Shown here piece by piece: positions 1 to 64,000 of a stretch of 64,000 nucleotides of DNA. The translations under genes were made by a program, and so were the position numbers. The stretch's first letter is position 1; each line of letters opens with the position of its first letter. The notes below the pieces were generated by a model, which saw only the letters and a program-made list of their open reading frames with translations, ran no database searches and was not told the DNA's origin. Source of the stretch: Aminobacter ciceronei (lineage in GTDB: Bacteria; Pseudomonadota; Alphaproteobacteria; Rhizobiales; Rhizobiaceae); assembly GCF_014138625.1 (NCBI RefSeq), contig NZ_JACJHY010000020.1, forward strand, positions 1 to 64,000, read 5' to 3'.

Positions 1-670
1 CTGGCCCGAAGCGACCGCCTACAACAGGGCCCAGGTGCTCTATTATCTCGCCGAGAACCTGTCCGGCCGCACGGAAGAGTTCGCGACCCGCATCGCCGAA
101 CTGACCGGTGCTGCCCACAAGGCTGCCAAGTCAGAAGTCGAGGCCTCGATCGAGCGGCTGTTCTATTATGCCGGCATGGCCGACAAGTTCGAGGGCAGGG
201 TGCACCAGCCGCCGGCGCGCACCGTCACGCTTGCCCTGCACGAGCCTGTCGGCGTCATCGGCATCGTTGCCCCTGACGAGGCGCCGCTGCTCGGCCTGAT
301 CTCGCTGCTCGCCCCGGCACTTGCCATGGGCAACACCACGGTCGTGGTGCCCTCGGCCGCCGCCCCGCTCGTGGCCACCGACCTCTACCAGGTACTCGAG
401 TATTCAGACGTCCCTGCCGGTGCGATCAACATCGTCACCGGGCATACGGCGGAACTCACAGCCGTGCTTGCCAAGCATGACGACGTCGACGGCCTCTGGG
501 TCGTCGCCGAGGCCGAGATCTGCGCCAAAGCGGAGGCTGAATCGACTGGCAATCTCAAGCGCGTCTGGACCGGGCACGGCCGCAGCCTCGACTGGCCGAC
601 CGCCCAGGGCGAAGCCTTCCTCCGCCGCGCCGTCGAGATCAAGAACGTCTGGGTCCCATACGGGGACTGA
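1..670 (+). CDS. Aldehyde dehydrogenase family protein, 3' part (5' end outside window)
   Basis: The reading frame is open from the first base, so only the last 222 residues are seen. They contain segments typical of the NAD-binding part of an aldehyde dehydrogenase: an EPVGVIGIVAPDEAP stretch, an APALAMGNT stretch and a DVPAGAINIVTG stretch. The catalytic Cys-containing segment is absent from this part, and the protein ends soon after the Rossmann portion with an EIKNVWVPYG tail. This fits the second half of long two-part ALDH-like proteins in which the second unit is degenerate, which is a family-level inference. It converges on the marR gene and so is not part of that operon. The substrate is unknown. 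Confidence 0.75.
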   Translation, partial: WPEATAYNRAQVLYYLAENLSGRTEEFATRIAELTGAAHKAAKSEVEASIERLFYYAGMADKFEGRVHQPPARTVTLALHEPVGVIGIVAPDEAPLLGLISLLAPALAMGNTTVVVPSAAAPLVATDLYQVLEYSDVPAGAINIVTGHTAELTAVLAKHDDVDGLWVVAEAEICAKAEAESTGNLKRVWTGHGRSLDWPTAQGEAFLRRAVEIKNVWVPYGD

Positions 671-734
671 GGGGAATAGGGGAATAGGGGTTATCGCCTT
701 CCCTTACTCCCTTGCTCCCTTGCTCCCTTGGCCC

Positions 735-1163
735 TCAGCTTATCTTCGTCAGCAGCTGCAGCAGGGTCTCTGCGTCCTTCGCCGACAGCGGCGACAACGT
801 CTCCTCGGTGATCGTCCGCGCCCGCGGCAGAAGCTCGACGATGAGGCGGTGGCCCTCGTCGGTCAGCTTGACCATCAGGCGCCTTTTGTCGACCTCATGT
901 TTGGCCAGCTGCACCAGCCCGCGTGCCGCGAGCCGGTCGATGACGCCCTTCACGGTCGCCGCATCCATGGCGATCAGGCCGCCCAGCTGGTTCTGCGAGG
1001 TTTCGCCGACGTCGCGCAGCTTGGCGAGCGCGGCGAACTGCGGTGGCGTCAGGTCGGCAATATGCGTCGCGAAGATCGCGACGTGACGCTGGTTGGCCTT
1101 GCGCAGGACAAAACCGATCTGTCCCTGGACCTGGTAGGTACCTTCGGTGGTTTCGGGGCTCAT
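735..1163 (-). CDS. MarR family transcriptional regulator
   Basis: The 142-residue protein has the MarR winged-helix layout: a helix-turn-helix around residues 53-84 (ETSQNQLGGLIAMDAATVKGVIDRLAARGLV) and a wing with the DKRRLMVKLTDEG motif at about 92-104. The ATG at 1163 overlaps the stop of the DUF1185 gene by four bases. It is therefore probably the last gene of the operon that starts near 7757 and would autoregulate that operon in response to a pathway substrate (inference). The frame is open much further upstream, but that part is only the antisense-phase shadow of the neighbour. The 142-residue form matches the family length. Confidence 0.9.
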   Translation of the reverse strand: MSPETTEGTYQVQGQIGFVLRKANQRHVAIFATHIADLTPPQFAALAKLRDVGETSQNQLGGLIAMDAATVKGVIDRLAARGLVQLAKHEVDKRRLMVKLTDEGHRLIVELLPRARTITEETLSPLSAKDAETLLQLLTKIS

Positions 1164-1744
1164 CGCAAGCCATCCCAGGCCTTGATGTCGGAGGCCTTCA
1201 ATCCACCCATGCGGTCGTGAATGCGCGGCCCCGAGGTCATGACCAATGCAAAGACGATCTCGTCCGGTCGCGGCCCGTCGGGCACCCCCACTTCCATGGC
1301 ATCGAAATGGCTGCGCACATAGGCGGCGTTGACATGGCCGATCGGCACGTCGAGCCGCGCGCCGAAAGCACCCAGCTTCTTGGCCGAGGGCACGATCGCC
1401 TTGGCTTCGCCAAGCCGCTCGCGCATGGCGTAACCGCCGGGCACATGCCACAGCGCGCCGTGTTCCAGTTCGCCGGCCGAGCCGACAATGGCGCCTTTGC
1501 CATAACCGTCGATGGCCTTCGCATCGCCGCCCAGCGCCGCGATCAGCCGGTCGGACAGCATCAGCCCGAGCGGTTTCAGATCCTCCATCGCGCTCTCAAG
1601 CTCATCGACATAGCGGTCGGCGAACGGGTTCTTCACCACCGCAAGCGCTGCCGCTCGTCGTCGGGGGATATGCGCGGGTGGCCCTCCGTCGTGCAGGATT
1701 TCCTCGATCGTTACAGCGATCTTCCGGATCGGAAAGTCAGGCAT
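1160..1744 (-). CDS. Amino acid synthesis family protein (DUF1185)
   Basis: The 194-residue protein resembles the DUF1185 family, whose database name 'amino acid synthesis' reflects genomic context and not a shown reaction. Family-like features are the N-terminal IRKIAVTIEEILHDGG, the central KNPFADRYVDELE and the C-terminal IHDRMGGLKASDIKAWDG. No classical catalytic motif can be read. Its start overlaps the UPF0280 gene by eight bases and its stop overlaps marR by four, so it is translated as part of the oxidoreductase operon. A role in handling a ring-opened or reduced intermediate is only an inference from context. Confidence 0.85.
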   Translation of the reverse strand: MPDFPIRKIAVTIEEILHDGGPPAHIPRRRAAALAVVKNPFADRYVDELESAMEDLKPLGLMLSDRLIAALGGDAKAIDGYGKGAIVGSAGELEHGALWHVPGGYAMRERLGEAKAIVPSAKKLGAFGARLDVPIGHVNAAYVRSHFDAMEVGVPDGPRPDEIVFALVMTSGPRIHDRMGGLKASDIKAWDGLR

Positions 1745-2618
1745 GGACAGGTTCCCCCCTTGTCACACCATCGGTTACGGCAAGCTCATGCGTGCCGCTT
1801 ATGCGGGTTCGGCCTCCTAGGTATAGAGCTGCAGTCTGGATCGACCCTTGCCGCCGCAAGGATTCGGCCACGGAAAATCCGGCGTCGAGCGCCGCCTCGA
1901 TGTCGGCGGGGGCAAGCGGTGCGACGTCTGTCGTCACCAGCCGGTCGCCAAGGTCGCTGTCGGGCGCCAGGTCGGACGCTGGCCTGCGGTGGATGGCTGT
2001 GTGGCCGGGCAGGTCGACAGCGTTGGCGATCAGCGTCGCCGCAGCATCGGCCGCGGCCGCGTTTACCGCGAGCACCGTTACAGCGTCGGCGATGCCGAGC
2101 GAAAAGCTGCGGCCGCGCCAGCCGCTGGTGGCGATGCCGCGCACTGCGTCCTGCCAGTGGATCGTCAGCCTGTCGGCCAGGCCGTGGCCCGTGCCGGCAA
2201 TCGCCACCGAGAACTCCTGGCCACGGGCGATGTGCAGGGCGATGTCACCGCCATTGTTGACATAGGCGCGCTCGATTGAACGCCCGGCGATCATCGCGGC
2301 CATCATCTCGTCGGCGACAGAACCTGCGACGGCGGCCATCGGTGTGATGAACTGCCCAGCCAAAGGCGCGACGGCGGCTTCCATGCGCCGCGCCGTTGGT
2401 CCGTCAAAGTCGCGGGGCCTTGACGATGCCGGGCGGCGCAGTTGGGCAAGCTCCTCGACCAGCTCGTCCAGGATGGTCTGGAAGCGTTCCGCCGCCTGTT
2501 CGTAAGCAGCGCGCACCTCGCCGGTCTCGCCAAGTGCCTCGACGATCAGGTCGATGGGGCCATGATTGAAATGCAGGCGGTGCTTGTCGGGCAGCCAGGA
2601 GATTTCGGGTCCATTCAT
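1737..2618 (-). CDS. UPF0280 family protein
   Basis: The 293-residue protein begins with WLPDKHRLHFNHGPIDLIVEALG, typical of UPF0280, a family distantly related in fold to the ApbE flavin-transferase group. A central segment (VADEMMAAMIAGRSIERAYVNNGGDIALHIARGQEFSVAI) carries the NNGGDI motif seen in ApbE-like proteins. The function is not established. If it is a flavin transferase it could flavinylate a protein of this operon, possibly the reductase encoded immediately upstream (inference). The start overlaps the reductase stop by four bases, which indicates translational coupling. Confidence 0.85.
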   Translation of the reverse strand: MNGPEISWLPDKHRLHFNHGPIDLIVEALGETGEVRAAYEQAAERFQTILDELVEELAQLRRPASSRPRDFDGPTARRMEAAVAPLAGQFITPMAAVAGSVADEMMAAMIAGRSIERAYVNNGGDIALHIARGQEFSVAIAGTGHGLADRLTIHWQDAVRGIATSGWRGRSFSLGIADAVTVLAVNAAAADAAATLIANAVDLPGHTAIHRRPASDLAPDSDLGDRLVTTDVAPLAPADIEAALDAGFSVAESLRRQGSIQTAALYLGGRTRISGTHELAVTDGVTRGEPVHA

Positions 2619-4150
2619 CGCGACCCGCCCGGCGCCGTCAGGCGCAACTGCGCCAGCGGTGGCCAGGGGTTGTCGGTCCCGGCCGCTTCCGTCGCCCGCT
2701 CGTTGAGATACTCGCCGCCGCGCGCCAGCACGTCGTCGATGCTCCTGATCTCGCCGTCATAGCCGCCCAGTGCCAGATAGTCGTCGCGCCGCAAGGTGAA
2801 TTCGATTGGCGCCACCAGGGCCGGTGTCGGCACATAACCGAAAGCGTTGTCGGGCACCCTGAGGACGTCGACCATCAGCGTGATGCCGCCGCCCGGCCAG
2901 ACATAGACAGGCGCGCCGCCCACCGTCACGTAGGTTCTCAGGCCTTGCACCGAACGTGTCAGGTTGACCGGGTTTTCCGTCACCCCGGCGCGCAGGCTGC
3001 CGCCGGCGCCGCCGACGAATAGCACGGTACACAAAGCCGGCTCACAATTGTCCTCGATCAGCCCAACCGACTTGCGCAAGCGGTCCGGGAACGGCTTCTT
3101 GACCGGCATCAATTCGTCGTTGAGCTCGTAATAGGCGAACTGCTCGCCCGTCGTCGAAACCATCAGCAGCGACAGGCCGGGCCGCGCGCCTTTCTTGGCA
3201 TTCCAATCGCCGAGGATCTCGAGCGGGTCGGAGATGCTGGTTCCACCCCAGCCGAGGCCGGGCTCCGACACCTTGAAATAACGCCCCGGCGTCGAGCGGC
3301 GGCCGAGGATCTTAATGCCGGTCTCCTCCCAGCCAAGCACCTTGCCGGCCTGGTGCTCGGAGACGACGCCAGTGATGTGGTCGTCGACGACAACCACCTC
3401 GTCAACGAGCCCGCGCCATTGCGTGGCGAACATGCCTATGGTCGCCGAGCCACAGCCGACGCGCATGCGGTGTTCGGTCGTGCCATCGATGACCGGCGGC
3501 TTGCCGGCCTCGACCACGATGGCGGCGCCGCCGTCGATGCTCAGCTCGACGGGCTTCTTGTTGCAGAGGTCGAGCAGCACCGCGCAGGTCACCCGGCCTT
3601 CGCTCTTCGAGCCGCCGGTCAAATGGTGGACGCCACCGAGCGACAGCATCTGCGAGCCGTATTCGCCCGTCGTCACATGGCCGATGGCCTCGCCCTGGGC
3701 ACGCACCGTCGCCGTCTCGGGGCCGAGATGGCGGTCGGTGTCGATCTTCACCTTGACGCCGCAATAGGAGAAGATGCCCTCGGTGACGACGGTGACTAGA
3801 TCGACGCCTGCGAGCTGCTGGCTGACGATGAACGGTGCCGGCTTGTAGTCGGGATAGGTGGTGCCGGCACCGATGGCGGTAACGAAGCGCCGCCCGGTGT
3901 TGACCAGTTCGCCATCCCACGCCTCGCCGCTGAAAGGCACCACGGAATTGCCGCTTTCGACCGCGAAATCGAGCACGCGGACTGGGTCGGCGCGCACGAT
4001 CATGCCGCCGAAATTGCCGTAGCGGTCGCAGGCGCCGGTGTGCCCTTCGGCGATGTAGCACATCACGGGGCAGGCATCGCAGCGCAGCTTTTCGCCCGCC
4101 TGCCTGTCGCCGGCCGGGTGTGTCTCGAAACGCTCGGAAAGCTCGTTCAT
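2615..4150 (-). CDS. 6-hydroxynicotinate reductase-like iron-sulfur protein
   Basis: The 511-residue protein resembles the 6-hydroxynicotinate reductase family, named from the anaerobic nicotinate fermenter Eubacterium barkeri, where it reduces 6-hydroxynicotinate to 1,4,5,6-tetrahydro-6-oxonicotinate. Four cysteines near the N-terminus (C24, C27, C31, C41, in RCDACPVMCYIAEGHTGAC) could bind an iron-sulfur cluster. The rest is rich in glycine motifs, with no obvious Rossmann P-loop. The gene lies in a run of four-base overlaps with the molybdenum hydroxylase genes upstream and UPF0280 downstream. Substrate assignment is by homology plus context. A different hydroxylated N-heterocycle is possible. 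Confidence 0.8.
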   Translation of the reverse strand: MNELSERFETHPAGDRQAGEKLRCDACPVMCYIAEGHTGACDRYGNFGGMIVRADPVRVLDFAVESGNSVVPFSGEAWDGELVNTGRRFVTAIGAGTTYPDYKPAPFIVSQQLAGVDLVTVVTEGIFSYCGVKVKIDTDRHLGPETATVRAQGEAIGHVTTGEYGSQMLSLGGVHHLTGGSKSEGRVTCAVLLDLCNKKPVELSIDGGAAIVVEAGKPPVIDGTTEHRMRVGCGSATIGMFATQWRGLVDEVVVVDDHITGVVSEHQAGKVLGWEETGIKILGRRSTPGRYFKVSEPGLGWGGTSISDPLEILGDWNAKKGARPGLSLLMVSTTGEQFAYYELNDELMPVKKPFPDRLRKSVGLIEDNCEPALCTVLFVGGAGGSLRAGVTENPVNLTRSVQGLRTYVTVGGAPVYVWPGGGITLMVDVLRVPDNAFGYVPTPALVAPIEFTLRRDDYLALGGYDGEIRSIDDVLARGGEYLNERATEAAGTDNPWPPLAQLRLTAPGGSR

Positions 4151-6903
4151 CGACGTGCCTCCTCGATTGCGGCCAGGATTCGCGACGGCGTTGCCGGCAC
4201 CTTGGTGATCGCCACTCCGATGGCGTGGCGGATGGCGTTGAGGATGGCGGGCGCCGTCGGGATCAGCACATGCTCGCCCAAACCCTTGGCGCCAAAGGGT
4301 CCTTCCGGGTCCGGAACTTCCACCAGTATGGTTTCTATCGGCGGCACGTCACCGATCGTCGGGATCAGGTAGTCGTGCAGGTTCTCGGTACGGCCGGGAA
4401 TGTACTCTTCCATCAGCGCCATGCCGATGCCCTGGGCGATGCCGCCCTCGATCTGGCCTTCGGCAAGCAGCGGGTTGATCGCCCGGCCGACATCATGCGC
4501 CGCGGTGATCTTGATCAGCTTCACGGTGCCAAGCCTCATGTCGACCTCAAGCTCGGCGATCTGCGCGCCATAGCCGTAGACAGCATAAGGTTTGCCTTGG
4601 CCCTTGGCATCGAGCGTCGTCGTCGGCGGGTCGTAGCTTTCCTCGGCGGCGAAGACAAGGCCGTCCTTGTCCACTTCGAGCAGCGTCAGATCGATGCGCC
4701 GCCGCTCGCCGCCCTCATGCACCAGGAGCAGTCCGCCCGGCAAAAGCTGCAGCGACGCTTTGGCCGAGACATTGGCAAAGCGCAGGATGCCGTCTCGCAA
4801 GGCTTTCGCGGACTTTTCCGCCGCTTTTCCCGAGACATAGGTCTGGCGCGACGCCGAGGTCTTGCCCGCATCGGGTGTAACAGCCGTATCGGCACTTCGA
4901 AGCACGAAATCGCCGAGCGGCAGGCCAAGCGCGTCGGCGGCGATCTGGGCGATGACGGTGTTGGCGCCCTGGCCGATGTCGACCGCGCCCTGGTGCAGCA
5001 CGACCTTGCCTTCGGGCGAGATGCCCAGCTTGATTGTCGAGGGGTTGGGCAAAGACGTGTTGCCGCAGCCATACCAGCACGAGGCGATTCCGACGCCGCG
5101 CTTGATCTTGCCGTTGGCCGCGTTGAAAGCGTCCGCTTCGGCCAGCGCGCGTGTCCAGCGCAGGCTCAGCGCCTCGAGGCAGTCGCCGATGCCGACACCG
5201 GTGTCGAGCCGCTGCCCGGTCACCGTTTCGGAGCCGTTTCGAAGAGCATTTTTCAAGCGTATCTGCAACCGGTCGAGGCCAAGCTTGTCGGCCAGTTGGT
5301 CGAGCAGCGTCTCTTGCATCAGGGTAGCCTGCGGCACGCCGAAACCACGGAACGCGCCCGACACCGGGCCATTGGTGTGGATGGCGCGAGCGATGGCGCG
5401 GTAATGCGGCGTGGCATAGGGCCCGGAGGCATGCACCGGCACGCGATTGGCGACGGTCGGGCCGAAGCTGGCATAGGCACCGGTGTTGAACTCGCCATCG
5501 AACACCATGCCGCGAATGGTGCCGTCGGCATTGGCGCCGATTGTTGCCTTCATCGCGGCCGGATGGCGCTTCGTCGTCGAGGCCATCGATTCGGTGCGGC
5601 TATAGGCAAGGGCTGCCGGGCGCCCTGTCTTCAGTGCCACCAGCCCTATGAGCGGTTGCAGCGAAACGTCGATCTTGGAGCCAAAGCCGCCGCCGGTCGC
5701 CGTCGGCAGGATACGCACTTTTTCCACCGCGAGACCAAGGATACGCGCCGTGTCGTCGCGATCCAGATGCGGTGCCTGAGTGCAGGCTGCGATCGTCAGC
5801 GTATCGCTGTCCATCAATGCATAGCCGGCTTCCGGTTCGATGTAGGCGTGCTCGACATAGGAGGTCTGCATGCTGCCGGAGACCACGCATGCGGCCTGCG
5901 CCAGGGCACTTTCCGGCTCGCCGCGCTCGACAAGGCCGCGCACCAGCAGGTTGTCGGGTCGGTTGGCATGGACCAGCACTGCGCCTTGCGCCTGGGAAGT
6001 GGCCGGCTCCAGTGCTGCCGGCAACTCGCGCCAGGTGATGGGGAAAGACGTCACATCCAGGTCGCGCGCCGCCCAGCCTTCGCAAGCGACAAGCGCCACC
6101 GCCTCGCCACGGAAACGTGTCTCGCTCTCGGCCAGTGCCGGCTGGTCGGCAAAAGGCGGGATAACGCCGAAGCTGTTGATGCCGGGGATGTCGCCGGCGG
6201 TGAAAACCGCAACGATGCCCGCATTGCCTGCGACGTAGGCGTCGAGGTCGCCGAACGAGAATGCGGCTCGGTGATGCGGCGAGCGGATCACCAGCACCGA
6301 CAACGCATCGGCGGGAAATGAATCGCCGCCGAATCCTTCGCTGCCAATCACCTTCGGGATGCCGTCGAGCCTGATGGGCGAGGCGCCTACGGCCGAACCA
6401 GCCGGGGGCATGCGAAAATCAAGAGATGGTGGCAGCATAAAGTGCCATGCCTCCATCACCGCCTCGACGATCTTGCGATAGCCGGTGCAGCGGCACAGGA
6501 CCCCGCCGAGCGCGTCCTGGACCTGTTGTTCGCTTGGGCGCGGCTCCCGTTCCAGCAACGCAGTTGCCGTCACAAGCAGTCCGGGCGTGCAGAAACCGCA
6601 TTGCGCGGCGCCATGTGCCAGGAACGACGCCTGCAGCGCCGAGAGGTCGCTGCCCCGCAGCCCTTCCACGGTGCGGATCGAAGCGCCTTCGACCGAGGCC
6701 ATCGGCAGCAGGCAGGCGCAGACGGGCTCGCCGCCGAGCAGCACGGTGCAGGCGCCGCAATCGCCGGCATCGCAGCCGACCTTGGTGCCCGTCAGCCTGA
6801 GGTCGTCGCGCAGTACCGACGACAGGCGCCGCATCGGCGCAGCGGACACCGACACGGAGGCGCCGTTGACAGTGAAGCTGATCGGCGCCCGGTCGGTTTT
6901 CAT
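4147..6903 (-). CDS. Xanthine dehydrogenase-family oxidoreductase, fused [2Fe-2S] and molybdopterin-binding subunits
   Basis: The first 165 or so of 918 residues form an iron-sulfur domain. A plant-ferredoxin-type cluster site has C44, C49, C52 and C64, and a second four-cysteine site has C102, C105, C137 and C139 (CGFCTPG and CRCTGYRKIV). The remainder is the large molybdenum cofactor domain with GGGFGSK, SGAFRGFGVPQ and a C-terminal GAKGLGE motif whose glutamate is the expected catalytic base. Most relatives split these parts into small and large subunits, so this is a fusion. The FAD subunit is encoded just upstream with a four-base overlap. By context it probably hydroxylates a nicotinate-like ring, and nicotinate, purine or aldehyde substrates cannot be told apart from sequence. 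Confidence 0.9.
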   Translation of the reverse strand: MKTDRAPISFTVNGASVSVSAAPMRRLSSVLRDDLRLTGTKVGCDAGDCGACTVLLGGEPVCACLLPMASVEGASIRTVEGLRGSDLSALQASFLAHGAAQCGFCTPGLLVTATALLEREPRPSEQQVQDALGGVLCRCTGYRKIVEAVMEAWHFMLPPSLDFRMPPAGSAVGASPIRLDGIPKVIGSEGFGGDSFPADALSVLVIRSPHHRAAFSFGDLDAYVAGNAGIVAVFTAGDIPGINSFGVIPPFADQPALAESETRFRGEAVALVACEGWAARDLDVTSFPITWRELPAALEPATSQAQGAVLVHANRPDNLLVRGLVERGEPESALAQAACVVSGSMQTSYVEHAYIEPEAGYALMDSDTLTIAACTQAPHLDRDDTARILGLAVEKVRILPTATGGGFGSKIDVSLQPLIGLVALKTGRPAALAYSRTESMASTTKRHPAAMKATIGANADGTIRGMVFDGEFNTGAYASFGPTVANRVPVHASGPYATPHYRAIARAIHTNGPVSGAFRGFGVPQATLMQETLLDQLADKLGLDRLQIRLKNALRNGSETVTGQRLDTGVGIGDCLEALSLRWTRALAEADAFNAANGKIKRGVGIASCWYGCGNTSLPNPSTIKLGISPEGKVVLHQGAVDIGQGANTVIAQIAADALGLPLGDFVLRSADTAVTPDAGKTSASRQTYVSGKAAEKSAKALRDGILRFANVSAKASLQLLPGGLLLVHEGGERRRIDLTLLEVDKDGLVFAAEESYDPPTTTLDAKGQGKPYAVYGYGAQIAELEVDMRLGTVKLIKITAAHDVGRAINPLLAEGQIEGGIAQGIGMALMEEYIPGRTENLHDYLIPTIGDVPPIETILVEVPDPEGPFGAKGLGEHVLIPTAPAILNAIRHAIGVAITKVPATPSRILAAIEEARR

Positions 6904-7757
6904 GCCGCCGTCCGTCTCTGCGAGCCATGCGTTGCAAGCAGAAGCGCCCGCGCCACGATTTCGCGCGCAGCACTTCGCCTGTATCCGGCACTGCCGCGCA
7001 CATCGTCGATTGGTGACAATTCATCCAATCCGGCAGCTTGCACCGCGGCTTCGGCGATCTCCGGCCTATGCCCGACAAGTGCTGCTTCCAGCGCGTGCAG
7101 CCGTCGCGCCACGGCCGAGCACGACCCCACCGAAATCGCCGCGCTTGCGATCCGCGCGTCCGTACCGAGCACGACCCTGGCCGCCGCCATGGCGATCGAA
7201 ATGACCAGATAGCGCCGCGCACCCAGTTTGACGAAGGCCGAGCTGCCGCCAGTGCTGGCCTTGGGAATGCGCAGCGCCGTCACCAGCTCGTCCTCGCGCA
7301 GCTTGGTTCGGCGGTTGCCTATGATGAACGCGCCAAGCGGCAAAATGCGCATCTCGTGGCGCGACCGCAGCTCGACCTCGGCGTCGAGGATCATCAGCGC
7401 CGGTACCCCATCGGCGGCCGGTGAGGCGTTGCATATGTTGCCGGCTATCGACGCGACGTGCTGAATCTGGATCGAGCCAATTTCGCGCGCCGCCTGCTTC
7501 AGCGCGTCGAAGGCCGGCGGCAGCGGCGCCTGGATGATCTCGGTCCAACTGGTGCGCGCACCAATGACGAAGTGATTGTCGCTTTCGGTGATGCCGCGCA
7601 GTGCGCCGATGTCATTGATATCGATTACATCGAAATAGAGAGGCCGGTTGCCAAGAGCGGGATAAACGTCCGTCGCACCCGCCAACACTCGCCAAGAGCC
7701 CTCGCTGAGCAGCGCCAGCGCCTCGTCGAGTGACTTGGGTTTCGCGTAACGGGTCAC
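6900..7757 (-). CDS. FAD-binding subunit of xanthine dehydrogenase family
   Basis: The 285-residue protein matches the medium, FAD-binding subunit of molybdenum hydroxylases. The first flavin motif is VLAGATDVYP at about 23-32, and the second is the HVASIAGNICNASPAAD stretch near the middle of the protein. A CO dehydrogenase flavoprotein-like C-terminal domain follows. It passes electrons from the iron-sulfur centres of its partner to an acceptor. It is the first gene of the minus-strand operon, and its promoter must lie in the 200 bases before the divergent nicotinamidase gene. The start MTRYAKPKSLDEAL fits the family N-terminus. Confidence 0.92.
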   Translation of the reverse strand: MTRYAKPKSLDEALALLSEGSWRVLAGATDVYPALGNRPLYFDVIDINDIGALRGITESDNHFVIGARTSWTEIIQAPLPPAFDALKQAAREIGSIQIQHVASIAGNICNASPAADGVPALMILDAEVELRSRHEMRILPLGAFIIGNRRTKLREDELVTALRIPKASTGGSSAFVKLGARRYLVISIAMAAARVVLGTDARIASAAISVGSCSAVARRLHALEAALVGHRPEIAEAAVQAAGLDELSPIDDVRGSAGYRRSAAREIVARALLLATHGSQRRTAA

Positions 7758-7958
7758 GCAATGCCTCCCGGCTGTTGCCGGACATTTTCATTCGTACACA
7801 AGTGATAACCTGCCGCGATCTTTTGTCAAAGCCTGGCTTTACTTCGCCGGATCACGGTGGGCGCATGGCGGCCAAGTTGAAGGTTGACGCCGGCCGCCAT
7901 CTGGTCGAATTTCGACGGCCCGCCAGCACGGCGGTATCAGAAACGAGTTGGGGACATC
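7758..7958. promoter_or_regulatory. Divergent promoter region between the hydroxylase operon and pncA
   Basis: These bases separate two divergently read genes and must contain both promoters. The stretch around 7780-7815 is AT-richer than the surroundings and holds TTCGTACACAAG, which loosely resembles the TTGTATACAT-like sequence found near 14953-14964 before another operon. No perfect operator palindrome was found. The nicotinamidase start has a GGGGA ribosome-binding sequence about seven bases upstream. Confidence 0.45.
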
Positions 7959-8558
7959 ATGGCTACGGACGCGCTCGTCGTCGTCGATCTGCAAAACGAC
8001 TTCTGCCCTGGCGGCGCGCTTGCCGTGAATGGGGGCGACGAGATCATCCCGCTGGTCAATGACCTGATCCGCCACAGCGAGCACGTGCTGCTTACCCAGG
8101 ATTGGCATCCGGCCGGTCATTCGAGCTTCGCCTCGAGCCATCCCGGCAAGCAGCCTTTCGAAAGTGTCCGCATGTCCTATGGCCCCCAAACGCTGTGGCC
8201 GGATCACTGCATTCAGGGCAGCCGCGGCGCCGATTTCCATTCCGGGCTCGCCTGGTCCAAGGCCGAACTGGTTATCCGCAAGGGGTTTCGTCCGAACATT
8301 GACAGCTACTCGGCGTTTTTCGAGAACGACCGCTTCACGCCGACGGGCCTTGCCGGATACCTGCGCGAGCGCGACGTCGCCTCGATCACGCTTGTCGGCC
8401 TCGCCACCGATTTCTGCGTCGCCTATTCGGCGCTTGATGCGGTCAAGCATGGCTTCGCCACCACGGTGCGGCTCGATGCGTGCCGCGCGATCGATCTGGG
8501 CGGTTCCCTCGACTCGATGATCGGCAAGATGCGTGACGCCGGCGTCAAGCTGGTCTGA
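7959..8558 (+). CDS. pncA: Nicotinamidase / pyrazinamidase
   Basis: The 199-residue isochorismatase-fold hydrolase converts nicotinamide to nicotinate. The N-terminal ALVVVDLQNDFCPGGAL carries the catalytic Asp and the early family signature. DWHPAGHSSFASSH supplies metal-binding Asp and His residues. LATDFCVAYSALDAVKHGF contains the nucleophilic cysteine. The ATG at 7959 was chosen over an upstream ATG because a GGGGA sequence precedes it and the family N-terminus begins here. With pncB at 16.8-18.1 kb it could serve NAD salvage, or feed nicotinate into the adjacent hydroxylase/reductase operon. Confidence 0.93.
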   Translation: MATDALVVVDLQNDFCPGGALAVNGGDEIIPLVNDLIRHSEHVLLTQDWHPAGHSSFASSHPGKQPFESVRMSYGPQTLWPDHCIQGSRGADFHSGLAWSKAELVIRKGFRPNIDSYSAFFENDRFTPTGLAGYLRERDVASITLVGLATDFCVAYSALDAVKHGFATTVRLDACRAIDLGGSLDSMIGKMRDAGVKLV

Positions 8559-8642
8559 TTTCCTGACTTTGGCAGCATCAGACGTTGCGGTCATCAATTC
8601 GAACACAATGCCCGGCGTAAACGCCGGTTCCGAGGGGACGGC

Positions 8643-10070
8643 ATGAAGGGTTCGCGTATTGCGGCAGCGTCTCTGGCGCTGGCCTGCCTGCTGGCGAGTG
8701 CAAGCACCGCGCTGGCTGCCGAGCAGGGATTGCCCGGGGCGACGATGTCGTTGGTGTGGGCACTGCCGTTTGCGGGATTGCTGCTCTCCATCGCCACCGG
8801 GCCGCTGCTTTATCCGCACCTCTGGGAGCAGCACTACGGCAAGATCACAGCCGGCTGGGCGGCGCTGGTGGTGGTGCCGATGGCGCTGTCTTTCGGCTTC
8901 GACATCTCAGTCGAGGCCGTGCTGCACACGCTGCTGCTCGAATACATGTCCTTCATCATTCTTTTGTTTGCCCTTTTCACCATCTCGGGCGGCATCCTGG
9001 TGGCAGGCAACATCCAGGGCACGCCGCTCATCAATGCCGGCCTTCTGGTCATTGGCGCGTTGCTGGCCTCCGTCGTCGGCACCACCGGCGCGTCGATGAT
9101 CATGATCCGGCCGGTGATCCGCGCCAACGACAACCGGCCGTTTAACGCCCATGTCATCGTCTTCTTCATCTTCCTGGTGTCCAACATCGGCGGCTCGCTG
9201 ACGCCGCTCGGCGACCCACCGCTGTTCGTCGGCTTTCTGCGCGGCGTAGACTTCTTCTGGACCACCGTCCATCTCTGGCGCGAGGCGCTGTTGGTCGGCG
9301 GCATCGTGCTGGCCGCCTTCCTCGCCGTCGATTGGCACTTTCACCGGCGCGAGTCCGGGCAGCCCAAGGTCAAGGACCCGACACCACATTCGAAGGTGCG
9401 CATCCGCGGACTTGCCAATATCGCTTTGCTCGCCGGTGTCATCGCCGCGATCCTGATGTCGGCGTCATGGAAGCCCGGCGTCGCGTTCTCCGTCTACGGC
9501 GTCCATGTCGAACTTCAGAACCTCGTCCGTGACGCCATCATCCTGGCATTGGCCTTCGTGTCACTGGCGGTCACCCGCAAGGAATACCGCGCCGCCAACG
9601 GGTTTTCATGGGGTCCTATTCTCGAAGTGGCCAAGCTGTTTGCCGGCATCTTCGTTTGCATCGTGCCCGTCATCGCCATCCTGCGCGCCGGGCTAGATGG
9701 GGCTTTCGCGCCGCTGGTGGGGCTGGTCACCGGACCGGGCGGCAAGCCTGACAACCTCGCCTATTTCTGGCTGACGGGCGTGCTGTCGTCCTTCCTCGAC
9801 AATGCGCCGACCTATCTCGTCTTCTTCGAGCTTGCCGGCGGAGACCCACAGGCGCTGATGACGACCTTTGCCACAACACTGGTGGCGATCTCGGCCGGCG
9901 CCGTGTTCATGGGCGCCAACACCTATATCGGCAATGCGCCGAACTTCATGGTCTACGCCATCGCCCGGGAAAGCGGGGTCAGGATGCCCGGCTTTTTCGG
10001 CTACATGCTGTGGTCGAGCGCGATGCTGATCCCGACCTTCCTGATCGCGGGGTTTGTGTTCTTCGCCTAA
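8643..10070 (+). CDS. NhaD-type sodium:proton antiporter
   Basis: The 475-residue membrane protein starts with a signal-like hydrophobic stretch ending in ALAAEQG and continues with roughly twelve hydrophobic segments. Motifs typical of the NhaD/ArsB ion transporter superfamily are SNIGGSLTPLGDPPLFVGFLRG in the middle and SSFLDNAPTYLVFFELAGG near the C-terminus, with NTYIGNAPNFMVYAI close to the end. It should exchange Na+ or Li+ for protons across the inner membrane. The stop overlaps the convergent livF stop by four bases. It stands alone in its orientation. Confidence 0.85.
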   Translation: MKGSRIAAASLALACLLASASTALAAEQGLPGATMSLVWALPFAGLLLSIATGPLLYPHLWEQHYGKITAGWAALVVVPMALSFGFDISVEAVLHTLLLEYMSFIILLFALFTISGGILVAGNIQGTPLINAGLLVIGALLASVVGTTGASMIMIRPVIRANDNRPFNAHVIVFFIFLVSNIGGSLTPLGDPPLFVGFLRGVDFFWTTVHLWREALLVGGIVLAAFLAVDWHFHRRESGQPKVKDPTPHSKVRIRGLANIALLAGVIAAILMSASWKPGVAFSVYGVHVELQNLVRDAIILALAFVSLAVTRKEYRAANGFSWGPILEVAKLFAGIFVCIVPVIAILRAGLDGAFAPLVGLVTGPGGKPDNLAYFWLTGVLSSFLDNAPTYLVFFELAGGDPQALMTTFATTLVAISAGAVFMGANTYIGNAPNFMVYAIARESGVRMPGFFGYMLWSSAMLIPTFLIAGFVFFA

Positions 10071-10774
10071 CCCACGCCGACATAGCGCCTGACCATCCCA
10101 GGATCCTCGCGCAGCCGCCCCACGTCCACCGTCTCGCGGTTGCGACCGTTCTCAATGAAGGCGACGCGATCGGCGACGGGCAGCACGGCGTCGACGCGCT
10201 GTTCGACGAGAATGGTCGAGACATCGCGCTCGCGCAGCCTGGCCACGGTTTCGCGGATATTGGCGATCATCGACGGCATCAGCCCTTCGGTCGGCTCGTC
10301 GAGCAGCAGGACCTCGGGTTCAACACACAGCGCGCGCGCCATGGCCAGCATCTGCTGCTCGCCGCCCGACAACGTGCCGGAGCGCTGCTTCAGCCGGTCG
10401 CGCAACAGCGGGAACAGGTCGAGCACGCTGTCGCGCACCGCCTTGCCCCTCTTGCGGGTCATCAGGCCGATCTCGATGTTTTCGGCGACGGTCAGCTCGG
10501 CAAACAGCCGGCGCCCTTGCGGCACATAAGCCACACCCGCCTTTGGCACCTCGTGCGCAGGGAGCTCGGTCAGCACGCGTTCGCCCAGCCTGATCGAGCC
10601 CGCACGCGCCGGCACCAGCCCCATGATCGCCTTCAGCGTCGTGGTCTTGCCGGCGCCGTTACGGCCGAGCAGGCACAGCACCTCGCCCTTGCGCAGTTCG
10701 AGGTCGAGGCCGTGCAGCACCTGCACTTCGCCGTAAAAGCAGTCGAGGCCTGATATCGTCAGCGCCGCATTCAT
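10067..10774 (-). CDS. livF: Branched-chain amino acid-type ABC transporter, ATP-binding protein LivF
   Basis: The 235-residue ATPase has a Walker A motif GRNGAGKTTTLKAI, a Q-loop YVPQGRRLFAELTV, the LSGGEQQMLAMARAL signature, Walker B VLLLDEPTEGL and the family's switch histidine replaced in the usual LivF manner (ILVEQ). This is the shorter of the two ATPases of HAAT-family importers. It follows livG with a four-base overlap and is the last gene of the operon. Which solute is carried is not deducible. The family includes branched-chain amino acid, amide and urea importers. Confidence 0.93.
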   Translation of the reverse strand: MNAALTISGLDCFYGEVQVLHGLDLELRKGEVLCLLGRNGAGKTTTLKAIMGLVPARAGSIRLGERVLTELPAHEVPKAGVAYVPQGRRLFAELTVAENIEIGLMTRKRGKAVRDSVLDLFPLLRDRLKQRSGTLSGGEQQMLAMARALCVEPEVLLLDEPTEGLMPSMIANIRETVARLRERDVSTILVEQRVDAVLPVADRVAFIENGRNRETVDVGRLREDPGMVRRYVGVG

Positions 10775-11508
10775 GCTTCGGCCTCCTGAGCGGTGCCAAG
10801 ATAGGCTTCTTGCACGGCGGCGTTGGCGCGGATCTCGGCCGGGCTGCCTTCGGCGAGGATCCTGCCGGCATTGAACACGCTGATGCGACGGGCCAGCGCC
10901 ATGACAACGGGCATGTTGTGCTCGATCAGCAGGATGGTGGCGTCACGGGCGATCTCGCGGGCCAGGGCGATGAAGTTCTCGATCTCGCCGTCCGACAGGC
11001 CCTGCGTCGGTTCGTCGAGAATGAGCAGACGCGGCCTGAGCGCCAGGCCCATGGCCACCTCGAGCAGCCGCTGGTGGCCATAGGCCAGAGTGCCGGCCTG
11101 CTCATGCGCGCGGCCAGCGAGGCCGACGCGCTCCAGCGCCTCCATCGCCCCTTGCCGCACCGCGCCGCGCGACCGGCCGTCGGTCAGTGTGCGCTGTACC
11201 GGCAGGGCGACGTTGTCGTAGGCGCTGAGATTGGCGAAGACGCTGGTGATCTGGAAGGTGTAGGCGATGCCGCGCCGGACCCGCAGATGCGCCGGCATGG
11301 CGGTGATATCCTCGCCGTCGAAGACGATACTGCCTGAGGTCGGTGCGTAGCGGCCGCAGACGAGGCTGACGAAAGTGGTCTTGCCGGCGCCGTTGGGGCC
11401 GATCACCGCCCTGATCTCGCCCGGCTCAAGCGAGAAGTCGACATTGTCGACGGCGCGCAGGCCGCCGAAATGACGCGACAGACCCTTGGTGGTCAGAAGC
11501 GCCGTCAC
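10771..11508 (-). CDS. livG: Branched-chain amino acid-type ABC transporter, ATP-binding protein LivG
   Basis: The start is taken as a GTG at 11508, which overlaps the livM stop in a GTGA. The frame is open far upstream but only as a shadow of livM. The 245-residue product has Walker [14 protein letters not shown], a LivG-type signature region [16 protein letters not shown] in place of the canonical LSGGQ, Walker [12 protein letters not shown] and switch histidine LIEHNM. The divergent signature is normal for LivG. It pairs with LivF on the LivHM membrane channel. Confidence 0.92.
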
Positions 11509-12470
11509 GGCAGCCACCCGAGCCAGCGGTCGCGCAGCGTGCCGAGAACGCCCTTGCGGAACCAGAGCACCAACAGGATCAGCATTGCGCCGACAATAAG
11601 CATGTAGGCCGAGGTGTAGCTGCTGGTGATGTCGATCACGTAGTACATGAACAATGTGCCGAGCAGCGGCCCGAGTGTGGTCGCGGCACCGCCGAGCAGC
11701 ACCCAGAGCAGTGGCAGGATCGAATATTGCACCGAGGCAAATGTCGAGCCGACATAGCCGAACAACAGGGCATAGGCCGCCCCGGCCGCGGCACAGATGA
11801 CGCCCGAGGTGACGACTGCCGCCAGCTTGTTGGCGAAGGTGTCGTAGCCAAGCATCTTCGCGCGCTCCTCGTTTTCGCGGATCGCGACCAGCACACGGCC
11901 GTGGCGCGAGCGGACGATGGCGAGCGTGGCGAACAGGGCAGCGGCAAACAGCGCCACTGCCGAGAGATAGCGCGTCGCCGGGTTGGTCAGGTCGAGCGTG
12001 CCGGTTCCCAAAGTGATCTGCCGCGCCTGCTGCTGCAGCACCAGCCCCTCGTCGCCGCGCGTCCATGCGCCGAAATAGAGTGTTACGAGATAAAACACCT
12101 GGGCAAACATCATGGTCACGATCATGAAGGCGACACCCGAAGTCCGGAGCGCCAGCAGGCCGACAATCAGCGACACGAGGAAGCCCGCGCCGACGCCACC
12201 GGCAAAGGCCGGCACCACGCCCCAGCCAAGATGATAGAGCGGCAGCCCGGCGCCATAGAGCCCGGCGGCGAAGAACATGGCGTGGCCGAGGCTCAAGAGC
12301 CCGACATAACCGAACAGAAGGTTGTAGCCCATGGCGAAGATGGCCAGCACCAGCACCCGCGCCAGAACGCCATGGTGGTATTCGGGCAGGATGTAGTTGA
12401 GCGCGACGAGCAGGGCGATGACCACTGCATGCAACGCGTAGACCCTGGCCGTCGCCCCGTCGCCGCTCAT
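11505..12470 (-). CDS. livM: Branched-chain amino acid-type ABC transporter permease LivM
   Basis: The 321-residue permease has eight or more hydrophobic segments and the LivM hallmark GYNLLFGYVGLLSLGHAMFFAAGLYGAG near residues 48-75, plus AIRENEERAKMLGYDTFANKL in the cytoplasmic loop that contacts the ATPase. It overlaps livH upstream and livG downstream by four bases each, so the four transport genes form one translationally coupled unit. Confidence 0.92.
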   Translation of the reverse strand: MSGDGATARVYALHAVVIALLVALNYILPEYHHGVLARVLVLAIFAMGYNLLFGYVGLLSLGHAMFFAAGLYGAGLPLYHLGWGVVPAFAGGVGAGFLVSLIVGLLALRTSGVAFMIVTMMFAQVFYLVTLYFGAWTRGDEGLVLQQQARQITLGTGTLDLTNPATRYLSAVALFAAALFATLAIVRSRHGRVLVAIRENEERAKMLGYDTFANKLAAVVTSGVICAAAGAAYALLFGYVGSTFASVQYSILPLLWVLLGGAATTLGPLLGTLFMYYVIDITSSYTSAYMLIVGAMLILLVLWFRKGVLGTLRDRWLGWLP

Positions 12471-13360
12471 TTTGTCGCCGTTCCGAACAGGCCCTGCGGC
12501 CGGAACACCAGCACCATGGCGACGACGAGCGTGGCGATGATCTTGGCCAGGGTCGGCGAGAAGAACACCGAGATGATGCCGTCGGATACGCCGATGAGAA
12601 GGGCGGCAATGACGGTGCCGCGCAGCGAGCCCAGCCCGCCGATGATGACGACGATGAACGACAGCAACAGCGGGTCGAGACCCATCAAATAATGCGCCTG
12701 CTGGATCGGCACGATCAGCACGGCGGCGATTGCCGCGAGCATCGCGCCAAGCGCGAACACCGCGCCATAGACGCGTCCGACCGGGATGCCGAAGGCCTGA
12801 GCGGTCTCACGGTCGTATTGAGTCGCCCGCATGACAAGGCCGATCCTCGTGCGGGTCAGCACCAGCCAGGTGGCAAGCAGCAAAAGCGCCGATGCGGCGA
12901 TGATCGACAGCTTGTAGCCGGAGTAGCCGAACCAGGGCAGCTGGATTCGGACGTTGAAGGGCGGCGTCACCGGCCGCGCCTCGGGGCCGTAGAAGGTCAG
13001 AGCCAGCTGCTGGATGATGTAGAGCAGGCCGATGGTGGCGACAATGGTGGCTTCCGGGTTGTAGTCGAGCCGGCGCAGGACAAGCCGCTCAGATATCCAG
13101 GCGATGAAGCCGACGATCAGCGGCGCCAGCACCAGGGCTGCGGCGAAGCCGAGAGCTGGGTGTCCACCAACGGCTGTGGTGATCGCCCATGCGAGCACGG
13201 CGCCGAGCATGAAGAATTCGCCATGCGCGACATTGACGATGCGCATCACGCCGAACACCAGCGACAGGCCAAGCGCGGTCAGCGCCAGCACTGCCGAGGT
13301 GACCAGGCCTTCGAGCGTGGCAAGCAGGAGATGCGGGAAGAAGGCCACTAGCCAACCCAC
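12467..13360 (-). CDS. livH: Branched-chain amino acid-type ABC transporter permease LivH
   Basis: The permease has the LivH signature GLSLVFGVMRIVNVAHGEFFMLGA near the N-terminus and the IIGGLGSLRGTVIAALLIGV motif near the C-terminus. The frame is open to 13414, but the extra residues (WRKWPAGQRGVRR) are translated from a palindromic repeat and are unlikely to be native. I place the start at the GTG at 13360 (VGWLVAFFPHLLL), giving 297 residues; another GTG at 13348 is possible. No ATG exists between the repeat and the conserved part, so the repeat may have replaced the original start region. Confidence 0.85.
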   Translation of the reverse strand: MGWLVAFFPHLLLATLEGLVTSAVLALTALGLSLVFGVMRIVNVAHGEFFMLGAVLAWAITTAVGGHPALGFAAALVLAPLIVGFIAWISERLVLRRLDYNPEATIVATIGLLYIIQQLALTFYGPEARPVTPPFNVRIQLPWFGYSGYKLSIIAASALLLLATWLVLTRTRIGLVMRATQYDRETAQAFGIPVGRVYGAVFALGAMLAAIAAVLIVPIQQAHYLMGLDPLLLSFIVVIIGGLGSLRGTVIAALLIGVSDGIISVFFSPTLAKIIATLVVAMVLVFRPQGLFGTATK

Positions 13361-13371
13361 CTGGGTTGCGC

Positions 13372-13537
13372 TTCGTCGCACCCCCCTCTGGCCTGCCGGC
13401 CATTTCCGCCACAAGGGGGGAGATCAGCTGACGCTGATATCTGCGCCAACCACGGACGGTGCAAGATGGCAGTGGCGACAGAGCTGCTTATCTCCCCCCT
13501 TGTGGGGGAAATGGCCGGCAGGCCAGAGGGGGGCAAC
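13372..13537. repeat. Inverted pair of palindromic intergenic repeats
   Basis: A left arm (about 13372-13425) and a right arm (about 13489-13537) are near-perfect inverted copies. Each combines a CCCCCCTCTGGCC box, a GCCTGCCGGCC palindrome and a CCACAAGGGGGGAGAT box. When translated they give the meaningless peptide MAGRPEGG. A related pair occurs near 16.6-16.8 kb. The type is typical of rhizobial intergenic mosaic elements. This copy separates the binding-protein gene from livH and forms a long potential hairpin in the transcript, which could dampen expression of the permease genes relative to the binding protein. Confidence 0.85.
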
Positions 13538-13573
13538 GTCGAGCGCATTACAGGCCAGTCTATCGCCGTACCC

Positions 13574-14878
13574 TCACAACGGCTGCGTCGTGTAGTCCGC
13601 CTCCGGCTCGTACAGACCGTCCTCGATCGAGGTCCGGTGGACGACGTTGAGCTTGCCGCCTTCGACCTTGGAGATGTTCTGGTGGCCGAAGACCTGGTGG
13701 ATCTTGCCGTTGAACGTCTTGTCGCCCTGCGGGTGCTCGGGACCTTCCTTGAACGCGGTCAGCGCCTCGGTCGCCTCGACAAGCTTGGCGCGGTCTTCGG
13801 GCCCCTTGTAGCCTGAATCCTCCATCGCCTTCTTGATGACGTAGAGCGTTTCCCAGCAGCCGAACATGTGGGCGGCGGTCGAGACGTCCTTGGCATCCGT
13901 CGTCGAGGCGCCGTTGTCGTCGATGCCGACGGCGGCGCGATACGCCTTCTGCGCCTCGCTGTCATTGGCTTGGGCGTAGCGCGGCGAGCCTTCCCAGAAA
14001 TGGCTGCCGTCGAGGAATTCGAGGCCCGGGCTGTTGATGTCGACGGCCTCGAGCGAGTCGATGAAGCCGAACAGCTGCGGCTTGGTCGAGCCGTAGAATT
14101 CGCCGAGCTCCTTGACGAAGGTCAAAACGCCTGGGCCGACCATGACGTGGTACAGCACCTCGGTATCGGCAGGGATCTGCGGCAGGTATTTGGTGAACGA
14201 GCTTTCGGTCGGCGGGATCGGAATCTGGGCGACGACCTCGCCGCCCTGCGCCTTGATGGCGGGCGCGAAATAGTCGCGATGGTCGTAGCCGAAAGCGTAG
14301 TCCGGATAGATCATCGTCACCTTCTTGCCAAGGTTGGCCGCGACCCAGGGCGCGACCGAGGTGACCTGCGAGCGCACGTCGGTGATGCCGGGCTGGAACA
14401 CCCAGCGGTTCAGCTTACCCGAGGCGACGTGATAGCCTTCGCTGACGACATAATAGGGGATCTTGAGCTCGCCGGCGGTAGGCGCCGAGCCGACGACGAC
14501 ATGCGAGAACAGCGTGCCGAAGACGATGTCGGTCTTGTGCTGGCTGGCGAATTTCGCCACCACTTCGGCGCCGCGCTTGGGGTCGGTGCCGTCATCCTCG
14601 ACAATGATCTCGACCGGCCGTCCGTTGATGCCGCCGGCATCGTTGATCAGCTTGACGGCGGCGTTGGTGGTCTTTTCGTACCAGCGGCCATAGGCGGCGC
14701 CGATGCCGGTGCGGTGGGCCTGGAAGCCGATCTTGATCGGAGCGGAAGATTGCGCCTGTGAGTAGCGCACGAAACCCGGGGCTGCCATCAGGCCGGCGCC
14801 GGCGGCGATGCCTTTCAGCGCCGTGCGGCGGCTTAGGCGCGATTTTCCGAGGTCGAAGAAGCGATTGCTGTCAGTCAT
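13574..14878 (-). CDS. ABC transporter substrate-binding protein (branched-chain amino acid / amide type)
   Basis: The 434-residue binding protein has a twin-arginine signal: SRRTALKGIAAGAGLMAAPGFV, with probable cleavage near AQSSA. The mature part begins IKIGFQAHRTGIGAAYGRWYEKT, as in Leu/Ile/Val-binding-protein-like receptors, and includes a GGINGRPVEIIVEDDGTDP segment. The ATG at 14878 follows an AAGGGG ribosome-binding sequence. It is the first gene of the transport operon and is separated from livH by a 213-base gap filled with a palindromic repeat. The ligand may be an amino acid, an amide or an aromatic acid; sequence alone does not decide. Confidence 0.9.
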   Translation of the reverse strand: MTDSNRFFDLGKSRLSRRTALKGIAAGAGLMAAPGFVRYSQAQSSAPIKIGFQAHRTGIGAAYGRWYEKTTNAAVKLINDAGGINGRPVEIIVEDDGTDPKRGAEVVAKFASQHKTDIVFGTLFSHVVVGSAPTAGELKIPYYVVSEGYHVASGKLNRWVFQPGITDVRSQVTSVAPWVAANLGKKVTMIYPDYAFGYDHRDYFAPAIKAQGGEVVAQIPIPPTESSFTKYLPQIPADTEVLYHVMVGPGVLTFVKELGEFYGSTKPQLFGFIDSLEAVDINSPGLEFLDGSHFWEGSPRYAQANDSEAQKAYRAAVGIDDNGASTTDAKDVSTAAHMFGCWETLYVIKKAMEDSGYKGPEDRAKLVEATEALTAFKEGPEHPQGDKTFNGKIHQVFGHQNISKVEGGKLNVVHRTSIEDGLYEPEADYTTQPL

Positions 14879-14944
14879 GCCCTGTCCCCTTGCTGTGTCC
14901 TTTGACCAACGATCGTGCGGATTGGCAGCCCTTCCGCCGAGGGC

Positions 14945-14970
14945 GAAAAATTGCATGTATACAAACTAGA
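14945..14970 (-). promoter_or_regulatory. TGTATACA palindrome upstream of binding-protein gene
   Basis: A perfect eight-base palindrome TGTATACA at 14956-14963 lies in an AT-rich patch about 80 bases upstream of the binding-protein start (context TTGCATGTATACAAAC). Such TTG-TATAC-AA sequences are typical operators of GntR-type regulators, though no such regulator is encoded nearby. The role is an inference. Confidence 0.35.
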
Positions 14971-15032
14971 TCACCAATCCCTGGACGTGGCAATAGTTGC
15001 TTCCCCAAGGTCAAAATCCACCTGCATTTGCA

Positions 15033-16481
15033 CTATCCCGCCGTTGCTGTCGAGAGCAGCCAGAGGCCGAAAACGGTGTAGCCGATCATCAGCACGATGA
15101 GCGGCAACTGGCTGAGCGAGGCACTGGCCGCATTGGGGTGCATTCGCCAGGCAAACACATGGGCGACGAGCACCGCCAGCACATGCCCGCCGACGATCGC
15201 CGCCGCCTGGAGGTTCCACAGCAGCCAAGCCGAATGCGCGCCCATGGCGATGCCGGCCTCGACCGGCATGTGGGCTGTGCCGAGCAGGTTCCAGCCCAAG
15301 GCGAACGGATCCGACAGCGCCACCAGCGCGTATTGGCCGTTGACCAGAAGTGCCGTCAGATAGTGCGAGAAGTGATAGGCCAGCGCGATGGGAACGATCG
15401 ACCAGACGAACAGGCCGGCGGCCTCGGGCAGCGGCGCGGCACTGCGGACCACCCTTTCGCCCGCGACGACCGCGAGCAGTCCGACGCCGGCGAGTGCAAC
15501 GAACATCGCCATCAGGCCGAAGCTGTTGGTGGCGACCAGCGCGGTGCGGCCGGGCAGTTCGAGCGGGTTGATGCTGTTGAGCCCGAGCCAGAAGAACGTC
15601 TTCGAAAAGCCGTCAAACGATACCGAAGCGAGGGTCGCGAGCAGGAACAGCGCCCCCGCGGGCGGCAGCGCTTCGGCTTGGTAAAGCTTGGCGCCCGGCC
15701 AGCACAGGGCAAGGCGCAGGCGGGACCGGTCCTTGCTGGCCTCGACGATGCCGAAGCGGCCGATCATGGCGAAGAAGGCCGAGAGGAATTCGCCCTGACG
15801 GCTCCAGCGCTCGAAGCCGAAGGCCAGCATGGCGGTGAAGGAGATGATCCAGTAGAGGCCGGCGGCCATGGCGAGGCGTGCCGGATCGTCCGGGGCGGGG
15901 TCGATCAGCTCGAACCAGGCGAAGGCGAAGAACAGAATGACTGCGGGCCAGTAGCCGAGCCATTCGGGAAGATGCAGTGGGGTCTTTTGCCGAGCCTTGG
16001 CACCCAGCGCTCCTGTGACCAAGCGATAAGGTCCGTACCATGGGTTGAGCCAAGACCAGAGATTGCCGCACAGGCCCTGGGCCAGCGTGAGCCCGACCCA
16101 GAGCAGTGTCCAGACCGTCAGGGGCAGCGGGTTGGACAGCGGGTCGCGCGAGCCGATGAAGCCCGCTGTGATCAACACTGCGAAGACGGCGAAGGCGGCG
16201 AGGCTCGCAGGCAACCGTAGATCAGGGATGGAGCCGAGCGGCAGGCGCTTGCGCCAGATGGACACCAACCGCGCCGGCGGCAGCAGTGCCAGTACCAGAA
16301 AACTCGCCGCCACCGCGAACGCTGCGCCGGCTATGTAATGCCCGGTCGGCAACAGCAGCACATGGCCACGGTCGGAGGCATGGGCGAAAGCGGGCGAGGT
16401 GTGCGATGCGGCGGCAGCGCATGCGGCAAGCACTGCTGCCGCTTTGCGTTGGACGGTTGTGGCTGTGTTGGTTCCGCGCAT
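15033..16481 (-). CDS. Polytopic membrane protein resembling 'fenitrothion hydrolase'-annotated proteins
   Basis: The 482-residue protein has a signal peptide (RKAAAVLAACAAAASHTSPAFAH) and about ten further hydrophobic segments. Conserved-looking loops include GSRDPLSNPLPLTVWTLLWV, GNLWSWLNPWYGPYR and SFDGFSKTFFWLGLNSINPLELPGR. I recall such proteins being annotated as fenitrothion hydrolase after an organophosphate-degrading Burkholderia system, but no hydrolase motif is visible and the label should be treated cautiously. The ATG at 16481 is chosen because the signal peptide begins there. The ribosome-binding site is weak, and an ATG at 16499 is possible. Residues upstream of that derive from a repeat. 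It stands alone. Confidence 0.7.
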   Translation of the reverse strand: MRGTNTATTVQRKAAAVLAACAAAASHTSPAFAHASDRGHVLLLPTGHYIAGAAFAVAASFLVLALLPPARLVSIWRKRLPLGSIPDLRLPASLAAFAVFAVLITAGFIGSRDPLSNPLPLTVWTLLWVGLTLAQGLCGNLWSWLNPWYGPYRLVTGALGAKARQKTPLHLPEWLGYWPAVILFFAFAWFELIDPAPDDPARLAMAAGLYWIISFTAMLAFGFERWSRQGEFLSAFFAMIGRFGIVEASKDRSRLRLALCWPGAKLYQAEALPPAGALFLLATLASVSFDGFSKTFFWLGLNSINPLELPGRTALVATNSFGLMAMFVALAGVGLLAVVAGERVVRSAAPLPEAAGLFVWSIVPIALAYHFSHYLTALLVNGQYALVALSDPFALGWNLLGTAHMPVEAGIAMGAHSAWLLWNLQAAAIVGGHVLAVLVAHVFAWRMHPNAASASLSQLPLIVLMIGYTVFGLWLLSTATAG

Positions 16482-16596
16482 CACCTTGCCGGTGTGCCAC
16501 ATGGTCGGGGTCGCGGGAAGGGTGCGACTATCGACGGCGGATGGCGACAGGTGGTGACGCTCGCGCTTTGCGAGGCAACCCTTTAGCCTCGCGACC

Positions 16597-16787
16597 TTCG
16601 CACCTCCCTCTGGCCTGCCGGCCATCTCCCCCACAAGGAGGGAGATCACGTCTTCATCAGCCGCCCGGCCAACTACCAACGTTGCAAAGGCTCATCCATA
16701 CAACGTTGCAGAATGAGCGCCGCCGGCAACGAGACTAATCTCTCTCCTTGTGGGGGAGATACCCGGCCGGGCAGAGCGGGGTGCGAA
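16597..16787. repeat. Second inverted pair of palindromic repeats in the gap before pncB
   Basis: The gap of about 350 bases between the membrane-protein gene and pncB contains a left arm (about 16597-16648, with CTCTGGCCTGCCGGCCATCTC) and an inverted right arm (about 16738-16787, with CTCCTTGTGGGGGAGAT). Both belong to the same family as the pair near 13.4 kb but the right arm is more diverged. I see no gene here. Both flanking genes point to the minus strand, so the element lies in the 3' region of pncB and the 5' region of the membrane-protein gene. Confidence 0.8.
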
Positions 16788-16833
16788 GGAATGAGAGGTT
16801 GAAGGAAACCCAAATTCAAGCCCCAAGCCACCC

Positions 16834-18138
16834 CTAAACCTTCACCAACTGCTCCACCCGGTCCTTCTCGCCGAAGATGCGCAGATAGCGGGCGATTTCT
16901 TGTCTGTCGCCGGTGGCCTTGGCGGGGTTGTCGGAGAGCTTGACCGCCGGGCGGCCATTGGCCTCGGTGACCTTGCAGACCAGCGAGATGGCGTTGAGGC
17001 GGTCGGTTTCCTTGGGCGCGCAGCCCTCGAAGTCGTTGGTGAGGTTGGTGCCCCAGCCAAAGGACATGCGCACCTTGCCCTCGAAGTGGCGGTAGGTCTC
17101 GATGATGGTGTCGACGTCGAGGCCGTCGGAGAAGATCAGCAGCTTCGAACGGGGGTCCTGGCCCTTCTTGCGCCACCAGTCGATGATGCGCTCGCCGCCT
17201 TCGATCGGCGGGGCGCTGTCGGGGCGGAAGCCGGTCCAGTCGGCGACCCAGTCGGGCGCGTCGCGCAGGAAGGCCGCCGTGCCGAAGGCATCGGGCAAGA
17301 CGATCAAAAGGTTGCCGCCATAATAGCGCTGCCAGTCGCGCAGCACATTGTAGGGCGACTGCTTGAGCTCGGCCTCATCGTTGGCAAGTGCGGCATAGAC
17401 CATCGGCAGCTCATGCGCGTTGGTGCCGAGCGCCTCGAGGTCAGTGTCCATGGCCAGCAGCACGTTAGAGGTGCCCGTAAAGGCCTCGCCGATGCCTTCC
17501 TTGAGCGCCTCGACACACCAGCGCTGCCACAGGAAGGAGTGGCGGCGGCGGGTGCCGAAATCGGAGATCTTGATCTCGGGCAGCATCTTCAGCCGCTCGG
17601 TCTTGTCCCACATCTTGGCCTTGGCGCGGGCGTAGAGCACGTCGAGCGCGAAGGGTCCGAAGGCCTTCATCGCCGAGCGCGAGCGCAGCTCGTTGATGAT
17701 GGCAAGAGCCGGTATTTCCCACATCGAGGTCATCACCCAGGGACCGGCGAAGGTCAGCTCGTACTGGCCGTCGCGCTTTTCCAGATGGTAGGGGGGCAGC
17801 TGGAAGTTCTCGAGCCAGGCCAGGAACTCCGGCTCGAAGATCTGCTTGCGGCCGTAGAAATTATTACCGCCGAGCCAGATCATCTCCTTCTTGGTGAAGC
17901 GCAAGGTGCGGGCATGGTCGAGCTGCTCTCGCAGCTCGCCCTCGTCGATCTCCTCGGCCAGCTTGACCGAGGTGGCGCGGTTAATCAGCGAAAAGGTGGC
18001 GTCGACCTTGGGGTGCATGCCCCAGATCATCTGCAGCATCAGGAGCTTGTAGAAATCCGTGTCGAGCAGCGAGCGGACGATCGGATCGAGCTTCCAGGTG
18101 TGGTTGTACACCCGCCGTGCAATGTCGGTCCTGGCCAT
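16834..18138 (-). CDS. pncB: Nicotinate phosphoribosyltransferase
   Basis: The 434-residue enzyme joins nicotinate to phosphoribosyl pyrophosphate, giving nicotinate mononucleotide for NAD salvage. Family features include the N-terminal [40 protein letters not shown] in the middle and [35 protein letters not shown] near the C-terminus, which forms the phosphate-binding end of the barrel. The length is normal for the long bacterial form. It is transcribed alone, and with pncA at 8 kb completes conversion of nicotinamide to the NAD pathway. Confidence 0.95.
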
Positions 18139-18319
18139 GCCGCTTCAGTCCTCCTTGGCGCATCCGCCCGCCGTCCGGCGCGCGCCGCATTCCTCGTTCT
18201 AGCATTGGGATATAGCGCCGGGGCGATCAAGCTTAAGAGGCGAAAAAAGCAGCGCTGGACCTATCGTTGCATCGTCCAATCAAGTTTGCCGCTGGACAGG
18301 TTCCGCTTTTCTTCGAATC

Positions 18320-18400
18320 GCGGAACCTCTCTATCTCTTTGTTTCTACGCAATTCCGGACGGAAAACCGCTGCACACTTCTGCTGGAATTGCTTTTAGCC
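18320..18400. repeat. Dispersed repeat with ATTCCGGACGGAAAACC core, copy 1
   Basis: The segment around 18343-18400 matches a second copy near 48097-48160: both read CTACGC(A/T)ATTCCGGACGGAAAACC followed by CTGCAC, a short variable part and a pyrimidine-rich GGA-TT-TT end. This copy overlaps the 3' end of the LysR gene, whose last codons lie inside it. The other 170 bases between LysR and pncB hold no gene I can support. Confidence 0.7.
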
Positions 18401-19357
18401 GGCGGCGGCCGCCTTCTGGCCGCGCCGCTTGCGAATGCTGATCTGGCCGGTGACGGCCTGCTCGGTGCGGGCGGGAAGTTCCTCGCGCTCGGCGAATAGC
18501 CAGTCGATGAAGGATTGAACGATGGGTGCTGAGCGCACCTCGTTGCGGCAGACGACATAGAAGGCATCGACTGCCGGCACCGACAGGTTGAAGGGCGTGA
18601 CCAACTGGCCGCGGGCGAGCAGGCTCGATGCCGTCACCGTGTCGCCCAGCGCCAGACCATGGCCGTGCACGGCGGCTTCCGTGGTCAGGCTGGCGCCGGC
18701 CATGCGATGCTGCTGAACCGGCTTGACGTCGAGCGCGTCGGCTGCAGCAAGCCAGGTGTGCCACTCGCGACCGTCATCGGCATGGAGCAGCACGTGGTCG
18801 GCGAGGTCCCGGACACTGCGGATCGGCCGGTTGTTGATCAAGGTTGGGCTGACGACGGGAAACAGCTCCAGCGTCGACCACTTCTTCAACCAGCAATCGG
18901 TCCAGCTGCCGTTGCCGTAGAGGACGCAGACGTCGACGTCGGGCGAATGGATGTCGCGCGGGTCGTTTGAGGCGTTGAGGCTGAGGCTTATGCCGGGATA
19001 ACGCGTGGTGAAGCCGCCAATGCGCGGCACCAACCACAGCGACAGCAACGCTGGAACGCAAGAGACAGTGAGCTTGCCCGAACTGGTCGGCCGGGTCATG
19101 CGCGCGGTGGCGGACGCAATGCTCTCGAAGGCGCCGGTGACGGCGGGCAGAAGCTCGGCGCCTTGCGGGGTGAGTTTCAGCCGCGAGCCGGCGCGTTCCA
19201 AGAGTTTGACCTTGAGCGTCGCCTCGAGCGCCCGGATCTGGTGGCTGATGGCGCCATGGGTGACGTTGAGCTCGCCTGCTGCCTTGGTCAGCGAGCCATG
19301 GCGGGCGGTCGCCTCGAAGGCGCGCAGCGGGTTGAGCGGAGGCAGGCGGCGGGACAT
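18395..19357 (-). CDS. LysR family transcriptional regulator, GcvA type
   Basis: The 320-residue regulator has an N-terminal helix-turn-helix (LPPLNPLRAFEATARHGSLTKAAGELNVTHGAISHQIRALE, about residues 5-45) of the GcvA subgroup and a periplasmic-binding-fold effector domain from about 90 to 295. It is read away from the agmatinase-like gene, and a perfect GTGAGA-N5-TCTCAC-type palindrome sits just upstream of its start. It is therefore the likely regulator of itself and of the agmatinase/transport genes (inference). The C-terminal tail (RKRRGQKAAAAG) lies in a dispersed repeat and may be a late addition. Confidence 0.9.
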   Translation of the reverse strand: MSRRLPPLNPLRAFEATARHGSLTKAAGELNVTHGAISHQIRALEATLKVKLLERAGSRLKLTPQGAELLPAVTGAFESIASATARMTRPTSSGKLTVSCVPALLSLWLVPRIGGFTTRYPGISLSLNASNDPRDIHSPDVDVCVLYGNGSWTDCWLKKWSTLELFPVVSPTLINNRPIRSVRDLADHVLLHADDGREWHTWLAAADALDVKPVQQHRMAGASLTTEAAVHGHGLALGDTVTASSLLARGQLVTPFNLSVPAVDAFYVVCRNEVRSAPIVQSFIDWLFAEREELPARTEQAVTGQISIRKRRGQKAAAAG

Positions 19358-19383
19358 GAAAACTCCGCGCGAAGGATGAGGTA

Positions 19384-19400
19384 TTGTGAGAAAATCTCAC
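19384..19400. promoter_or_regulatory. Perfect palindrome, probable LysR operator
   Basis: TGTGAGA-AAA-TCTCACA is a perfect inverted repeat containing the T-N11-A core of LysR-type sites. It lies 27 bases upstream of the LysR start and about 170 bases upstream of the divergent agmatinase-like gene. It is placed as expected for an autoregulatory recognition site. Confidence 0.6.
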
Positions 19401-19566
19401 AGCGATAAGCTTAACATTATCAATTGCTATTTCAACGGCGCTGCCGGAAACTCGCTCCACAACAACCAAAAAGCATGCGGGGACACGAGATATCAGGCCG
19501 GACGCCGGGAGCGGGCGGCCGCAGGCGATCGCCCCGCTTTGCCGTCTTGGACCACAGGAGGATAGC

Positions 19567-20628
19567 ATGGGTTTCGACGTCAAAAAGCTCGACGAGCTGC
19601 GCAAGAAATATGGCCAAGGCCATGGCGGCGATCTGTTCGACCCGAAGTTCCGCCGCGTCGCCGACAAGATTTTCAACAAGGCAGGCACCCGGCTTGCGCC
19701 CTATTCGGGCGTGCCGACCTTCCTGACCGCGCCCTATCTCCAGATCGACAACGACAACCCTGATTTCGGCGACCTGCAGGTGGCGATGATCGGCGTGCCG
19801 ATGGATCTCGGCGTGACCAATCGCCCGGGTTCGCGCTTCGGCCCGCGCGCTCTGCGTACCATCGAGCGCATCGGCCCCTATAACCACGTGCTCGACTGCG
19901 CCCCGGTGCAGGAACTGCGCGTGGCCGACATTGGCGACGTGCCGTTCCGCAGCCGCTACCGGCTCGAGCTCAGCCATGAGGACATCGAGCGCCGCATCGG
20001 CCAGATCGTCGACGCCGGCGTGGTGCCGCTGTCGGTCGGCGGCGACCACTCGATCACCCATCCGATCCTCAAGGCCGTCGGCAAGAAGCGCCCGGTCGGC
20101 ATGATCCACATCGACGCCCATTGCGACACCGGCGGCGCCTATGACCTGACCAAGTTCCACCATGGCGGCCCGTTCCGCAACGCCGTGCTCGATGGCGTGC
20201 TTGATCCGAGCCGTGTCATCCAGATCGGCATCCGCGGCTCGGCCGAATATCTGTGGGAGTTCTCCTACGAGTCCGGCATGACCATCGTGCATGCCGAGGA
20301 GATCACCGGCATGGGCATCCCCGCGGTCATCGAGAAGGCGAAGAAGATCGTCGGCGATGGCCCGACCTATCTCTCCTTCGACATCGACAGCCTCGACCCG
20401 TCCTTCGCGCCCGGCACAGGTACGCCCGAGGTCGGCGGTCTGACGACGCGCGAGGTGCTGGAAATCATCCGCGGCCTAAAGGGCCTCAACCTTGTCGGCG
20501 GCGACGTCGTGGAGGTCGCGCCGCAATATGATTCAACCACCAACACTGCCCATGCCGGTGCCCAGGTGCTGTTCGAGATCCTCAGCCTGATGCTGTTCAG
20601 CCCCTTCGTCACCGGCAAGAAGGACTGA
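19567..20628 (+). CDS. Agmatinase-family ureohydrolase
   Basis: The 353-residue enzyme has all three manganese-binding motifs of the arginase/agmatinase superfamily: SVGGDHSIT, MIHIDAHCDTGG and SFDIDSLDPSFAPGTGTPEVGG. It should release urea from a guanidino compound. It is about 45 residues longer than the E. coli agmatinase because of an N-terminal extension, and the substrate loop reads FHHGGPFRNAVLDG. Agmatine is the default assignment, but guanidinobutyrate, guanidinopropionate or guanidine remain possible. The ATG follows an ACAGGAGG-like ribosome-binding sequence. Amino acid and polyamine importers follow downstream, and the released urea could be used by the urease encoded 13 kb away. 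Confidence 0.88.
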   Translation: MGFDVKKLDELRKKYGQGHGGDLFDPKFRRVADKIFNKAGTRLAPYSGVPTFLTAPYLQIDNDNPDFGDLQVAMIGVPMDLGVTNRPGSRFGPRALRTIERIGPYNHVLDCAPVQELRVADIGDVPFRSRYRLELSHEDIERRIGQIVDAGVVPLSVGGDHSITHPILKAVGKKRPVGMIHIDAHCDTGGAYDLTKFHHGGPFRNAVLDGVLDPSRVIQIGIRGSAEYLWEFSYESGMTIVHAEEITGMGIPAVIEKAKKIVGDGPTYLSFDIDSLDPSFAPGTGTPEVGGLTTREVLEIIRGLKGLNLVGGDVVEVAPQYDSTTNTAHAGAQVLFEILSLMLFSPFVTGKKD

Positions 20629-20643
20629 CCGGACAGATCAACG

Positions 20644-20672
20644 CTGGCCGCCGACCTGGAAGCGGCGGCCAG
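20644..20672 (+). other. Stable hairpin between ureohydrolase and binding-protein genes
   Basis: CTGGCCGCC and GGCGGCCAG form a perfect nine-base-pair stem with an eleven-base loop, 15 bases after the ureohydrolase stop. There is no T-run, so it is not a classical intrinsic terminator. It may protect or separate transcript segments. Confidence 0.55.
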
Positions 20673-20722
20673 GCGGCAACGACCGCAACCGACAACCCAA
20701 TCAATCCAGAGGGAACCGAAAC

Positions 20723-21526
20723 ATGAACATCAAGACCGCACTGCATCAGACAGTTGCCGCCCTCATCGTCGCGGGCGGCGTCACCTTCGGCCTCCAGCCC
20801 GCCAATGCCGATGCGCTCGAAGACATTGCCAAGGCCGGCCAGATCAATGTCGGCGTGTTCGCCGACTTCCCGCCCTTTTCTTCGGCCAGCGCCGACATGA
20901 GCCTCAAGGGCTATGACATGGACGTCGCCCAGGCGATCGCCGACGCGCTCAAGGTCAAGCTCAACCCGGTGCCGGTGACCGGCCAGAACCGCATCCCCTA
21001 TCTCACCGACAAGCGCGTCGACCTTCTGATGAGCGTCGGCTACTCCAAGGAGCGCGAAGAGGTCATCGACTTCGCCGCGGCCTACGCGCCTTACTACATC
21101 GCCGTGATCGGCCCGGCCGAACTCAAGGTGGCGGGCAAGGAAGACCTTGGCGACAAGTCGATCGCCGTCAACCGCGGCACGCTCGAGGACACCTCGCTAA
21201 CCGAGGCCGCCCCGGCTTCCGCCGACATCAAGCGCTTCGACAACTACAACGCCGTCATCCAGGCCTTCATCTCGGGCCAGACCCAGCTGATGGTGGTGGG
21301 CAACGACGTTGGCGCCCAGGTGCTGGCGCGCCAGGAGGCGCTTAAGCCGGAGCAGAAGTTCCAGCTCTTGACCTCGCCGTCGCATATCGGCCTCAACAAG
21401 AACGAGGAAGGCCTGAAGAAGGTCATCAACGACACGGTCGCGGCGATGCTCACCGACGGCCGGCTGTCGAAGTCGTCCGAGGCCTGGCTCAAGGTTCCGC
21501 TCAACCCCGAGAACCTCAAGGACTGA
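20723..21526 (+). CDS. Polar amino acid-type ABC transporter substrate-binding protein
   Basis: The 267-residue protein has a signal peptide ending ANADALED and the bacterial family 3 solute-binding layout: AGQINVGVFADFPPFSSA, KGYDMDVAQAIADALKVKLNPVPVTGQNRIPYLTDKRVDLLM and KEREEVIDFAAAY. These receptors deliver amino acids, opines or related cations to the membrane complex. It is the first gene of a run with two permeases and lies 94 bases after the agmatinase-like gene, so it may bring in a guanidino compound or amino acid (inference). Confidence 0.9.
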   Translation: MNIKTALHQTVAALIVAGGVTFGLQPANADALEDIAKAGQINVGVFADFPPFSSASADMSLKGYDMDVAQAIADALKVKLNPVPVTGQNRIPYLTDKRVDLLMSVGYSKEREEVIDFAAAYAPYYIAVIGPAELKVAGKEDLGDKSIAVNRGTLEDTSLTEAAPASADIKRFDNYNAVIQAFISGQTQLMVVGNDVGAQVLARQEALKPEQKFQLLTSPSHIGLNKNEEGLKKVINDTVAAMLTDGRLSKSSEAWLKVPLNPENLKD

Positions 21527-21529
21527 GCC

Positions 21530-22198
21530 GTGAGCTACAGCCTCGACTTCGGCTGGCTTGAAGGGGCCGTGGGCGCGATCGCCCGCGGCGCCGCCATGAC
21601 GGTGTTGCTGATCGTCGTGACGACGATCGCCGGCACAGTCATTTCCATCGCTGCCGCCGCCGGTCGTCGCAACGGGCCGAAATGGCTCCAGCGGGCCATC
21701 ACCTGCTATGTCGAGGTGATCAGGAACACGCCGTTCCTGGTACAGCTGTTCTTCATCTTCTTCGGCCTGCCGAGCCTCGGCATACGGCTCGACCCGATCG
21801 TCGCCGCCATCCTGGCGATGACGCTCAACATGGCAGCCTACACCACCGAGATCGTCGGCGCCGGCCTCGACGCGGTGCCGAGGGGCCAGCGCGAGGCGGC
21901 CGCTGCTTTGGGCTTGCGGCCACGCCAGGTCTTCGTCAAGATCGTGTTGCCGCAGGCACTGAAGGTCATCTTCCCCGCGCTGACGAGCCAGATCGTGATC
22001 ATGATGCTCGAGTCTTCGGTCGTGTCGCAGATCGCAGTGAGTGAACTCACCTACGAGGCCGACATGCTGCAGGCGCGGACATTCCGTCCCTTCGAAACCT
22101 ATTTCGTCGTGGCGATGATCTATCTCGGCTTGTCGATCTTGTTGCGCCGCCTGCTCGTCGGCATAGGGCGCCGCACGCTTTCGGCAGGTGTATCATGA
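21530..22198 (+). CDS. Polar amino acid ABC transporter permease
   Basis: The 222-residue permease of the HisMQ/GlnP family has five hydrophobic segments, the RNTPFLVQLFFIFFGLP region and the ATPase-contact EAA loop AALGLRPRQVFVKIVLPQALK. The start is a GTG two bases after the binding-protein stop. It overlaps the next permease by four bases. The pair would form a heterodimeric channel. Confidence 0.9.
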   Translation: MSYSLDFGWLEGAVGAIARGAAMTVLLIVVTTIAGTVISIAAAAGRRNGPKWLQRAITCYVEVIRNTPFLVQLFFIFFGLPSLGIRLDPIVAAILAMTLNMAAYTTEIVGAGLDAVPRGQREAAAALGLRPRQVFVKIVLPQALKVIFPALTSQIVIMMLESSVVSQIAVSELTYEADMLQARTFRPFETYFVVAMIYLGLSILLRRLLVGIGRRTLSAGVS

Positions 22199-22842
22199 TC
22201 GAGTTCACCTTCTGGGACATTGCGCGCAACCTGATCTTCGCCACACGGTGGACCGTGTTGCTGTCGATCGCGGCGTTCGCCGGCGGCGGCATTGTCGGCG
22301 TCGCCATCCTGTTGTTGCGCATCTCCAAGGCCAAATGGGCACGGCGCTTCGCCAGCGGCTATATCGCCTTGTTCCAGGGTACGCCCTTGCTGATGCAGCT
22401 GTTCCTGATGTTCTTCGGCCTGCCGATGCTGGGCTTCCGGATCGAGCCATGGACGGCGGCGGTGCTCGGCCTGACCTTCTTTGCCAGCGCCTATCTCGCC
22501 GAAATCTGGCGCAGCGGCGTCGATGCCTTGCCGCGCGGCCAGTGGGATGCCGGCGCCAGCCTCGGCCTGCACTACCTGCAGGAACTGCGCCTGATCATCC
22601 TGCCGCAGGCCTTCGCCATCACCCGGGCCCCGGTTGTCGGTTTCCTCGTCCAGCTGATCAAGGCAACTGCACTGACCTCGATCATCGGCTTTGAGGAACT
22701 GCTCCGGACCTCGAACGCCATCAACAACGCGACGTTCGAACCCTTCACCGTCTATGGGCTGGTGGCGCTGATCTTCTTCGTGCTGTGCTACCCCCTGACC
22801 CAGTATGCCCGTTCATTGGAGGCCCGTGCCGCAGCACACTGA
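22195..22842 (+). CDS. Polar amino acid ABC transporter permease, second subunit
   Basis: This 215-residue HisMQ/GlnP-type permease has the FQGTPLLMQLFLMFFGLP segment and the EAA loop ASLGLHYLQELRLIILPQAF. No ATPase of the polar amino acid class follows; the next ATPase is of the spermidine/putrescine type. The importer must therefore use an ATPase encoded elsewhere or share one. Confidence 0.9.
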   Translation: MIEFTFWDIARNLIFATRWTVLLSIAAFAGGGIVGVAILLLRISKAKWARRFASGYIALFQGTPLLMQLFLMFFGLPMLGFRIEPWTAAVLGLTFFASAYLAEIWRSGVDALPRGQWDAGASLGLHYLQELRLIILPQAFAITRAPVVGFLVQLIKATALTSIIGFEELLRTSNAINNATFEPFTVYGLVALIFFVLCYPLTQYARSLEARAAAH

Positions 22843-22908
22843 ACCGCCCATCACAATAACGACAGGGAACAGCTGGCACAAAGCCAGCGCCAAATGAGGA
22901 GAACTGAG

Positions 22909-23997
22909 ATGACCAAGATCCTGAACCATCCGATCAGCCGGCGCGCCGTGCTGGGCGCGGGCGTCGCTTCGGCAAGCCTTCTGGCGATGCCGTCGATCCT
23001 CAAAGCCCAGGACAAGTCGATCAAGATCGGCGTCTATGGCGGCTACTTCAAGAAGTCGTTCGACGAGCACATCTTCCCCGAATTCACCAAGGCGACCGGC
23101 ATCGCGGTCGAATCCGTCGCCGAGCCGACCGGCGAAGCCTGGCTGGTGCAGCTGGAGCAGGCGGCCAAGGCAGGCCAGGCGCCGGCCGACGTGTCGATGA
23201 TGTCGCAGACTTCGATGCTCAAGGGCCAGTCGACCGAGCTGTGGGCACCGCTCGACCTCGCCAAGATCAAGAACAGCTCGAACCTGATCGAGCATTTCAT
23301 CAACAAATATCCTGATGGACGCGTCGCCGGCATCGGTGCTGTTGCCTGGTACATCACGCTGGTCACCAACACCAACGTCTTCCCGACCGCGCCCGACAGC
23401 TGGGCTGCGTTCTGGGATCCGGCCAATGCCGACAAGCTCGGCCTGCTGGCGCTCGCCTCCAACTCCTTCCTGCTCGAGGTGACGGCGACCACTTTCATGG
23501 GCGGCACTAAGGCGCTCGACACCGAGGAAGGCATCCAGAAGGCGCTGGAGAAGCTCGCCGAGGTCAAGCCGAATGTCCGCCTGTGGTATCGCGACGAGGC
23601 GCAGTTCGAACAGGCGCTGAAGTCGGGCGAGATTCCGATGGGGCAGTATTACCACGACGTCACCGGCCTCGCCGCCGCCGAGGGCCAGCCCGTGCGCTCG
23701 ACCTTTCCCAAGGAAGGCGGCATCCAGGATTCCGGCTCGTGGGTGCTGTCGCGCGCCTCGAAGAAGACAGAAGAGGCGCATGCCTTCATCGACCATATGT
23801 GCCAGCCGGCGGTACAGGCGCTGATGTCGCGCAAGGTCGGCACCGCACCGACGGTCAAGCGCGAGCTGACCGACCTGACGGCGGAACAGTTCGCCGGCGT
23901 GTCGTCCGACATCCCGCCGATCATCCCGCGCTACGATCTCTACACCACCAAGGCCGACTGGATTAACCAGAAGTGGACCGAACTGATCGTCGGCTGA
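22909..23997 (+). CDS. Polyamine-type ABC transporter substrate-binding protein
   Basis: The 362-residue protein has a twin-arginine signal (SRRAVLGAGVASASLLAMPSILKAQ) and resembles PotD/PotF-like and Fe3+-type family 1 receptors: SIKIGVYGGYFKKSFDEHIFPEFTKATGI at the mature N-terminus and IGAVAWYITLVTNT in the hinge. The ATG at 22909 follows TGAGGAGAA, a good ribosome-binding site, and is preferred over one 15 bases upstream. It is followed by a repeat and then by the ATPase and two permease genes of the same importer. Confidence 0.9.
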   Translation: MTKILNHPISRRAVLGAGVASASLLAMPSILKAQDKSIKIGVYGGYFKKSFDEHIFPEFTKATGIAVESVAEPTGEAWLVQLEQAAKAGQAPADVSMMSQTSMLKGQSTELWAPLDLAKIKNSSNLIEHFINKYPDGRVAGIGAVAWYITLVTNTNVFPTAPDSWAAFWDPANADKLGLLALASNSFLLEVTATTFMGGTKALDTEEGIQKALEKLAEVKPNVRLWYRDEAQFEQALKSGEIPMGQYYHDVTGLAAAEGQPVRSTFPKEGGIQDSGSWVLSRASKKTEEAHAFIDHMCQPAVQALMSRKVGTAPTVKRELTDLTAEQFAGVSSDIPPIIPRYDLYTTKADWINQKWTELIVG

Positions 23998-24008
23998 TCT
24001 GCGTTTTT

Positions 24009-24135
24009 CCTTCTCCCCGCTCGCGGGGAGAAGGTGGCCCGCAGGGCAGGATGAGGGGCAGAGCCGGCGCGGCAAGGCTCGCACCGCCCCTCATCTGTCT
24101 GCCGGCATCTTCTCCCCCGTGAACGGGGAGAAGCA
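24009..24135. repeat. Palindromic intergenic repeat of the CTTCTCCCCG...GGGGAGAAGG type
   Basis: A left arm (CTTCTCCCCGCTCGCGGGGAGAAG and a following GGCCCGCAGGGC part) and an inverted right arm (CCCCTCATCTGTCTGCCGGC then TTCTCCCCCGTGAACGGGGAG) surround a GC-rich centre. Elements of this form are common between rhizobial genes. Here it fills almost the whole gap between the binding-protein gene and the ATPase gene, so the transcript would fold strongly at this point. Confidence 0.85.
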
Positions 24136-24176
24136 ACGGTTTCCGCAACGCCGCTCCAACATTTCAAGGCCCCCTC

Positions 24177-25214
24177 ATGTCCGGACTCGTGCTTAAGGAC
24201 ATCACCAAGTCATTCGGCAACTTCACCGCTGTCGATACGGCCAACCTGTCGGTGCCGCATGGCAAGTTCGTCTGCCTGCTCGGCCCGTCCGGCTGCGGCA
24301 AGACAACGCTTCTGCGCATGATCGCCGGCCTCGAGGACCCCTCGAGCGGCGCGATCCTGCTCGACGGAACCGACATCACACCGGTGCCGACGCACAAGCG
24401 CAATCTCGGCATGGTGTTCCAGTCGCTGGCGTTGTTTCCGCATCTGACCGTCGGCGACAACATCGCTTATCCCTTGCGCATTCGCGGGGCGTCACGCGAA
24501 GAGCAGAAGAAGCGCTCCGACGAGCTGTTGAAGCTCATTCATCTGCCCGGTTTCGCCGACCGTCCAGTCGCCAAGCTGTCGGGTGGCCAGCGCCAGCGTG
24601 TTGCCATTGCCCGCGCGCTGGCACTGTCGCCGAAGCTGTTCCTCCTCGACGAGCCGCTGTCGGCGCTCGATGCCAAGCTGCGCGAGGCGATGCAGGTCGA
24701 ATTGCGCCAGCTGCAGCAGCGCTTGGGCATCACCACCTTCGTCGTCACCCACGACCAGCGCGAGGCGATGACCATGGCCGACCTCGTCGTCGTCATGGGC
24801 AACGGCAAGATCCTGCAGGCCGCACCGCCGATCGATATCTACCGCAAGCCGGCCGATGCCTTCGTCGCCGACTTTATCGGCATGACCAACCTGCTCGACG
24901 CGGAAGTTGATCGCGCCGGCCGGGTCTCGGTGCTCGGCCAGGCCATTGCAGGCCTCACGATACCTGAAGGCCTGACCAAAGCCTCGGTATCGATCCGCCC
25001 CGAGGACGTTCATCTCGGCTCCGTCGGCGGCGACGCCATATCAGGCACGGTGACCTTCGTCCGCGATCTCGGCGGCACCATCGAGACCTTCGTTGAAACA
25101 GGCGGCAAGACAATCATCGCAGTGGCGACGCCACGCGAGCGGCCCGACGTCAAGGCCGGCCAGCAGGTCGGCGTGACATTGCCGGCGCAGTCTTGCGTGG
25201 TGCTGAAATCATGA
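24177..25214 (+). CDS. Polyamine-type ABC transporter ATP-binding protein
   Basis: The 345-residue ATPase has Walker A GPSGCGKTTLLRMI, Q-loop MVFQSLALFPHLTV, signature LSGGQRQRVAIARAL, Walker B LFLLDEPLSALDAKLREAM and the switch VTHDQREAMTMAD. These are followed by a C-terminal TOBE regulatory domain (about 245-345). It is of the PotA/UgpC type. It overlaps the next gene in ATGA and supplies energy to the two permeases downstream. Confidence 0.93.
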   Translation: MSGLVLKDITKSFGNFTAVDTANLSVPHGKFVCLLGPSGCGKTTLLRMIAGLEDPSSGAILLDGTDITPVPTHKRNLGMVFQSLALFPHLTVGDNIAYPLRIRGASREEQKKRSDELLKLIHLPGFADRPVAKLSGGQRQRVAIARALALSPKLFLLDEPLSALDAKLREAMQVELRQLQQRLGITTFVVTHDQREAMTMADLVVVMGNGKILQAAPPIDIYRKPADAFVADFIGMTNLLDAEVDRAGRVSVLGQAIAGLTIPEGLTKASVSIRPEDVHLGSVGGDAISGTVTFVRDLGGTIETFVETGGKTIIAVATPRERPDVKAGQQVGVTLPAQSCVVLKS

Positions 25215-26065
25215 AACGCGAGGCGCCGAAATCGCTTGCCGATTACAGCCCGCTGTTCTTTCCCGGGCTGATGCTGATCGTCTTTTTCGTCGTGCCGTTC
25301 TCGACGATGATCGCCGTCAGCTTCTTCCAGCGCGATCCCTCCGGCTTCTATACGCCGGATTTCGTCTTCTCCAACTATGCCCGTTTCCTCAGTCTGTTCT
25401 TCGGCAAGGTGCTGGGCTTTTCCTTGGTGCTGGCGGTGATGGTGGCGATCTGCTGCGTGGTCATAGCCTTTCCCTTCACCTATCTGCTCACCAAGCGGCC
25501 GCGAAAGGTGCAGACGATCTGGCTGGTCTGCCTGCTGTCGGTGCTGTCGCTGTCGGAAGTCATCATCGGCTTTGCCTGGTCGACGCTGTTTACACGAACC
25601 GCCGGCATCACCAATCTGTTTGTGGCGATCGGCTTGATGAAGGAGCCGGTGGCGCTGACGCCGAGCTTCTGGGCGGTGCTGACCGGTATGGTCTACCAGG
25701 CGCTGCCTTATACGATCCTGGTGCTCTATCCCGCCTTGGTGCGGCTTGACCCGACGCTGCTGGAGGCGGCGCGGACACTCGGCGCCTCGCCGGTCAGGGC
25801 GTTCATGAACGTCGTGGTGCCGGCGTTGCGCAACACCATCGTCGCCACACTGATCATGGTCTTCGTCTTCGCGCTCGGCTCCTATCTGTTGCCGCAGATC
25901 CTCGGCCGGCCGTCGCACTGGACACTGTCGGTGCTGATCACCGACCAGGCCATCTACCAGTCCAACATGCCATTTGCCGCGGCGATGGCGGTGTTTTTGG
26001 TGCTGATGTCGCTGGCGCTTGTCGGCTTGACGCTGCTGGTCGGACGCAAGGAGAACGCGCTGTGA
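25211..26065 (+). CDS. Polyamine-type ABC transporter permease (PotB-like)
   Basis: The 284-residue permease has six hydrophobic segments and an EAA loop AARTLGASPVRAFMNVVVPALRNTI. The ATG at 25211 overlaps the ATPase stop in ATGA and was preferred to an upstream ATG inside the ATPase gene. It overlaps the next gene by four bases. Confidence 0.92.
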   Translation: MKREAPKSLADYSPLFFPGLMLIVFFVVPFSTMIAVSFFQRDPSGFYTPDFVFSNYARFLSLFFGKVLGFSLVLAVMVAICCVVIAFPFTYLLTKRPRKVQTIWLVCLLSVLSLSEVIIGFAWSTLFTRTAGITNLFVAIGLMKEPVALTPSFWAVLTGMVYQALPYTILVLYPALVRLDPTLLEAARTLGASPVRAFMNVVVPALRNTIVATLIMVFVFALGSYLLPQILGRPSHWTLSVLITDQAIYQSNMPFAAAMAVFLVLMSLALVGLTLLVGRKENAL

Positions 26066-26862
26066 TACAGACTTTCCTTCGCCGGCTCTATTTCGTCGCC
26101 GTTGCCCTGTTCCTGGCGGCCCCGTTGATCGTCGTTGCCGGCGTCTCGGTCAACGAAAAGCAGGACCTGGCCTTTCCGCCGAAAGGCTTTTCATTGGCCT
26201 GGTACGCGCAGATCTTTGTTGATCCGGAATGGCGCAAGGCGTTGTTTGCCTCGCTGTCGCTGGCTGTCACTGCGGCGGCTCTCGCTGTCGCCATAGCGCT
26301 TCCGCTGGCATGGTTCCTGTGGCGGCGCATAGCGCCATGGGCCAACGTGTTCCAGATCCTCGGGCTGGCCCCGTTCATACTGCCGCCTGTCATCACCGCA
26401 CTCGGCATGCTCAGCTTCTGGGCGACGTCAGGCTTCTACGGCCAACCTTGGACGGCTGTCATCAGCCACGCGATCTTCTTCGTCACCCTGCCGCTGGTGA
26501 CGCTGTCGCTCGGCTTCGCCTCCATCGATCGTTCGCTGGTCGAGGCAGCGGCGACGATGGGCGCCGACGACCGCACGGTGCTGAAGACGGTGGTGCTGCC
26601 GCTGATCCGCCCTTATCTCGTCTCGGGCTACGCCTTCGCCTTCGTGCTGTCGCTCAACGAGTACATCGTCGCCTACATGACCATCGGCTTCACGCTGGAA
26701 ACACTGCCGATCAAGATCTTCAATGCCCTGCGTTACGGCTATACGCCGACGATGGCCTCGGTGTCGGTGTTCTTCGTCGCGGTGGCGGCACTGGTGTTCG
26801 GCCTGATCGCCAAATTCGGCGACATTAGGCGGCTCTTGGGTGCGATGTCCTCGGAGACCTGA
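26062..26862 (+). CDS. Polyamine-type ABC transporter permease (PotC-like)
   Basis: The 266-residue second permease has the PotC-like arrangement of six hydrophobic segments and the EAA loop AATMGADDRTVLKTVVLPLIRPYL. The start is a GTG in GTGA overlap with the preceding stop. It ends the importer operon; 150 bases separate it from the asparagine-synthetase-like gene. Confidence 0.92.
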   Translation: MIQTFLRRLYFVAVALFLAAPLIVVAGVSVNEKQDLAFPPKGFSLAWYAQIFVDPEWRKALFASLSLAVTAAALAVAIALPLAWFLWRRIAPWANVFQILGLAPFILPPVITALGMLSFWATSGFYGQPWTAVISHAIFFVTLPLVTLSLGFASIDRSLVEAAATMGADDRTVLKTVVLPLIRPYLVSGYAFAFVLSLNEYIVAYMTIGFTLETLPIKIFNALRYGYTPTMASVSVFFVAVAALVFGLIAKFGDIRRLLGAMSSET

Positions 26863-26909
26863 CGCGCCTGCGACAAGTCGGGCGGCACCTTCGAACGGTG
26901 TCGCCTGAG

Positions 26910-26921
26910 TGACAATTGTCA
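26910..26921. promoter_or_regulatory. Perfect TGACAATTGTCA palindrome before asparagine-synthetase-like gene
   Basis: This twelve-base perfect palindrome lies about 90 bases upstream of the amidotransferase start. It precedes a possible TTGTCG -35 and TCCTAG -10 pair with 17-base spacing. Its position fits an operator for the downstream gene. The regulator is unknown. Confidence 0.45.
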
Positions 26922-27012
26922 GCCGCCTGGTTGTCGCGCCCGGTGGCTGCCGCTCCTAGCATCGCAATCATGCCGACCGAAACCCCCGGCGGCCATGCGG
27001 GAGCGAAGCGCC

Positions 27013-28533
27013 ATGTGCGGATTTGTGTGCCTCTGGAACCTCGATGACGAGGAACTGGCCTCGCGGATGATCCGCAAGATGGAGCACCGCGGGCCGGACG
27101 CACTGGAGGTGCTGCGGCCAAGGAACATCCCGGTGGTCATGGCGCACGCCCGGTTGGCCATTATCGGCCCCGACAACGGGGCCCAGCCGATTTACCAGGG
27201 CGACGACATCCTGGTCGTCAACGGCGAGATCTACAATCATAGCGATCTCAGGGCGATCCTCGGCGAGAGCGCCTTCCAGACCCGCAGCGACAGCGAGACC
27301 GTGCTGCATCTTTTCCGCAAGAACGCGCTGCGCTGGGTGTCGCGGCTGGACGGCATGTTCGCCTTCGTGCTGGCGACCCCGGATCGCATCATTGCCGCGC
27401 GCGACCCGCTCGGCATCAAGCCGCTCTATGTCGCCCATATCGGCGAGGGGCTGGCGTTTGCATCCGAGCTCAAGGCCTTCGACGGCGTAGATGTCGCAAA
27501 GATCGAAGCGCTCGAACCTGGCGTCATGTTCGACAGCCAGGCCGGCATGCGGCGCTGGTACCGCATGCCGCAAGGTGCGGCCGACCCGGAGCCCGGTATC
27601 GACGAGGAGCTGACCTGGCGCGAGCTCAGGCTGGTGCTGGAAGAGGCGGTCGCCAAGTGGATGGTCGCCGACGTCGAGGTCGGGTCGTTCCTGTCGGGCG
27701 GGCTGGACAGCTCGATCATCGCGGCAATCGCCGCAAGGCAGTCGCCGAAGCGGCTGAAGACATTTTCCGTCGGCCTCGCCGGCAGCCCCGATCTGATCGC
27801 GGCGCGGCGGGTCGCCGGCTATCTCGGCACCGAGCATTTCGAGCATGCGTTTACGCCGGAAGAGGCTGCCGACGTGCTGCCGCATGTCATCTATCATCTC
27901 GAAAGTGCTGATATCGACCTGGTGCGTTCGGCGGTGCCGACGCATTTCGCCGCCAGGCTGGCGCGGCGGCACGTCAAGGCGGTGCTGACGGGCGAAGGCG
28001 CCGACGAGCTGTTTGCCGGCTATAGCTATCACCACGCCTATATCGACCGGCCGCGCGAGCTGGCAGACGAGCTGACGCGCTCGCTGGGCACGATGCACAA
28101 CATCAATCTGCAGCGCGTCGACCGCGTCACCATGGCCGAGAGCCTGGAGGCGCGCACGCCGTTCCTCGACCGCGAGCTGATCGATTTCGCCCAGAGCATT
28201 CCGGCGACGCTGAAGCTCAGGCGCACCGATCCGGCTTCACCCGAAAGCACCGGACCGACGACGGAGAAATGGATCCTGCGCAAGGCCTGCGCCGACTTGC
28301 TGCCGCATGATCTCGTCTGGCGCAAGAAGGCGCAGTTCGACGAGGGGTCGGGAGCTGTGACGGCACTTGGCGAGGCACTGCAGGCAATGACCGGCTCGGC
28401 CACGCCGCTCGACCGCGCCGCCGAGGGCGCGGTCTATGAGAGCCTTCTGCGGCAGAGCTACAGCGATCCCGATCGCATCATCAATGCGGCCGGCAAATGG
28501 GTCGCCAACCGGGTGTCGGTGGCGGTTGCCTAG
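27013..28533 (+). CDS. Asparagine synthetase B-like amidotransferase
   Basis: The 506-residue protein starts MCGFVCLWN, so Cys2 is the class II glutaminase nucleophile. For this reason the ATG at 27013 is chosen over one 18 bases upstream. The glutaminase domain (about 2-190) has KMEHRGPDALEV, NGEIYNH and a DSETVLHLF motif. The synthetase domain has the PP-loop SFLSGGLDSSIIAAI and the VLTGEGADELFAGY motif. It could amidate aspartate, but the position behind a polyamine importer and ureohydrolase allows another acid acceptor. Confidence 0.85.
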   Translation: MCGFVCLWNLDDEELASRMIRKMEHRGPDALEVLRPRNIPVVMAHARLAIIGPDNGAQPIYQGDDILVVNGEIYNHSDLRAILGESAFQTRSDSETVLHLFRKNALRWVSRLDGMFAFVLATPDRIIAARDPLGIKPLYVAHIGEGLAFASELKAFDGVDVAKIEALEPGVMFDSQAGMRRWYRMPQGAADPEPGIDEELTWRELRLVLEEAVAKWMVADVEVGSFLSGGLDSSIIAAIAARQSPKRLKTFSVGLAGSPDLIAARRVAGYLGTEHFEHAFTPEEAADVLPHVIYHLESADIDLVRSAVPTHFAARLARRHVKAVLTGEGADELFAGYSYHHAYIDRPRELADELTRSLGTMHNINLQRVDRVTMAESLEARTPFLDRELIDFAQSIPATLKLRRTDPASPESTGPTTEKWILRKACADLLPHDLVWRKKAQFDEGSGAVTALGEALQAMTGSATPLDRAAEGAVYESLLRQSYSDPDRIINAAGKWVANRVSVAVA

Positions 28534-28554
28534 ACGGGTGCTGCGAAGCGCCCG

Positions 28555-29958
28555 TCAGATCACCGGCTTGTGCATCAGGCCGAGATGGTCGCGCCGGAGC
28601 CAGCGCCACAACAGCAGCACCGACACCACGGCGAGGCCGGAGAACAGGCCGATCCAGATGCCGCGGCCCTCGAAGCCGAAGTGGAAGGCAAGCAGCACGC
28701 CAAGCGGCAGGCCGATGCCCCAATAGCCGATCGCAGCGAGGATCATCGGCACCTTCGTATCCTGCAGCCCGCGCAGTTGGCCTGCCGATACCGCCTGGGC
28801 GCCGTCGACGACCTGGAACAGGGCCGCGAAGACCAGGAAGCTGACCGCGAGGCCGACCACCTGCGCGTTGGCCGGGTCGCCGACGTCGATGAAGGCCGAG
28901 ATCAGCAAATGCGGCCAGAACACCATCACCAGCGCCATCAGAGCCATGAAGCCGACGCCAAGCACATAGGCCGTCCAGCCGGCACGCGTGATGCCGTCGC
29001 GGTCCCTGGCGCCGTAAGCCAGCCCGACGCGCACAGTGACGGCCTGGCCGAGACCGAGCGGGATCATAAAGGTGACCGAGCAGATCTGCAGCGCGATGGC
29101 GTGTGCTGCGAGCGAGGACGAGCTGATAAGCCCCATCAGGAATGCCGCGGCGTTGAAGATGGTCACCTCGAAGGCAAGGATGCCGGAGATCGGCAAGCCG
29201 AGTTTGAGCAGCGCCCTGAAGCGCGGCCAGTCGGCGCGCCAGAAGCGACCGAACAGGTGGTAGCGGCGGAACTTCTTCTCCATCATGACGACGGCCGCCA
29301 TGCCGACGAACATCATGCCGCTGGCGATGCTGGTGGCAAGGCCGGAGCCGGCGATGCCCATCTCGGGGAAGCTCCATTTGCCGAACACCAGAAGCCAGTT
29401 GCCGAGCGCGTTGGCCGCCACCGCGATCGCCATGATGACCAGCGCCCAGCCGGGCCGCTCCAGCGCCGAGATGAACGAGCGCAGCACGATGTAGCCGAAG
29501 AACGGCAAGGCCGCCCATTGCAGGTGATGGACGTAGATACCGGCTTGCTCGGCGAGTTTGGGCTCCTGGCCCATGGCCAGAAGTATCTCCTCGGCGTACC
29601 ACAACAGGGCCCAGATCGGGATCGAGATGAGCACGGCGATCCACAGGCCCTGGCGCACGGTGCGGCGGACGTCGCGCACCGAATGGCGCTTGCGGCCAAG
29701 CTCGGCCGCCATCATCGGCGAGGTCGCATACATCAGGCCGAGGCCGAAGATCAGTGGTGCGAAATAGAGGTTGGAGCCGAGTGCGCCGGCGGCCAGCGCA
29801 TCGGGACCCAGCCGGCCGAGGATCATCACGTCGGTCGCCGTCATCGCCGTCTGGGCGAGATTGGTGAGGATCATCGGCCAGGCAAGCGCCAGCATGGCGC
29901 GAAGTTCGTCGCGCCAAGGAGTGGCCGGTGATTGCGCGCCGGTTGCGATCGCAGACAT
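28555..29958 (-). CDS. MATE family efflux transporter
   Basis: The 467-residue protein has about twelve hydrophobic segments in two similar halves. MATE-like elements are the N-terminal LALAWPMILTNLAQTAMTATDVMILGRLG and the later AVTVRVGLAYGARDRDGITRAGW. These transporters export cationic drugs or metabolites using Na+ or H+ gradients. It converges on the asparagine-synthetase-like gene. Two copies of CGATATCGCG lie just upstream of its start and may be operators. Confidence 0.92.
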   Translation of the reverse strand: MSAIATGAQSPATPWRDELRAMLALAWPMILTNLAQTAMTATDVMILGRLGPDALAAGALGSNLYFAPLIFGLGLMYATSPMMAAELGRKRHSVRDVRRTVRQGLWIAVLISIPIWALLWYAEEILLAMGQEPKLAEQAGIYVHHLQWAALPFFGYIVLRSFISALERPGWALVIMAIAVAANALGNWLLVFGKWSFPEMGIAGSGLATSIASGMMFVGMAAVVMMEKKFRRYHLFGRFWRADWPRFRALLKLGLPISGILAFEVTIFNAAAFLMGLISSSSLAAHAIALQICSVTFMIPLGLGQAVTVRVGLAYGARDRDGITRAGWTAYVLGVGFMALMALVMVFWPHLLISAFIDVGDPANAQVVGLAVSFLVFAALFQVVDGAQAVSAGQLRGLQDTKVPMILAAIGYWGIGLPLGVLLAFHFGFEGRGIWIGLFSGLAVVSVLLLWRWLRRDHLGLMHKPVI

Positions 29959-29975
29959 GGTTTTCGTCTTTCGGT

Positions 29976-30010
29976 GGCGATATCGCGGCTCATTTGGCGT
30001 CGATATCGCG
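29976..30010 (-). promoter_or_regulatory. Tandem CGATATCGCG boxes upstream of MATE gene
   Basis: CGATATCGCG occurs at 29978-29987 and again at 30001-30010, a 23-base spacing of about two helical turns. Each contains the perfect palindrome CGATATCG. They sit 20-50 bases upstream of the MATE start, where a repressor would block transcription. The rest of the gap up to the LysR gene shows no coding. Confidence 0.5.
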
Positions 30011-30134
30011 AGTTTTGACGACGGAATCCGCCCTTTTGGCGCGTCGTGGCGCCGTTTGTGACCGAAAGTGCCAGTTGTGGCAAGCTGTCACCAAGACCAA
30101 GGATTATGCCAGCAGAGGTGGGCAGGCTGTGCTG

Positions 30135-31037
30135 TCAGTCGACTGTCGCATCCGTCGGGCAATTGAGCTCGGCCATGATCCATTCGCGGAAAGCCCGGAT
30201 CTTGGGCACGTTGCGGCGTCCCTCGGGATAGACCAGCCAGTAGTCGCCGCCATGGGCAGTGAGTTCGAACGGCTGGATCAGCCGGCCCTCGGCCAGTTCC
30301 GCGGTGAACAGCGCCGTGGTCAGGACCGTCACGCCCTGGCCGGCTATGGCGGCATTGGCCTCGGCGGCCTGCGAACCCAGGCTGGTATCGGGCATCCTGT
30401 CGAGTGCGTCCGCCGGCACATTGGCCTTTGCGAACCAGTCCTTCCACCAGATGTCGGCGGGGTTGAGGATCCTGAGCTTGAGCAGGTCAGCCGGCTCCTT
30501 GATCCCGCCGATGCTTTCGGCAAGGCGCGGGCTGAGCATGGGCGAAAATTGCGAGCGCAGCAAAAAATGGGTGGCAAGCCCGGGCCATTTGCCTGAGCCG
30601 GAGCGGATGCCGATATCCATCTCCTCGCGCGAGAAATCGACGAGGTAGCTCGAGGTGTCGAGGCGGACGGCGATGTTGGGGTGGCGCAGCTGGAACGAGC
30701 CGATGCGGGGGGCCAGCCAGTTCGACGCGAAGGTGTGGACCGTCGAAATGCCGAGCGTGCCGCCGGAGCCGGCGCGCGCCACCTGATAGGCCTCGCTCAA
30801 CAGCCCAAATGCCTCTGTCACCATCGGCACCATGCGGCTGCCGACCTCGGTCAGCACCACCTGGCGCGGTTTGCGCAGGAACAGCGGTGCGCCGACGCGC
30901 TCCTCGAGCAGCTTGATCTGGTAGCTGACGGCGGCCTGGGTCATGCCGAGCTCGGCCGCGGCCTTAGTGAAACTGCCCTGGCGGGCAGCGGCTTCGAACA
31001 CCCTGATCGCGGTCAAAGGCGGCAGCTGAAGCGGCAT
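30135..31037 (-). CDS. LysR family transcriptional regulator, GcvA type
   Basis: The 300-residue regulator carries a GcvA-type helix-turn-helix (LPPLTAIRVFEAAARQGSFTKAAAELGMTQAAVSYQIKLLEE) and a full effector domain. The ATG at 31037 has a GGGAG ribosome-binding sequence at good spacing; an ATG at 31052 or 31064 is possible. It is divergent from a small DUF1127-like gene, with an ATTG-N7-CAAT site between them, so this gene pair is likely to be its direct target. Confidence 0.9.
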   Translation of the reverse strand: MPLQLPPLTAIRVFEAAARQGSFTKAAAELGMTQAAVSYQIKLLEERVGAPLFLRKPRQVVLTEVGSRMVPMVTEAFGLLSEAYQVARAGSGGTLGISTVHTFASNWLAPRIGSFQLRHPNIAVRLDTSSYLVDFSREEMDIGIRSGSGKWPGLATHFLLRSQFSPMLSPRLAESIGGIKEPADLLKLRILNPADIWWKDWFAKANVPADALDRMPDTSLGSQAAEANAAIAGQGVTVLTTALFTAELAEGRLIQPFELTAHGGDYWLVYPEGRRNVPKIRAFREWIMAELNCPTDATVD

Positions 31038-31088
31038 TTCCCGCACTCCCATACATAAGGCCATTTAATGGGTCGTGATCGACGTTCA

Positions 31089-31103
31089 ATTGGAAAAGTC
31101 AAT
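31089..31103. promoter_or_regulatory. ATTG-N7-CAAT inverted repeat, candidate LysR box
   Basis: ATTGGAAAAGTCAAT contains a T-N11-A core and lies midway between the LysR start and the divergent small gene. It is shorter than the other two LysR-linked palindromes in this window, so confidence is limited. Confidence 0.4.
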
Positions 31104-31168
31104 CATTCCAGACCAATATCTAGGTCAAGACATCAGCACACTTCAAGCATCTCTAAAGGATGACGATC

Positions 31169-31348
31169 ATGGCCACGGCACAGGCAAGCCTTTTCCATTG
31201 CGAGCAGATCGGCTGGACCTCACGTCTGGCTGCAGCCTTCGGGCTGCGTTCGCGCAAACGCGTGCTGGACTTCCGTGACCTGCCGGACCACCTCCAGCGC
31301 GACGTCGGCTACATCGACGGCAAGGACCCTTGCGGCCGGCGGGTTTGA
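31169..31348 (+). CDS. Small DUF1127-like protein
   Basis: The 59-residue protein has a hydrophobic-basic N-terminal half and a C-terminal LDFRDLPDHLQRDVGYIDG. This resembles the LxDLxxxxLxDIG core of DUF1127 proteins, small arginine-rich proteins common in Rhizobiales, some of which influence RNA turnover and phosphate or carbon metabolism. The ATG at 31169 is preferred to that at 31160 because AAAGGA sits at proper spacing only for the second. It is divergent from a LysR gene. The match is short, so the family call is tentative. Confidence 0.6.
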   Translation: MATAQASLFHCEQIGWTSRLAAAFGLRSRKRVLDFRDLPDHLQRDVGYIDGKDPCGRRV

Positions 31349-31444
31349 GCCTCCGCACGCGCATGTGTTCCCCGCTGTCATATCAACGGTTCATTTCCGC
31401 CGCCAAAGCTCCTATGAGCAATGGGGTGAACAGGGACCGGTCAT

Positions 31445-32080
31445 ATGACGCCGAAGGCAGTGTATTGGGACATGGACGGCACGCTGATCGACAGCGAGCC
31501 GCTGCACGAGGAATCGCTTGTTTCGGCGCTGCGCAGCGTCGGCATCGAGCCGCCGGCCGACCTGCACGCGCGTGTCGTCGGCCAGGCGGCGCGGCCGGTC
31601 TATGAGGTGCTGCGCGACCAGTTCGGCCTCGCCCTAGACTTCGACGACTGGATTGCCCTCAAATACGATCACTATCTGGGCCGCGCGCCGGACCTGCTTC
31701 CGCGCGAGGGCGCGATGGAGATCTTTCGCGATCTGAAGGCAAGGGGTGTGGTCCAGGCGATCGTCTCCAATTCAGACCGCTTAGTGGTCGAGGCCAATTT
31801 GCAGGCCGTCGGCGTGCACGAGCCGACGATGAAGACGATCAGCCGCAACGACGTGCGTCTCGGCAAGCCCGATCCCGAACCCTATCTGCGCGCCGCCTAC
31901 CTCACCGGCATCGACCTGGCCGACACGGCTGTCATGGAAGACAGCGTCACCGGCGCCATGGCCGGCGTTGCCGCCGGCATGCGCACAATCTTCTGGCCGC
32001 AGGACAAGATCGATGGCCCGGCTGGCGCCTTGGTGGCGCATAGCGCTAAAGAGGTCAGGGCGCTGCTTGGGCTGGACTAG
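31445..32080 (+). CDS. HAD family phosphatase / beta-phosphoglucomutase-like
   Basis: The 211-residue hydrolase has motif I DMDGTLIDSEP with the nucleophilic aspartate, an alpha-helical cap, motif II IVSNSD, a conserved lysine in GKPDPEPYL and motif III/IV MEDSVTGAMAGVAAGM. It acts on a small phosphorylated metabolite; sugar phosphate or phosphoglycolate are typical for this subfamily. It stands alone, with about 95 bases to the preceding small gene. Confidence 0.88.
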   Translation: MTPKAVYWDMDGTLIDSEPLHEESLVSALRSVGIEPPADLHARVVGQAARPVYEVLRDQFGLALDFDDWIALKYDHYLGRAPDLLPREGAMEIFRDLKARGVVQAIVSNSDRLVVEANLQAVGVHEPTMKTISRNDVRLGKPDPEPYLRAAYLTGIDLADTAVMEDSVTGAMAGVAAGMRTIFWPQDKIDGPAGALVAHSAKEVRALLGLD

Positions 32081-32117
32081 CTACGAGGATCTGGACGGGA
32101 CTTTTTGGCGCGGCGGA

Positions 32118-32320
32118 GATGTCACGGCGTGAATCCCGGATCTTCGCGACGTCGCTTCGCTCTGCTCCGCCCGAGGGTGACGAACGCATTTGCCCTCATG
32201 GCTAACTCCCAACGACGGTGAATCGCAGAGCCGTCATCTCACATTCGTCATCCTCCGGCGGCGCAGGAGTGGAACGACTGCGCAGACCCCGCATCCGTGC
32301 CGTAGCGTCGGCGATCAAAC
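32118..32320. repeat. Imperfect inverted repeat pair in the gap after the HAD gene
   Basis: A first arm (about 32125-32184, with GATCTTCGCG...CTCTGCTCCGCCCGAGGGTGACGA) and a second arm (about 32250-32312, with CGTCATCCTCCGGCGGCGCAGG...GCGCAGACCCCG) are diverged inverted copies. They resemble a rhizobial intergenic repeat built on GTCATCCTCGGGC...GACCCGAGGATC. No gene is visible in this gap. Confidence 0.6.
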
Positions 32321-32343
32321 GGTGACGAAATAAAACCCGCCTC

Positions 32344-33102
32344 TCAGTTCCGGTACACCGGCTCCTGCTCGTCGAGGATCGCCTTGAGCTCGGCGAGGTG
32401 GCGCTCGGCCTGGCCGGGATAGTCTTCCTGCTCGAGCGCGGCCTTTTCGGCGATCTCATCGGATAGCTTGCGCAGCGGCCGGCCGGTCCACAGCGCCTTG
32501 ATGTAGGTCTCGCAGGCGCGCTCGAAATAATAGAGCCGGTTGAAGGTGTCGGCGACGCTGTCGCCGATGACCATGACGCCGTGATTGCCCATGATCATCA
32601 CCTTGACCTTGGGGTCGGCGAGCAGCTGCGAGCAGCGTTCGCCCTCTTCCTCGAAGGCGAGCCCGCCATAATGGCCATCGACGACATGGCGGCGGAAGAA
32701 GATCGCGGTGTTCTGGTCGATCGGCGGCAAGGTGGAATCGGCAAGCGAGGCCAGCACGGTGGCGTGGATCGAATGGACATGCATGACGCAGCGCGCGTGC
32801 GCGCAGTTGCGATGGACCGCGCCATGCAGGCCCCATGCGGTCGGGTCGGGCGCGTTGGGGCCTGACATCGTCTGGGGGTCGTTGGCGTCGATCAACAGCA
32901 GGTCGCTCGCCTTGATGCGCGAGAAATGCACCTGGTTGGGGTTCATCAGGAACTTCGAGCCCTCGTCGTTGACGGCAAGCGAGAAATGGTTGGCCACAGC
33001 TTCGTGCATATTGAGTCGCGCCGTCCAGCGGAAGGCGCAGGCGAGGTCGACGCGCTCTTCGTAGAACGGCAGATTGGTCTGCTTGAGCTGGGTGACGGGC
33101 AT
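32344..33102 (-). CDS. Class II aldolase/adducin family protein
   Basis: The 252-residue protein has the zinc-site motifs of the family: HNHF-like region NHFSLAV near residue 40, CVMHVHSIHATVLASL around 105-120 and GNHGVMVIGDSVADTFNRLYYFERAC around 175-200. Members cleave sugar phosphates or decarboxylate and isomerise related compounds. The closest sequence type (TARLNMHEAVANHFS and PNAPDPTAWGLHGAVHRN) is common in soil bacteria and is not biochemically defined. It lies alone before the urease accessory block. Confidence 0.88.
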   Translation of the reverse strand: MPVTQLKQTNLPFYEERVDLACAFRWTARLNMHEAVANHFSLAVNDEGSKFLMNPNQVHFSRIKASDLLLIDANDPQTMSGPNAPDPTAWGLHGAVHRNCAHARCVMHVHSIHATVLASLADSTLPPIDQNTAIFFRRHVVDGHYGGLAFEEEGERCSQLLADPKVKVMIMGNHGVMVIGDSVADTFNRLYYFERACETYIKALWTGRPLRKLSDEIAEKAALEQEDYPGQAERHLAELKAILDEQEPVYRN

Positions 33103-33217
33103 TTGTTCCTCCCTCGCAATTTGCTGGCGTATCGTACCTTCGCAAGGTCGTTGCCGGCTTCGGGGCGATGCGGTGGCAGGAAGAATGCCGCGTCATGACT
33201 GGCGCGGCAACATCGGC

Positions 33218-33849
<632 letters not shown>

Positions 33850-33853
<4 letters not shown>

Positions 33854-34290
33854 GACTGGAATCCGTTGAAGGCGAGGATGACGAAACCCGTGCCGATGAC
33901 GAGGCACAGTGGCGAATAATACCGCCTGTCGAGCCGAGCGAACGGCATCTCGGGCGAGAGCCTGCGCCATGCCGGCGTGAAGCCGGCAATGCCACGGCCG
34001 ATAAACACCAGCGCGACCATCAGCGCCGACGCTGCCAGGCCAGGCTTGGGAAAGGGCGTGGCGAAGACACCGACAAGCGCCAGCGGCCACAGCGTCGCCA
34101 CGATGAGACAAGCGGTGACGGCGAAGCAGGCAAAGGGCGTGGGCATGGTCCTGATGCCGCGAGCCCCGACGACAGCGCGGGCGCAGGAGGCCTGGTCCGT
34201 ACCGGGCCAGACGCCGCCGAGGCCCCAATAGGCGTGGATTGCGGCGATCAGATAGAGCACGAAGGCCAGGGCGAAGGCGAGAACGATCAT
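33850..34290 (-). CDS. DUF3995 small membrane protein between ureF and ureG
   Basis: The 146-residue protein has four hydrophobic segments and resembles DUF3995: [17 protein letters not shown] near the N-terminus, [13 protein letters not shown] in a loop and [20 protein letters not shown] near the end. It overlaps the ureF stop by four bases and the ureG start by four, so the three are translationally coupled. A link to nickel or urea handling is inferred only from this position. Confidence 0.8.
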
Positions 34291-34955
34291 GAGCGGAACA
34301 GTCTCGAATGTTGGGTCTCGTGGCGCATCGCCATGATGTCGGAGGTTAGGGCAGCGGACCCCAGATCGTCGAGGGTCGATACTGCCGCACGTGCGCCCAC
34401 ACGGAGCGCCACAGGCTCGAAGCCGGCAATGATGCTGGTTGCAGCCGTCTGGCCAATGACGCTTAGCCGGATTGCCGCCTGAACGAGGTTGGTGGAGAAA
34501 GCCTGCAGCCAGGCGGCCAGCGCATCTTCCAGCGTTATGCCATGGGCGCCGGTGACGGCGCCGACGGCGACGCAATAGGGGCACTCGGCCGGAAGCCGCG
34601 CGACGACAGGATGCGGCCAAGCAGCGGCGGCGCTGAGGAAGGCCTCGCCCTGCAGCATCGATTCCATGTGGCGCTCGCGCGAGCCGGCCAATGCTTCGGC
34701 GAGTTCCGCCACCTCGCGCAGGTCGCCGTCGGCAGCGGCGCGGCGCCAGCTTTCTGCGAACAGCACCGCGTCGTTCCAGCCCGAGCCGATCTCGGCGAGC
34801 GCAGTCAGCCATGCTGCGAGGTCGTCGCGGCTGCCGATCAGATTATCATGTGCGGCCCGTTCGAGGCCGTGGCTGTAGGAAAATCCGCCGACCGGGAAGG
34901 TCGGCGACAGCCAGGCCATCAGCCGCAACAGCGAGGCATTGCCGCGCTCAGTCAT
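34287..34955 (-). CDS. ureF: Urease accessory protein UreF
   Basis: The 222-residue protein has the UreF features [24 protein letters not shown], the central EGEAFL-like [10 protein letters not shown] and a C-terminal [27 protein letters not shown]. It forms the UreD-UreF-UreG complex that activates urease. The ATG at 34955 lies within the histidine-rich 3' end of ureE (eight-base overlap). Longer upstream frames are low-complexity shadows of that histidine tract. Confidence 0.95.
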
Positions 34956-35547
34956 GGTGGTGATGATGGTGGCCGCCATGGTCGTGGTGATGAGCATGGT
35001 CGTGCTCATGATCATGCTCGGGGTGGTCATGACCATGATTGTGGCTTCGTTCGTGATGATGGGCGTGACCGTGGGAATGACCATGATCATGCGCGTGGCT
35101 GTGATCGTTGCCATGGCCGGAATAGGCGCCGCGCACAGGCTCGAAGGGGGCCACGATGTCGATCACCTCGGCACCCAGACCCTCCAACATCGTCTTGATG
35201 ACATGATCGCGCAGGATGAGGATGCGATCAGCCGATATGGCAGCGGCGAGATGGCGGTTGCCGATGTGCCAGGCGAGCTGCGTCAGGTGGGCGGCGTCGC
35301 GGGCGCGGATGTCGTAGAGCTCCTCCTCGGCGGCGACGATGCCTGCCGTGCGGCCGTCTTCCAGCAGCAGGAGGTCGCCGGTTTCGAGAACGATCGGCTC
35401 GGGCAGGTCGACAAGCACGCGTTCGCCCTGAGACAGCCCGATGGCGCGGCGCCTGATGTGGCGCTCGTCATGGGCGAGGACGGCGACGTCGAAGGGCTGC
35501 GCGCCGGTGGCGGCATCGGCATGGGTGATCTTGGTTGCGCGCAGCAT
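34948..35547 (-). CDS. ureE: Urease accessory nickel chaperone UreE with long histidine-rich tail
   Basis: The 199-residue protein has the UreE domains: an N-terminal peptide-binding half and a nickel-binding half containing [11 protein letters not shown]. The last 57 residues (143-199) include 29 histidines, with HD, HG and HHH runs ending in six histidines. Such tails store nickel. The length is at the long end for UreE, where the tail commonly holds fewer than 15 histidines. It starts the second urease block and overlaps ureF by eight bases. Confidence 0.95.
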
Positions 35548-35589
35548 GAGGCGTTTGTTCCTGTGGCGTGATGGTTGAGCGCCGGTCGT

Positions 35590-36177
35590 TCAGACGATGG
35601 TGTCGAACAGCCGCCAGATCCACGATATCTGATACAGCAAAGTGGCTGTCACGAAAGCCAGATGATATCGCCTGCTCGCTGTGGCGATGGCGATGAGGCA
35701 AAGTGCCACCAGGATCGGCGTGCGGATCAGGTACTCGCCACCGAAATGGGCGAAATGCGCCTCGCCCTTGACCAGCGTGTCGATGACGTCGAGTAGATAA
35801 GTCAGCGCCAGCAGCCCGAAAAACCAGGCGCGGCGCGAATAGAAGAAATCCTCGTAGCTTTTGTAGTCCTGCATTGAGTCGGGGAAGAGCAGCGCGCACA
35901 GCAGGAACAGCGCGATGGCGTAGCCGAGGATGAACAGGTAGGTGCCGAAGGTCCAGCTGTCGATGGCGTAAAGGCCGAACTCCCACCACCAGAAATGCAC
36001 CAGCGTCAGAAGCAGCGACGCCACCCAGGCGAGGTGCACCGGGTAGAGCCTGTACTGGTCGGGATGCTGGACGATGCGGGCGACGCCCGACAGGAGCCGC
36101 GCCATGCCCAGGCCGATGATCATGCCCATGACGATGCGGATATGCGGGAAGACCTCGGCCGGGATATCGGGCGTCAT
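35590..36177 (-). CDS. Hypothetical membrane protein
   Basis: The 195-residue protein has about six hydrophobic segments, with aromatic-rich LVHFWWWEFGLYAIDSWTFGTYLFILGYAIALFLLCALLFP in the middle. I do not recognise a named family. The ATG at 36177 follows AGGAG at six bases and excludes an unlikely N-terminal extension. It lies 42 bases upstream of ureE in the same direction and may be co-transcribed with it, although no function in urease maturation can be read from the sequence. Confidence 0.75.
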   Translation of the reverse strand: MTPDIPAEVFPHIRIVMGMIIGLGMARLLSGVARIVQHPDQYRLYPVHLAWVASLLLTLVHFWWWEFGLYAIDSWTFGTYLFILGYAIALFLLCALLFPDSMQDYKSYEDFFYSRRAWFFGLLALTYLLDVIDTLVKGEAHFAHFGGEYLIRTPILVALCLIAIATASRRYHLAFVTATLLYQISWIWRLFDTIV

Positions 36178-36313
36178 GGGACGCTCCTGGGATGGTCGAA
36201 TGCGGACATTGTCGGTTCCGGGAAAGTTTTCACGGCGAGGGTTGGAGGGAGCATCGTGCGCCGAATCAGCTGTCCAGCCAATAGACGTTGCCGTGAGCAC
36301 GCCGTGTGCGAGA

Positions 36314-36353
36314 CACAAAAAAACCCCGGCGCGCTTTCGCGGCCGGGGTTTGT
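36314..36353 (-). terminator. Strong intrinsic terminator after the peroxiredoxin gene
   Basis: On the minus strand, ACCCCGGCCGCG and CGCGCCGGGGT form a stem with a short AAAG loop, followed by a run of seven T. It sits about 20 bases beyond the peroxiredoxin stop and would prevent read-through into the downstream genes. Confidence 0.9.
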
Positions 36354-36374
36354 ATCAAGCGAGGACGGCGAAGC

Positions 36375-36920
36375 TTATGCGGCTTCGGCGACGTCGTCGT
36401 TCTTCAGCGCTTCAAGAATGTTCTGCGGCGAGGAGACGCCATAGGGGTCGCTGTCGCAATTGTCGGCGAAGCCTTCTTCCTCGAACCACTTTTCGATGCG
36501 GCCGTTGTTGATGACGGCGGCGTAGCGCCAGGAGCGCATGCCGAAGCCGACATTGTCCTTGGCGACCAGCATGCCCATCTTGCGGGTGAACTCGCCTGAG
36601 CCATCGGGGATCAGCTTGACCTTGTCGAGGTTCTGCGACTTGCCCCAGGCGTTCATGACGAAGGCGTCGTTGACCGAGACGCAGTAGATCTCGTCGATGC
36701 CTTCGGCCTGGAATTCGCCATGCAGCTTCTCGAAGTCGGGCAACTGATAGGTCGAGCAGGTCGGCGTGAAGGCGCCCGGCAGCGAGAACAGCACGACGCG
36801 CTTGCCGCCGAAATAGTCGGCCGAGGACTTGTCTTCCCAACGGAAGGGGTTCGGGCCGCCGACGGCCTCGTCGCGCACGCGCGTGCGGAAGGTGACAGCC
36901 GGAACTTTCTTGCCGATCAT
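36375..36920 (-). CDS. Peroxiredoxin (Prx5/AhpE-like, redoxin family)
   Basis: The 181-residue protein contains the peroxidatic cysteine motif LPGAFTPTCSTYQLPDFEKLHGEF, with the preceding Thr of the active site, and the SVNDAFVMNAWGK and GFGMRSWRYAAVINNG segments of atypical two-Cys Prx5-type enzymes. A further cysteine in ADNCDSDPYGVSSP near the C-terminus may be the resolving residue. It reduces hydrogen and organic peroxides. The ATG at 36920 follows GGAG, and an ATG four codons earlier is less likely. It is monocistronic with its own terminator. Confidence 0.92.
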   Translation of the reverse strand: MIGKKVPAVTFRTRVRDEAVGGPNPFRWEDKSSADYFGGKRVVLFSLPGAFTPTCSTYQLPDFEKLHGEFQAEGIDEIYCVSVNDAFVMNAWGKSQNLDKVKLIPDGSGEFTRKMGMLVAKDNVGFGMRSWRYAAVINNGRIEKWFEEEGFADNCDSDPYGVSSPQNILEALKNDDVAEAA

Positions 36921-37080
36921 TTGAAACTCCATTTCCAAGATAGCGGGACCCCCGATCTTGGGCTCGGGGAATCCTGCCGAATTTTTAGCTAGCGCGGGCT
37001 CAATACCAATTGGCCGGAGGCGGTTCCAGCGCAACCGACGTGGCATCAGGTCGCGGGCGATTCCCCGGCGGCGGACGCGG

Positions 37081-37869
37081 TCAGGGAAGGTGGATCGTGG
37101 CGTCCATATAGATCACCGCCTGGCCGATCAGATAGACCCGGTCGGCCGCGACTTCGCAGCCGAGCACACCGCCGCGGGACGACAGCTGGCGTGCTGAAAG
37201 GCTCGTTTTGCCGAGTTTTGCAGCCCAGTAGGGAGCAAGCGTGGCATGCGTCGAGCCGGTAACCGGATCCTCCGGAATGCCGGCGCCGGGGGCGAAGTAG
37301 CGCGAGACGAAGTCGCAATCATTGCCGCGCGCTGTGATGCACAGGCCGAACGATCCGAGTTCGGCGATGCGCGGCAGGTCGGGCCGGTAGGCAAGCAGCG
37401 CAGCCTCGGAGGCCAGCTCGACGAAGTAGTTCTCGCGGTTGCGGAACAACTGCACCCAGCGGTCATCGCGCAGGCCGTTGACCAGCGCATCGCCTGATAT
37501 GGCGAAGTCGGGGTCGAAGCGCGGGATGTCCATGCGATAGCCGTCGCCCTGCGGTGTGACGAGAAGATCGCCGACCTCGCGGGTGGAGAAACGCATGGTG
37601 CGCTCGACACCCTTGCGCAAATGCAGCGCGCAGGCCGAGGCCAGCGTGGCGTGACCGCAGAACGGCACCTCGTCGGTGGGCGTGAACCAGCGGATGTCCC
37701 AGCCATCGTGGCTTGGCTTGAGGAACGCCGTCTCGGCGAGGTTGTTCTCCAGGGCGATGCCCTGGAGCACCTGGTCGGGCAGCCAGTCCGCGAGGAACAC
37801 GACGGCAGCCGAATTGCCCGAAAAAACGTTGTCGGTGAAGGCGTCCACCTGGATCATTTCGAGCTTCAT
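37081..37869 (-). CDS. PhzF family phenazine biosynthesis-like isomerase
   Basis: The 262-residue protein has the two-domain PhzF fold signatures: QVDAFTDNVFSGNSAAVVFL at the N-terminus, NLAETAFL with the catalytic glutamate, EVPFCGHATLASA, and DPVTGSTHATLAPYWAAKLG in the second half. PhzF relatives isomerise small dihydro-acids, and most are of unknown substrate. It follows ureC by 27 bases and may be co-transcribed with the urease structural genes. Confidence 0.9.
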   Translation of the reverse strand: MKLEMIQVDAFTDNVFSGNSAAVVFLADWLPDQVLQGIALENNLAETAFLKPSHDGWDIRWFTPTDEVPFCGHATLASACALHLRKGVERTMRFSTREVGDLLVTPQGDGYRMDIPRFDPDFAISGDALVNGLRDDRWVQLFRNRENYFVELASEAALLAYRPDLPRIAELGSFGLCITARGNDCDFVSRYFAPGAGIPEDPVTGSTHATLAPYWAAKLGKTSLSARQLSSRGGVLGCEVAADRVYLIGQAVIYMDATIHLP

Positions 37870-37896
37870 CGCGGCCTCCTCATCGCAAGCCTGAAG

Positions 37897-39608
<1,712 letters not shown>

Positions 39609-39609
<1 letters not shown>

Positions 39610-39914
39610 CAGAGTTTACCCATCACCTTCTTCTGGAAACCATAGACCTCGCGCTTGCCGCCATAGGGCACCAGCGTGACGTCGCGCTCCTGGCCGGGCT
39701 CGAAGCGCACGGCGGTGCCGGCGGCGATGTCGAGCCGCATGCCGCGTGCCTGTTCGCGATCGAATTTCAGGCCGTTATTGGTCTCGTAGAAATGAAAGTG
39801 GCTGCCGACCTGGATCGGCCGGTCGCCCGTATTGGCGACCTTGAGCGTTACCGTCGGCTGGCCCTTGTTGAGCTCGATCGAACCTTCGGCCGTAATGATT
39901 TCACCGGGGATCAT
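39609..39914 (-). CDS. ureB: Urease subunit beta
   Basis: The 101-residue subunit begins [22 protein letters not shown] and includes [16 protein letters not shown] and the [14 protein letters not shown] segment typical of UreB. It assembles with UreA and UreC into the trimeric heterotrimer. It is separate from ureA in this operon, with hupE/ureJ and a DUF1272 gene between them. Confidence 0.97.
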
Positions 39915-39918
39915 GCTC

Positions 39919-40509
39919 TTATGCTCCTAGCGCCAGCCAGAGGCCGCCGAGGGCCGTGGCAGCGCCGGCGATGCGGGTGACGAGGCGGCCGGTGTCGCCG
40001 CCGAAGGCGCGACCGATGCCGAGGCCGAGACCAACGCCGGTGGCATGCAGCAGTGCCGTCGACAGCGCAAAGCCGATGCCGAAGCTCAGCGCGCCGGCCG
40101 AGCCGAGTTCGCCGCCATGGGCGTGGCCGTGGAAGAAGGCGAAGACGCCGACCACCAACATGCCGGCCCATGCCGGCACCTTGAGCGCGATCGCGGCAAG
40201 CAGGCCGATCACCACGACGGATGCGAGGATGACCGGTTCGACGAAGGGCAGGGGCGCTCCGGCGATGGCAGCCGCGAAGCCAACGGCCATGGTGGCGACG
40301 AACGCCGCGGGCACCAGCCACAGGGCGCGGCCGCCGAGCAGGGCAGCCCACAGGCCGACGGCCACCATGGCGAGGATGTGGTCCATGCCGAACAGCGGAT
40401 GCGACACGCCGGCGAGCAGCGAGCCGTGCTCATCCGGATTGAGGTGGGCGAAGGCGGGCGCGACCGACAAAGACATCAAGGAGAGGGCGACAGCGAGACG
40501 CTTGAGCAT
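39919..40509 (-). CDS. HupE/UreJ family membrane protein
   Basis: The 196-residue protein has a signal peptide ([21 protein letters not shown]) followed by six hydrophobic segments and the HupE/UreJ motifs [20 protein letters not shown] and [12 protein letters not shown], whose His and Asp residues bind nickel in this permease family. It probably imports nickel for urease. The ATG at 40509 has AAGG at nine bases. It is four bases from ureB. Confidence 0.92.
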
Positions 40510-40535
40510 CGTTGATAACCTTTCGTTCAGGGCAA

Positions 40536-40790
40536 TCAGGCGGCGGATTTCGACGCGCAGCCTTCGGCTTTCAGCACGCGCCTGGTCGAAGCAGGATATT
40601 TCGCAAGCATGGCCGCGGGCCGGATCGGCCGAGCCGAAAAGTTGCCGCCGCAATTGGGGCAGCTGCCCGAGAGCACACCTTCCGCGCAGTCGCTGCAGAA
40701 GGTGCATTCGAAGGTGCAGATGACGGCGTTCTTCGCCTCGGGCGGCAGGTCGCGGTCGCAGCATTCGCAATTGGGACGCAGTTCGAGCAT
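40536..40790 (-). CDS. DUF1272 cysteine-rich protein
   Basis: The 84-residue protein has ten or so cysteines arranged as CECC, CTFECTFCSDC and CPNCGG, the pattern of DUF1272 zinc-ribbon-like proteins. The function is unknown. It lies between ureA and hupE with gaps of seven and 26 bases and so belongs to the urease transcript. A metal-related role is conceivable but only inferred. Confidence 0.85.
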   Translation of the reverse strand: MLELRPNCECCDRDLPPEAKNAVICTFECTFCSDCAEGVLSGSCPNCGGNFSARPIRPAAMLAKYPASTRRVLKAEGCASKSAA

Positions 40791-40797
40791 GGCGGCC

Positions 40798-41100
40798 TCA
40801 GCGGATCGGTTCGTGGACTGTGACGAGCTTGGTGCCGTCGGGAAACGTGGCTTCGACCTGGACGTCGTGGATCATCTCGGCAATGCCATCCATGACCTGG
40901 GCGCGGGTGATGACATGAGCGCCTGCTTCCATCAGCTCGGCGACCGAGCGACCGTCGCGGGCGCCCTCGACGATGAAGTCGGAAATCAGTGCCACCGCTT
41001 CGGGATGGTTGAGCTTGACGCCGCGCTCCAGACGCCGGCGCGCGACCATTGCCGCCATGGCGATCAGAAGCTTGTCCTTTTCCCTTGGCGTCAGGTTCAT
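40798..41100 (-). CDS. ureA: Urease subunit gamma
   Basis: The 100-residue subunit begins [39 protein letters not shown] and ends [20 protein letters not shown], a full-length match to UreA. The frame extends upstream only as a shadow. It lies 16 bases after ureD. Confidence 0.98.
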
Positions 41101-41116
41101 TCGCGCACCGAAATTC

Positions 41117-41971
41117 TTAGAGTGACCACAATCTGGGCAGTCCTGCCCGTCCATTGAGCAGGGCGACCAGCGGCATGAGTCGTTTCCGTAGCGTGTAGCC
41201 GTCCCCGGCGTAAAGCCTCGCAAGAAGCTTGCCAGTTTGCCCGACCGTCCAGAAGCTGGCGCCACCGTCGTCGCCGACGATTTGCCGCGCCGGCTCGAGC
41301 AGCTGTTCGCCGCGTTCGGAGACGAGCAGCAATGTTGCAACGGCGATGCGCCCGTCGCCCGAGGCCGGCCGGTTGAGTGTTTTGCCGATGTCGGGACCGA
41401 CGGAAAAATCTTCGGCGTGGATAAGCCGGCCCTCGCGCCTGATGCGCCAGCGGTCACGGAAGGTGCCGTTTTCGACGCGCTCGCCCATGGCGGAGCGGCC
41501 GAACACGGTCGCCTCGACGATCAGCGCCTCGGCGCCCGCGGCGAGATCGGCGTCGAGCGTGCGTGAAAAGGCGGCGCAGTCGTAACTGATCGTTTCCTGC
41601 GGCAGCCAGCCGAGGAAGCCGCCGGCGCCTACCGACAGGCGAACATCGACCTCGGCGTGTCCGGCAAGCGCGCGGTAGACCTTCTCGCAGGCTTGGGTCG
41701 TGAGGACGGCGCGCGCGGCCGCACCGACCGAAACCTCCCAGTCGAGCCTGTCACCGCCGGTCAGCCCGCCGGCCATGTTGATCAGCACCGCTTCGAGCGG
41801 ATCGGCGCTGGTCTCGGGCAGCCTGATCTTGGCCGCGCCATCCTGGTAGAGGCGGGCGAGACGGCTGCGGCCGGCGCGGTGCTCGACCTCGATGCGGGCC
41901 CGCGCCTTCACGCGCTGCGTGGAAATTGCCGCTGCGTCAGCCTGGGAGGACAAGGATGTGCCTGATGTCAT
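41117..41971 (-). CDS. ureD: Urease accessory protein UreD
   Basis: The 284-residue protein has the UreD core features: [62 protein letters not shown] and [22 protein letters not shown]. It is the scaffold for UreF and UreG on urease. The ATG at 41971 is chosen as the first fitting the family; the frame runs on upstream without conserved sequence. It is the first gene of the urease structural operon. Confidence 0.95.
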
Positions 41972-42166
41972 GATGCCCGGAGGGTAACGGCAATGGGGGA
42001 TTTGTCGATATACAAGCTTGTTGCCTCCTCGCGTTTCGCTTTCTATACAGGGACGCCTTTTTGGCTCAATTCGGGGGCGGTATCGTCTGATAATGTCAGG
42101 TTCTGGCCCGGCGCAGGGCTGCCGGCACGGACATGACAAGTTAGAGAGTTCTGGGGAAGGGTATTT

Positions 42167-42421
42167 ATGGCCGACCAGTTGGCAACGGACATCATCGCCA
42201 AGATCAAGGCGCATGCCGAGGAAGGTGGCGAAGAGATCACGCTCGGCACCGAGCTGACGGCGCTTGGCATCCACTCGCTCGAACTCACCGAGATCATCTT
42301 CGACCTCGAGGAAGAGTACGATATCGAGATCGAGATGAATACCGTCGACGCCTGGAGCAACCTCAAGAATGTCGGCGACATGGTCGAAGCCGTTCGCGCC
42401 CTGATTGCAAAATCTGCCTGA
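42167..42421 (+). CDS. NodF-like acyl carrier protein
   Basis: The 84-residue acyl carrier protein is closest in pattern to rhizobial NodF: the C-terminal half reads [30 protein letters not shown], almost the NodF text. The attachment serine is S37 in GIHSLEL, where the usual Asp of the DSL motif is His. NodF carries specialised acyl chains for Nod factors. No nod box is visible upstream and no other nod genes are present, so this is probably a chromosomal paralogue with another product. The ATG has GGGAAGG nearby, and the partner ketosynthase starts one base after the stop. Confidence 0.9.
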
Positions 42422-42422
42422 G

Positions 42423-43634
42423 ATGAAGCGTCCCCGCATCGTCATCACCGGTATCGGCGGGCTGTGCGGGCTCGGCACCGATGCACCCGCCATCTGGGAT
42501 GCCATGCGCGCCGGCCGTTCGGCCATCGGGCCGCTGACCAATGGCGAGCTGCATGAGCTGAAGATCCGCATCGGCGCCGAGATCAAGCAACTGCCCGAGC
42601 ACGGCATCGACCGCAAGCAGCTCGTTTCCATGGACCGCTTCAGCCTTCTCGCCGTGATCGCGGCCAAGGAAGCGTTGCGCCAGTCCGGCCTGGTTGTGAA
42701 CGAAAACAATACGCATCGTGTCGGCACGATCGTCGGCGTCGGTGTCTGCGGCTGGGAAGCGATCGAGGAGAATTACCGCGCCATCCTGCTCGAAGGCCGG
42801 AACCGCGCCGCCATCTTCACCGTGCCGAAGGTCATGCCGGGTGCCGCCGCCGGCCAGGTCAGCATGAACCTTGGCCTGCGCGGGCCGGTGTTCGGCGTCA
42901 CCTCCGCCTGCTCGTCGTCCAACCACGCATTCGCAACCGCAATGGACCAGCTGTTGCTCGGCCGCGCTGACGCGATCGTCGCCGGCGGTACCGATGCGCC
43001 GCTGGTGTGGGGCGTGATCAAGGGCTGGGAAGCGCTGCGCGTCGTTGCACCCGACACGTGCCGTCCGTTCTCCGCCGACCGGCAAGGGCTGGTTCTCGGC
43101 GAGGGCGCCGGCATGGTCGTGCTCGAAACCTATGACAACGCCGTTGCCCGCGGCGCGACGATCCTGGCCGAACTTGCCGGAACCGGCATGTCTGGCGACG
43201 CCTCCGACATCGTGGCGCCGACCGTCGAAGGCCCGACATCGGCGATGCGCGCCTGCCTGGCGGATGCCGGATTGGCCCCTGAGGACGTCGATTACATCAA
43301 CGCCCATGGCACCGGCACCAAGGCCAACGACCAGATCGAAACGGCGGCCATCCGTCGGGTCTTCGGCGCCCATGCCGACAAGCTGTCGGTGTCGTCGACC
43401 AAGTCGATGCATGCCCATTGCCTCGGCGCCTCGGGTGCGCTCGAAATGATCGCCTGCGTCAATGCCGTGCGCGAAGGCATCGTGCCGCCGACTGCGAACT
43501 ATCGCGAGGCGGACGCCGATTGCGATCTCGACGTGACGCCGAACGTGGCGAAGAAGCGCGACGTGCGTGTGGCGATCAGCAACGGGTTTGCCTTTGGCGG
43601 CACCAATGCCGTGGTGGCGGTCAAGGCAGTCTGA
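42423..43634 (+). CDS. NodE-like beta-ketoacyl-ACP synthase
   Basis: The 403-residue condensing enzyme has the Cys-His-His triad of FabF-type synthases: C163 in [11 protein letters not shown]295 in [12 protein letters not shown] and H332 in [13 protein letters not shown]. The N-terminus, [11 protein letters not shown]...GRSAIGPL...[11 protein letters not shown], reads like NodE. With the NodF-like carrier it would extend an unusual acyl chain. The normal TGH motif is HAH here. The ATG at 42423 lies directly after the carrier-protein stop, indicating coupled translation. Confidence 0.92.
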
Positions 43635-43777
43635 CCGCCGTCTCCGGTCTCATCTGTCATTTTGACAAAACAGGCGCGCAGCATATTGATGCGGCGTGTC
43701 TGCATGACTAACTCTTGGCGGCCCCCACCATTCTGGCCAGCGCGCTTCACGCGGGCCCATCCCACGAGGAACCGTCG

Positions 43778-44482
43778 ATGAGCGATCTCACTCCATTTCC
43801 GATTGCTGCCCGCTGGCCGGCACAGCACCCCGACCGCATCCAGCTCTATTCCTTCCCGACGCCGAACGGCGTGAAGGTATCGATCGCACTCGAAGAGCTC
43901 GACCTGCCCTACGAGGCGCACGCCATCAATATCGGCAAGAACGAGAGCTGGACGCCCGAGTTCCTGTCGCTCAACCCGAACGGCAAGATCCCGGCGATCC
44001 TCGATCCCAACGGCCCCGGCGGCAAGCCGCTGGCGCTGTTCGAGTCGGGCGCGATCCTGCTCTATCTTGCCGAGAAGACCGGCCGCCTGATCCCCGCCGA
44101 CCGCGCCCGCCATTACGAGACCATTCAGTGGGTGTTCTTCCAGATGGCGTCTGTCGGCCCGATGTTCGGCCAGCTCGGCTTCTTCCACAAATTCGCCGGC
44201 CGCGAGATCGCGGACAAGCGCCCGCTCGAGCGCTATCGCGACGAGTCGCGCCGCCTGCTCGGCGTGCTCGACAAGCGGCTCGAAGGCCGCAAGTGGATCA
44301 TGGACGACGACTACACCATCGCCGACATTTCGATGCTCGGCTGGGTGCGCAACCTGATCGGCTTCTACGACGCCGGTGACCTTGTCGGCTTCAAGAGCTT
44401 CGAGAATGTCGGGGCATGGCTGGAGCGGGGCCTGGCCCGCCCGGCGGTGCAGGCAGGCCTGAACATTCCAGCACGCGGCTAG
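43778..44482 (+). CDS. Glutathione S-transferase, YghU/Nu class-like
   Basis: The 234-residue protein has an N-terminal thioredoxin fold with IQLYSFPTPNGVKVSIALEELDLPYEAHAINIGKNES, typical of YghU-type transferases in which a Thr and Asn replace the usual Ser/Cys. NPNGKIPAILDPNGPGGKPLALFESGAILLYLAEKTG and a helical C-terminal domain follow. It may act as a disulfide-bond reductase on glutathione-linked substrates. The ATG at 43778 follows GAGGA. It is not obviously linked to its neighbours. Confidence 0.92.
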   Translation: MSDLTPFPIAARWPAQHPDRIQLYSFPTPNGVKVSIALEELDLPYEAHAINIGKNESWTPEFLSLNPNGKIPAILDPNGPGGKPLALFESGAILLYLAEKTGRLIPADRARHYETIQWVFFQMASVGPMFGQLGFFHKFAGREIADKRPLERYRDESRRLLGVLDKRLEGRKWIMDDDYTIADISMLGWVRNLIGFYDAGDLVGFKSFENVGAWLERGLARPAVQAGLNIPARG

Positions 44483-44552
44483 TCAGCCCGAAGATCGAAA
44501 GAAAGCGTCGCGCGTCCTCGTGACACGCGGCGCTTCTGATGACTGCGGACCG

Positions 44553-45179
44553 TCAAAGCGGCCCGGTACGTCCGATCACCAGGTCGGCTTCGCGCCTGGC
44601 GGCGAGCACCCGGTCGATGTTGGGCATGTCGTTGCTGTCGATCCAGTTACGCGCATCGGCGTCCGAGCGGCCATGCTCGCGCCAGCGCTCGACCAGCCGC
44701 CGCTCCAGCTCCTCGCGTGGCACGTCGACGAAGATGGTAAAATCGAACAATTGGTGCAGCCGCTGCCACGGCTCTTCGTCGAGCAGCAGATAGTTGCCCT
44801 CGACGAGAATGAACTTGACGTCGGCCGAGACGATCTCGGCTGCCGCCCGCGACAGCTCGATGCTGCGATCGAATACCGGGATGGCGATGTCGGGTTCGGC
44901 GGCGCGCAGGCGCTTGAGCAGCACTTCGAAGCCGGCGAAATCGAAGGTTTCGGGCGCGCCCTTGCGCTCGCTCAGGCCACGACTGGCCAGCACCGCGTCG
45001 TCGAAGTGAAAGCCGTCCATCGCCACCACTGCGGCCGAGCCTTCGGGCAGCACGTCGCGCAGTGCCGCCGACAGCGTCGACTTACCCGATCCGGGCGGGC
45101 CGGCGATGCCGATCACGAAGCGCTCGGCATGGTGGGCGCGCTTGAACAGGGTTGCGGCGATGTGGGCGATTTCGGACAT
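44553..45179 (-). CDS. P-loop nucleoside/sugar kinase-like protein
   Basis: The 208-residue protein has Walker A GIAGPPGSGKSTLSAAL near residue 25, DGFHFDD, and the LID-like region RRLVERWREHGRSDADA, as in uridine kinase/pantothenate kinase-like enzymes and rhizobial FrcK. The substrate may be fructose or a nucleoside; sequence does not decide. The ATG at 45179 follows GGGGAG and is preferred to one nine codons upstream. Confidence 0.85.
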   Translation of the reverse strand: MSEIAHIAATLFKRAHHAERFVIGIAGPPGSGKSTLSAALRDVLPEGSAAVVAMDGFHFDDAVLASRGLSERKGAPETFDFAGFEVLLKRLRAAEPDIAIPVFDRSIELSRAAAEIVSADVKFILVEGNYLLLDEEPWQRLHQLFDFTIFVDVPREELERRLVERWREHGRSDADARNWIDSNDMPNIDRVLAARREADLVIGRTGPL

Positions 45180-45245
45180 GGATCTCCCCAATGGTTTCGA
45201 TGACATTCTGCCGCCGCACCCGTCAAAAATGAGGCGGCCGCTGCG

Positions 45246-46337
45246 TCACTTCAAGATCGGCTGGCCGATCCGCAGAAAGGTTTCGTCGAACGGTGCTTCG
45301 CGCCGGCTGCCATCGGCGAAGGTCAGGCGCAGACGGCCCGGCAGGGCTTCGACCTGCAACGGCGCTTCGCCGCCATCCCAAGGCATGGCACCGACAATCT
45401 GGCGGAAGGCGACGCGACTGCCGAGTGCGAAGGCCGTCTCTATGCCTTCCTGCTTCAGCCAGTTATCGCCGAGGGATGCGGCATGGCCGATCGCCGATCG
45501 CCCGTCCTCGATGCCGAGCACGCCGTGCCGGCCGTTCCACGGCGCGTAGTAGCGGCCGCCATTGCTGATCCACAGCATGGTGACGGGCAGTTCGGCCGGG
45601 TTCTTCAGCACCAGCACGACGTCGGCCTCGGCCGTGCGCGCCACTGCCGTCCAGCCCATGCCGCCATGATCGGCCTCGACGAGGGTGACGAAATCTTCGT
45701 GCCGGCGCGTCGCACTGTAGCAGGTGAGGTCGGTTTGGCTGCCATCCGCTGTCGGGAAGCGGGTGAGGTTGGCGCTGCGGGCGGGATAGGCGAGCAGATG
45801 GGCGCCGCGCGCCGGGTCGGGCTCGGTCACATCGGGCGGTGTCGCTGCCAGCCGCTTCGGCGAAAAGGCGAGGCGGCCGCCAGCGGCCATCTCGGTGATC
45901 GGATGGTGGGCGACCGATATGGAACCCGCACCGCCGGTGAACGAATGCTCCTGGTAGAGGAACGGGTGGTCGTCGCGCAGGATGAGCGTCTTGTCGACGG
46001 TGGCGCCCATCACCTTGTGCCGCAGCCGGAAGCTGACGCGGCGTCCGCCTGATATGGTTTCGTCGGCGAGCAAATCCCATGCGCTGTTGGCCGGCCAGCC
46101 ATGCAGCGGTGCCGCTTCCACGTCGCTGCGCGAAAACGGCGCGCACAGGAAATCACCCGACAGCCTGACGACACCTTCGGGCAGGCCTTCAGGCAAGTCG
46201 TCGTGGTCGATCCAGGGCGCGCGGTGCAGCGGCTTCAGCGTGCGTCCGCCGCTTGTGATGGCGAAATCGGCGATGTGGCCAACGGCAAGGTCGAGCGCGG
46301 CTGATATGCCCTCGGCCTGGAAACCATGCTCACTCAT
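45246..46337 (-). CDS. Hypothetical protein, galactose mutarotase-like
   Basis: The 363-residue protein resembles, weakly, the beta-sandwich aldose 1-epimerase-like fold: RLSGDFLCAPFSRSD, an ALLADE-like WDLLADETISGGRRVSFRLRHKVMGATVDKTL and PFLYQEHSFTGG with HHPITEM. I do not recognise a characterised member. It could act on or bind a carbohydrate. It follows, in the reverse direction, the kinase gene by a 66-base gap. Translation start is as given. Confidence 0.65.
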   Translation of the reverse strand: MSEHGFQAEGISAALDLAVGHIADFAITSGGRTLKPLHRAPWIDHDDLPEGLPEGVVRLSGDFLCAPFSRSDVEAAPLHGWPANSAWDLLADETISGGRRVSFRLRHKVMGATVDKTLILRDDHPFLYQEHSFTGGAGSISVAHHPITEMAAGGRLAFSPKRLAATPPDVTEPDPARGAHLLAYPARSANLTRFPTADGSQTDLTCYSATRRHEDFVTLVEADHGGMGWTAVARTAEADVVLVLKNPAELPVTMLWISNGGRYYAPWNGRHGVLGIEDGRSAIGHAASLGDNWLKQEGIETAFALGSRVAFRQIVGAMPWDGGEAPLQVEALPGRLRLTFADGSRREAPFDETFLRIGQPILK

Positions 46338-46392
46338 GCCAAATCACCTCGCTATGTCAGCCAACAGAGCCGATTTGGCATCCTTCGCGCAA

Positions 46393-46427
46393 GCCGGCGG
46401 GTGTAACCAATATTCAACACCGCCGGC
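46393..46427. other. Bulged inverted repeat between divergent genes
   Basis: GCCGGCGGGTGT and ACACCGCCGGC pair over eleven bases with one bulged G around an AT-rich loop. The element sits between the mutarotase-like and carboxypeptidase genes, which are read away from each other, so it is not a terminator. It may be an operator or part of a leader. Confidence 0.4.
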
Positions 46428-46509
46428 GCAACATGCATCTGCTGCGCCAGGCGAAATGGACGGAATGGCGTGCGTTCTGTAATTTTCGGCTGTCGTTGCC
46501 GGCCGGCAT

Positions 46510-47613
46510 GTGACAAATCCCAATCTTGGGCCCAATTTTGGCGATCACCGACAGGTTCTTTTCTTGTTAGCCCAGACCCACTCTTTCTTGCCGCCTTTCA
46601 GACTTCCCCGGTCTCTGTGGTCTGGGCTGTGGCGCACTATCGTGGCGCTGCTTGCCGTGGTCACGCTTGTCACCGGCTGCGCCACTTCGGAGACGCTGAA
46701 TGTCGCGCCGCAAGCCGCTGCGCCCGACAAGTTTGCGGCCATCGTCGTCGACGCCTCCAACGGGCGCACGCTATACCAGGCCTATGCGACGGCGCCGCGT
46801 TATCCCGCTTCGCTGACCAAAATGATGACGCTGTATCTGACCTTCGAAGCGATGCAGCAGGGTCGCGTCGCCAAGACGACGTTCATTCCGCTGTCGGAGA
46901 ATGCGCGCTCGCAGCCGCCGTCCAAGCTCGGCTTCAAGCGTGGCGAGCAGATCGAGCTCGATGCGGCAATCCGGGCGCTGGCGACCAAGTCGGCCAATGA
47001 CGTTGCCGTGGCCGTCGGTGAATATCTCGGCGGTTCGGAAGAAGGTTTTGCCCGACAGATGACGGCGAAGGCGCGTCAGCTTGGCATGACCAGTACCGTC
47101 TTCCGCAACGCTTCGGGCCTGCCCGATGCGCAGCAGCGGACGACGGCGCGCGACATGGCCGTGCTCGGCATGGCGCTGCGCAAGCACTTCCCGCAACATT
47201 ATTACTACTTTTCGGCCACCGACTTCAATTTCCGCGGCAAGCGTATCCGCGGCCACAACGACCTGCTCGGCCGGGTCAACGGCGTCGACGGCATCAAGAC
47301 CGGCTACATCAGGGCCTCCGGCTTCAACATTGTCACCTCCGTGCAGGCCGACGGCCGCAAGCTGGTGATCGTCGTCATGGGTGGCGACACGGCGCGCAAG
47401 CGCAACGCCCAGGTCGAGGAGATGATCGTGCGCTACATGCCGCAGGCTGCCGGCGGCAGCCTGGCGTCGCAGATGTTCACCCCGGCGCCGGCGGCTACCG
47501 CATTGGCAGCACCCTTGCCGGCACCCGCTGCCCCCGGCATGCCTATGCCGGTCGACACGTCAGCGACCATCCAGCAGGGCGACGCGCCCGTGCCGATGGG
47601 CGAAATCCAGTAG
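46510..47613 (+). CDS. D-alanyl-D-alanine carboxypeptidase, probable lipoprotein
   Basis: The penicillin-binding, serine-type carboxypeptidase has the SxxK motif in ASLTKM, the SxN motif in KSANDVAVAVGE and KTG in GIKTGYIRASGF. It trims the peptide stem of peptidoglycan in the periplasm. Before the catalytic part is a hydrophobic stretch ending LVTGC, a lipobox, so it may be lipid-anchored. The start is uncertain: the GTG at 46510 gives a 35-residue leader before that stretch, and the true start may be a later GTG or TTG. The last 60 residues are Ala-Pro rich. Confidence 0.88.
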   Translation: MTNPNLGPNFGDHRQVLFLLAQTHSFLPPFRLPRSLWSGLWRTIVALLAVVTLVTGCATSETLNVAPQAAAPDKFAAIVVDASNGRTLYQAYATAPRYPASLTKMMTLYLTFEAMQQGRVAKTTFIPLSENARSQPPSKLGFKRGEQIELDAAIRALATKSANDVAVAVGEYLGGSEEGFARQMTAKARQLGMTSTVFRNASGLPDAQQRTTARDMAVLGMALRKHFPQHYYYFSATDFNFRGKRIRGHNDLLGRVNGVDGIKTGYIRASGFNIVTSVQADGRKLVIVVMGGDTARKRNAQVEEMIVRYMPQAAGGSLASQMFTPAPAATALAAPLPAPAAPGMPMPVDTSATIQQGDAPVPMGEIQ

Positions 47614-47637
47614 CCAGACGGGTTGGTGCCGCGCGGC

Positions 47638-48039
47638 TCAGGCCGGCGCGGTGTACTGATCGTCAGTGACGTGCTCGAGCCAGTCGACGGCACGGCCGTC
47701 GAGTGCCTCCTGCAGCGCGATGTGGGTCATGGCCGTTGCCGCGGAGGCACCGTGCCAGTGCTTTTCGCCGGGCGCGAACCATACCACGTCGCCGGTTCTG
47801 ATCTCCTCGACCTTGCCGCCCCAGACCTGGGCCCAGCCGAGGCCTGAGGTGACGACCAGTGTCTGGCCGAGCGGATGGGTGTGCCAGGCCGTGCGCGCGC
47901 CCGGCTCGAAGGTGACGGTGACGGCGCGCAGCCGCGCCGGCGCCGGCGCCTCGATGACCGGATCCTGGCGCACCGCGCCGGTGAAATAGTCGGGCGAGGG
48001 CGTCGCCGAAGGCCGCGAACCGCTGCGTTTGATGTCCAT
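47638..48039 (-). CDS. Cupin domain-containing protein
   Basis: The 133-residue protein has the two cupin motifs [20 protein letters not shown] and [16 protein letters not shown], with three histidines and a Gln or Glu as likely metal ligands. It resembles small cupins found next to carboxymuconolactone decarboxylases, of uncertain function. It converges on the carboxypeptidase gene. Confidence 0.88.
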
Positions 48040-48084
48040 CTTTTTGTCTCCTGTGGTCTTGCCTGCCCGGCCTCTTCGGAGCGC

Positions 48085-48165
48085 GGAGCCTCATTTCCGT
48101 TGCTACGCTATTCCGGACGGAAAACCACTGCACGCTTTTCATGGAGTATTGTTCCAGCAAGCATT
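48085..48165. repeat. Dispersed repeat with ATTCCGGACGGAAAACC core, copy 2
   Basis: The 260-base gap between the cupin and YigZ genes contains a second copy of the repeat seen near 18343-18400, with ATTCCGGACGGAAAACC followed by CTGCACGCTTTTC. The following bases (about 48160-48200) carry GCGGACGGGATTAC and GCGGACGGGAATGC as a small direct duplication. No gene was found here. Confidence 0.7.
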
Positions 48166-48300
48166 GCGGACGGGATTACTCACGCATATTGCGGACGGGA
48201 ATGCCGCGTTGATGGACGTCGCCTCGCATCTCTCCGACAAGGTCAGGCAGCAGTCGTACCGTTTGGCCGCGGCAGTCGGCCCAGACCGATCGAAGCGGCC

Positions 48301-48888
48301 TCAGTCCGGTAGGGCGACGATCGCCCGCCCGCTGGTCAGGTCGGCGATCTTCCGCACGATCGTTTCGACGTCGGCCTCGGGCAGCGCCACCTTCAATTCG
48401 GCACCGGTCGCGGTGAAGGTCTCGGCAACGATGCGCACGCCCGACTGGGCCGCGAGCCTTGCCTGAACGATCGCCAGATCGGCGAAGCCGCAGGTGATTT
48501 TCGCTTCGACCGAGATGACGATCTCGGTCTTGGCGGCCGCCCGCAGGCAGGCGGCCGCAGTGCCGCCATAGGCTCGCACCAGCCCGCCGCTACCCAACAG
48601 GATGCCGCCGAACCAGCGCGTGACGACGACGGCGACATTGTCGAGGTGCTGACCGTCGAGCGCCGCAAGGATCGGTTTGCCGGCCGTGCCGCTCGGCTCG
48701 CCATCATCGCTGAAGCGATAGCTCTGGCCGATGCGCCAGGCCCAGCAATTGTGGTTGGCCCCGGCATCGGAATGGGCAGCAACAAACGCCTTCGCCGCCA
48801 CCTCGTCCGCCACCGGCCCAGCAGCAGCCAGGAAGCGGCTCTTCTTGATGTCCTGGGCGAAGGTTTCGGGTTGAGCGAGCGTGAACAT
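48301..48888 (-). CDS. YigZ/IMPACT family protein
   Basis: The 195-residue protein has the IMPACT/YigZ core: [41 protein letters not shown] and [26 protein letters not shown]. The fold is that of an RNA-binding or EF-G-like domain, and the role is thought to lie in translation or stress adaptation. It lies alone, 220 bases before a tRNA gene. Confidence 0.93.
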
Positions 48889-49111
48889 GTCTGGTGGCGT
48901 TAGACAATGCCGGGCGGGTGGCCGTCAATTGCGCCGTGCGAGCGGAATGGCACGTTAGGCTGTCCCAAGGCGGAGGCAGTGGTGATGCTGCGATTTGCAG
49001 GTGCCGGGCATAGCGATTTGCCACTACCCCCCGTTGCCGCCCGCCGCGGCATCGGTTATGAACGCGCGTCGTCCGGTGCGCCGGGCGTGGTTCGCGGCCT
49101 GCCGCGGACGA

Positions 49112-49188
<77 letters not shown>

Positions 49189-49605
49189 TTTTAAACATAA
49201 ATATCAGACAGTTAGTCGATGCCGATTTTAACGAGCGTCCTAGCGGCTTTTGCGCGGAAGCACTACGGAAGCACAAGAGACCGTACGAATTTCAACGCAC
49301 CCTCCTGTGGATAAATGCCAACGAAGTCTGCTCGACGATAGGGCGGCGACTGATGGCCGCCCATTTCGAGGCGAATAGGATGCATCGGCTCATGAGATTG
49401 ATGTGGTTGATGATGGTAGCGTTAGAGCGCTACTGCCTTTCTCTCCACTCGTCGCAGCGCCATTCTGACTTCGCTGCATGGGTTGAGCAAAGGGTTCCGG
49501 AGTCTATCCCGGAAGGGCCACAGTCACAGAGACGATGAGGGGAGACGGTCGGCACCACCGCCGCTCTCTCGGTGCTGATGAACCCGGACTTGGTCTAATC
49601 CTCCA
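49189..49605. other. Gap after tRNA-Arg with no supported gene
   Basis: This stretch begins AT-rich (TTTTAAACATAAATATC) and becomes mixed. A frame of 61 codons near 49353-49538 has no recognisable family features and no convincing ribosome-binding site. Composition differs from the flanking genes, and it may be debris at the edge of an inserted segment. No intact or clearly decayed integrase could be recognised. Confidence 0.5.
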
Positions 49606-50505
49606 TCAATTGCAGAAGCCGACGCTCGCGCTTACCTTGCGGATCATCTGCGCCACCTGAGGCAAGGCGCGCACGATCGCCCCCTTGTTCGTGCCGATGA
49701 AGACTTCCTGCAGGGGGAGAATCGTATGCGTTTTCAGAACCTGTATCATACCCAGCCGGATCTGCTCTTGAAGTAGGCGCGTTGGCAGAATGCTGATGCC
49801 GGTCCCCGATTCCACCAGCCTAAGGATGGTGCCGAGGCTGTTGCAAACATTTAGGCGCAGTCCGCCACCGGCCGTCGCGGCGAGCGCTCCGATGGTCAGC
49901 GAATGGAGGTTCGACGGTGCCGGCGTGGCGAAGATGCGTTGGCGCAGCAGCTCCCCATCCGAGACGGTTGTCTGCGGCAGCTGGAGCTTCTGGCTCGCGA
50001 TCCAGTCGACGCTCTGACGCCCGAGAAGCTCGAGCGCGACATTGTCGTGTGATGGAGGCGTCGAGAGCACTGCGATATCCAGCAGCCCTTCCGAGAGCTG
50101 GTCGGCCAACCTATGGCTGGTATCCACCGTGGCGGCGATGCGAGTGCCGGAAAAGCGGTTGTCGAGTTCGTCGAGCAGGGCGGGCAGGCAGACGGCGGCG
50201 AAGCTGTCGATGACGCCGACCCTGAGCGTCGGCAGGCCGGTGTTGCGGGTCTTGATGTTGGATTCAATGTCCCGCGCGATCGCGATCATCGATTCCGCAT
50301 AGTGCTTCAGAGCCTCGCCTTCGCTGGTGAGGAGGAGCTGGCGCTTCTGGCGCACGAACAGCGACACGCCGAGCTGCTCCTCCAGCTCGCGGATGCGGTA
50401 GGAGATCGTTGGCTGGGTGACGTTGAGCTTCTCCGCCGCCGCACTGAAGCTGCGCAACTGCGAAACCCAGTAGAAAGATTCAAGGGCGGAGAAGCTGAGG
50501 GTCAT
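49606..50505 (-). CDS. LysR family transcriptional regulator
   Basis: The 299-residue regulator has an N-terminal helix-turn-helix (FSALESFYWVSQLRSFSAAAEKLNVTQPTISYRIRELEEQLG, residues 5-46) and an effector domain with SGTGISILPTRLL. It is divergent from the HD-domain gene that opens the sugar-acid module, with a perfect T-N11-A palindrome in between. It is probably the activator or repressor of that module. Confidence 0.92.
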   Translation of the reverse strand: MTLSFSALESFYWVSQLRSFSAAAEKLNVTQPTISYRIRELEEQLGVSLFVRQKRQLLLTSEGEALKHYAESMIAIARDIESNIKTRNTGLPTLRVGVIDSFAAVCLPALLDELDNRFSGTRIAATVDTSHRLADQLSEGLLDIAVLSTPPSHDNVALELLGRQSVDWIASQKLQLPQTTVSDGELLRQRIFATPAPSNLHSLTIGALAATAGGGLRLNVCNSLGTILRLVESGTGISILPTRLLQEQIRLGMIQVLKTHTILPLQEVFIGTNKGAIVRALPQVAQMIRKVSASVGFCN

Positions 50506-50514
50506 CGCTCATGC

Positions 50515-50529
50515 ATAGAAGTTTTCTAT
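50515..50529. promoter_or_regulatory. ATAGAA-N3-TTCTAT palindrome, probable LysR operator
   Basis: ATAGAAGTTTTCTAT is a perfect inverted repeat with a T-N11-A core, ten bases upstream of the LysR start and about 84 bases before the divergent HD-domain gene. Position and form fit a LysR regulator site controlling both genes. Confidence 0.6.
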
Positions 50530-50612
50530 CGATGACGACAAATATCCCAATTAGATTTTGATTTCAACACCGCCTAGGCTCATCTCATCCACATCAGAAA
50601 CGCGGTGAGACA

Positions 50613-51245
50613 ATGTACAAGACCATTTCACGGGAGCACATTCTCGAGGACCTTCCGGAGATCGCGGACATCCGCTCCGACGAACTGAGGGAAAAGGTAG
50701 TGGACGCGTGGGTTTTCGCCCTGGAGCGCTCGTCCTTCGATCGGGTCATCGACATTCCGGGCGAGGGCAGCCCGAAAGTATTTGCGCTGAAGCGCGGCAC
50801 GCAGGACGCGCATCTGCGAGGCGTCACGCGCCTCGCGCTAGCGATCTACGACGAGTTCGACAAGACCTATCCCGAGGCCAAGGTCGACCGCGACATCATT
50901 CTCGCCGGCGGGCTCTGCCACGATATCGGCAAGACCTGGGAGTTCGATCCGATCAACCTGAGGCGCTGGCGCGAGCGCGGCGACCGCTACGGCGAACCGT
51001 CCTTCCGCCATTCCGCATATGGCACCCATGTCTGCTTGTCGGTCGGCCTGCCGGAAGAAATCGGCCATATCTGCATGGGGCACTCGCTCGAAGGCGCGCA
51101 TATCGGCCATAGCACGGAATGCTACATCATCCGTCAGGCCGATCATGCCTGGTGGCATGTCGCGGCGGCTCTCGATCTCTGCCATCCGGAAACGATCGGT
51201 TTCGCCGGCCCGAACTTGCGGGTCCGACCGATCGGCATGCAGTAG
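50613..51245 (+). CDS. HD-domain protein, first gene of the sugar-acid module
   Basis: The 210-residue protein has the HD metal-site residues H67, H103-D104 (GGLCHDIGKTWEF), H133 (FRHSAYGTH), H157 (MGHSLEGAH) and D177 (RQADHAWW). This H-HD-H-H-D pattern resembles dinuclear-metal HD proteins, which include phosphohydrolases and the PhnZ/MIOX-type diiron oxygenases; simple HD phosphatases have fewer histidines. It is upstream of an importer and of idonate/gluconate-type enzymes. It may act on the imported substrate or a phosphorylated intermediate, but the reaction is unknown. Confidence 0.82.
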   Translation: MYKTISREHILEDLPEIADIRSDELREKVVDAWVFALERSSFDRVIDIPGEGSPKVFALKRGTQDAHLRGVTRLALAIYDEFDKTYPEAKVDRDIILAGGLCHDIGKTWEFDPINLRRWRERGDRYGEPSFRHSAYGTHVCLSVGLPEEIGHICMGHSLEGAHIGHSTECYIIRQADHAWWHVAAALDLCHPETIGFAGPNLRVRPIGMQ

Positions 51246-51288
51246 GAAGCCGAAAAGGAACCGCCCGAGGGGAAAGCCGAGGTTTGAG

Positions 51289-51975
51289 ATGGACTACACG
51301 TTCCAGTTCGGCCCATTGCTGAACTACCTGCCGCAAATCGTCAGCGGGCTGTGGCTGACGGTCGGCCTGTCCTTCGTCGGCATATTCGGCGGCATCGCGC
51401 TCGGGATTTTCTGCGCGGTGATGTCGACCTCGTCCTCGCCGTTTCCGCGCTTCCTCGTTCGCCTCTATGTCGAGGTGGTGCGCAACACGCCGCTGCTGGT
51501 GCAGATCTTCGTCATCTTCTTCGGATTGCCGAACATCGGGGTTCGGCTGACGCCGCTCACCTCCGTCTTCATTGCCCTGGTGCTGAACAATGGCGGTTAT
51601 GTCGCGGAGATCGTGCGCGGCGGCATCGAGGCCACCCACCGCAGCCAGGTGGAGGCGGGGGAAAGCCTCGGCCTCACCTATTTCCAGACGCTGCGCTTCG
51701 TGATCCTGCCACCTGCACTGGAAAAGGTATTCACGCCGGTCGTCTCGCAATGCGTGCTCCTGATGCTGTCGACCAGCCTCGTCTCGGTGATCGGCGTCGA
51801 GGACCTGACGGGGGCCGCGATGATCGCAAGCTCTGAGACGTTCCGTACGATGGAAATCTACCTGGTCGTCGCCGTGGTCTATGTCGCCCTAAATTTCGCC
51901 TTCCGCGCCGTGCTGAACCTTGCCGGCCTCATGGTCTTCACGCGGCTCCGCCGCCGCCTGCTCGGGAGGGCATGA
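51289..51975 (+). CDS. Polar amino acid-type ABC transporter permease
   Basis: The 228-residue HisMQ/GlnP-type permease has the RNTPLLVQIFVIFFGLP segment and the EAA loop GESLGLTYFQTLRFVILPPALEKV. The ATG at 51289 is 43 bases after the HD-domain gene; the longer upstream frame is a shadow of that gene. It is one of two permeases, with the second starting one base after its stop. Confidence 0.92.
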   Translation: MDYTFQFGPLLNYLPQIVSGLWLTVGLSFVGIFGGIALGIFCAVMSTSSSPFPRFLVRLYVEVVRNTPLLVQIFVIFFGLPNIGVRLTPLTSVFIALVLNNGGYVAEIVRGGIEATHRSQVEAGESLGLTYFQTLRFVILPPALEKVFTPVVSQCVLLMLSTSLVSVIGVEDLTGAAMIASSETFRTMEIYLVVAVVYVALNFAFRAVLNLAGLMVFTRLRRRLLGRA

Positions 51976-51976
51976 G

Positions 51977-52633
51977 ATGCGCACGTTCGGCTCCCCCGAA
52001 TTCCTCTTCATTGTCTATGCACTGCGCTGGACGCTGTCGCTGACCGTCCTCGCCTTCGTCGGCGGCGGCATCATGGGCATCGTGCTGGCGCTGCTGCGCA
52101 TCGCTCGCAGCCGGACGTTGCGCACGATCACGAGCTTCTACATGCAGGTGATCCAGGGCCTGCCGCTGCTGGTGTTGCTGTTCCTGTGCTACTATGCGCC
52201 GTCGCTTTTCGGCATCGAGATCGCGGCGCTGACGGCGGCGGCCATTGCGCTCACCATCAATTCCAGTGCCTTCCTCGGCGCCATTTGGGAAAGCGCGCTG
52301 AGGGCTATCCCCAAGGCGCAGTGGGAAAGCGCCGATGCGCTGGCGCTGACGCCCTACAAGACGCTGCGCTTCGTCATCGCGCCCCAGGCGATCCGTCTCG
52401 CCCTGCCGTCCACCGTCGGCTTCCTGGTGCAGATCATCAAGCAGACGTCGCTCGCTTCGATCATCGGCTTCATCGAGATCACCCGCGCCGGGCAGCTCGT
52501 CAGCAATGCCACATTCGAACCGCTCAAAGCCTTTTTGAGCGTCGCCGCCCTCTATTTTGCCGTCTGCTTCCCGCTCACCCAGTTCAGCCTCTGGCTTGAG
52601 CGGCGTACGGCCCGCCGGGGCGCGGGAACCTGA
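51977..52633 (+). CDS. Polar amino acid-type ABC transporter permease, second subunit
   Basis: The 218-residue permease has the IQGLPLLVLLFLCYYAPSLFG segment and the EAA loop ADALALTPYKTLRFVIAPQAIRLALP. It pairs with the preceding gene product. The start lies immediately after the preceding stop (TGAGATG). Confidence 0.92.
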   Translation: MRTFGSPEFLFIVYALRWTLSLTVLAFVGGGIMGIVLALLRIARSRTLRTITSFYMQVIQGLPLLVLLFLCYYAPSLFGIEIAALTAAAIALTINSSAFLGAIWESALRAIPKAQWESADALALTPYKTLRFVIAPQAIRLALPSTVGFLVQIIKQTSLASIIGFIEITRAGQLVSNATFEPLKAFLSVAALYFAVCFPLTQFSLWLERRTARRGAGT

Positions 52634-52695
52634 TCACCCAACGGCCCGCAGAAGGCTGTCCTACCAACCGGAACTCTAGAACTGTGAGGATGACC

Positions 52696-53487
52696 ATGCG
52701 CCTGAAATCCCTTCTCCTGCCCCTCGTCGGGCTTCTTGCACTCACCGTCGGCGCCGCAACGGCGTCGGCTTCCTCCCTCGACGACATCATCGCCCGCAAG
52801 AAGGTCCTGATCGGTGTCGACCTGTCCGTCCCGCCCTTCGGCATCACCAATGAGGAGATGCAGCCGGACGGGCTGGATGTCGACGTCGCCGAGCTTCTGG
52901 CGAAGGACCTAGGCGTCGAGCTGGAACTGGTGCCCGTCACCGGCCAGAGCCGCATCCCGTCGCTTCAGACGGGCAAGGTCGATTTCGTCGTCGCGAGCTT
53001 CGGCATTTATGCCGAGCGCGCGCTGTCGGTCGCCTTCTCCAATCCCTATGGCGGCCACAAGTCGGTGATCATCGCGCCGAAGGGAACAGTGATCAAAAGC
53101 CTCGCCGACCTTGCAGGCAAGCGCGTCGGCGTCCCGCGAGGCACGGCACACGAAAAGATCCTTTCCGCTGCCAAGATCGAGGGCATGGAACTGGTGCGCT
53201 TCGACGACGACAGCACGACGTTGAACGCGCTCGTCTCCGGCCAGGTCGATGCCATCGGCACGGTGAACTACATCGCGGCGCAGCTTCAGGAACGCTATCC
53301 CGATAGCGGCTTCGAGGAGAAGACGACCTATCTCCAGAGCTTCTACGGGGTTGGCCTGCGCCGCAACGATCCCGACCTTCTGCACTGGGTGAACACAGTG
53401 CTCTTCGTCCACAAGCAGAGCGGCGAACTCTCCGCGATCTACGAGAAGTGGATGAAGACCCCGATCCCGGAACTGCCGTCGTTCTGA
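52696..53487 (+). CDS. ABC transporter substrate-binding protein, family 3
   Basis: The 263-residue receptor has a signal peptide ending TASASSLDD and the family 3 motifs [63 protein letters not shown] and [14 protein letters not shown]. The ATG at 52696 is chosen because GAGGA precedes it at five bases, while the earlier codons do not fit. In this module the ligand is probably an acidic sugar or related compound and not an amino acid (inference). Confidence 0.9.
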
Positions 53488-53502
53488 TCCCAAAACAGCC
53501 AA

Positions 53503-53523
53503 GGGGCGCCCCTTTGGCGCCCC
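53503..53523 (+). other. GC-rich hairpin after the binding-protein gene
   Basis: GGGGCGCC and GGCGCCCC form an eight-base-pair stem with a five-base CCTTT loop just after the binding-protein stop. No T-run follows. Such hairpins often stabilise the upstream transcript so that the receptor is made in excess. Confidence 0.6.
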
Positions 53524-53546
53524 GACCACTGATCGAGAGGTCTATC

Positions 53547-54278
53547 ATGTCCGTTGTCGTCGCAAAGAATATCCGCAAGAGTTTTGGCGCGCTGGAAGTG
53601 CTGAAGGGCGTGTCGCTGACCGTCGAAGGCGGCGAAGTCGTCGCCCTGATCGGCCGCAGCGGTTCCGGCAAGAGCACCTTCCTGCGCTGCCTGAACGGCC
53701 TCGAAAGCGTCGATTCAGGCGAGATCGAGGTGGCCGGCCACGGCATGTCGCGTAAGCCCGCCGAACTTCGCCAGCTCCGGCGCGACGTCGGCATCGTCTT
53801 CCAGAGCTACAACCTCTTCCCGCACTTGACTGCCGGCGAGAACATCATGCTCGCCCCGGTCCAGGTGAAGTGCATGGGCAAGGACGCCGCGCGCGCGGAG
53901 GCCAAGCGCTGCCTCGCGCTCGTCGGGCTCGGCGACCGCTTCGAGGCCTATCCGGACATGCTCTCGGGCGGCCAGCAGCAGCGCGTCGCCATCGCCCGCT
54001 CGCTGGCCATGCAGCCGAAGGTGATGCTGTTCGATGAAGTCACGTCGGCGCTTGACCCGGAACTCACCGGGGAGGTGCTCGCCGTCATCGAAAACCTCGC
54101 GCGTGACGGCATGACTATGCTCCTCGTGACGCACGAAATGGGCTTCGCCCGGCGCGTCGCCAACCGGACGATCTTCATGAAGGACGGCGTCATCCACGAG
54201 GAAGGTCCCTCCGCCGAATTCTTCTCCGCGCCGAAGACGCCGGAACTTCAGGCCTTTCTGCGTTCGGAAGTAGGCTGA
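53547..54278 (+). CDS. Polar amino acid-type ABC transporter ATP-binding protein
   Basis: The 243-residue ATPase has Walker [16 protein letters not shown]-loop [14 protein letters not shown], signature [17 protein letters not shown], Walker [16 protein letters not shown] and [14 protein letters not shown]. It completes the importer. The ATG at 53547 is preferred over upstream positions in frame because GAGAGG precedes it and the family starts here. Confidence 0.94.
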
Positions 54279-54347
54279 GCCCGCGCAGCCGTTCGTCCAC
54301 CCATTGTCTTACATAATCGGCAGAAACGCTCTGCCGGAGGAGTCCCC

Positions 54348-55295
54348 ATGCCTAAGATCGAGGTATTACAGGTTGGCCCGTACCCTGAGTGGGACGAGGA
54401 GCGCCTGAACGCAGCCTTCACCATGCACCGCTATTTCGAGGCGGCCGACAAGGAGGCCTTCCTCGCGACGCACGGCCAAAACATCCGCGGCATCGCCACG
54501 CGTGGTGAGCTCGGTGCCAACCGTGCGATGATCGAAGCGCTGCCGAAGCTGGAAGTGATCTCCGTCTACGGCGTCGGCTATGACGCGGTGGACCTTGCCG
54601 CGGCGCGCGAGCGCGGCATCCGCGTCACCAACACGCCTGATGTGCTTACCAAGGACGTCGCCGACCTCGGGATTGCGATGATGCTCGCGCAGGCGCGCGG
54701 CGTAATAGGCGGCGAGACATGGGTCAAGAGCGGCGACTGGGCGAAGAAGGGTCTCTATCCGCTGAAGAGCCGTGTGCATGGCAAGCGCGCCGGCGTACTC
54801 GGCCTCGGCCGAATTGGCTACGAGGTGGCCAAGCGCCTCGCCGGCTTCGACATGGACATCGCCTACAGCGATATGGGGCCGAAGGATTTTGCCAGGGACT
54901 GGACCTTTGTCGCCGATCCGGTCGAACTTGCCGCACGCTCCGACTTCCTGTTCGTCACGCTCGCAGCGTCGGCCGAGACCCGTCATATCGTCGGCAGGAA
55001 GGTTATCGAAGCGCTCGGCCAAGAGGGCATGCTGATCAATATTTCCCGGGCCTCCAACATCGACGAGGAAGCGCTGCTCGACGCACTGGAGACGAAGGCG
55101 CTCGGTTCCGCCGCGCTCGATGTCTTCGACGGCGAGCCGAACCTCAACCCACGTTTTCTCGCCCTCGACAACGTGCTGCTCCAGCCGCACATGGCGTCGG
55201 GCACGATGGAGACCCGCAAAGCGATGGGCCAGCTCGTCTTCGACAACTTATCGGCCAATTTCGACGGCCGGCCGCTGCCGACCCCGGTTCTGTGA
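54348..55295 (+). CDS. D-isomer-specific 2-hydroxyacid dehydrogenase
   Basis: The 315-residue enzyme has the NAD(P)-binding site VLGLGRIGYEVAKRLAGFDM at about 147-166 and catalytic features in LINISRASNIDEEALLDALE and LQPHMASGTMETRKAMG (histidine). It resembles hydroxypyruvate/glyoxylate and 2-ketogluconate reductases. Within this operon it may reduce a 2-keto-sugar acid to a 2-hydroxyacid that the idonate-type dehydrogenase then oxidises at C5. Confidence 0.9.
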   Translation: MPKIEVLQVGPYPEWDEERLNAAFTMHRYFEAADKEAFLATHGQNIRGIATRGELGANRAMIEALPKLEVISVYGVGYDAVDLAAARERGIRVTNTPDVLTKDVADLGIAMMLAQARGVIGGETWVKSGDWAKKGLYPLKSRVHGKRAGVLGLGRIGYEVAKRLAGFDMDIAYSDMGPKDFARDWTFVADPVELAARSDFLFVTLAASAETRHIVGRKVIEALGQEGMLINISRASNIDEEALLDALETKALGSAALDVFDGEPNLNPRFLALDNVLLQPHMASGTMETRKAMGQLVFDNLSANFDGRPLPTPVL

Positions 55296-55305
55296 GGGCG
55301 ACCCG

Positions 55306-56337
55306 ATGAAAGCCATCGTCATCCACGCAGCAAAAGACCTGCGCCTCGAGGACAGCGCCGTCGAGGCGCCCGGTCCCGGCCAGGTGGAGATCCGCCTTGC
55401 GACGGGCGGCATCTGCGGTTCGGACCTGCATTACTACAACCACGGCGGTTTCGGTGCGGTGCGGCTGAAGGAGCCGATGATCCTCGGCCACGAGGTCTCC
55501 GGCCACGTCGCATCCCTGGGTGAAGGCGTGTCCGGGCTGGCCGTCGGCGATCTCGTCGCCGTCTCGCCCTCGCGGCCCTGCGGCGCCTGTGACTACTGCC
55601 TGAAGGGCCTGCCGAACCATTGCTTCAACATGCGCTTCTACGGATCGGCCATGCCATTCCCGCACATCCAGGGCGCCTTCCGTGAACGCCTTGTCGCCAA
55701 GGCCGCCCAGTGCGTGAAGGCGGACGGGCTTTCGGCCTGCGAAGCCGCCATGGCCGAACCGCTCGCCGTGACGCTGCACGCCACGCGCCGGGCCGGCGAG
55801 ATGCTTGGCAAGCGCGTGCTCGTCACCGGCTGCGGGCCGATCGGCACGCTGTCGATCCTCGCCGCACGGCGGGCCGGCGCAGCCGAGATCGTCGCCGCCG
55901 ACCTGTCCGAACGGGCGCTCGGCTTTGCTCGCGCCGTCGGCGCGGACCGCACGATCAACCTCTCGGAAGACCGCGACGGCCTCGTTCCGTTCAGCGCGAA
56001 TAAGGGATACTTCGATGTCCTCTACGAATGCTCAGGCGCCCAGCCCGCACTCGTCGCCGGGATCCAGGCGTTGCGCCCGCGCGGCGACATCGTCCAGCTC
56101 GGGCTTGGCGGCGAGATGAGCCTTCCCATGATGGCGATCACTGCCAAGGAACTGGACCTGCGCGGTTCCTTCCGCTTCCATGAGGAATTCGCGATTGCGG
56201 TGAAACTGATGCAGGGCGGCTTCATCGACGTGAAGCCGCTGATCACCCATACGCTGCCGCTCGCCGATGCGCTCCAGGCCTTCGAGATCGCCTCGGACAA
56301 GAGCCAGTCGATGAAGACGCAGATCGCATTCTCTTGA
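55306..56337 (+). CDS. idnD: L-idonate 5-dehydrogenase
   Basis: The 343-residue zinc-dependent medium-chain dehydrogenase has the catalytic zinc ligands in GGICGSDLHYYNHGGFG and GHEVSGHV, the structural zinc cysteines in PCGACDYCLKGLPNHC and an NAD-binding VTGCGPIGTLSILAARRAG. The length equals that of E. coli IdnD. It oxidises L-idonate to 5-keto-D-gluconate. The neighbours encode gluconate 5-dehydrogenase and gluconokinase, completing the known idonate route. Confidence 0.88.
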   Translation: MKAIVIHAAKDLRLEDSAVEAPGPGQVEIRLATGGICGSDLHYYNHGGFGAVRLKEPMILGHEVSGHVASLGEGVSGLAVGDLVAVSPSRPCGACDYCLKGLPNHCFNMRFYGSAMPFPHIQGAFRERLVAKAAQCVKADGLSACEAAMAEPLAVTLHATRRAGEMLGKRVLVTGCGPIGTLSILAARRAGAAEIVAADLSERALGFARAVGADRTINLSEDRDGLVPFSANKGYFDVLYECSGAQPALVAGIQALRPRGDIVQLGLGGEMSLPMMAITAKELDLRGSFRFHEEFAIAVKLMQGGFIDVKPLITHTLPLADALQAFEIASDKSQSMKTQIAFS

Positions 56338-56347
56338 GGACAAGCCC

Positions 56348-57103
56348 ATGAGCACGCAACTTTTCGACCTGACGGGCAAGCGCGCCCTTGTTACTGGCTC
56401 CTCGCAGGGCATCGGCTATGCGCTGGCTAAGGGCCTTGCCGAGGCCGGCGCCGAGATCGTCCTCAACGGCCGCGACACAGCCAAGCTGAAGGCGGCCGCC
56501 GATAGTCTCGGCGCAAAGCACACGCTCGCCTTCGACGCCACCGACCATGAGGCCGTGCGCAAGACGATCGACGCCTTCGAGGCGGAAGTCGGGGCCATCG
56601 ACATCCTCGTCAACAATGCCGGCATGCAGCACCGCACGCCGCTGGAGGATTTTCCGGCCGACGCGTTCGAGCGCCTGCTGAAGACCAATATCTCGACGGT
56701 CTTCAATGTTGGCCAGGCCGTCGCGCGCCACATGATCGCGCGCGGTGCAGGCAAGATCATCAACATGGCCAGCGTCCAGACCGCACTCGCCCGCCCGGGC
56801 ATCGCGCCCTATACCGCCACCAAGGGCGCCGTCGGCAACCTCACCAAGGGCATGGCGACGGACTGGGCCAAGCATGGCCTGCAATGCAACGCGATTGCGC
56901 CCGGTTATTTCGACACGCCGCTCAACGCCGCGCTCGTCGCCGACGCCAACTTCTCCGAATGGCTGGAGAAGCGCACGCCAGCCGGCCGCTGGGGCAAGGT
57001 GGAGGAACTGGTCGGCGCCTGTATCTTCCTCTCTTGCGATGCTTCCTCCTTTGTGAACGGACACACGCTCTATGTCGACGGCGGCATCACGTCCTCGCTC
57101 TGA
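56348..57103 (+). CDS. SDR family oxidoreductase, gluconate 5-dehydrogenase-like
   Basis: The 251-residue short-chain dehydrogenase has the cofactor motif TGSSQGIGYALAKGLAEAG, NNAGMQHRTP and the catalytic S-Y-K set in NMASVQTALARPGIAPYTATKGAV. It resembles IdnO, which reduces 5-ketogluconate to D-gluconate. The gluconokinase start lies inside its last 32 bases. Confidence 0.9.
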   Translation: MSTQLFDLTGKRALVTGSSQGIGYALAKGLAEAGAEIVLNGRDTAKLKAAADSLGAKHTLAFDATDHEAVRKTIDAFEAEVGAIDILVNNAGMQHRTPLEDFPADAFERLLKTNISTVFNVGQAVARHMIARGAGKIINMASVQTALARPGIAPYTATKGAVGNLTKGMATDWAKHGLQCNAIAPGYFDTPLNAALVADANFSEWLEKRTPAGRWGKVEELVGACIFLSCDASSFVNGHTLYVDGGITSSL

Positions 57104-57608
57104 GGCAACCAGGCGTATCGTCCTGATGGGCGTCGCCGGCTGCGGCAAGTCCGCCGTTGGCTCGGCACTGGCCTCCCGCATCGGCGCGACCTATCTCGAC
57201 GGCGACGATCTGCATCCGCCGGCAAACATCGCCAAGATGAGCCGCGGCGAACCGCTCGCCGACGACGACCGCTGGCCATGGCTGACGCTGGTCGGGCAAA
57301 AGCTCGCCGACCCGGACGGCATCATCATCCTCGGCTGCTCGGCGCTGAAACGCCGCTACCGCGACCATATCCGACAAGAGGCCAGCGCGCCCGTCGCCTT
57401 CGTGCACCTCGCCGGCAGCCGGGAGCTGATCACCTCGCGCATGGCCGCGCGGGCCGGACACTTCATGCCGACAAGCCTCATCGACAGCCAGTTCGCGGCA
57501 CTGGAGCCGCCGGCGGCAGACGAAAACGCCATAACCGTCGATATCGACAAGCCGCTGGAGGCGATCGTCGCCGCCATCGCGGCCAGACTGGAGGAGATCC
57601 GGACATGA
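57072..57608 (+). CDS. Gluconokinase
   Basis: The 178-residue kinase has Walker A MGVAGCGKSAVGSALA at about 19-34 and the gluconokinase features YLDGDDLHPPANIAKMSRGEPLADDDRWPWL and CSALKRRYRDHIR. It phosphorylates D-gluconate to 6-phosphogluconate. The start overlaps the preceding gene by 32 bases because a later ATG would remove the first beta strand. It overlaps the next gene by four bases. Confidence 0.9.
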   Translation: MSTAASRPRSEATRRIVLMGVAGCGKSAVGSALASRIGATYLDGDDLHPPANIAKMSRGEPLADDDRWPWLTLVGQKLADPDGIIILGCSALKRRYRDHIRQEASAPVAFVHLAGSRELITSRMAARAGHFMPTSLIDSQFAALEPPAADENAITVDIDKPLEAIVAAIAARLEEIRT

Positions 57609-58492
57609 CCAAAAGGGTAGCGCTGATCGGCGCAGGCGCCATGGGGGGCGCCATCGGCACGCGGCTGGCCGAGACCGGCAATCGCATCACCGTCTTCGAC
57701 CCCGGGCCGGACAAGATGCAGGCACTGGTCGACAAGGGCGCCTTCGCCGCCGCGTCGGCCGCTGAGGCCGCCGCCGCCAGCGACTACGTGATCCTCAGCC
57801 TCAACGCCCCCGCCATCGTGCGCCGCGCGGTCTTCGGCGAGGCAGGCGTAGCGGCCGGCGCCAGGCCCGGCACGCTGATCATTGACATGTCCTCGATCGA
57901 TCCGGACGCGACGAAAGAGCTGGCGGTGGCGGCGGCCGAAAAGGGTCTGCGCTGGGTTGACAGCCCGCTTTCCGGCGGCGCGCCGAAGGCGCTCGTCGGC
58001 GAGCTGACGCTGATGGCAGGCGGCGCGGCCAAGGATGTAGAGGACGCGTATGCGGTCCTCCAGCACGTCGCTAGCAACTATACCCATATGGGACCGGTCG
58101 GCGCGGGCCAGACGACCAAGCTGATCAACCAGGTGCTCTGCGGCCTCGGCTTCCTTGCCGTTGCGGAAGCCACCCAATTGGCGCTCGACGCCGACGTCGA
58201 TGCAGCAAAGATCCCACAGGCCCTGAAGGGTGGGCGCGCCGACAGTGCCATCCTGCAGGAATACATGCCGCGCTTCGTGGCGAGGGATTACCGCCGCACT
58301 GGGCGCATCGACAACATGGTGAAAGACCTTTCCGGCGCGCAGGATCTTGCGCGGCGCACCAACACGGCCATGCCGCTGACGGCGGCCTGCGCCGAAATCC
58401 ACCGTATGCTGACGGCCGCAGGCCTCGGCGGCGAGGACCAAGCCGCGCTGATGGAATTTTTCCGGGGACCGAACAAGGAGAATTTTGAATGA
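57605..58492 (+). CDS. NAD(P)-dependent oxidoreductase, 3-hydroxyisobutyrate dehydrogenase family
   Basis: The 295-residue beta-hydroxyacid dehydrogenase has the Rossmann motif VALIGAGAMGGAIGTRLAETG, a substrate-binding WVDSPLSGGAPKALVGEL and the catalytic lysine region GPVGAGQTTKLINQVLCG. It may oxidise a 3-hydroxy sugar acid such as a gluconate, tartronate or threonate derivative. It overlaps both neighbours by four bases (gluconokinase and the small downstream gene). Confidence 0.9.
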   Translation: MTKRVALIGAGAMGGAIGTRLAETGNRITVFDPGPDKMQALVDKGAFAAASAAEAAAASDYVILSLNAPAIVRRAVFGEAGVAAGARPGTLIIDMSSIDPDATKELAVAAAEKGLRWVDSPLSGGAPKALVGELTLMAGGAAKDVEDAYAVLQHVASNYTHMGPVGAGQTTKLINQVLCGLGFLAVAEATQLALDADVDAAKIPQALKGGRADSAILQEYMPRFVARDYRRTGRIDNMVKDLSGAQDLARRTNTAMPLTAACAEIHRMLTAAGLGGEDQAALMEFFRGPNKENFE

Positions 58493-58821
58493 TCACCCGT
58501 TACGCACTGTTTGAGGGCAAGGTGAAGCACGGCCAAACCGAAGCCTTCCGCAAGGCCGTCATCGAGCGCATCCTGCCGAAGTGGCGGGCCTTCCCGCGCG
58601 CGACCGGCGTGCGTGTCTCCTTTGCGGAAGCCCGCGACGAGGGCGCACCGGAACTGCCGATGATCCTCGCCATCGACTATCCGAGCCTGGAGGCCGTGGA
58701 AGAAGCTCTGGCGAGCCCCGTCCGCTCCGAAGCCCGCGCGGCGACCGAAGCAGTCCTTGCCGAATTCTTTGACGGCCGCATCCACCATCATGTGACACTC
58801 GCCAATGAATACAATCTTTGA
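58489..58821 (+). CDS. Small dimeric alpha/beta-barrel-like protein, last gene of the sugar-acid operon
   Basis: The 110-residue protein reads ITRYALFEGKVKHGQTEAFRKAVIERILPKWRAFP and later LPMILAIDYPSLEAVEEALASPVRSEAR, which resembles EthD/ABM-like dimeric alpha/beta-barrel proteins. Its start overlaps the preceding stop by four bases, so it belongs to the operon. An isomerase, mutarotase or stress-type function is possible; nothing decides between them. Confidence 0.75.
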   Translation: MITRYALFEGKVKHGQTEAFRKAVIERILPKWRAFPRATGVRVSFAEARDEGAPELPMILAIDYPSLEAVEEALASPVRSEARAATEAVLAEFFDGRIHHHVTLANEYNL

Positions 58822-58972
58822 GCATAAAAAGGTCGTCGGCTCGAGGTCCTTACAAGACCGCGGATAGCGGACGCCGGCGGTTGGTTCTCAGCGACCGGCC
58901 GCCGATGCCTACCGGCTGTTAGGGCGAGGCCAATTCGGTAGCCGATTCCCAACGCTGACGGGCCTACGGGGG

Positions 58973-59373
58973 AGGTCAACGCCTCCAAATCGTCAAAAAG
59001 CATTTGAAAGCGACATCTGTTGAGCAAAGGTAAGGGACCTCAGCGTTTCTAACGCGGCGGCGGAACTCTTCGTAACGCCAGGGCGGTGAGCAGACAGGTA
59101 CGGGCACTCGAGAGCCATCGCGGGACGCTGCTGTTTCTCCGCGGTTCGGGGAAGCTCGAGCTTACGCCAGAGGGGCGCCGCTTCTAGTGCGATATTCATT
59201 CCGCCTTTGCCATTATTGGCCATGGTACCGCGCGCATCCGTGATGCGCATTCCAGCCAAGCACTAAACATACTGGTCAGTCGGTGTTTCCTACAGCAGTG
59301 GTTGTTGCCCAAGCTCAGTAGCTTCGAGGTGAGGGTCCAGGTGACCCTTGCCGCGACTTGCGAAGCGTGGCGC
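58973..59373 (+). pseudogene. Decayed LysR family regulator (GcvA type)
   Basis: Reading across frame changes gives an ordered LysR text: STPPNRQKAFES, then LSVSNAAAELFVTPG, then after a one-base shift VSRQVRALESHRG and LELTPEGRRF, then past a stop codon an effector-domain start LNILVSRCFLQQWLLPKLSSFE and VRVQVTLAAT. There are at least two in-frame stops and one frameshift, and the C-terminal 60 percent is missing. It lies at the end of the sugar-acid module, in the 670-base gap before the LuxR gene, and marks past rearrangement. The remainder of that gap shows nothing. Confidence 0.75.
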
Positions 59374-59490
59374 CGTCATCAACCGACTATTGTGGATGAC
59401 GGTGACAAGTTTCGGGGTGTGTCGGTTCCGGGCAGACGGCGACCCAATCTCATCTTCTTGACGCGCTTTAACGTAATTCAAACAACGGAA

Positions 59491-60156
59491 CTAGCGGTTG
59501 TATCGTCGCTCACTTGCATAGAGCGCAACCGCCATAGCGCGGTTGCGAACGTTCAGTTTGTCGTAGAGATTTTTCAGGTGGTACTTAACCGTGTTTTCCG
59601 AGATCCCGGTCCGCGTCGCGATCTGCAAATTTGTCCAACCATCCGCCAAGACGCCGAGCAGTTCGAGCTCGCGTGCGGTTAGGCACGACAGCGGCGTCTC
59701 GTTGATCTTGGCGACGTCTATGTAAGGGATGCAGATACGGCCGTTGGCGACTGCTAACAGCGTATCGAACAGGATGCAGGGATCGTCGAACTGGTAGCAG
59801 TAACCCTGCGCGCCGAGCCGCACGCACTGCTTCAGGATGCCAATATCATGGTCGTTGGAAAAAATGACCACGCGCGGCATCAATTGTCGGCGCTGAAGTT
59901 CAATCAACACCTCGCCCGCATCTATGTCGGACAGCTTCCAGGCGACGACGGCAACATCGAAGCTTGGGCTCTTCTCCTCAGCAGCCTTGATGAGCGCACG
60001 GCCGGTTTCCACGCTTCCGATTAATTCGAATCTTTCATCTCTAGTTGCGAGGTCGCTGAGCGCGGCGACCACGAGTGGGTTGCGCTCAGCGATTAGGAGT
60101 CGGGTCTGATCGTGTCGAGCACTCCGCTGTGATATGTTGGAGTCTTCTCGATACAC
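59491..60156 (-). CDS. LuxR-type response regulator with degenerate receiver domain
   Basis: The 221-residue protein has an N-terminal receiver-like fold (about 18-140) and a C-terminal GerE/LuxR helix-turn-helix (LTARELELLGVLADGWTNLQIATRTGISENTVKYHLKNLYDKL, about 159-201). The phospho-accepting aspartate position after FDVAVV is Ala72, and the conserved lysine after GAQGYCY is Gln122. It is thus unlikely to be controlled by phosphorylation. It is divergent to the module upstream and separate from folD. Confidence 0.88.
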   Translation of the reverse strand: MYREDSNISQRSARHDQTRLLIAERNPLVVAALSDLATRDERFELIGSVETGRALIKAAEEKSPSFDVAVVAWKLSDIDAGEVLIELQRRQLMPRVVIFSNDHDIGILKQCVRLGAQGYCYQFDDPCILFDTLLAVANGRICIPYIDVAKINETPLSCLTARELELLGVLADGWTNLQIATRTGISENTVKYHLKNLYDKLNVRNRAMAVALYASERRYNR

Positions 60157-61062
60157 CTACATTGAGCCCTTAATGGCATCGAGAGGTTGACCTGTCGCGC
60201 GGAGGGCCGAAACGACCGTGTTGGCCATCAAAAGTGCAATGGTCATCGGCCCGACGCCGCCGGGCACCGGCGTGATGGCGCCGGCCTGTTCGGCCGCACT
60301 GGCATAGTCGACGTCGCCGACAAGCCTAGACTTGCCGTTGGCGCCGCCTTTGAGGCGGTTGATACCAACGTCGATGACGGTGGCTCCCGGCTTGACCCAG
60401 TCGCCCTTGATCATTTCAGGACGCCCGACCGCGGCCACCAGGATGTCAGCGCTGCGGCAAAGGGCCGGCAGGTCCTTGGTGCGGCTGTGGGCGATGGTGA
60501 CGGTGGCGTTGGCGTTGAGCAGAAGGTTGGCCATCGGCTTGCCGACGATGTTGGAGCGGCCGACGACAACCGCGTTGAGGCCCGACAGGTCGCGGCCAAG
60601 CGTGCGCTCGATCAACAACATCGAGCCGGCAGGCGTGCAGGGCACGAAGGCGGTGTCGAGTTCGCCGGTGCCGAGCTTGCCGACATTGGTGAAGTGGAAG
60701 CCGTCGACGTCCTTGTCGGCCGAGATCGTCTGAATGATCCTGCCGGCGTCGATATGGCCGGGCAGGGGCAACTGGACGAGGATGCCGTGGATCTTGGGGT
60801 CGGCGTTGAGCTTTTTCACCAGGGTGACGAGGTCGGCTTCGGAGGTGTCGGCCGAAAGCGCGTGCTCGATCGAATGGAAGCCGCATTCCTTGGCCTTCTT
60901 GCTCTTGGAAGCGACATAGACCTGGCTTGCCGGGTCGTGGCCAACGATGACCACAGCTATGCCGGGAACGATACCCGTCTCGGCGATCAGCTTTTCGGCT
61001 GCGATCCGAACTTTGGCGACTACATCGGCCGCCACCGCCTTCCCATCTATGATGATTGACAC
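60157..61062 (-). CDS. folD: Bifunctional methylenetetrahydrofolate dehydrogenase / cyclohydrolase
   Basis: The 301-residue enzyme has FolD signatures: the folate pocket lysine in [37 protein letters not shown], the NADP-binding [17 protein letters not shown] and the C-terminal [19 protein letters not shown]. It interconverts methylene- and formyl-tetrahydrofolate in the cytoplasm. It follows fhs by 34 bases, and the pair links formate to serine and purine synthesis. Confidence 0.97.
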
Positions 61063-61096
61063 GTATTTCTAATCCTTATTTTAAGACGCGTTCGGC

Positions 61097-62776
61097 TCAG
61101 AACAGTCCTTCGATCTGGCCCTGTTCGTTGAGGAAGATCTTTTCCGACGAGGGTGCCCTGGGCAGGCCGGGCATGGTCATGATCTCACCGCAGATGGCGA
61201 CGATGAAGCCGGCGCCTGCTGCAAGGCGGACCTCACGCACCGGCACGACATGGTCGACAGGCGCGCCGCGCAGGTTCGGGTCGGTCGAGAACGAGTATTG
61301 CGTCTTGGCCATGCACACCGGCAGATGACCGTAGCCCGCCTGTTCCCAGGCATGCAGCTGGTCGCGCACCGACTTGTCGGCGATCGCCTCCGAGCCGCGG
61401 TAGATGCGCTTGACGATGGTGTCGATCTTGTCGAACAGCTTCATCTCGTCGGGGTAGAGCGGCGAGAACTGCGAGGCGCCGCTTTCGGCGAGCTGCACCA
61501 CCTTGTGGGCGAGTTCCTCGATGCCGGCCGAGCCCTTGGCCCAGTGCTTGCACAGGATCGCTTCGGCACCCATCGAGGCGACATAGTCCTTCATCGCCGC
61601 GATCTCGGCGTCGGTGTCGGAGACGAAGTGGTTCATCGCCACCACGACCGGCACGCCGAACTGCTTGACGTTCTCGATGTGGCGGCCAAGGTTGGCGCAG
61701 CCCTTCTTCACCGCCTCGACATTCTCCTTGCCGAGCTCTTCCTTCTTGACGCCGCCATTCATCTTCATCGCGCGCACGGTGGCGACGATGACGGCGGCTG
61801 CCGGCTTGAGGCCCGCCTTGCGGCACTTGATGTCGAAGAACTTCTCGGCACCGAGATCAGCGCCGAAACCGGCTTCGGTGACGACATAGTCGGCGAGCTT
61901 CAATGCGGTGGTGGTGGCGACCACCGAGTTGCAGCCATGGGCGATGTTGGCGAACGGGCCGCCATGGACGAAGGCCGGGTTGTTTTCCAGCGTCTGCACC
62001 AAATTGGGCTGGACCGCGTCCTTCAGCAGCACCGCCATGGCGCCATCGGCCTTGAGGTCGCGGGCATAGACGGCCGTCTTGTCGCGGCGATAGGCAACGA
62101 TGATGTCGCCCAGGCGCTTCTCGAGATCTTTCAGATCGGTGGCCAGGCACAGGATCGCCATGACTTCGGAAGCAACCGTGATGTCGAAGCCGGCCTCACG
62201 CGGAAAACCGTTGGCGACGCCGCCGAGCGAGCAGTTGATCTGGCGCAGCGCCCGGTCGTTCATGTCCATCACCCGGCGCCACACCACGCGGCGGGTGTCG
62301 ATGCCGAGCTCGTTGCCCCAGTAGATGTGGTTGTCGATCAGCGCCGACAAAAGATTGTGCGCGGTGGTGATGGCGTGGAAGTCGCCGGTGAAGTGGAGGT
62401 TCATGTCCTCCATCGGCACGACCTGGGCATAACCGCCACCCGCAGCACCGCCCTTGACGCCGAAATTCGGCCCGAGCGAGGCTTCACGGATGCAGACGAT
62501 GGCCTTCTTGCCGATACGGTTCAAACCGTCACCGAGGCCGACAGTCGTCGTGGTCTTGCCTTCGCCGGCTGGCGTCGGGTTGATCGCGGTGACCAGGATC
62601 AGCTTGCCGTCCTTGTTCTTGCGTGCATTGGCAATGAACTCGGCCGAGATCTTCGCCTTGTCGTGGCCATAAGGCAAAAGATGCTCGGTCGGAATGCCGA
62701 TCTTGGCGCCGACCTCCTGGATCGGCTTCTTCTTCGCCGCACGCGCGATCTCGATGTCGGTCTTAAACTCGGCCAT
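61097..62776 (-). CDS. fhs: Formate-tetrahydrofolate ligase
   Basis: The 559-residue ligase has the ATP-binding P-loop [18 protein letters not shown], the [25 protein letters not shown] region and [17 protein letters not shown], all typical of the monofunctional enzyme. It makes 10-formyl-tetrahydrofolate from formate and ATP. It shares an operon with folD. The gap to the upstream SulP gene is only 51 bases, so a promoter there is short or transcription comes from upstream. Confidence 0.97.
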
Positions 62777-62827
62777 GGTCCTGCCTAATCTGTTTTGGTT
62801 GGCGTGAAAGTTCGTTGCGAAGCGGGC

Positions 62828-64000
62828 TCATGCACTCACTGCGACTTCTGACAAAGGTTGGCTCGTTTGTTGGGTTATTGACGCTGGCACTTTCGGGCAC
62901 TCAAGAAAAATCCGGTTCCTGCATGCAGCGCAAATGACTGGGTCGAGGTGGCGCACGACACCTGGAATAGCCTCACTCTTGCGGCGAAATACGTGCCCTC
63001 GACCAATTTCCTTCGCTACCCGATACGTGGAAAGCTGTTGACGCAACCGGGGATACTTGACGATGAGATAAAGGCCGCCGCCACGCGCTTTACGTCTTTT
63101 GGCCTCTTCGATGAGAAACTCCGCACCTGAAAGGTCCATACCGATGTTCCCGTCGATGCCCATCACCATATGAGTCTGATGAGGCCGGGTCTGTTCCAGG
63201 CGACGGAACTGTCGTTGTAGCCCCTCCAGTGCTCCGAAATAGAGCGGGCCTTGAAGACGTGAGAAGATTGCCTGCGGGCATTCCGGCAGCTTGGCTCTCT
63301 CGGCATTGGCGAAGCTCCGGTGTGGATTCTTCGGATTGGGAACCCATAACGGCACATCAGTTTGCATGGTCCTGCGCAGGAAGAAGCACAGCGACAGGAT
63401 CACGCCCAAAAATATGGCGAATTCCATCTCCAGGAACAGAACCGCAAGAAAGGTACAGACAAGCACCATGGACTCGGGCGGGCTTGTGCGAAGTACATGG
63501 CTGATCTTTTCGAATTCAACCAGTCGCCATGCAATCAGGATGATGAGGCCGGACATTGCCGGGATAGGCAGGTAGTGCACCAGCGGTGCAATGAATGCTA
63601 TCATCCCGAGCAAAAAAAGTGACGACAATATCGCCGAGAGCGGGGTCCTTGCTCCGCAATCATAATTCAAACCGCTTCGCGTTAGCGAACCAGATCCGGC
63701 ATAAGAAGAAAAAAGCGAACCGACGAGATTTGATAGCCCCTGGCCGATGATCTCCCGGTTCGTGTCGATATGTTGACGCGAGCGTCCTGCAATGGCTCTT
63801 GAGATCGAGACAGTCTGCAGAAGGCCGATTAAAGCGATCGCGAATGACCCCGGCGCCAGCGATCGCAGCTCCTCAGCGGAAAATTCTGGGATGCGAAATG
63901 GTGGGAGGTGGAAGGTTATCGGTTCCACGAATTCAACGCCATGTGCTCGCGCATGCATGAGGTAGGCAACTGCGCCACCAAGTATCAGAGCAATCAGATG
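62828..64000 (-). CDS. SulP family anion transporter with C-terminal STAS domain (partial, 5' end outside window)
   Basis: The frame is open to the last base. The visible 390 residues include transmembrane parts with the SulP features LLQTVSISRAIAGRSRQHIDTNREIIGQGLSNLVGSLFSSYAGSGSLTRSGLN and PIPAMSGLIILIAWRLVE. A cytoplasmic C-terminal region with a degenerate STAS-like GPLYFGALEGLQRQF and DGNIGMDLSGAEFLIEEAKR follows. It probably carries sulfate, bicarbonate or a dicarboxylate. The tail after the STAS domain, with CAACRNRIFLEC, is cysteine-containing and unusual. Confidence 0.92.
   Translation of the reverse strand, partial: HLIALILGGAVAYLMHARAHGVEFVEPITFHLPPFRIPEFSAEELRSLAPGSFAIALIGLLQTVSISRAIAGRSRQHIDTNREIIGQGLSNLVGSLFSSYAGSGSLTRSGLNYDCGARTPLSAILSSLFLLGMIAFIAPLVHYLPIPAMSGLIILIAWRLVEFEKISHVLRTSPPESMVLVCTFLAVLFLEMEFAIFLGVILSLCFFLRRTMQTDVPLWVPNPKNPHRSFANAERAKLPECPQAIFSRLQGPLYFGALEGLQRQFRRLEQTRPHQTHMVMGIDGNIGMDLSGAEFLIEEAKRRKARGGGLYLIVKYPRLRQQLSTYRVAKEIGRGHVFRRKSEAIPGVVRHLDPVICAACRNRIFLECPKVPASITQQTSQPLSEVAVSA

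Follow-up and report, generated by a model that had tools for sequence, protein, structure and literature searches.

The locus analysed here very probably serves aerobic nicotinate degradation in a Phyllobacteriaceae-like soil bacterium, where it would combine uptake, hydroxylation, reduction, ring opening by HyuAB, maturation by UPF0280 and control by a MarR-family regulator. The pathway itself is already described in related bacteria. New here are the co-occurrence of a UPF0280 subfamily and the 6-hydroxynicotinate-reductase-like protein (HNR) in the same genomes, and the apparent mutual replacement of an ATP-dependent HyuAB lactamase and an amidohydrolase, to which the ring-opening step is predicted to fall. 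In the proposed scheme, nicotinate would be imported by an ABC transporter and converted to 6-hydroxynicotinate by the FAD plus [2Fe-2S]/Mo hydroxylase. Electrons from NADPH would reach HNR via a ferredoxin-NADP reductase, allowing a two-electron reduction to 1,4,5,6-tetrahydro-6-oxonicotinate, the lactam of which would be opened by HyuAB or, in relatives, by an enamidase-like amidohydrolase. UPF0280 would act as a dedicated maturation factor of HNR and would most likely provide for its flavin. DUF1185 may act after or around ring opening, e.g., on the enamine or beta-formyl acid formed by the lactamase, and MarR would repress the operon. In this scheme we infer the substrate, the order of reactions, the electron path, the operator and the roles of UPF0280 and DUF1185.

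Gene content and comparative data sets

Gene content, families, gene partnerships and synteny were read directly. In the window, i.e., the whole analysed stretch of 64,000 nucleotides, gene calls and profile matches confirmed what the initial annotation had observed. The six minus-strand genes of the operon (735-7757), described there as overlapping by four to eight bases, overlap consecutively by 4, 4, 4, 8 and 4 bases. They encode a complete molybdenum hydroxylase with an FAD subunit (FAD_binding_5, CO_deh_flav_C) and a fused [2Fe-2S]/Mo subunit (Fer2, Fer2_2, MoCoBD_1, MoCoBD_2), as well as HNR and the UPF0280, DUF1185 and MarR proteins named earlier (profile matches to NF003322, AA_synth and MarR); the nicotinamidase is indeed divergent from the operon (Table 1). 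For the MarR gene the longest open reading frame (735-1451) is too long, and the ATG at 1163 gives a 4-base overlap with the DUF1185 stop. Overlooked previously were the ABC transporter (10067-14956), a conserved protein (15033-16679) that matched no family in Pfam and NCBIfam, a nicotinate phosphoribosyltransferase (NAPRTase, 16834-18138) and the contig end, which at base 1 of the window severs the remainder of the gene set. Between the two operons lies a CitMHS_2 transporter-like gene that probably does not belong to the pathway.

Table 1 Features of the putative nicotinate locus, in window coordinates
Feature	Position	Strand	Basis
MarR-family regulator, 142 aa, ATG at 1163	735..1163	-	PF01047
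DUF1185 / AA_synth (PF06684), type 1 copy	1160..1744	-	230.9 bits; solved relatives 3byq, 2qtp
UPF0280 (COG2122; NF003322), ApbE-like fold, putative HNR maturation factor	1737..2618	-	NF003322 match
6-hydroxynicotinate-reductase-like protein (HNR), four-Cys site at residues 24, 27, 31, 41	2615..4150	-	annotated relatives
Mo hydroxylase subunit, fused [2Fe-2S] x2 + molybdopterin, nicotinate-dehydrogenase-like Mo domain	4147..6903	-	Fer2, Fer2_2, MoCoBD_1, MoCoBD_2
Mo hydroxylase FAD subunit, GTG start	6900..7757	-	PF00941 (FAD_binding_5), PF03450 (CO_deh_flav_C)
18-base dyad, consensus TCATTYGCATRCRAATGA, candidate MarR operator	7788..7805	.	overlaps -10 site
Promoter-like site TTGACA-16-TATCAC of operon	7802..7829	-	read by eye
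Nicotinamidase (PncA type), divergent	7959..8558	+	nicotinamidase/pyrazinamidase PRK11609 211.1 bits, cut-off 174
CitMHS_2 transporter-like gene between two operons	8643..10070	+	PF16980
ABC transporter ATPase, LivF type	10067..10774	-	PF00005
Second ABC transporter ATPase, LivG type	10792..11508	-	tblastn match, 31% to first ATPase
ABC permease, LivM type	11505..12470	-	PF02653
ABC permease, LivH type	12467..13414	-	PF02653
Substrate-binding protein, probably for nicotinate	13574..14956	-	PF13458
Family-less protein conserved with transporter, membrane protein by eye	15033..16679	-	homolog in L093 43%
Nicotinate phosphoribosyltransferase (NAPRTase)	16834..18138	-	NF003704 520.7 bits, cut-off 379

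Gene partnerships were scored over 99 HNR loci, namely the best 80 of at least 592, a choice that biases the sample toward near relatives, plus 7 plasmid regions and 12 regions of further genomes; two loci (L167 and L073) apparently represent one genome entered twice, and the window itself was left out. Adjacency of HNR and UPF0280 was scored by a script rule, and DUF1185 within 2.5 kb of HNR. In a survey of 299 genomes, UPF0280 was counted only above the NF003322 cut-off. Genome G237, with a weak HNR match (E 7.9e-4, 29%, one stop), and genome G293, with a weak UPF0280 match below cut-off, were left out of the respective sets of 21 genomes; without them each family spans 9 genera, not 10.

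The reductase and its partner UPF0280

UPF0280 (396.2 bits to NF003322, cut-off 290) and HNR were found in the identical 21 of 299 genomes, and UPF0280 never occurred without HNR. The two genes stand side by side in 96 of the 99 loci, and their association is therefore not due to chance. Among the exceptions, the contig end falls inside UPF0280 at L074, UPF0280 opens another contig of the same genome at L077, followed by two DUF1185 genes, and HNR is split over two frames at L166, where the script measured from one half.

The name of HNR rests on annotated relatives (17 of 26 plasmid matches are annotated as 6-hydroxynicotinate reductase), which makes its presumed homology to the characterised E. 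barkeri Hnr second-hand; the Hnr relative of strain SG-6C is 42% identical to E. barkeri Hnr according to excerpts of PMC3511419. The initial description as a 6-hydroxynicotinate-reductase-like protein with a four-Cys site held up, and those residues belong to seven cysteines (24, 27, 31, 41, 130, 233 and 369) that are invariant in 17 aligned sequences. HNR matched no family in Pfam and NCBIfam at E 0.001; a GCV_T_C match in 13 of the 17 members is weak and below cut-off (E 0.0047 at best), and PF01837 (DUF39) did not match any of the 17 up to E 1. Because the AlphaFold model is poor (mean pLDDT 68.8, pTM 0.59) and met nothing better than E 0.19 among solved folds, no flavin site could be placed. 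Searches of solved structures with HNR sequence profiles likewise returned chance-level matches only (best E 0.25). Residues 18-52 weakly match an AmmeMemoRadiSam enzyme (E 0.062) with fitting Cys spacing, and nothing is built on this match here. A ferredoxin-NADP reductase of the kind encoded on contig C30 of the same genome (see below) is present at 28 of the 99 HNR loci.

Maturation of HNR is the best-supported role that we infer for UPF0280, which perhaps attaches the HNR flavin. Flavin transfer, as suggested in the initial annotation, is plausible in view of the ApbE-like fold, which covers most of the protein (best structural match 2o34, flavin transferases next), but the catalytic His of ApbE is not conserved. 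At the position aligned to this residue (His257 in V. cholerae ApbE), His occurs in 17, Phe in 8 and another residue in 6 of 31 proteins; the profile alignment has a probability of only 35% (E 0.0004) and misses the loop after the His. Asp191 and Thr195 are invariant (31/31) and correspond to the Asp and Thr of ADxxxT, the metal-binding residues of ApbE. The motif Dxx[ST]GA[ST], the flavinylation target of ApbE in partner proteins, was found in 0 of 38 and 0 of 17 HNR sequences, and the shorter [ST]GA[ST] in 3 of the 38.

A lesser but genuine possibility is that UPF0280 serves HNR by handling sulfur or an iron-sulfur cluster, through persulfide or cluster chemistry, and not flavin, as has been proposed for its DUF39-partnered relatives. 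COG2122 is required together with DUF39 for homocysteine in Desulfovibrio, with a proposed persulfide role, according to passages of PMC5764234. The seven invariant cysteines of HNR and the variable position of the ApbE His are consistent with such chemistry, whereas the fold, with flavin transferases ranking directly after 2o34, and the invariant Asp and Thr argue for flavin. The E. barkeri 6-hydroxynicotinate reductase, moreover, reportedly carries covalent flavin. The homocysteine system involves the same broad family, with 2o34 as the best structural match to the UPF0280 of the window, but its partner is DUF39 there (PMC5764234, same passages) and HNR here. A search of 101 genomes, including that of the window, returned no DUF39 (HcyBio), and the two methanogen controls scored below the NF003322 cut-off. 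More speculatively, and somewhat doubtfully, UPF0280/COG2122 proteins could be client-specific cofactor-attachment enzymes with an ApbE fold and a changed active site, acting on the HNR flavin here and in maturation of the DUF39 homocysteine enzyme in methanogens and sulfate reducers.

Substrate and hydroxylase

The earlier claim that a pyridine ring, i.e., nicotinate, is hydroxylated and then reduced is well supported because the Mo domain resembles nicotinate dehydrogenase, the substrate-binding protein shares 70% identity with its counterpart in a Neorhizobium NicAB-HNR cluster, NAPRTase and nicotinamidase are neighbors, and clusters of this type are published (PMC3511419, in part). The same portions of that paper place such a nicotinate cluster in Azorhizobium caulinodans, Bradyrhizobium japonicum, Rhodopseudomonas palustris and the nicotinate-degrading SG-6C, so that calling an aerobic reductive ring pathway little described was too strong.

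Among solved proteins, the Mo domain is nearest in sequence to the nicotinate dehydrogenase of Eubacterium barkeri. The 3hrd subunits rank first over both halves of the domain, 3hrd_A over one half (249.8 bits, with the next solved protein at 149.4) and 3hrd_B over the other (216.2 vs. 153.8). For the whole FeS-Mo subunit, Desulfovibrio aldehyde oxidoreductase ranks first among solved proteins (411.9 bits) because 3hrd is split into separate chains; the summed bits of the two chains exceed this match, which does not prove substrate specificity. In NCBIfam an aldehyde-oxidoreductase model ranks first with 568.2 bits, under its cut-off of 1100. NAPRTase follows the transporter in four of six same-family genomes fetched and also lies within the HNR loci L160, L161, L171 and L079. 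Of 80 related loci, 44 carry the nicotinamidase, most of them of Phyllobacteriaceae type, and its presence may be incidental.

We consider it unlikely that the operon degrades another N-heterocycle (a different pyridine carboxylate, a pyridone or a pyrimidine) by the same logic of hydroxylation, reduction and hydrolysis, with the nicotinate genes coincidental or serving NAD salvage only. The hydroxylase types do differ among HNR loci (FeS-Mo in 80 and NicB in 8 of 99) and the loci also have two different transporters, so that HNR proteins may act on several substrates; the ranking of aldehyde oxidoreductases for the whole subunit can also be read this way. However, nicotinate dehydrogenase leads the solved matches of the Mo domain by about 60 to 100 bits, the binding protein is shared with the NicAB cluster and NAPRTase recurs at related loci, all of which point to nicotinate. 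Same-order genomes of 7-9 Mb (L159-L161, L163, L171 and L172) combine a NicAB-type hydroxylase with another transporter, whereas the window has the FAD and fused FeS-Mo hydroxylase, with HyuAB on C30.

Ring opening and DUF1185

A candidate lactam opener lies nearby at 41 HNR loci, HyuAB at 34 and the amidohydrolase at 7 of the 99, never both, and the HNR tree implies at least three switches between them. The other 58 loci have neither nearby; in 28 genomes of these that were searched, 26 contain a HyuB relative (75-80%) and the remaining two an amidohydrolase (74% and 85%), with one stop in three of the HyuB matches and in one amidohydrolase match. In the genome of the window, contig C30 carries HyuA (66-67%), HyuB (77%) and a ferredoxin-NADP reductase (67%); Hydantoinase_B matches at C30:4938-6521, beside HyuA, with 519.7 bits, above the Pfam cut-off. 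The start of C30 continues the gene order of the window as in the Aminobacter locus L001, and judged by this synteny the HyuAB of the locus probably sits just past the contig break. At HNR locus L088, HyuA and HyuB match the CapA (473.6 bits) and CapB (306.8 bits) models, a likeness to caprolactamase CapAB and other ATP-dependent lactamases; as both scores are far under the curated cut-offs of 1000 bits, identity as a caprolactamase was rejected. No role of UPF0280 or HyuAB in nicotinate breakdown was seen among the matches listed from CC-licensed literature.

The initial annotation had proposed neighborhood comparison as a check on whether UPF0280 and DUF1185 usually occur without HNR, and the two families gave different answers: UPF0280 never did (21/299), whereas DUF1185 (230.9 bits vs. 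a Pfam cut-off of 27) was present without HNR in 21 of its 41 genomes and with it in 20, genome G139 being the one of 21 HNR genomes that lacks it. DUF1185 lies within 2.5 kb of HNR in 87 of the 99 loci and was not found at this distance in 12, four of which are cut by contig ends; six of eight genomes searched from this group carry it elsewhere. Type 2 copies occur at 7 of 7 amidohydrolase loci vs. 2 of 34 HyuAB loci, and DUF1185 may therefore work near the ring-opening step. As HyuAB or the amidohydrolase would take that step, DUF1185 is probably not the ring opener. That it is nevertheless the ring-opening hydrolase, as first suggested, is highly improbable, since its proximity to the reductase and the tracking of the amidohydrolase by type 2 copies are outweighed by a close HyuB or amidohydrolase in each of the 28 genomes checked, by its being mostly kept while these two swap, by the lack of either opener at 20 of 24 HNR-less DUF1185 loci fetched, many of which have luciferase-like monooxygenase or FAD-monooxygenase genes instead, and by the DUF1185 protein HcdD, for which excerpts of PMC7913881 state no observable effect. 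HcdD (7-hydroxycoumarin) and TgnF (trigonelline), both assigned to DUF1185 in those excerpts, belong like the protein of the window to ring-degradation operons, but the neighboring chemistry there is unlike that of the window.

Regulation

MarR is a probable substrate-responsive repressor; one HNR locus encodes a relative that bears the annotation NicR. The dyad upstream of the operon is a candidate operator on sequence grounds. It has 3 mismatches to the consensus, a match count equalled in 10 of 100 shuffles and thus weak alone. At 37 of 67 loci the 300 bases upstream of the FAD gene hold a copy with at most 2 mismatches, and such a copy was seen at one other place in those loci; the count of 37 is partly circular because the consensus was read from the same sequences. 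Sharing of the dyad with the transporter was rejected, as in only 1 of 24 cases did it lie in the 400 bases that precede the binding-protein gene.

Relation to known systems and implications

Eubacterium barkeri is said, in work attributed to Alhapel 2006, to ferment nicotinate via tetrahydro-6-oxonicotinate, followed by hydrolytic opening by an enamidase. That pathway would share with the proposed one a related nicotinate dehydrogenase, the reduction to tetrahydro-6-oxonicotinate and hydrolytic opening. It differs in that the Mo part of its hydroxylase is divided between two subunits (3hrd_A, 3hrd_B) and the ring is opened by an enamidase, whereas the window encodes one fused subunit and, by synteny, would use HyuAB. 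The fermentation is also mentioned in parts of PMC9304392 and PMC7356986.

In clusters of this type, two conserved genes have carried the label of unknown function since at least 2012; they are probably UPF0280 and DUF1185, although the families are not named in the text of the paper. The exchange of HyuAB and amidohydrolase suggests that ATP-dependent and ATP-free lactam openers are interchangeable within one pathway, and it gives this group of HyuAB proteins a likely substrate. The gene partnerships make the roles of UPF0280 and DUF1185 testable. The question of what COG2122 does also arises in the methionine synthesis of anaerobes, and a strict UPF0280 partner in aerobic, easily grown alphaproteobacteria makes its function simple to test. 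If the client-specific view of the family is true, one UPF0280 chemistry would underlie a pyridine reductase of aerobes as well as a sulfur pathway of anaerobes.

Operon structure and genomic context

The overlapping minus-strand gene set proposed in the initial annotation was confirmed by gene coordinates together with family scans. Pfam and NCBIfam bore out the family assignment of all six operon genes except the 6-hydroxynicotinate-reductase-like gene (HNR), for which neither database returned a family at E 0.001. HNR, UPF0280 and DUF1185 each occur once in the 6.77 Mb genome (96 contigs), in which the window opens contig C20. In Aminobacter niigataensis (locus L001), the operon is followed by genes for an aldehyde dehydrogenase, a protein that we take from its sequence to be DeoC-like, ferredoxin-NADP reductase (Fpr) and the ATP-dependent lactamase HyuAB. 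Window base 1 aligns to L001 base 14167, and the start of C30, another contig of the window's own genome, which carries Fpr (67%), HyuA (66–67%) and HyuB (77%), corresponds to L001 position 15773; C20 and C30 therefore probably adjoin in the genome, with ~1.6 kb unassembled between them.

Features of the window in and around the operon
Feature	Position	Strand	Remarks
PF00171 fragment	35-670		end of aldehyde dehydrogenase
Six-gene operon: FAD subunit, fused [2Fe-2S]/Mo subunit, HNR-like, UPF0280, DUF1185, MarR	735-7757	-	overlaps 4, 4, 4, 8, 4 bases
Nicotinamidase	start 7959		divergent from operon
CitMHS_2 transporter-like gene	8643-10070		between hydroxylase and transporter operons
Branched-chain-type ABC transporter	10067-14956		
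Membrane protein (by eye)	15033-16679		no Pfam or NCBIfam family
Nicotinate phosphoribosyltransferase (NAPRTase)	16834-18138		

Relatives of the CitMHS_2-like gene occur at 28 of 80 related loci. The family-less protein accompanies the nicotinate-type transporter, its cluster being found in 20 of 82 loci. ORF-start translations at ~13400-13550 and 16600-16680 have the string EMAGRPEGG in common, which suggests that a repeat dispersed among intergenic regions is lengthening the ORF calls.

The FAD gene is preceded by a sigma-70-like promoter, recognised by eye, and by an overlapping 18-base dyad, a candidate MarR operator. The window dyad is weak alone (3 mismatches, equalled by 10 of 100 shuffles); dyads with ≤2 mismatches occupy the corresponding position before the FAD gene in 37 of 67 loci, which contain a single further match elsewhere.

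Substrate of the pathway

The Mo domain matches Eubacterium barkeri nicotinate dehydrogenase (3hrd) at 249.8 and 216.2 bits, one per half, the second-best solved protein being 4-hydroxybenzoyl-CoA reductase (149.4 and 153.8 bits). Two results count against a nicotinate reading: with the whole FeS-Mo subunit as query, Desulfovibrio aldehyde oxidoreductase ranks top (411.9 bits), 3hrd being split over separate chains (249.8, 215.1 and 130.8 bits), and the top NCBIfam model is aldehyde oxidoreductase, matched far under its cut-off. The window's substrate-binding protein shares 70% identity with its counterpart at Neorhizobium plasmid locus L093, which has NicA and NicB in place of the window-type hydroxylase, together with the reductase, UPF0280, DUF1185, HyuAB and Fpr; this cluster also holds a 43% homolog of the family-less protein. 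NAPRTase follows the transporter in four of six fetched same-family genomes; of the other two, one is truncated where its contig begins and one has no transporter inside the stretch examined. The proposed hydroxylation followed by reduction is thus supported by the Mo-domain match, the substrate-binding protein and NAPRTase. The pathway is already known, and the window locus is a further member with a different hydroxylase architecture.

Ring opening and the role of DUF1185

Among 99 HNR loci excluding the window (the best 80 of at least 592, 7 plasmid regions and 12 other genome regions), 34 carry HyuAB (either gene) and 7 an enamidase-like amidohydrolase; none carries both. On a tree built from 78 HNR sequences (26 labelled HyuAB, 6 amidohydrolase, 46 left uncounted), well-supported branches force a minimum of three switches between these types. 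We searched for a lactam opener elsewhere in 28 genomes chosen from the 58 loci showing neither type. A HyuB relative of 75–80% identity was found in 26, with one stop in three of these matches, 6 of the 26 additionally having an amidohydrolase of 60–63%; the remaining two (L062, L075) lack a HyuB relative and have amidohydrolases of 74% (one stop) and 85%. Every genome checked therefore has some candidate for opening the lactam besides DUF1185, and the ring-opening role first suggested for DUF1185 is unlikely.

At loci L168 and L169, such an amidohydrolase gene, here enamidase-like, lies beside a tandem DUF1185 pair with HNR absent; MarR-like and isochorismatase-family genes are also present, perhaps forming a sister pathway for another ring. 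At L166, HNR consists of two overlapping frames, followed by UPF0280 and DUF1185 in open frames; the split may reflect a frameshift, a sequencing error or a two-subunit form. In SAR116-type genomes (L064, L066), a UPF0280 just 32–33% identical to the window's, under the cut-off of the curated model NF003322, still adjoins HNR in a locus without DUF1185.

DUF1185 lies ≤2.5 kb from HNR in 87 of the 99 loci. It occurs in 41 of 299 genomes, 20 with HNR and 21 without. Across 24 HNR-less loci (taken from all of those 21 genomes but G238, plus four further loci), a recurring operon combines DUF1185 with aldehyde dehydrogenase (16), alpha/beta-hydrolase (11), luciferase-like monooxygenase (11), GntR (11) and flavin reductase (8); other HNR-less loci have genes for glyoxalase-fold, FAA-hydrolase and FAD-monooxygenase proteins. 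One study likens HcdD, the DUF1185 protein of a coumarin operon, to TgnF of trigonelline degradation, and reports no effect found for HcdD (PMC7913881). The known DUF1185 structure is described as a chorismate-mutase-like fold whose cavity is lined by His, Arg and Glu residues that are conserved (PMC2954203). At HNR loci, a second DUF1185 type accompanies amidohydrolase in 7 of 7 cases vs. 2 of 34 with HyuAB (Fisher p 1.6e-6, uncorrected for relatedness). A common denominator for DUF1185 would be a step on an enamine or beta-oxo acid arising from ring cleavage. Both previously unexplained families, UPF0280 and DUF1185, now have sharper, testable proposed roles.
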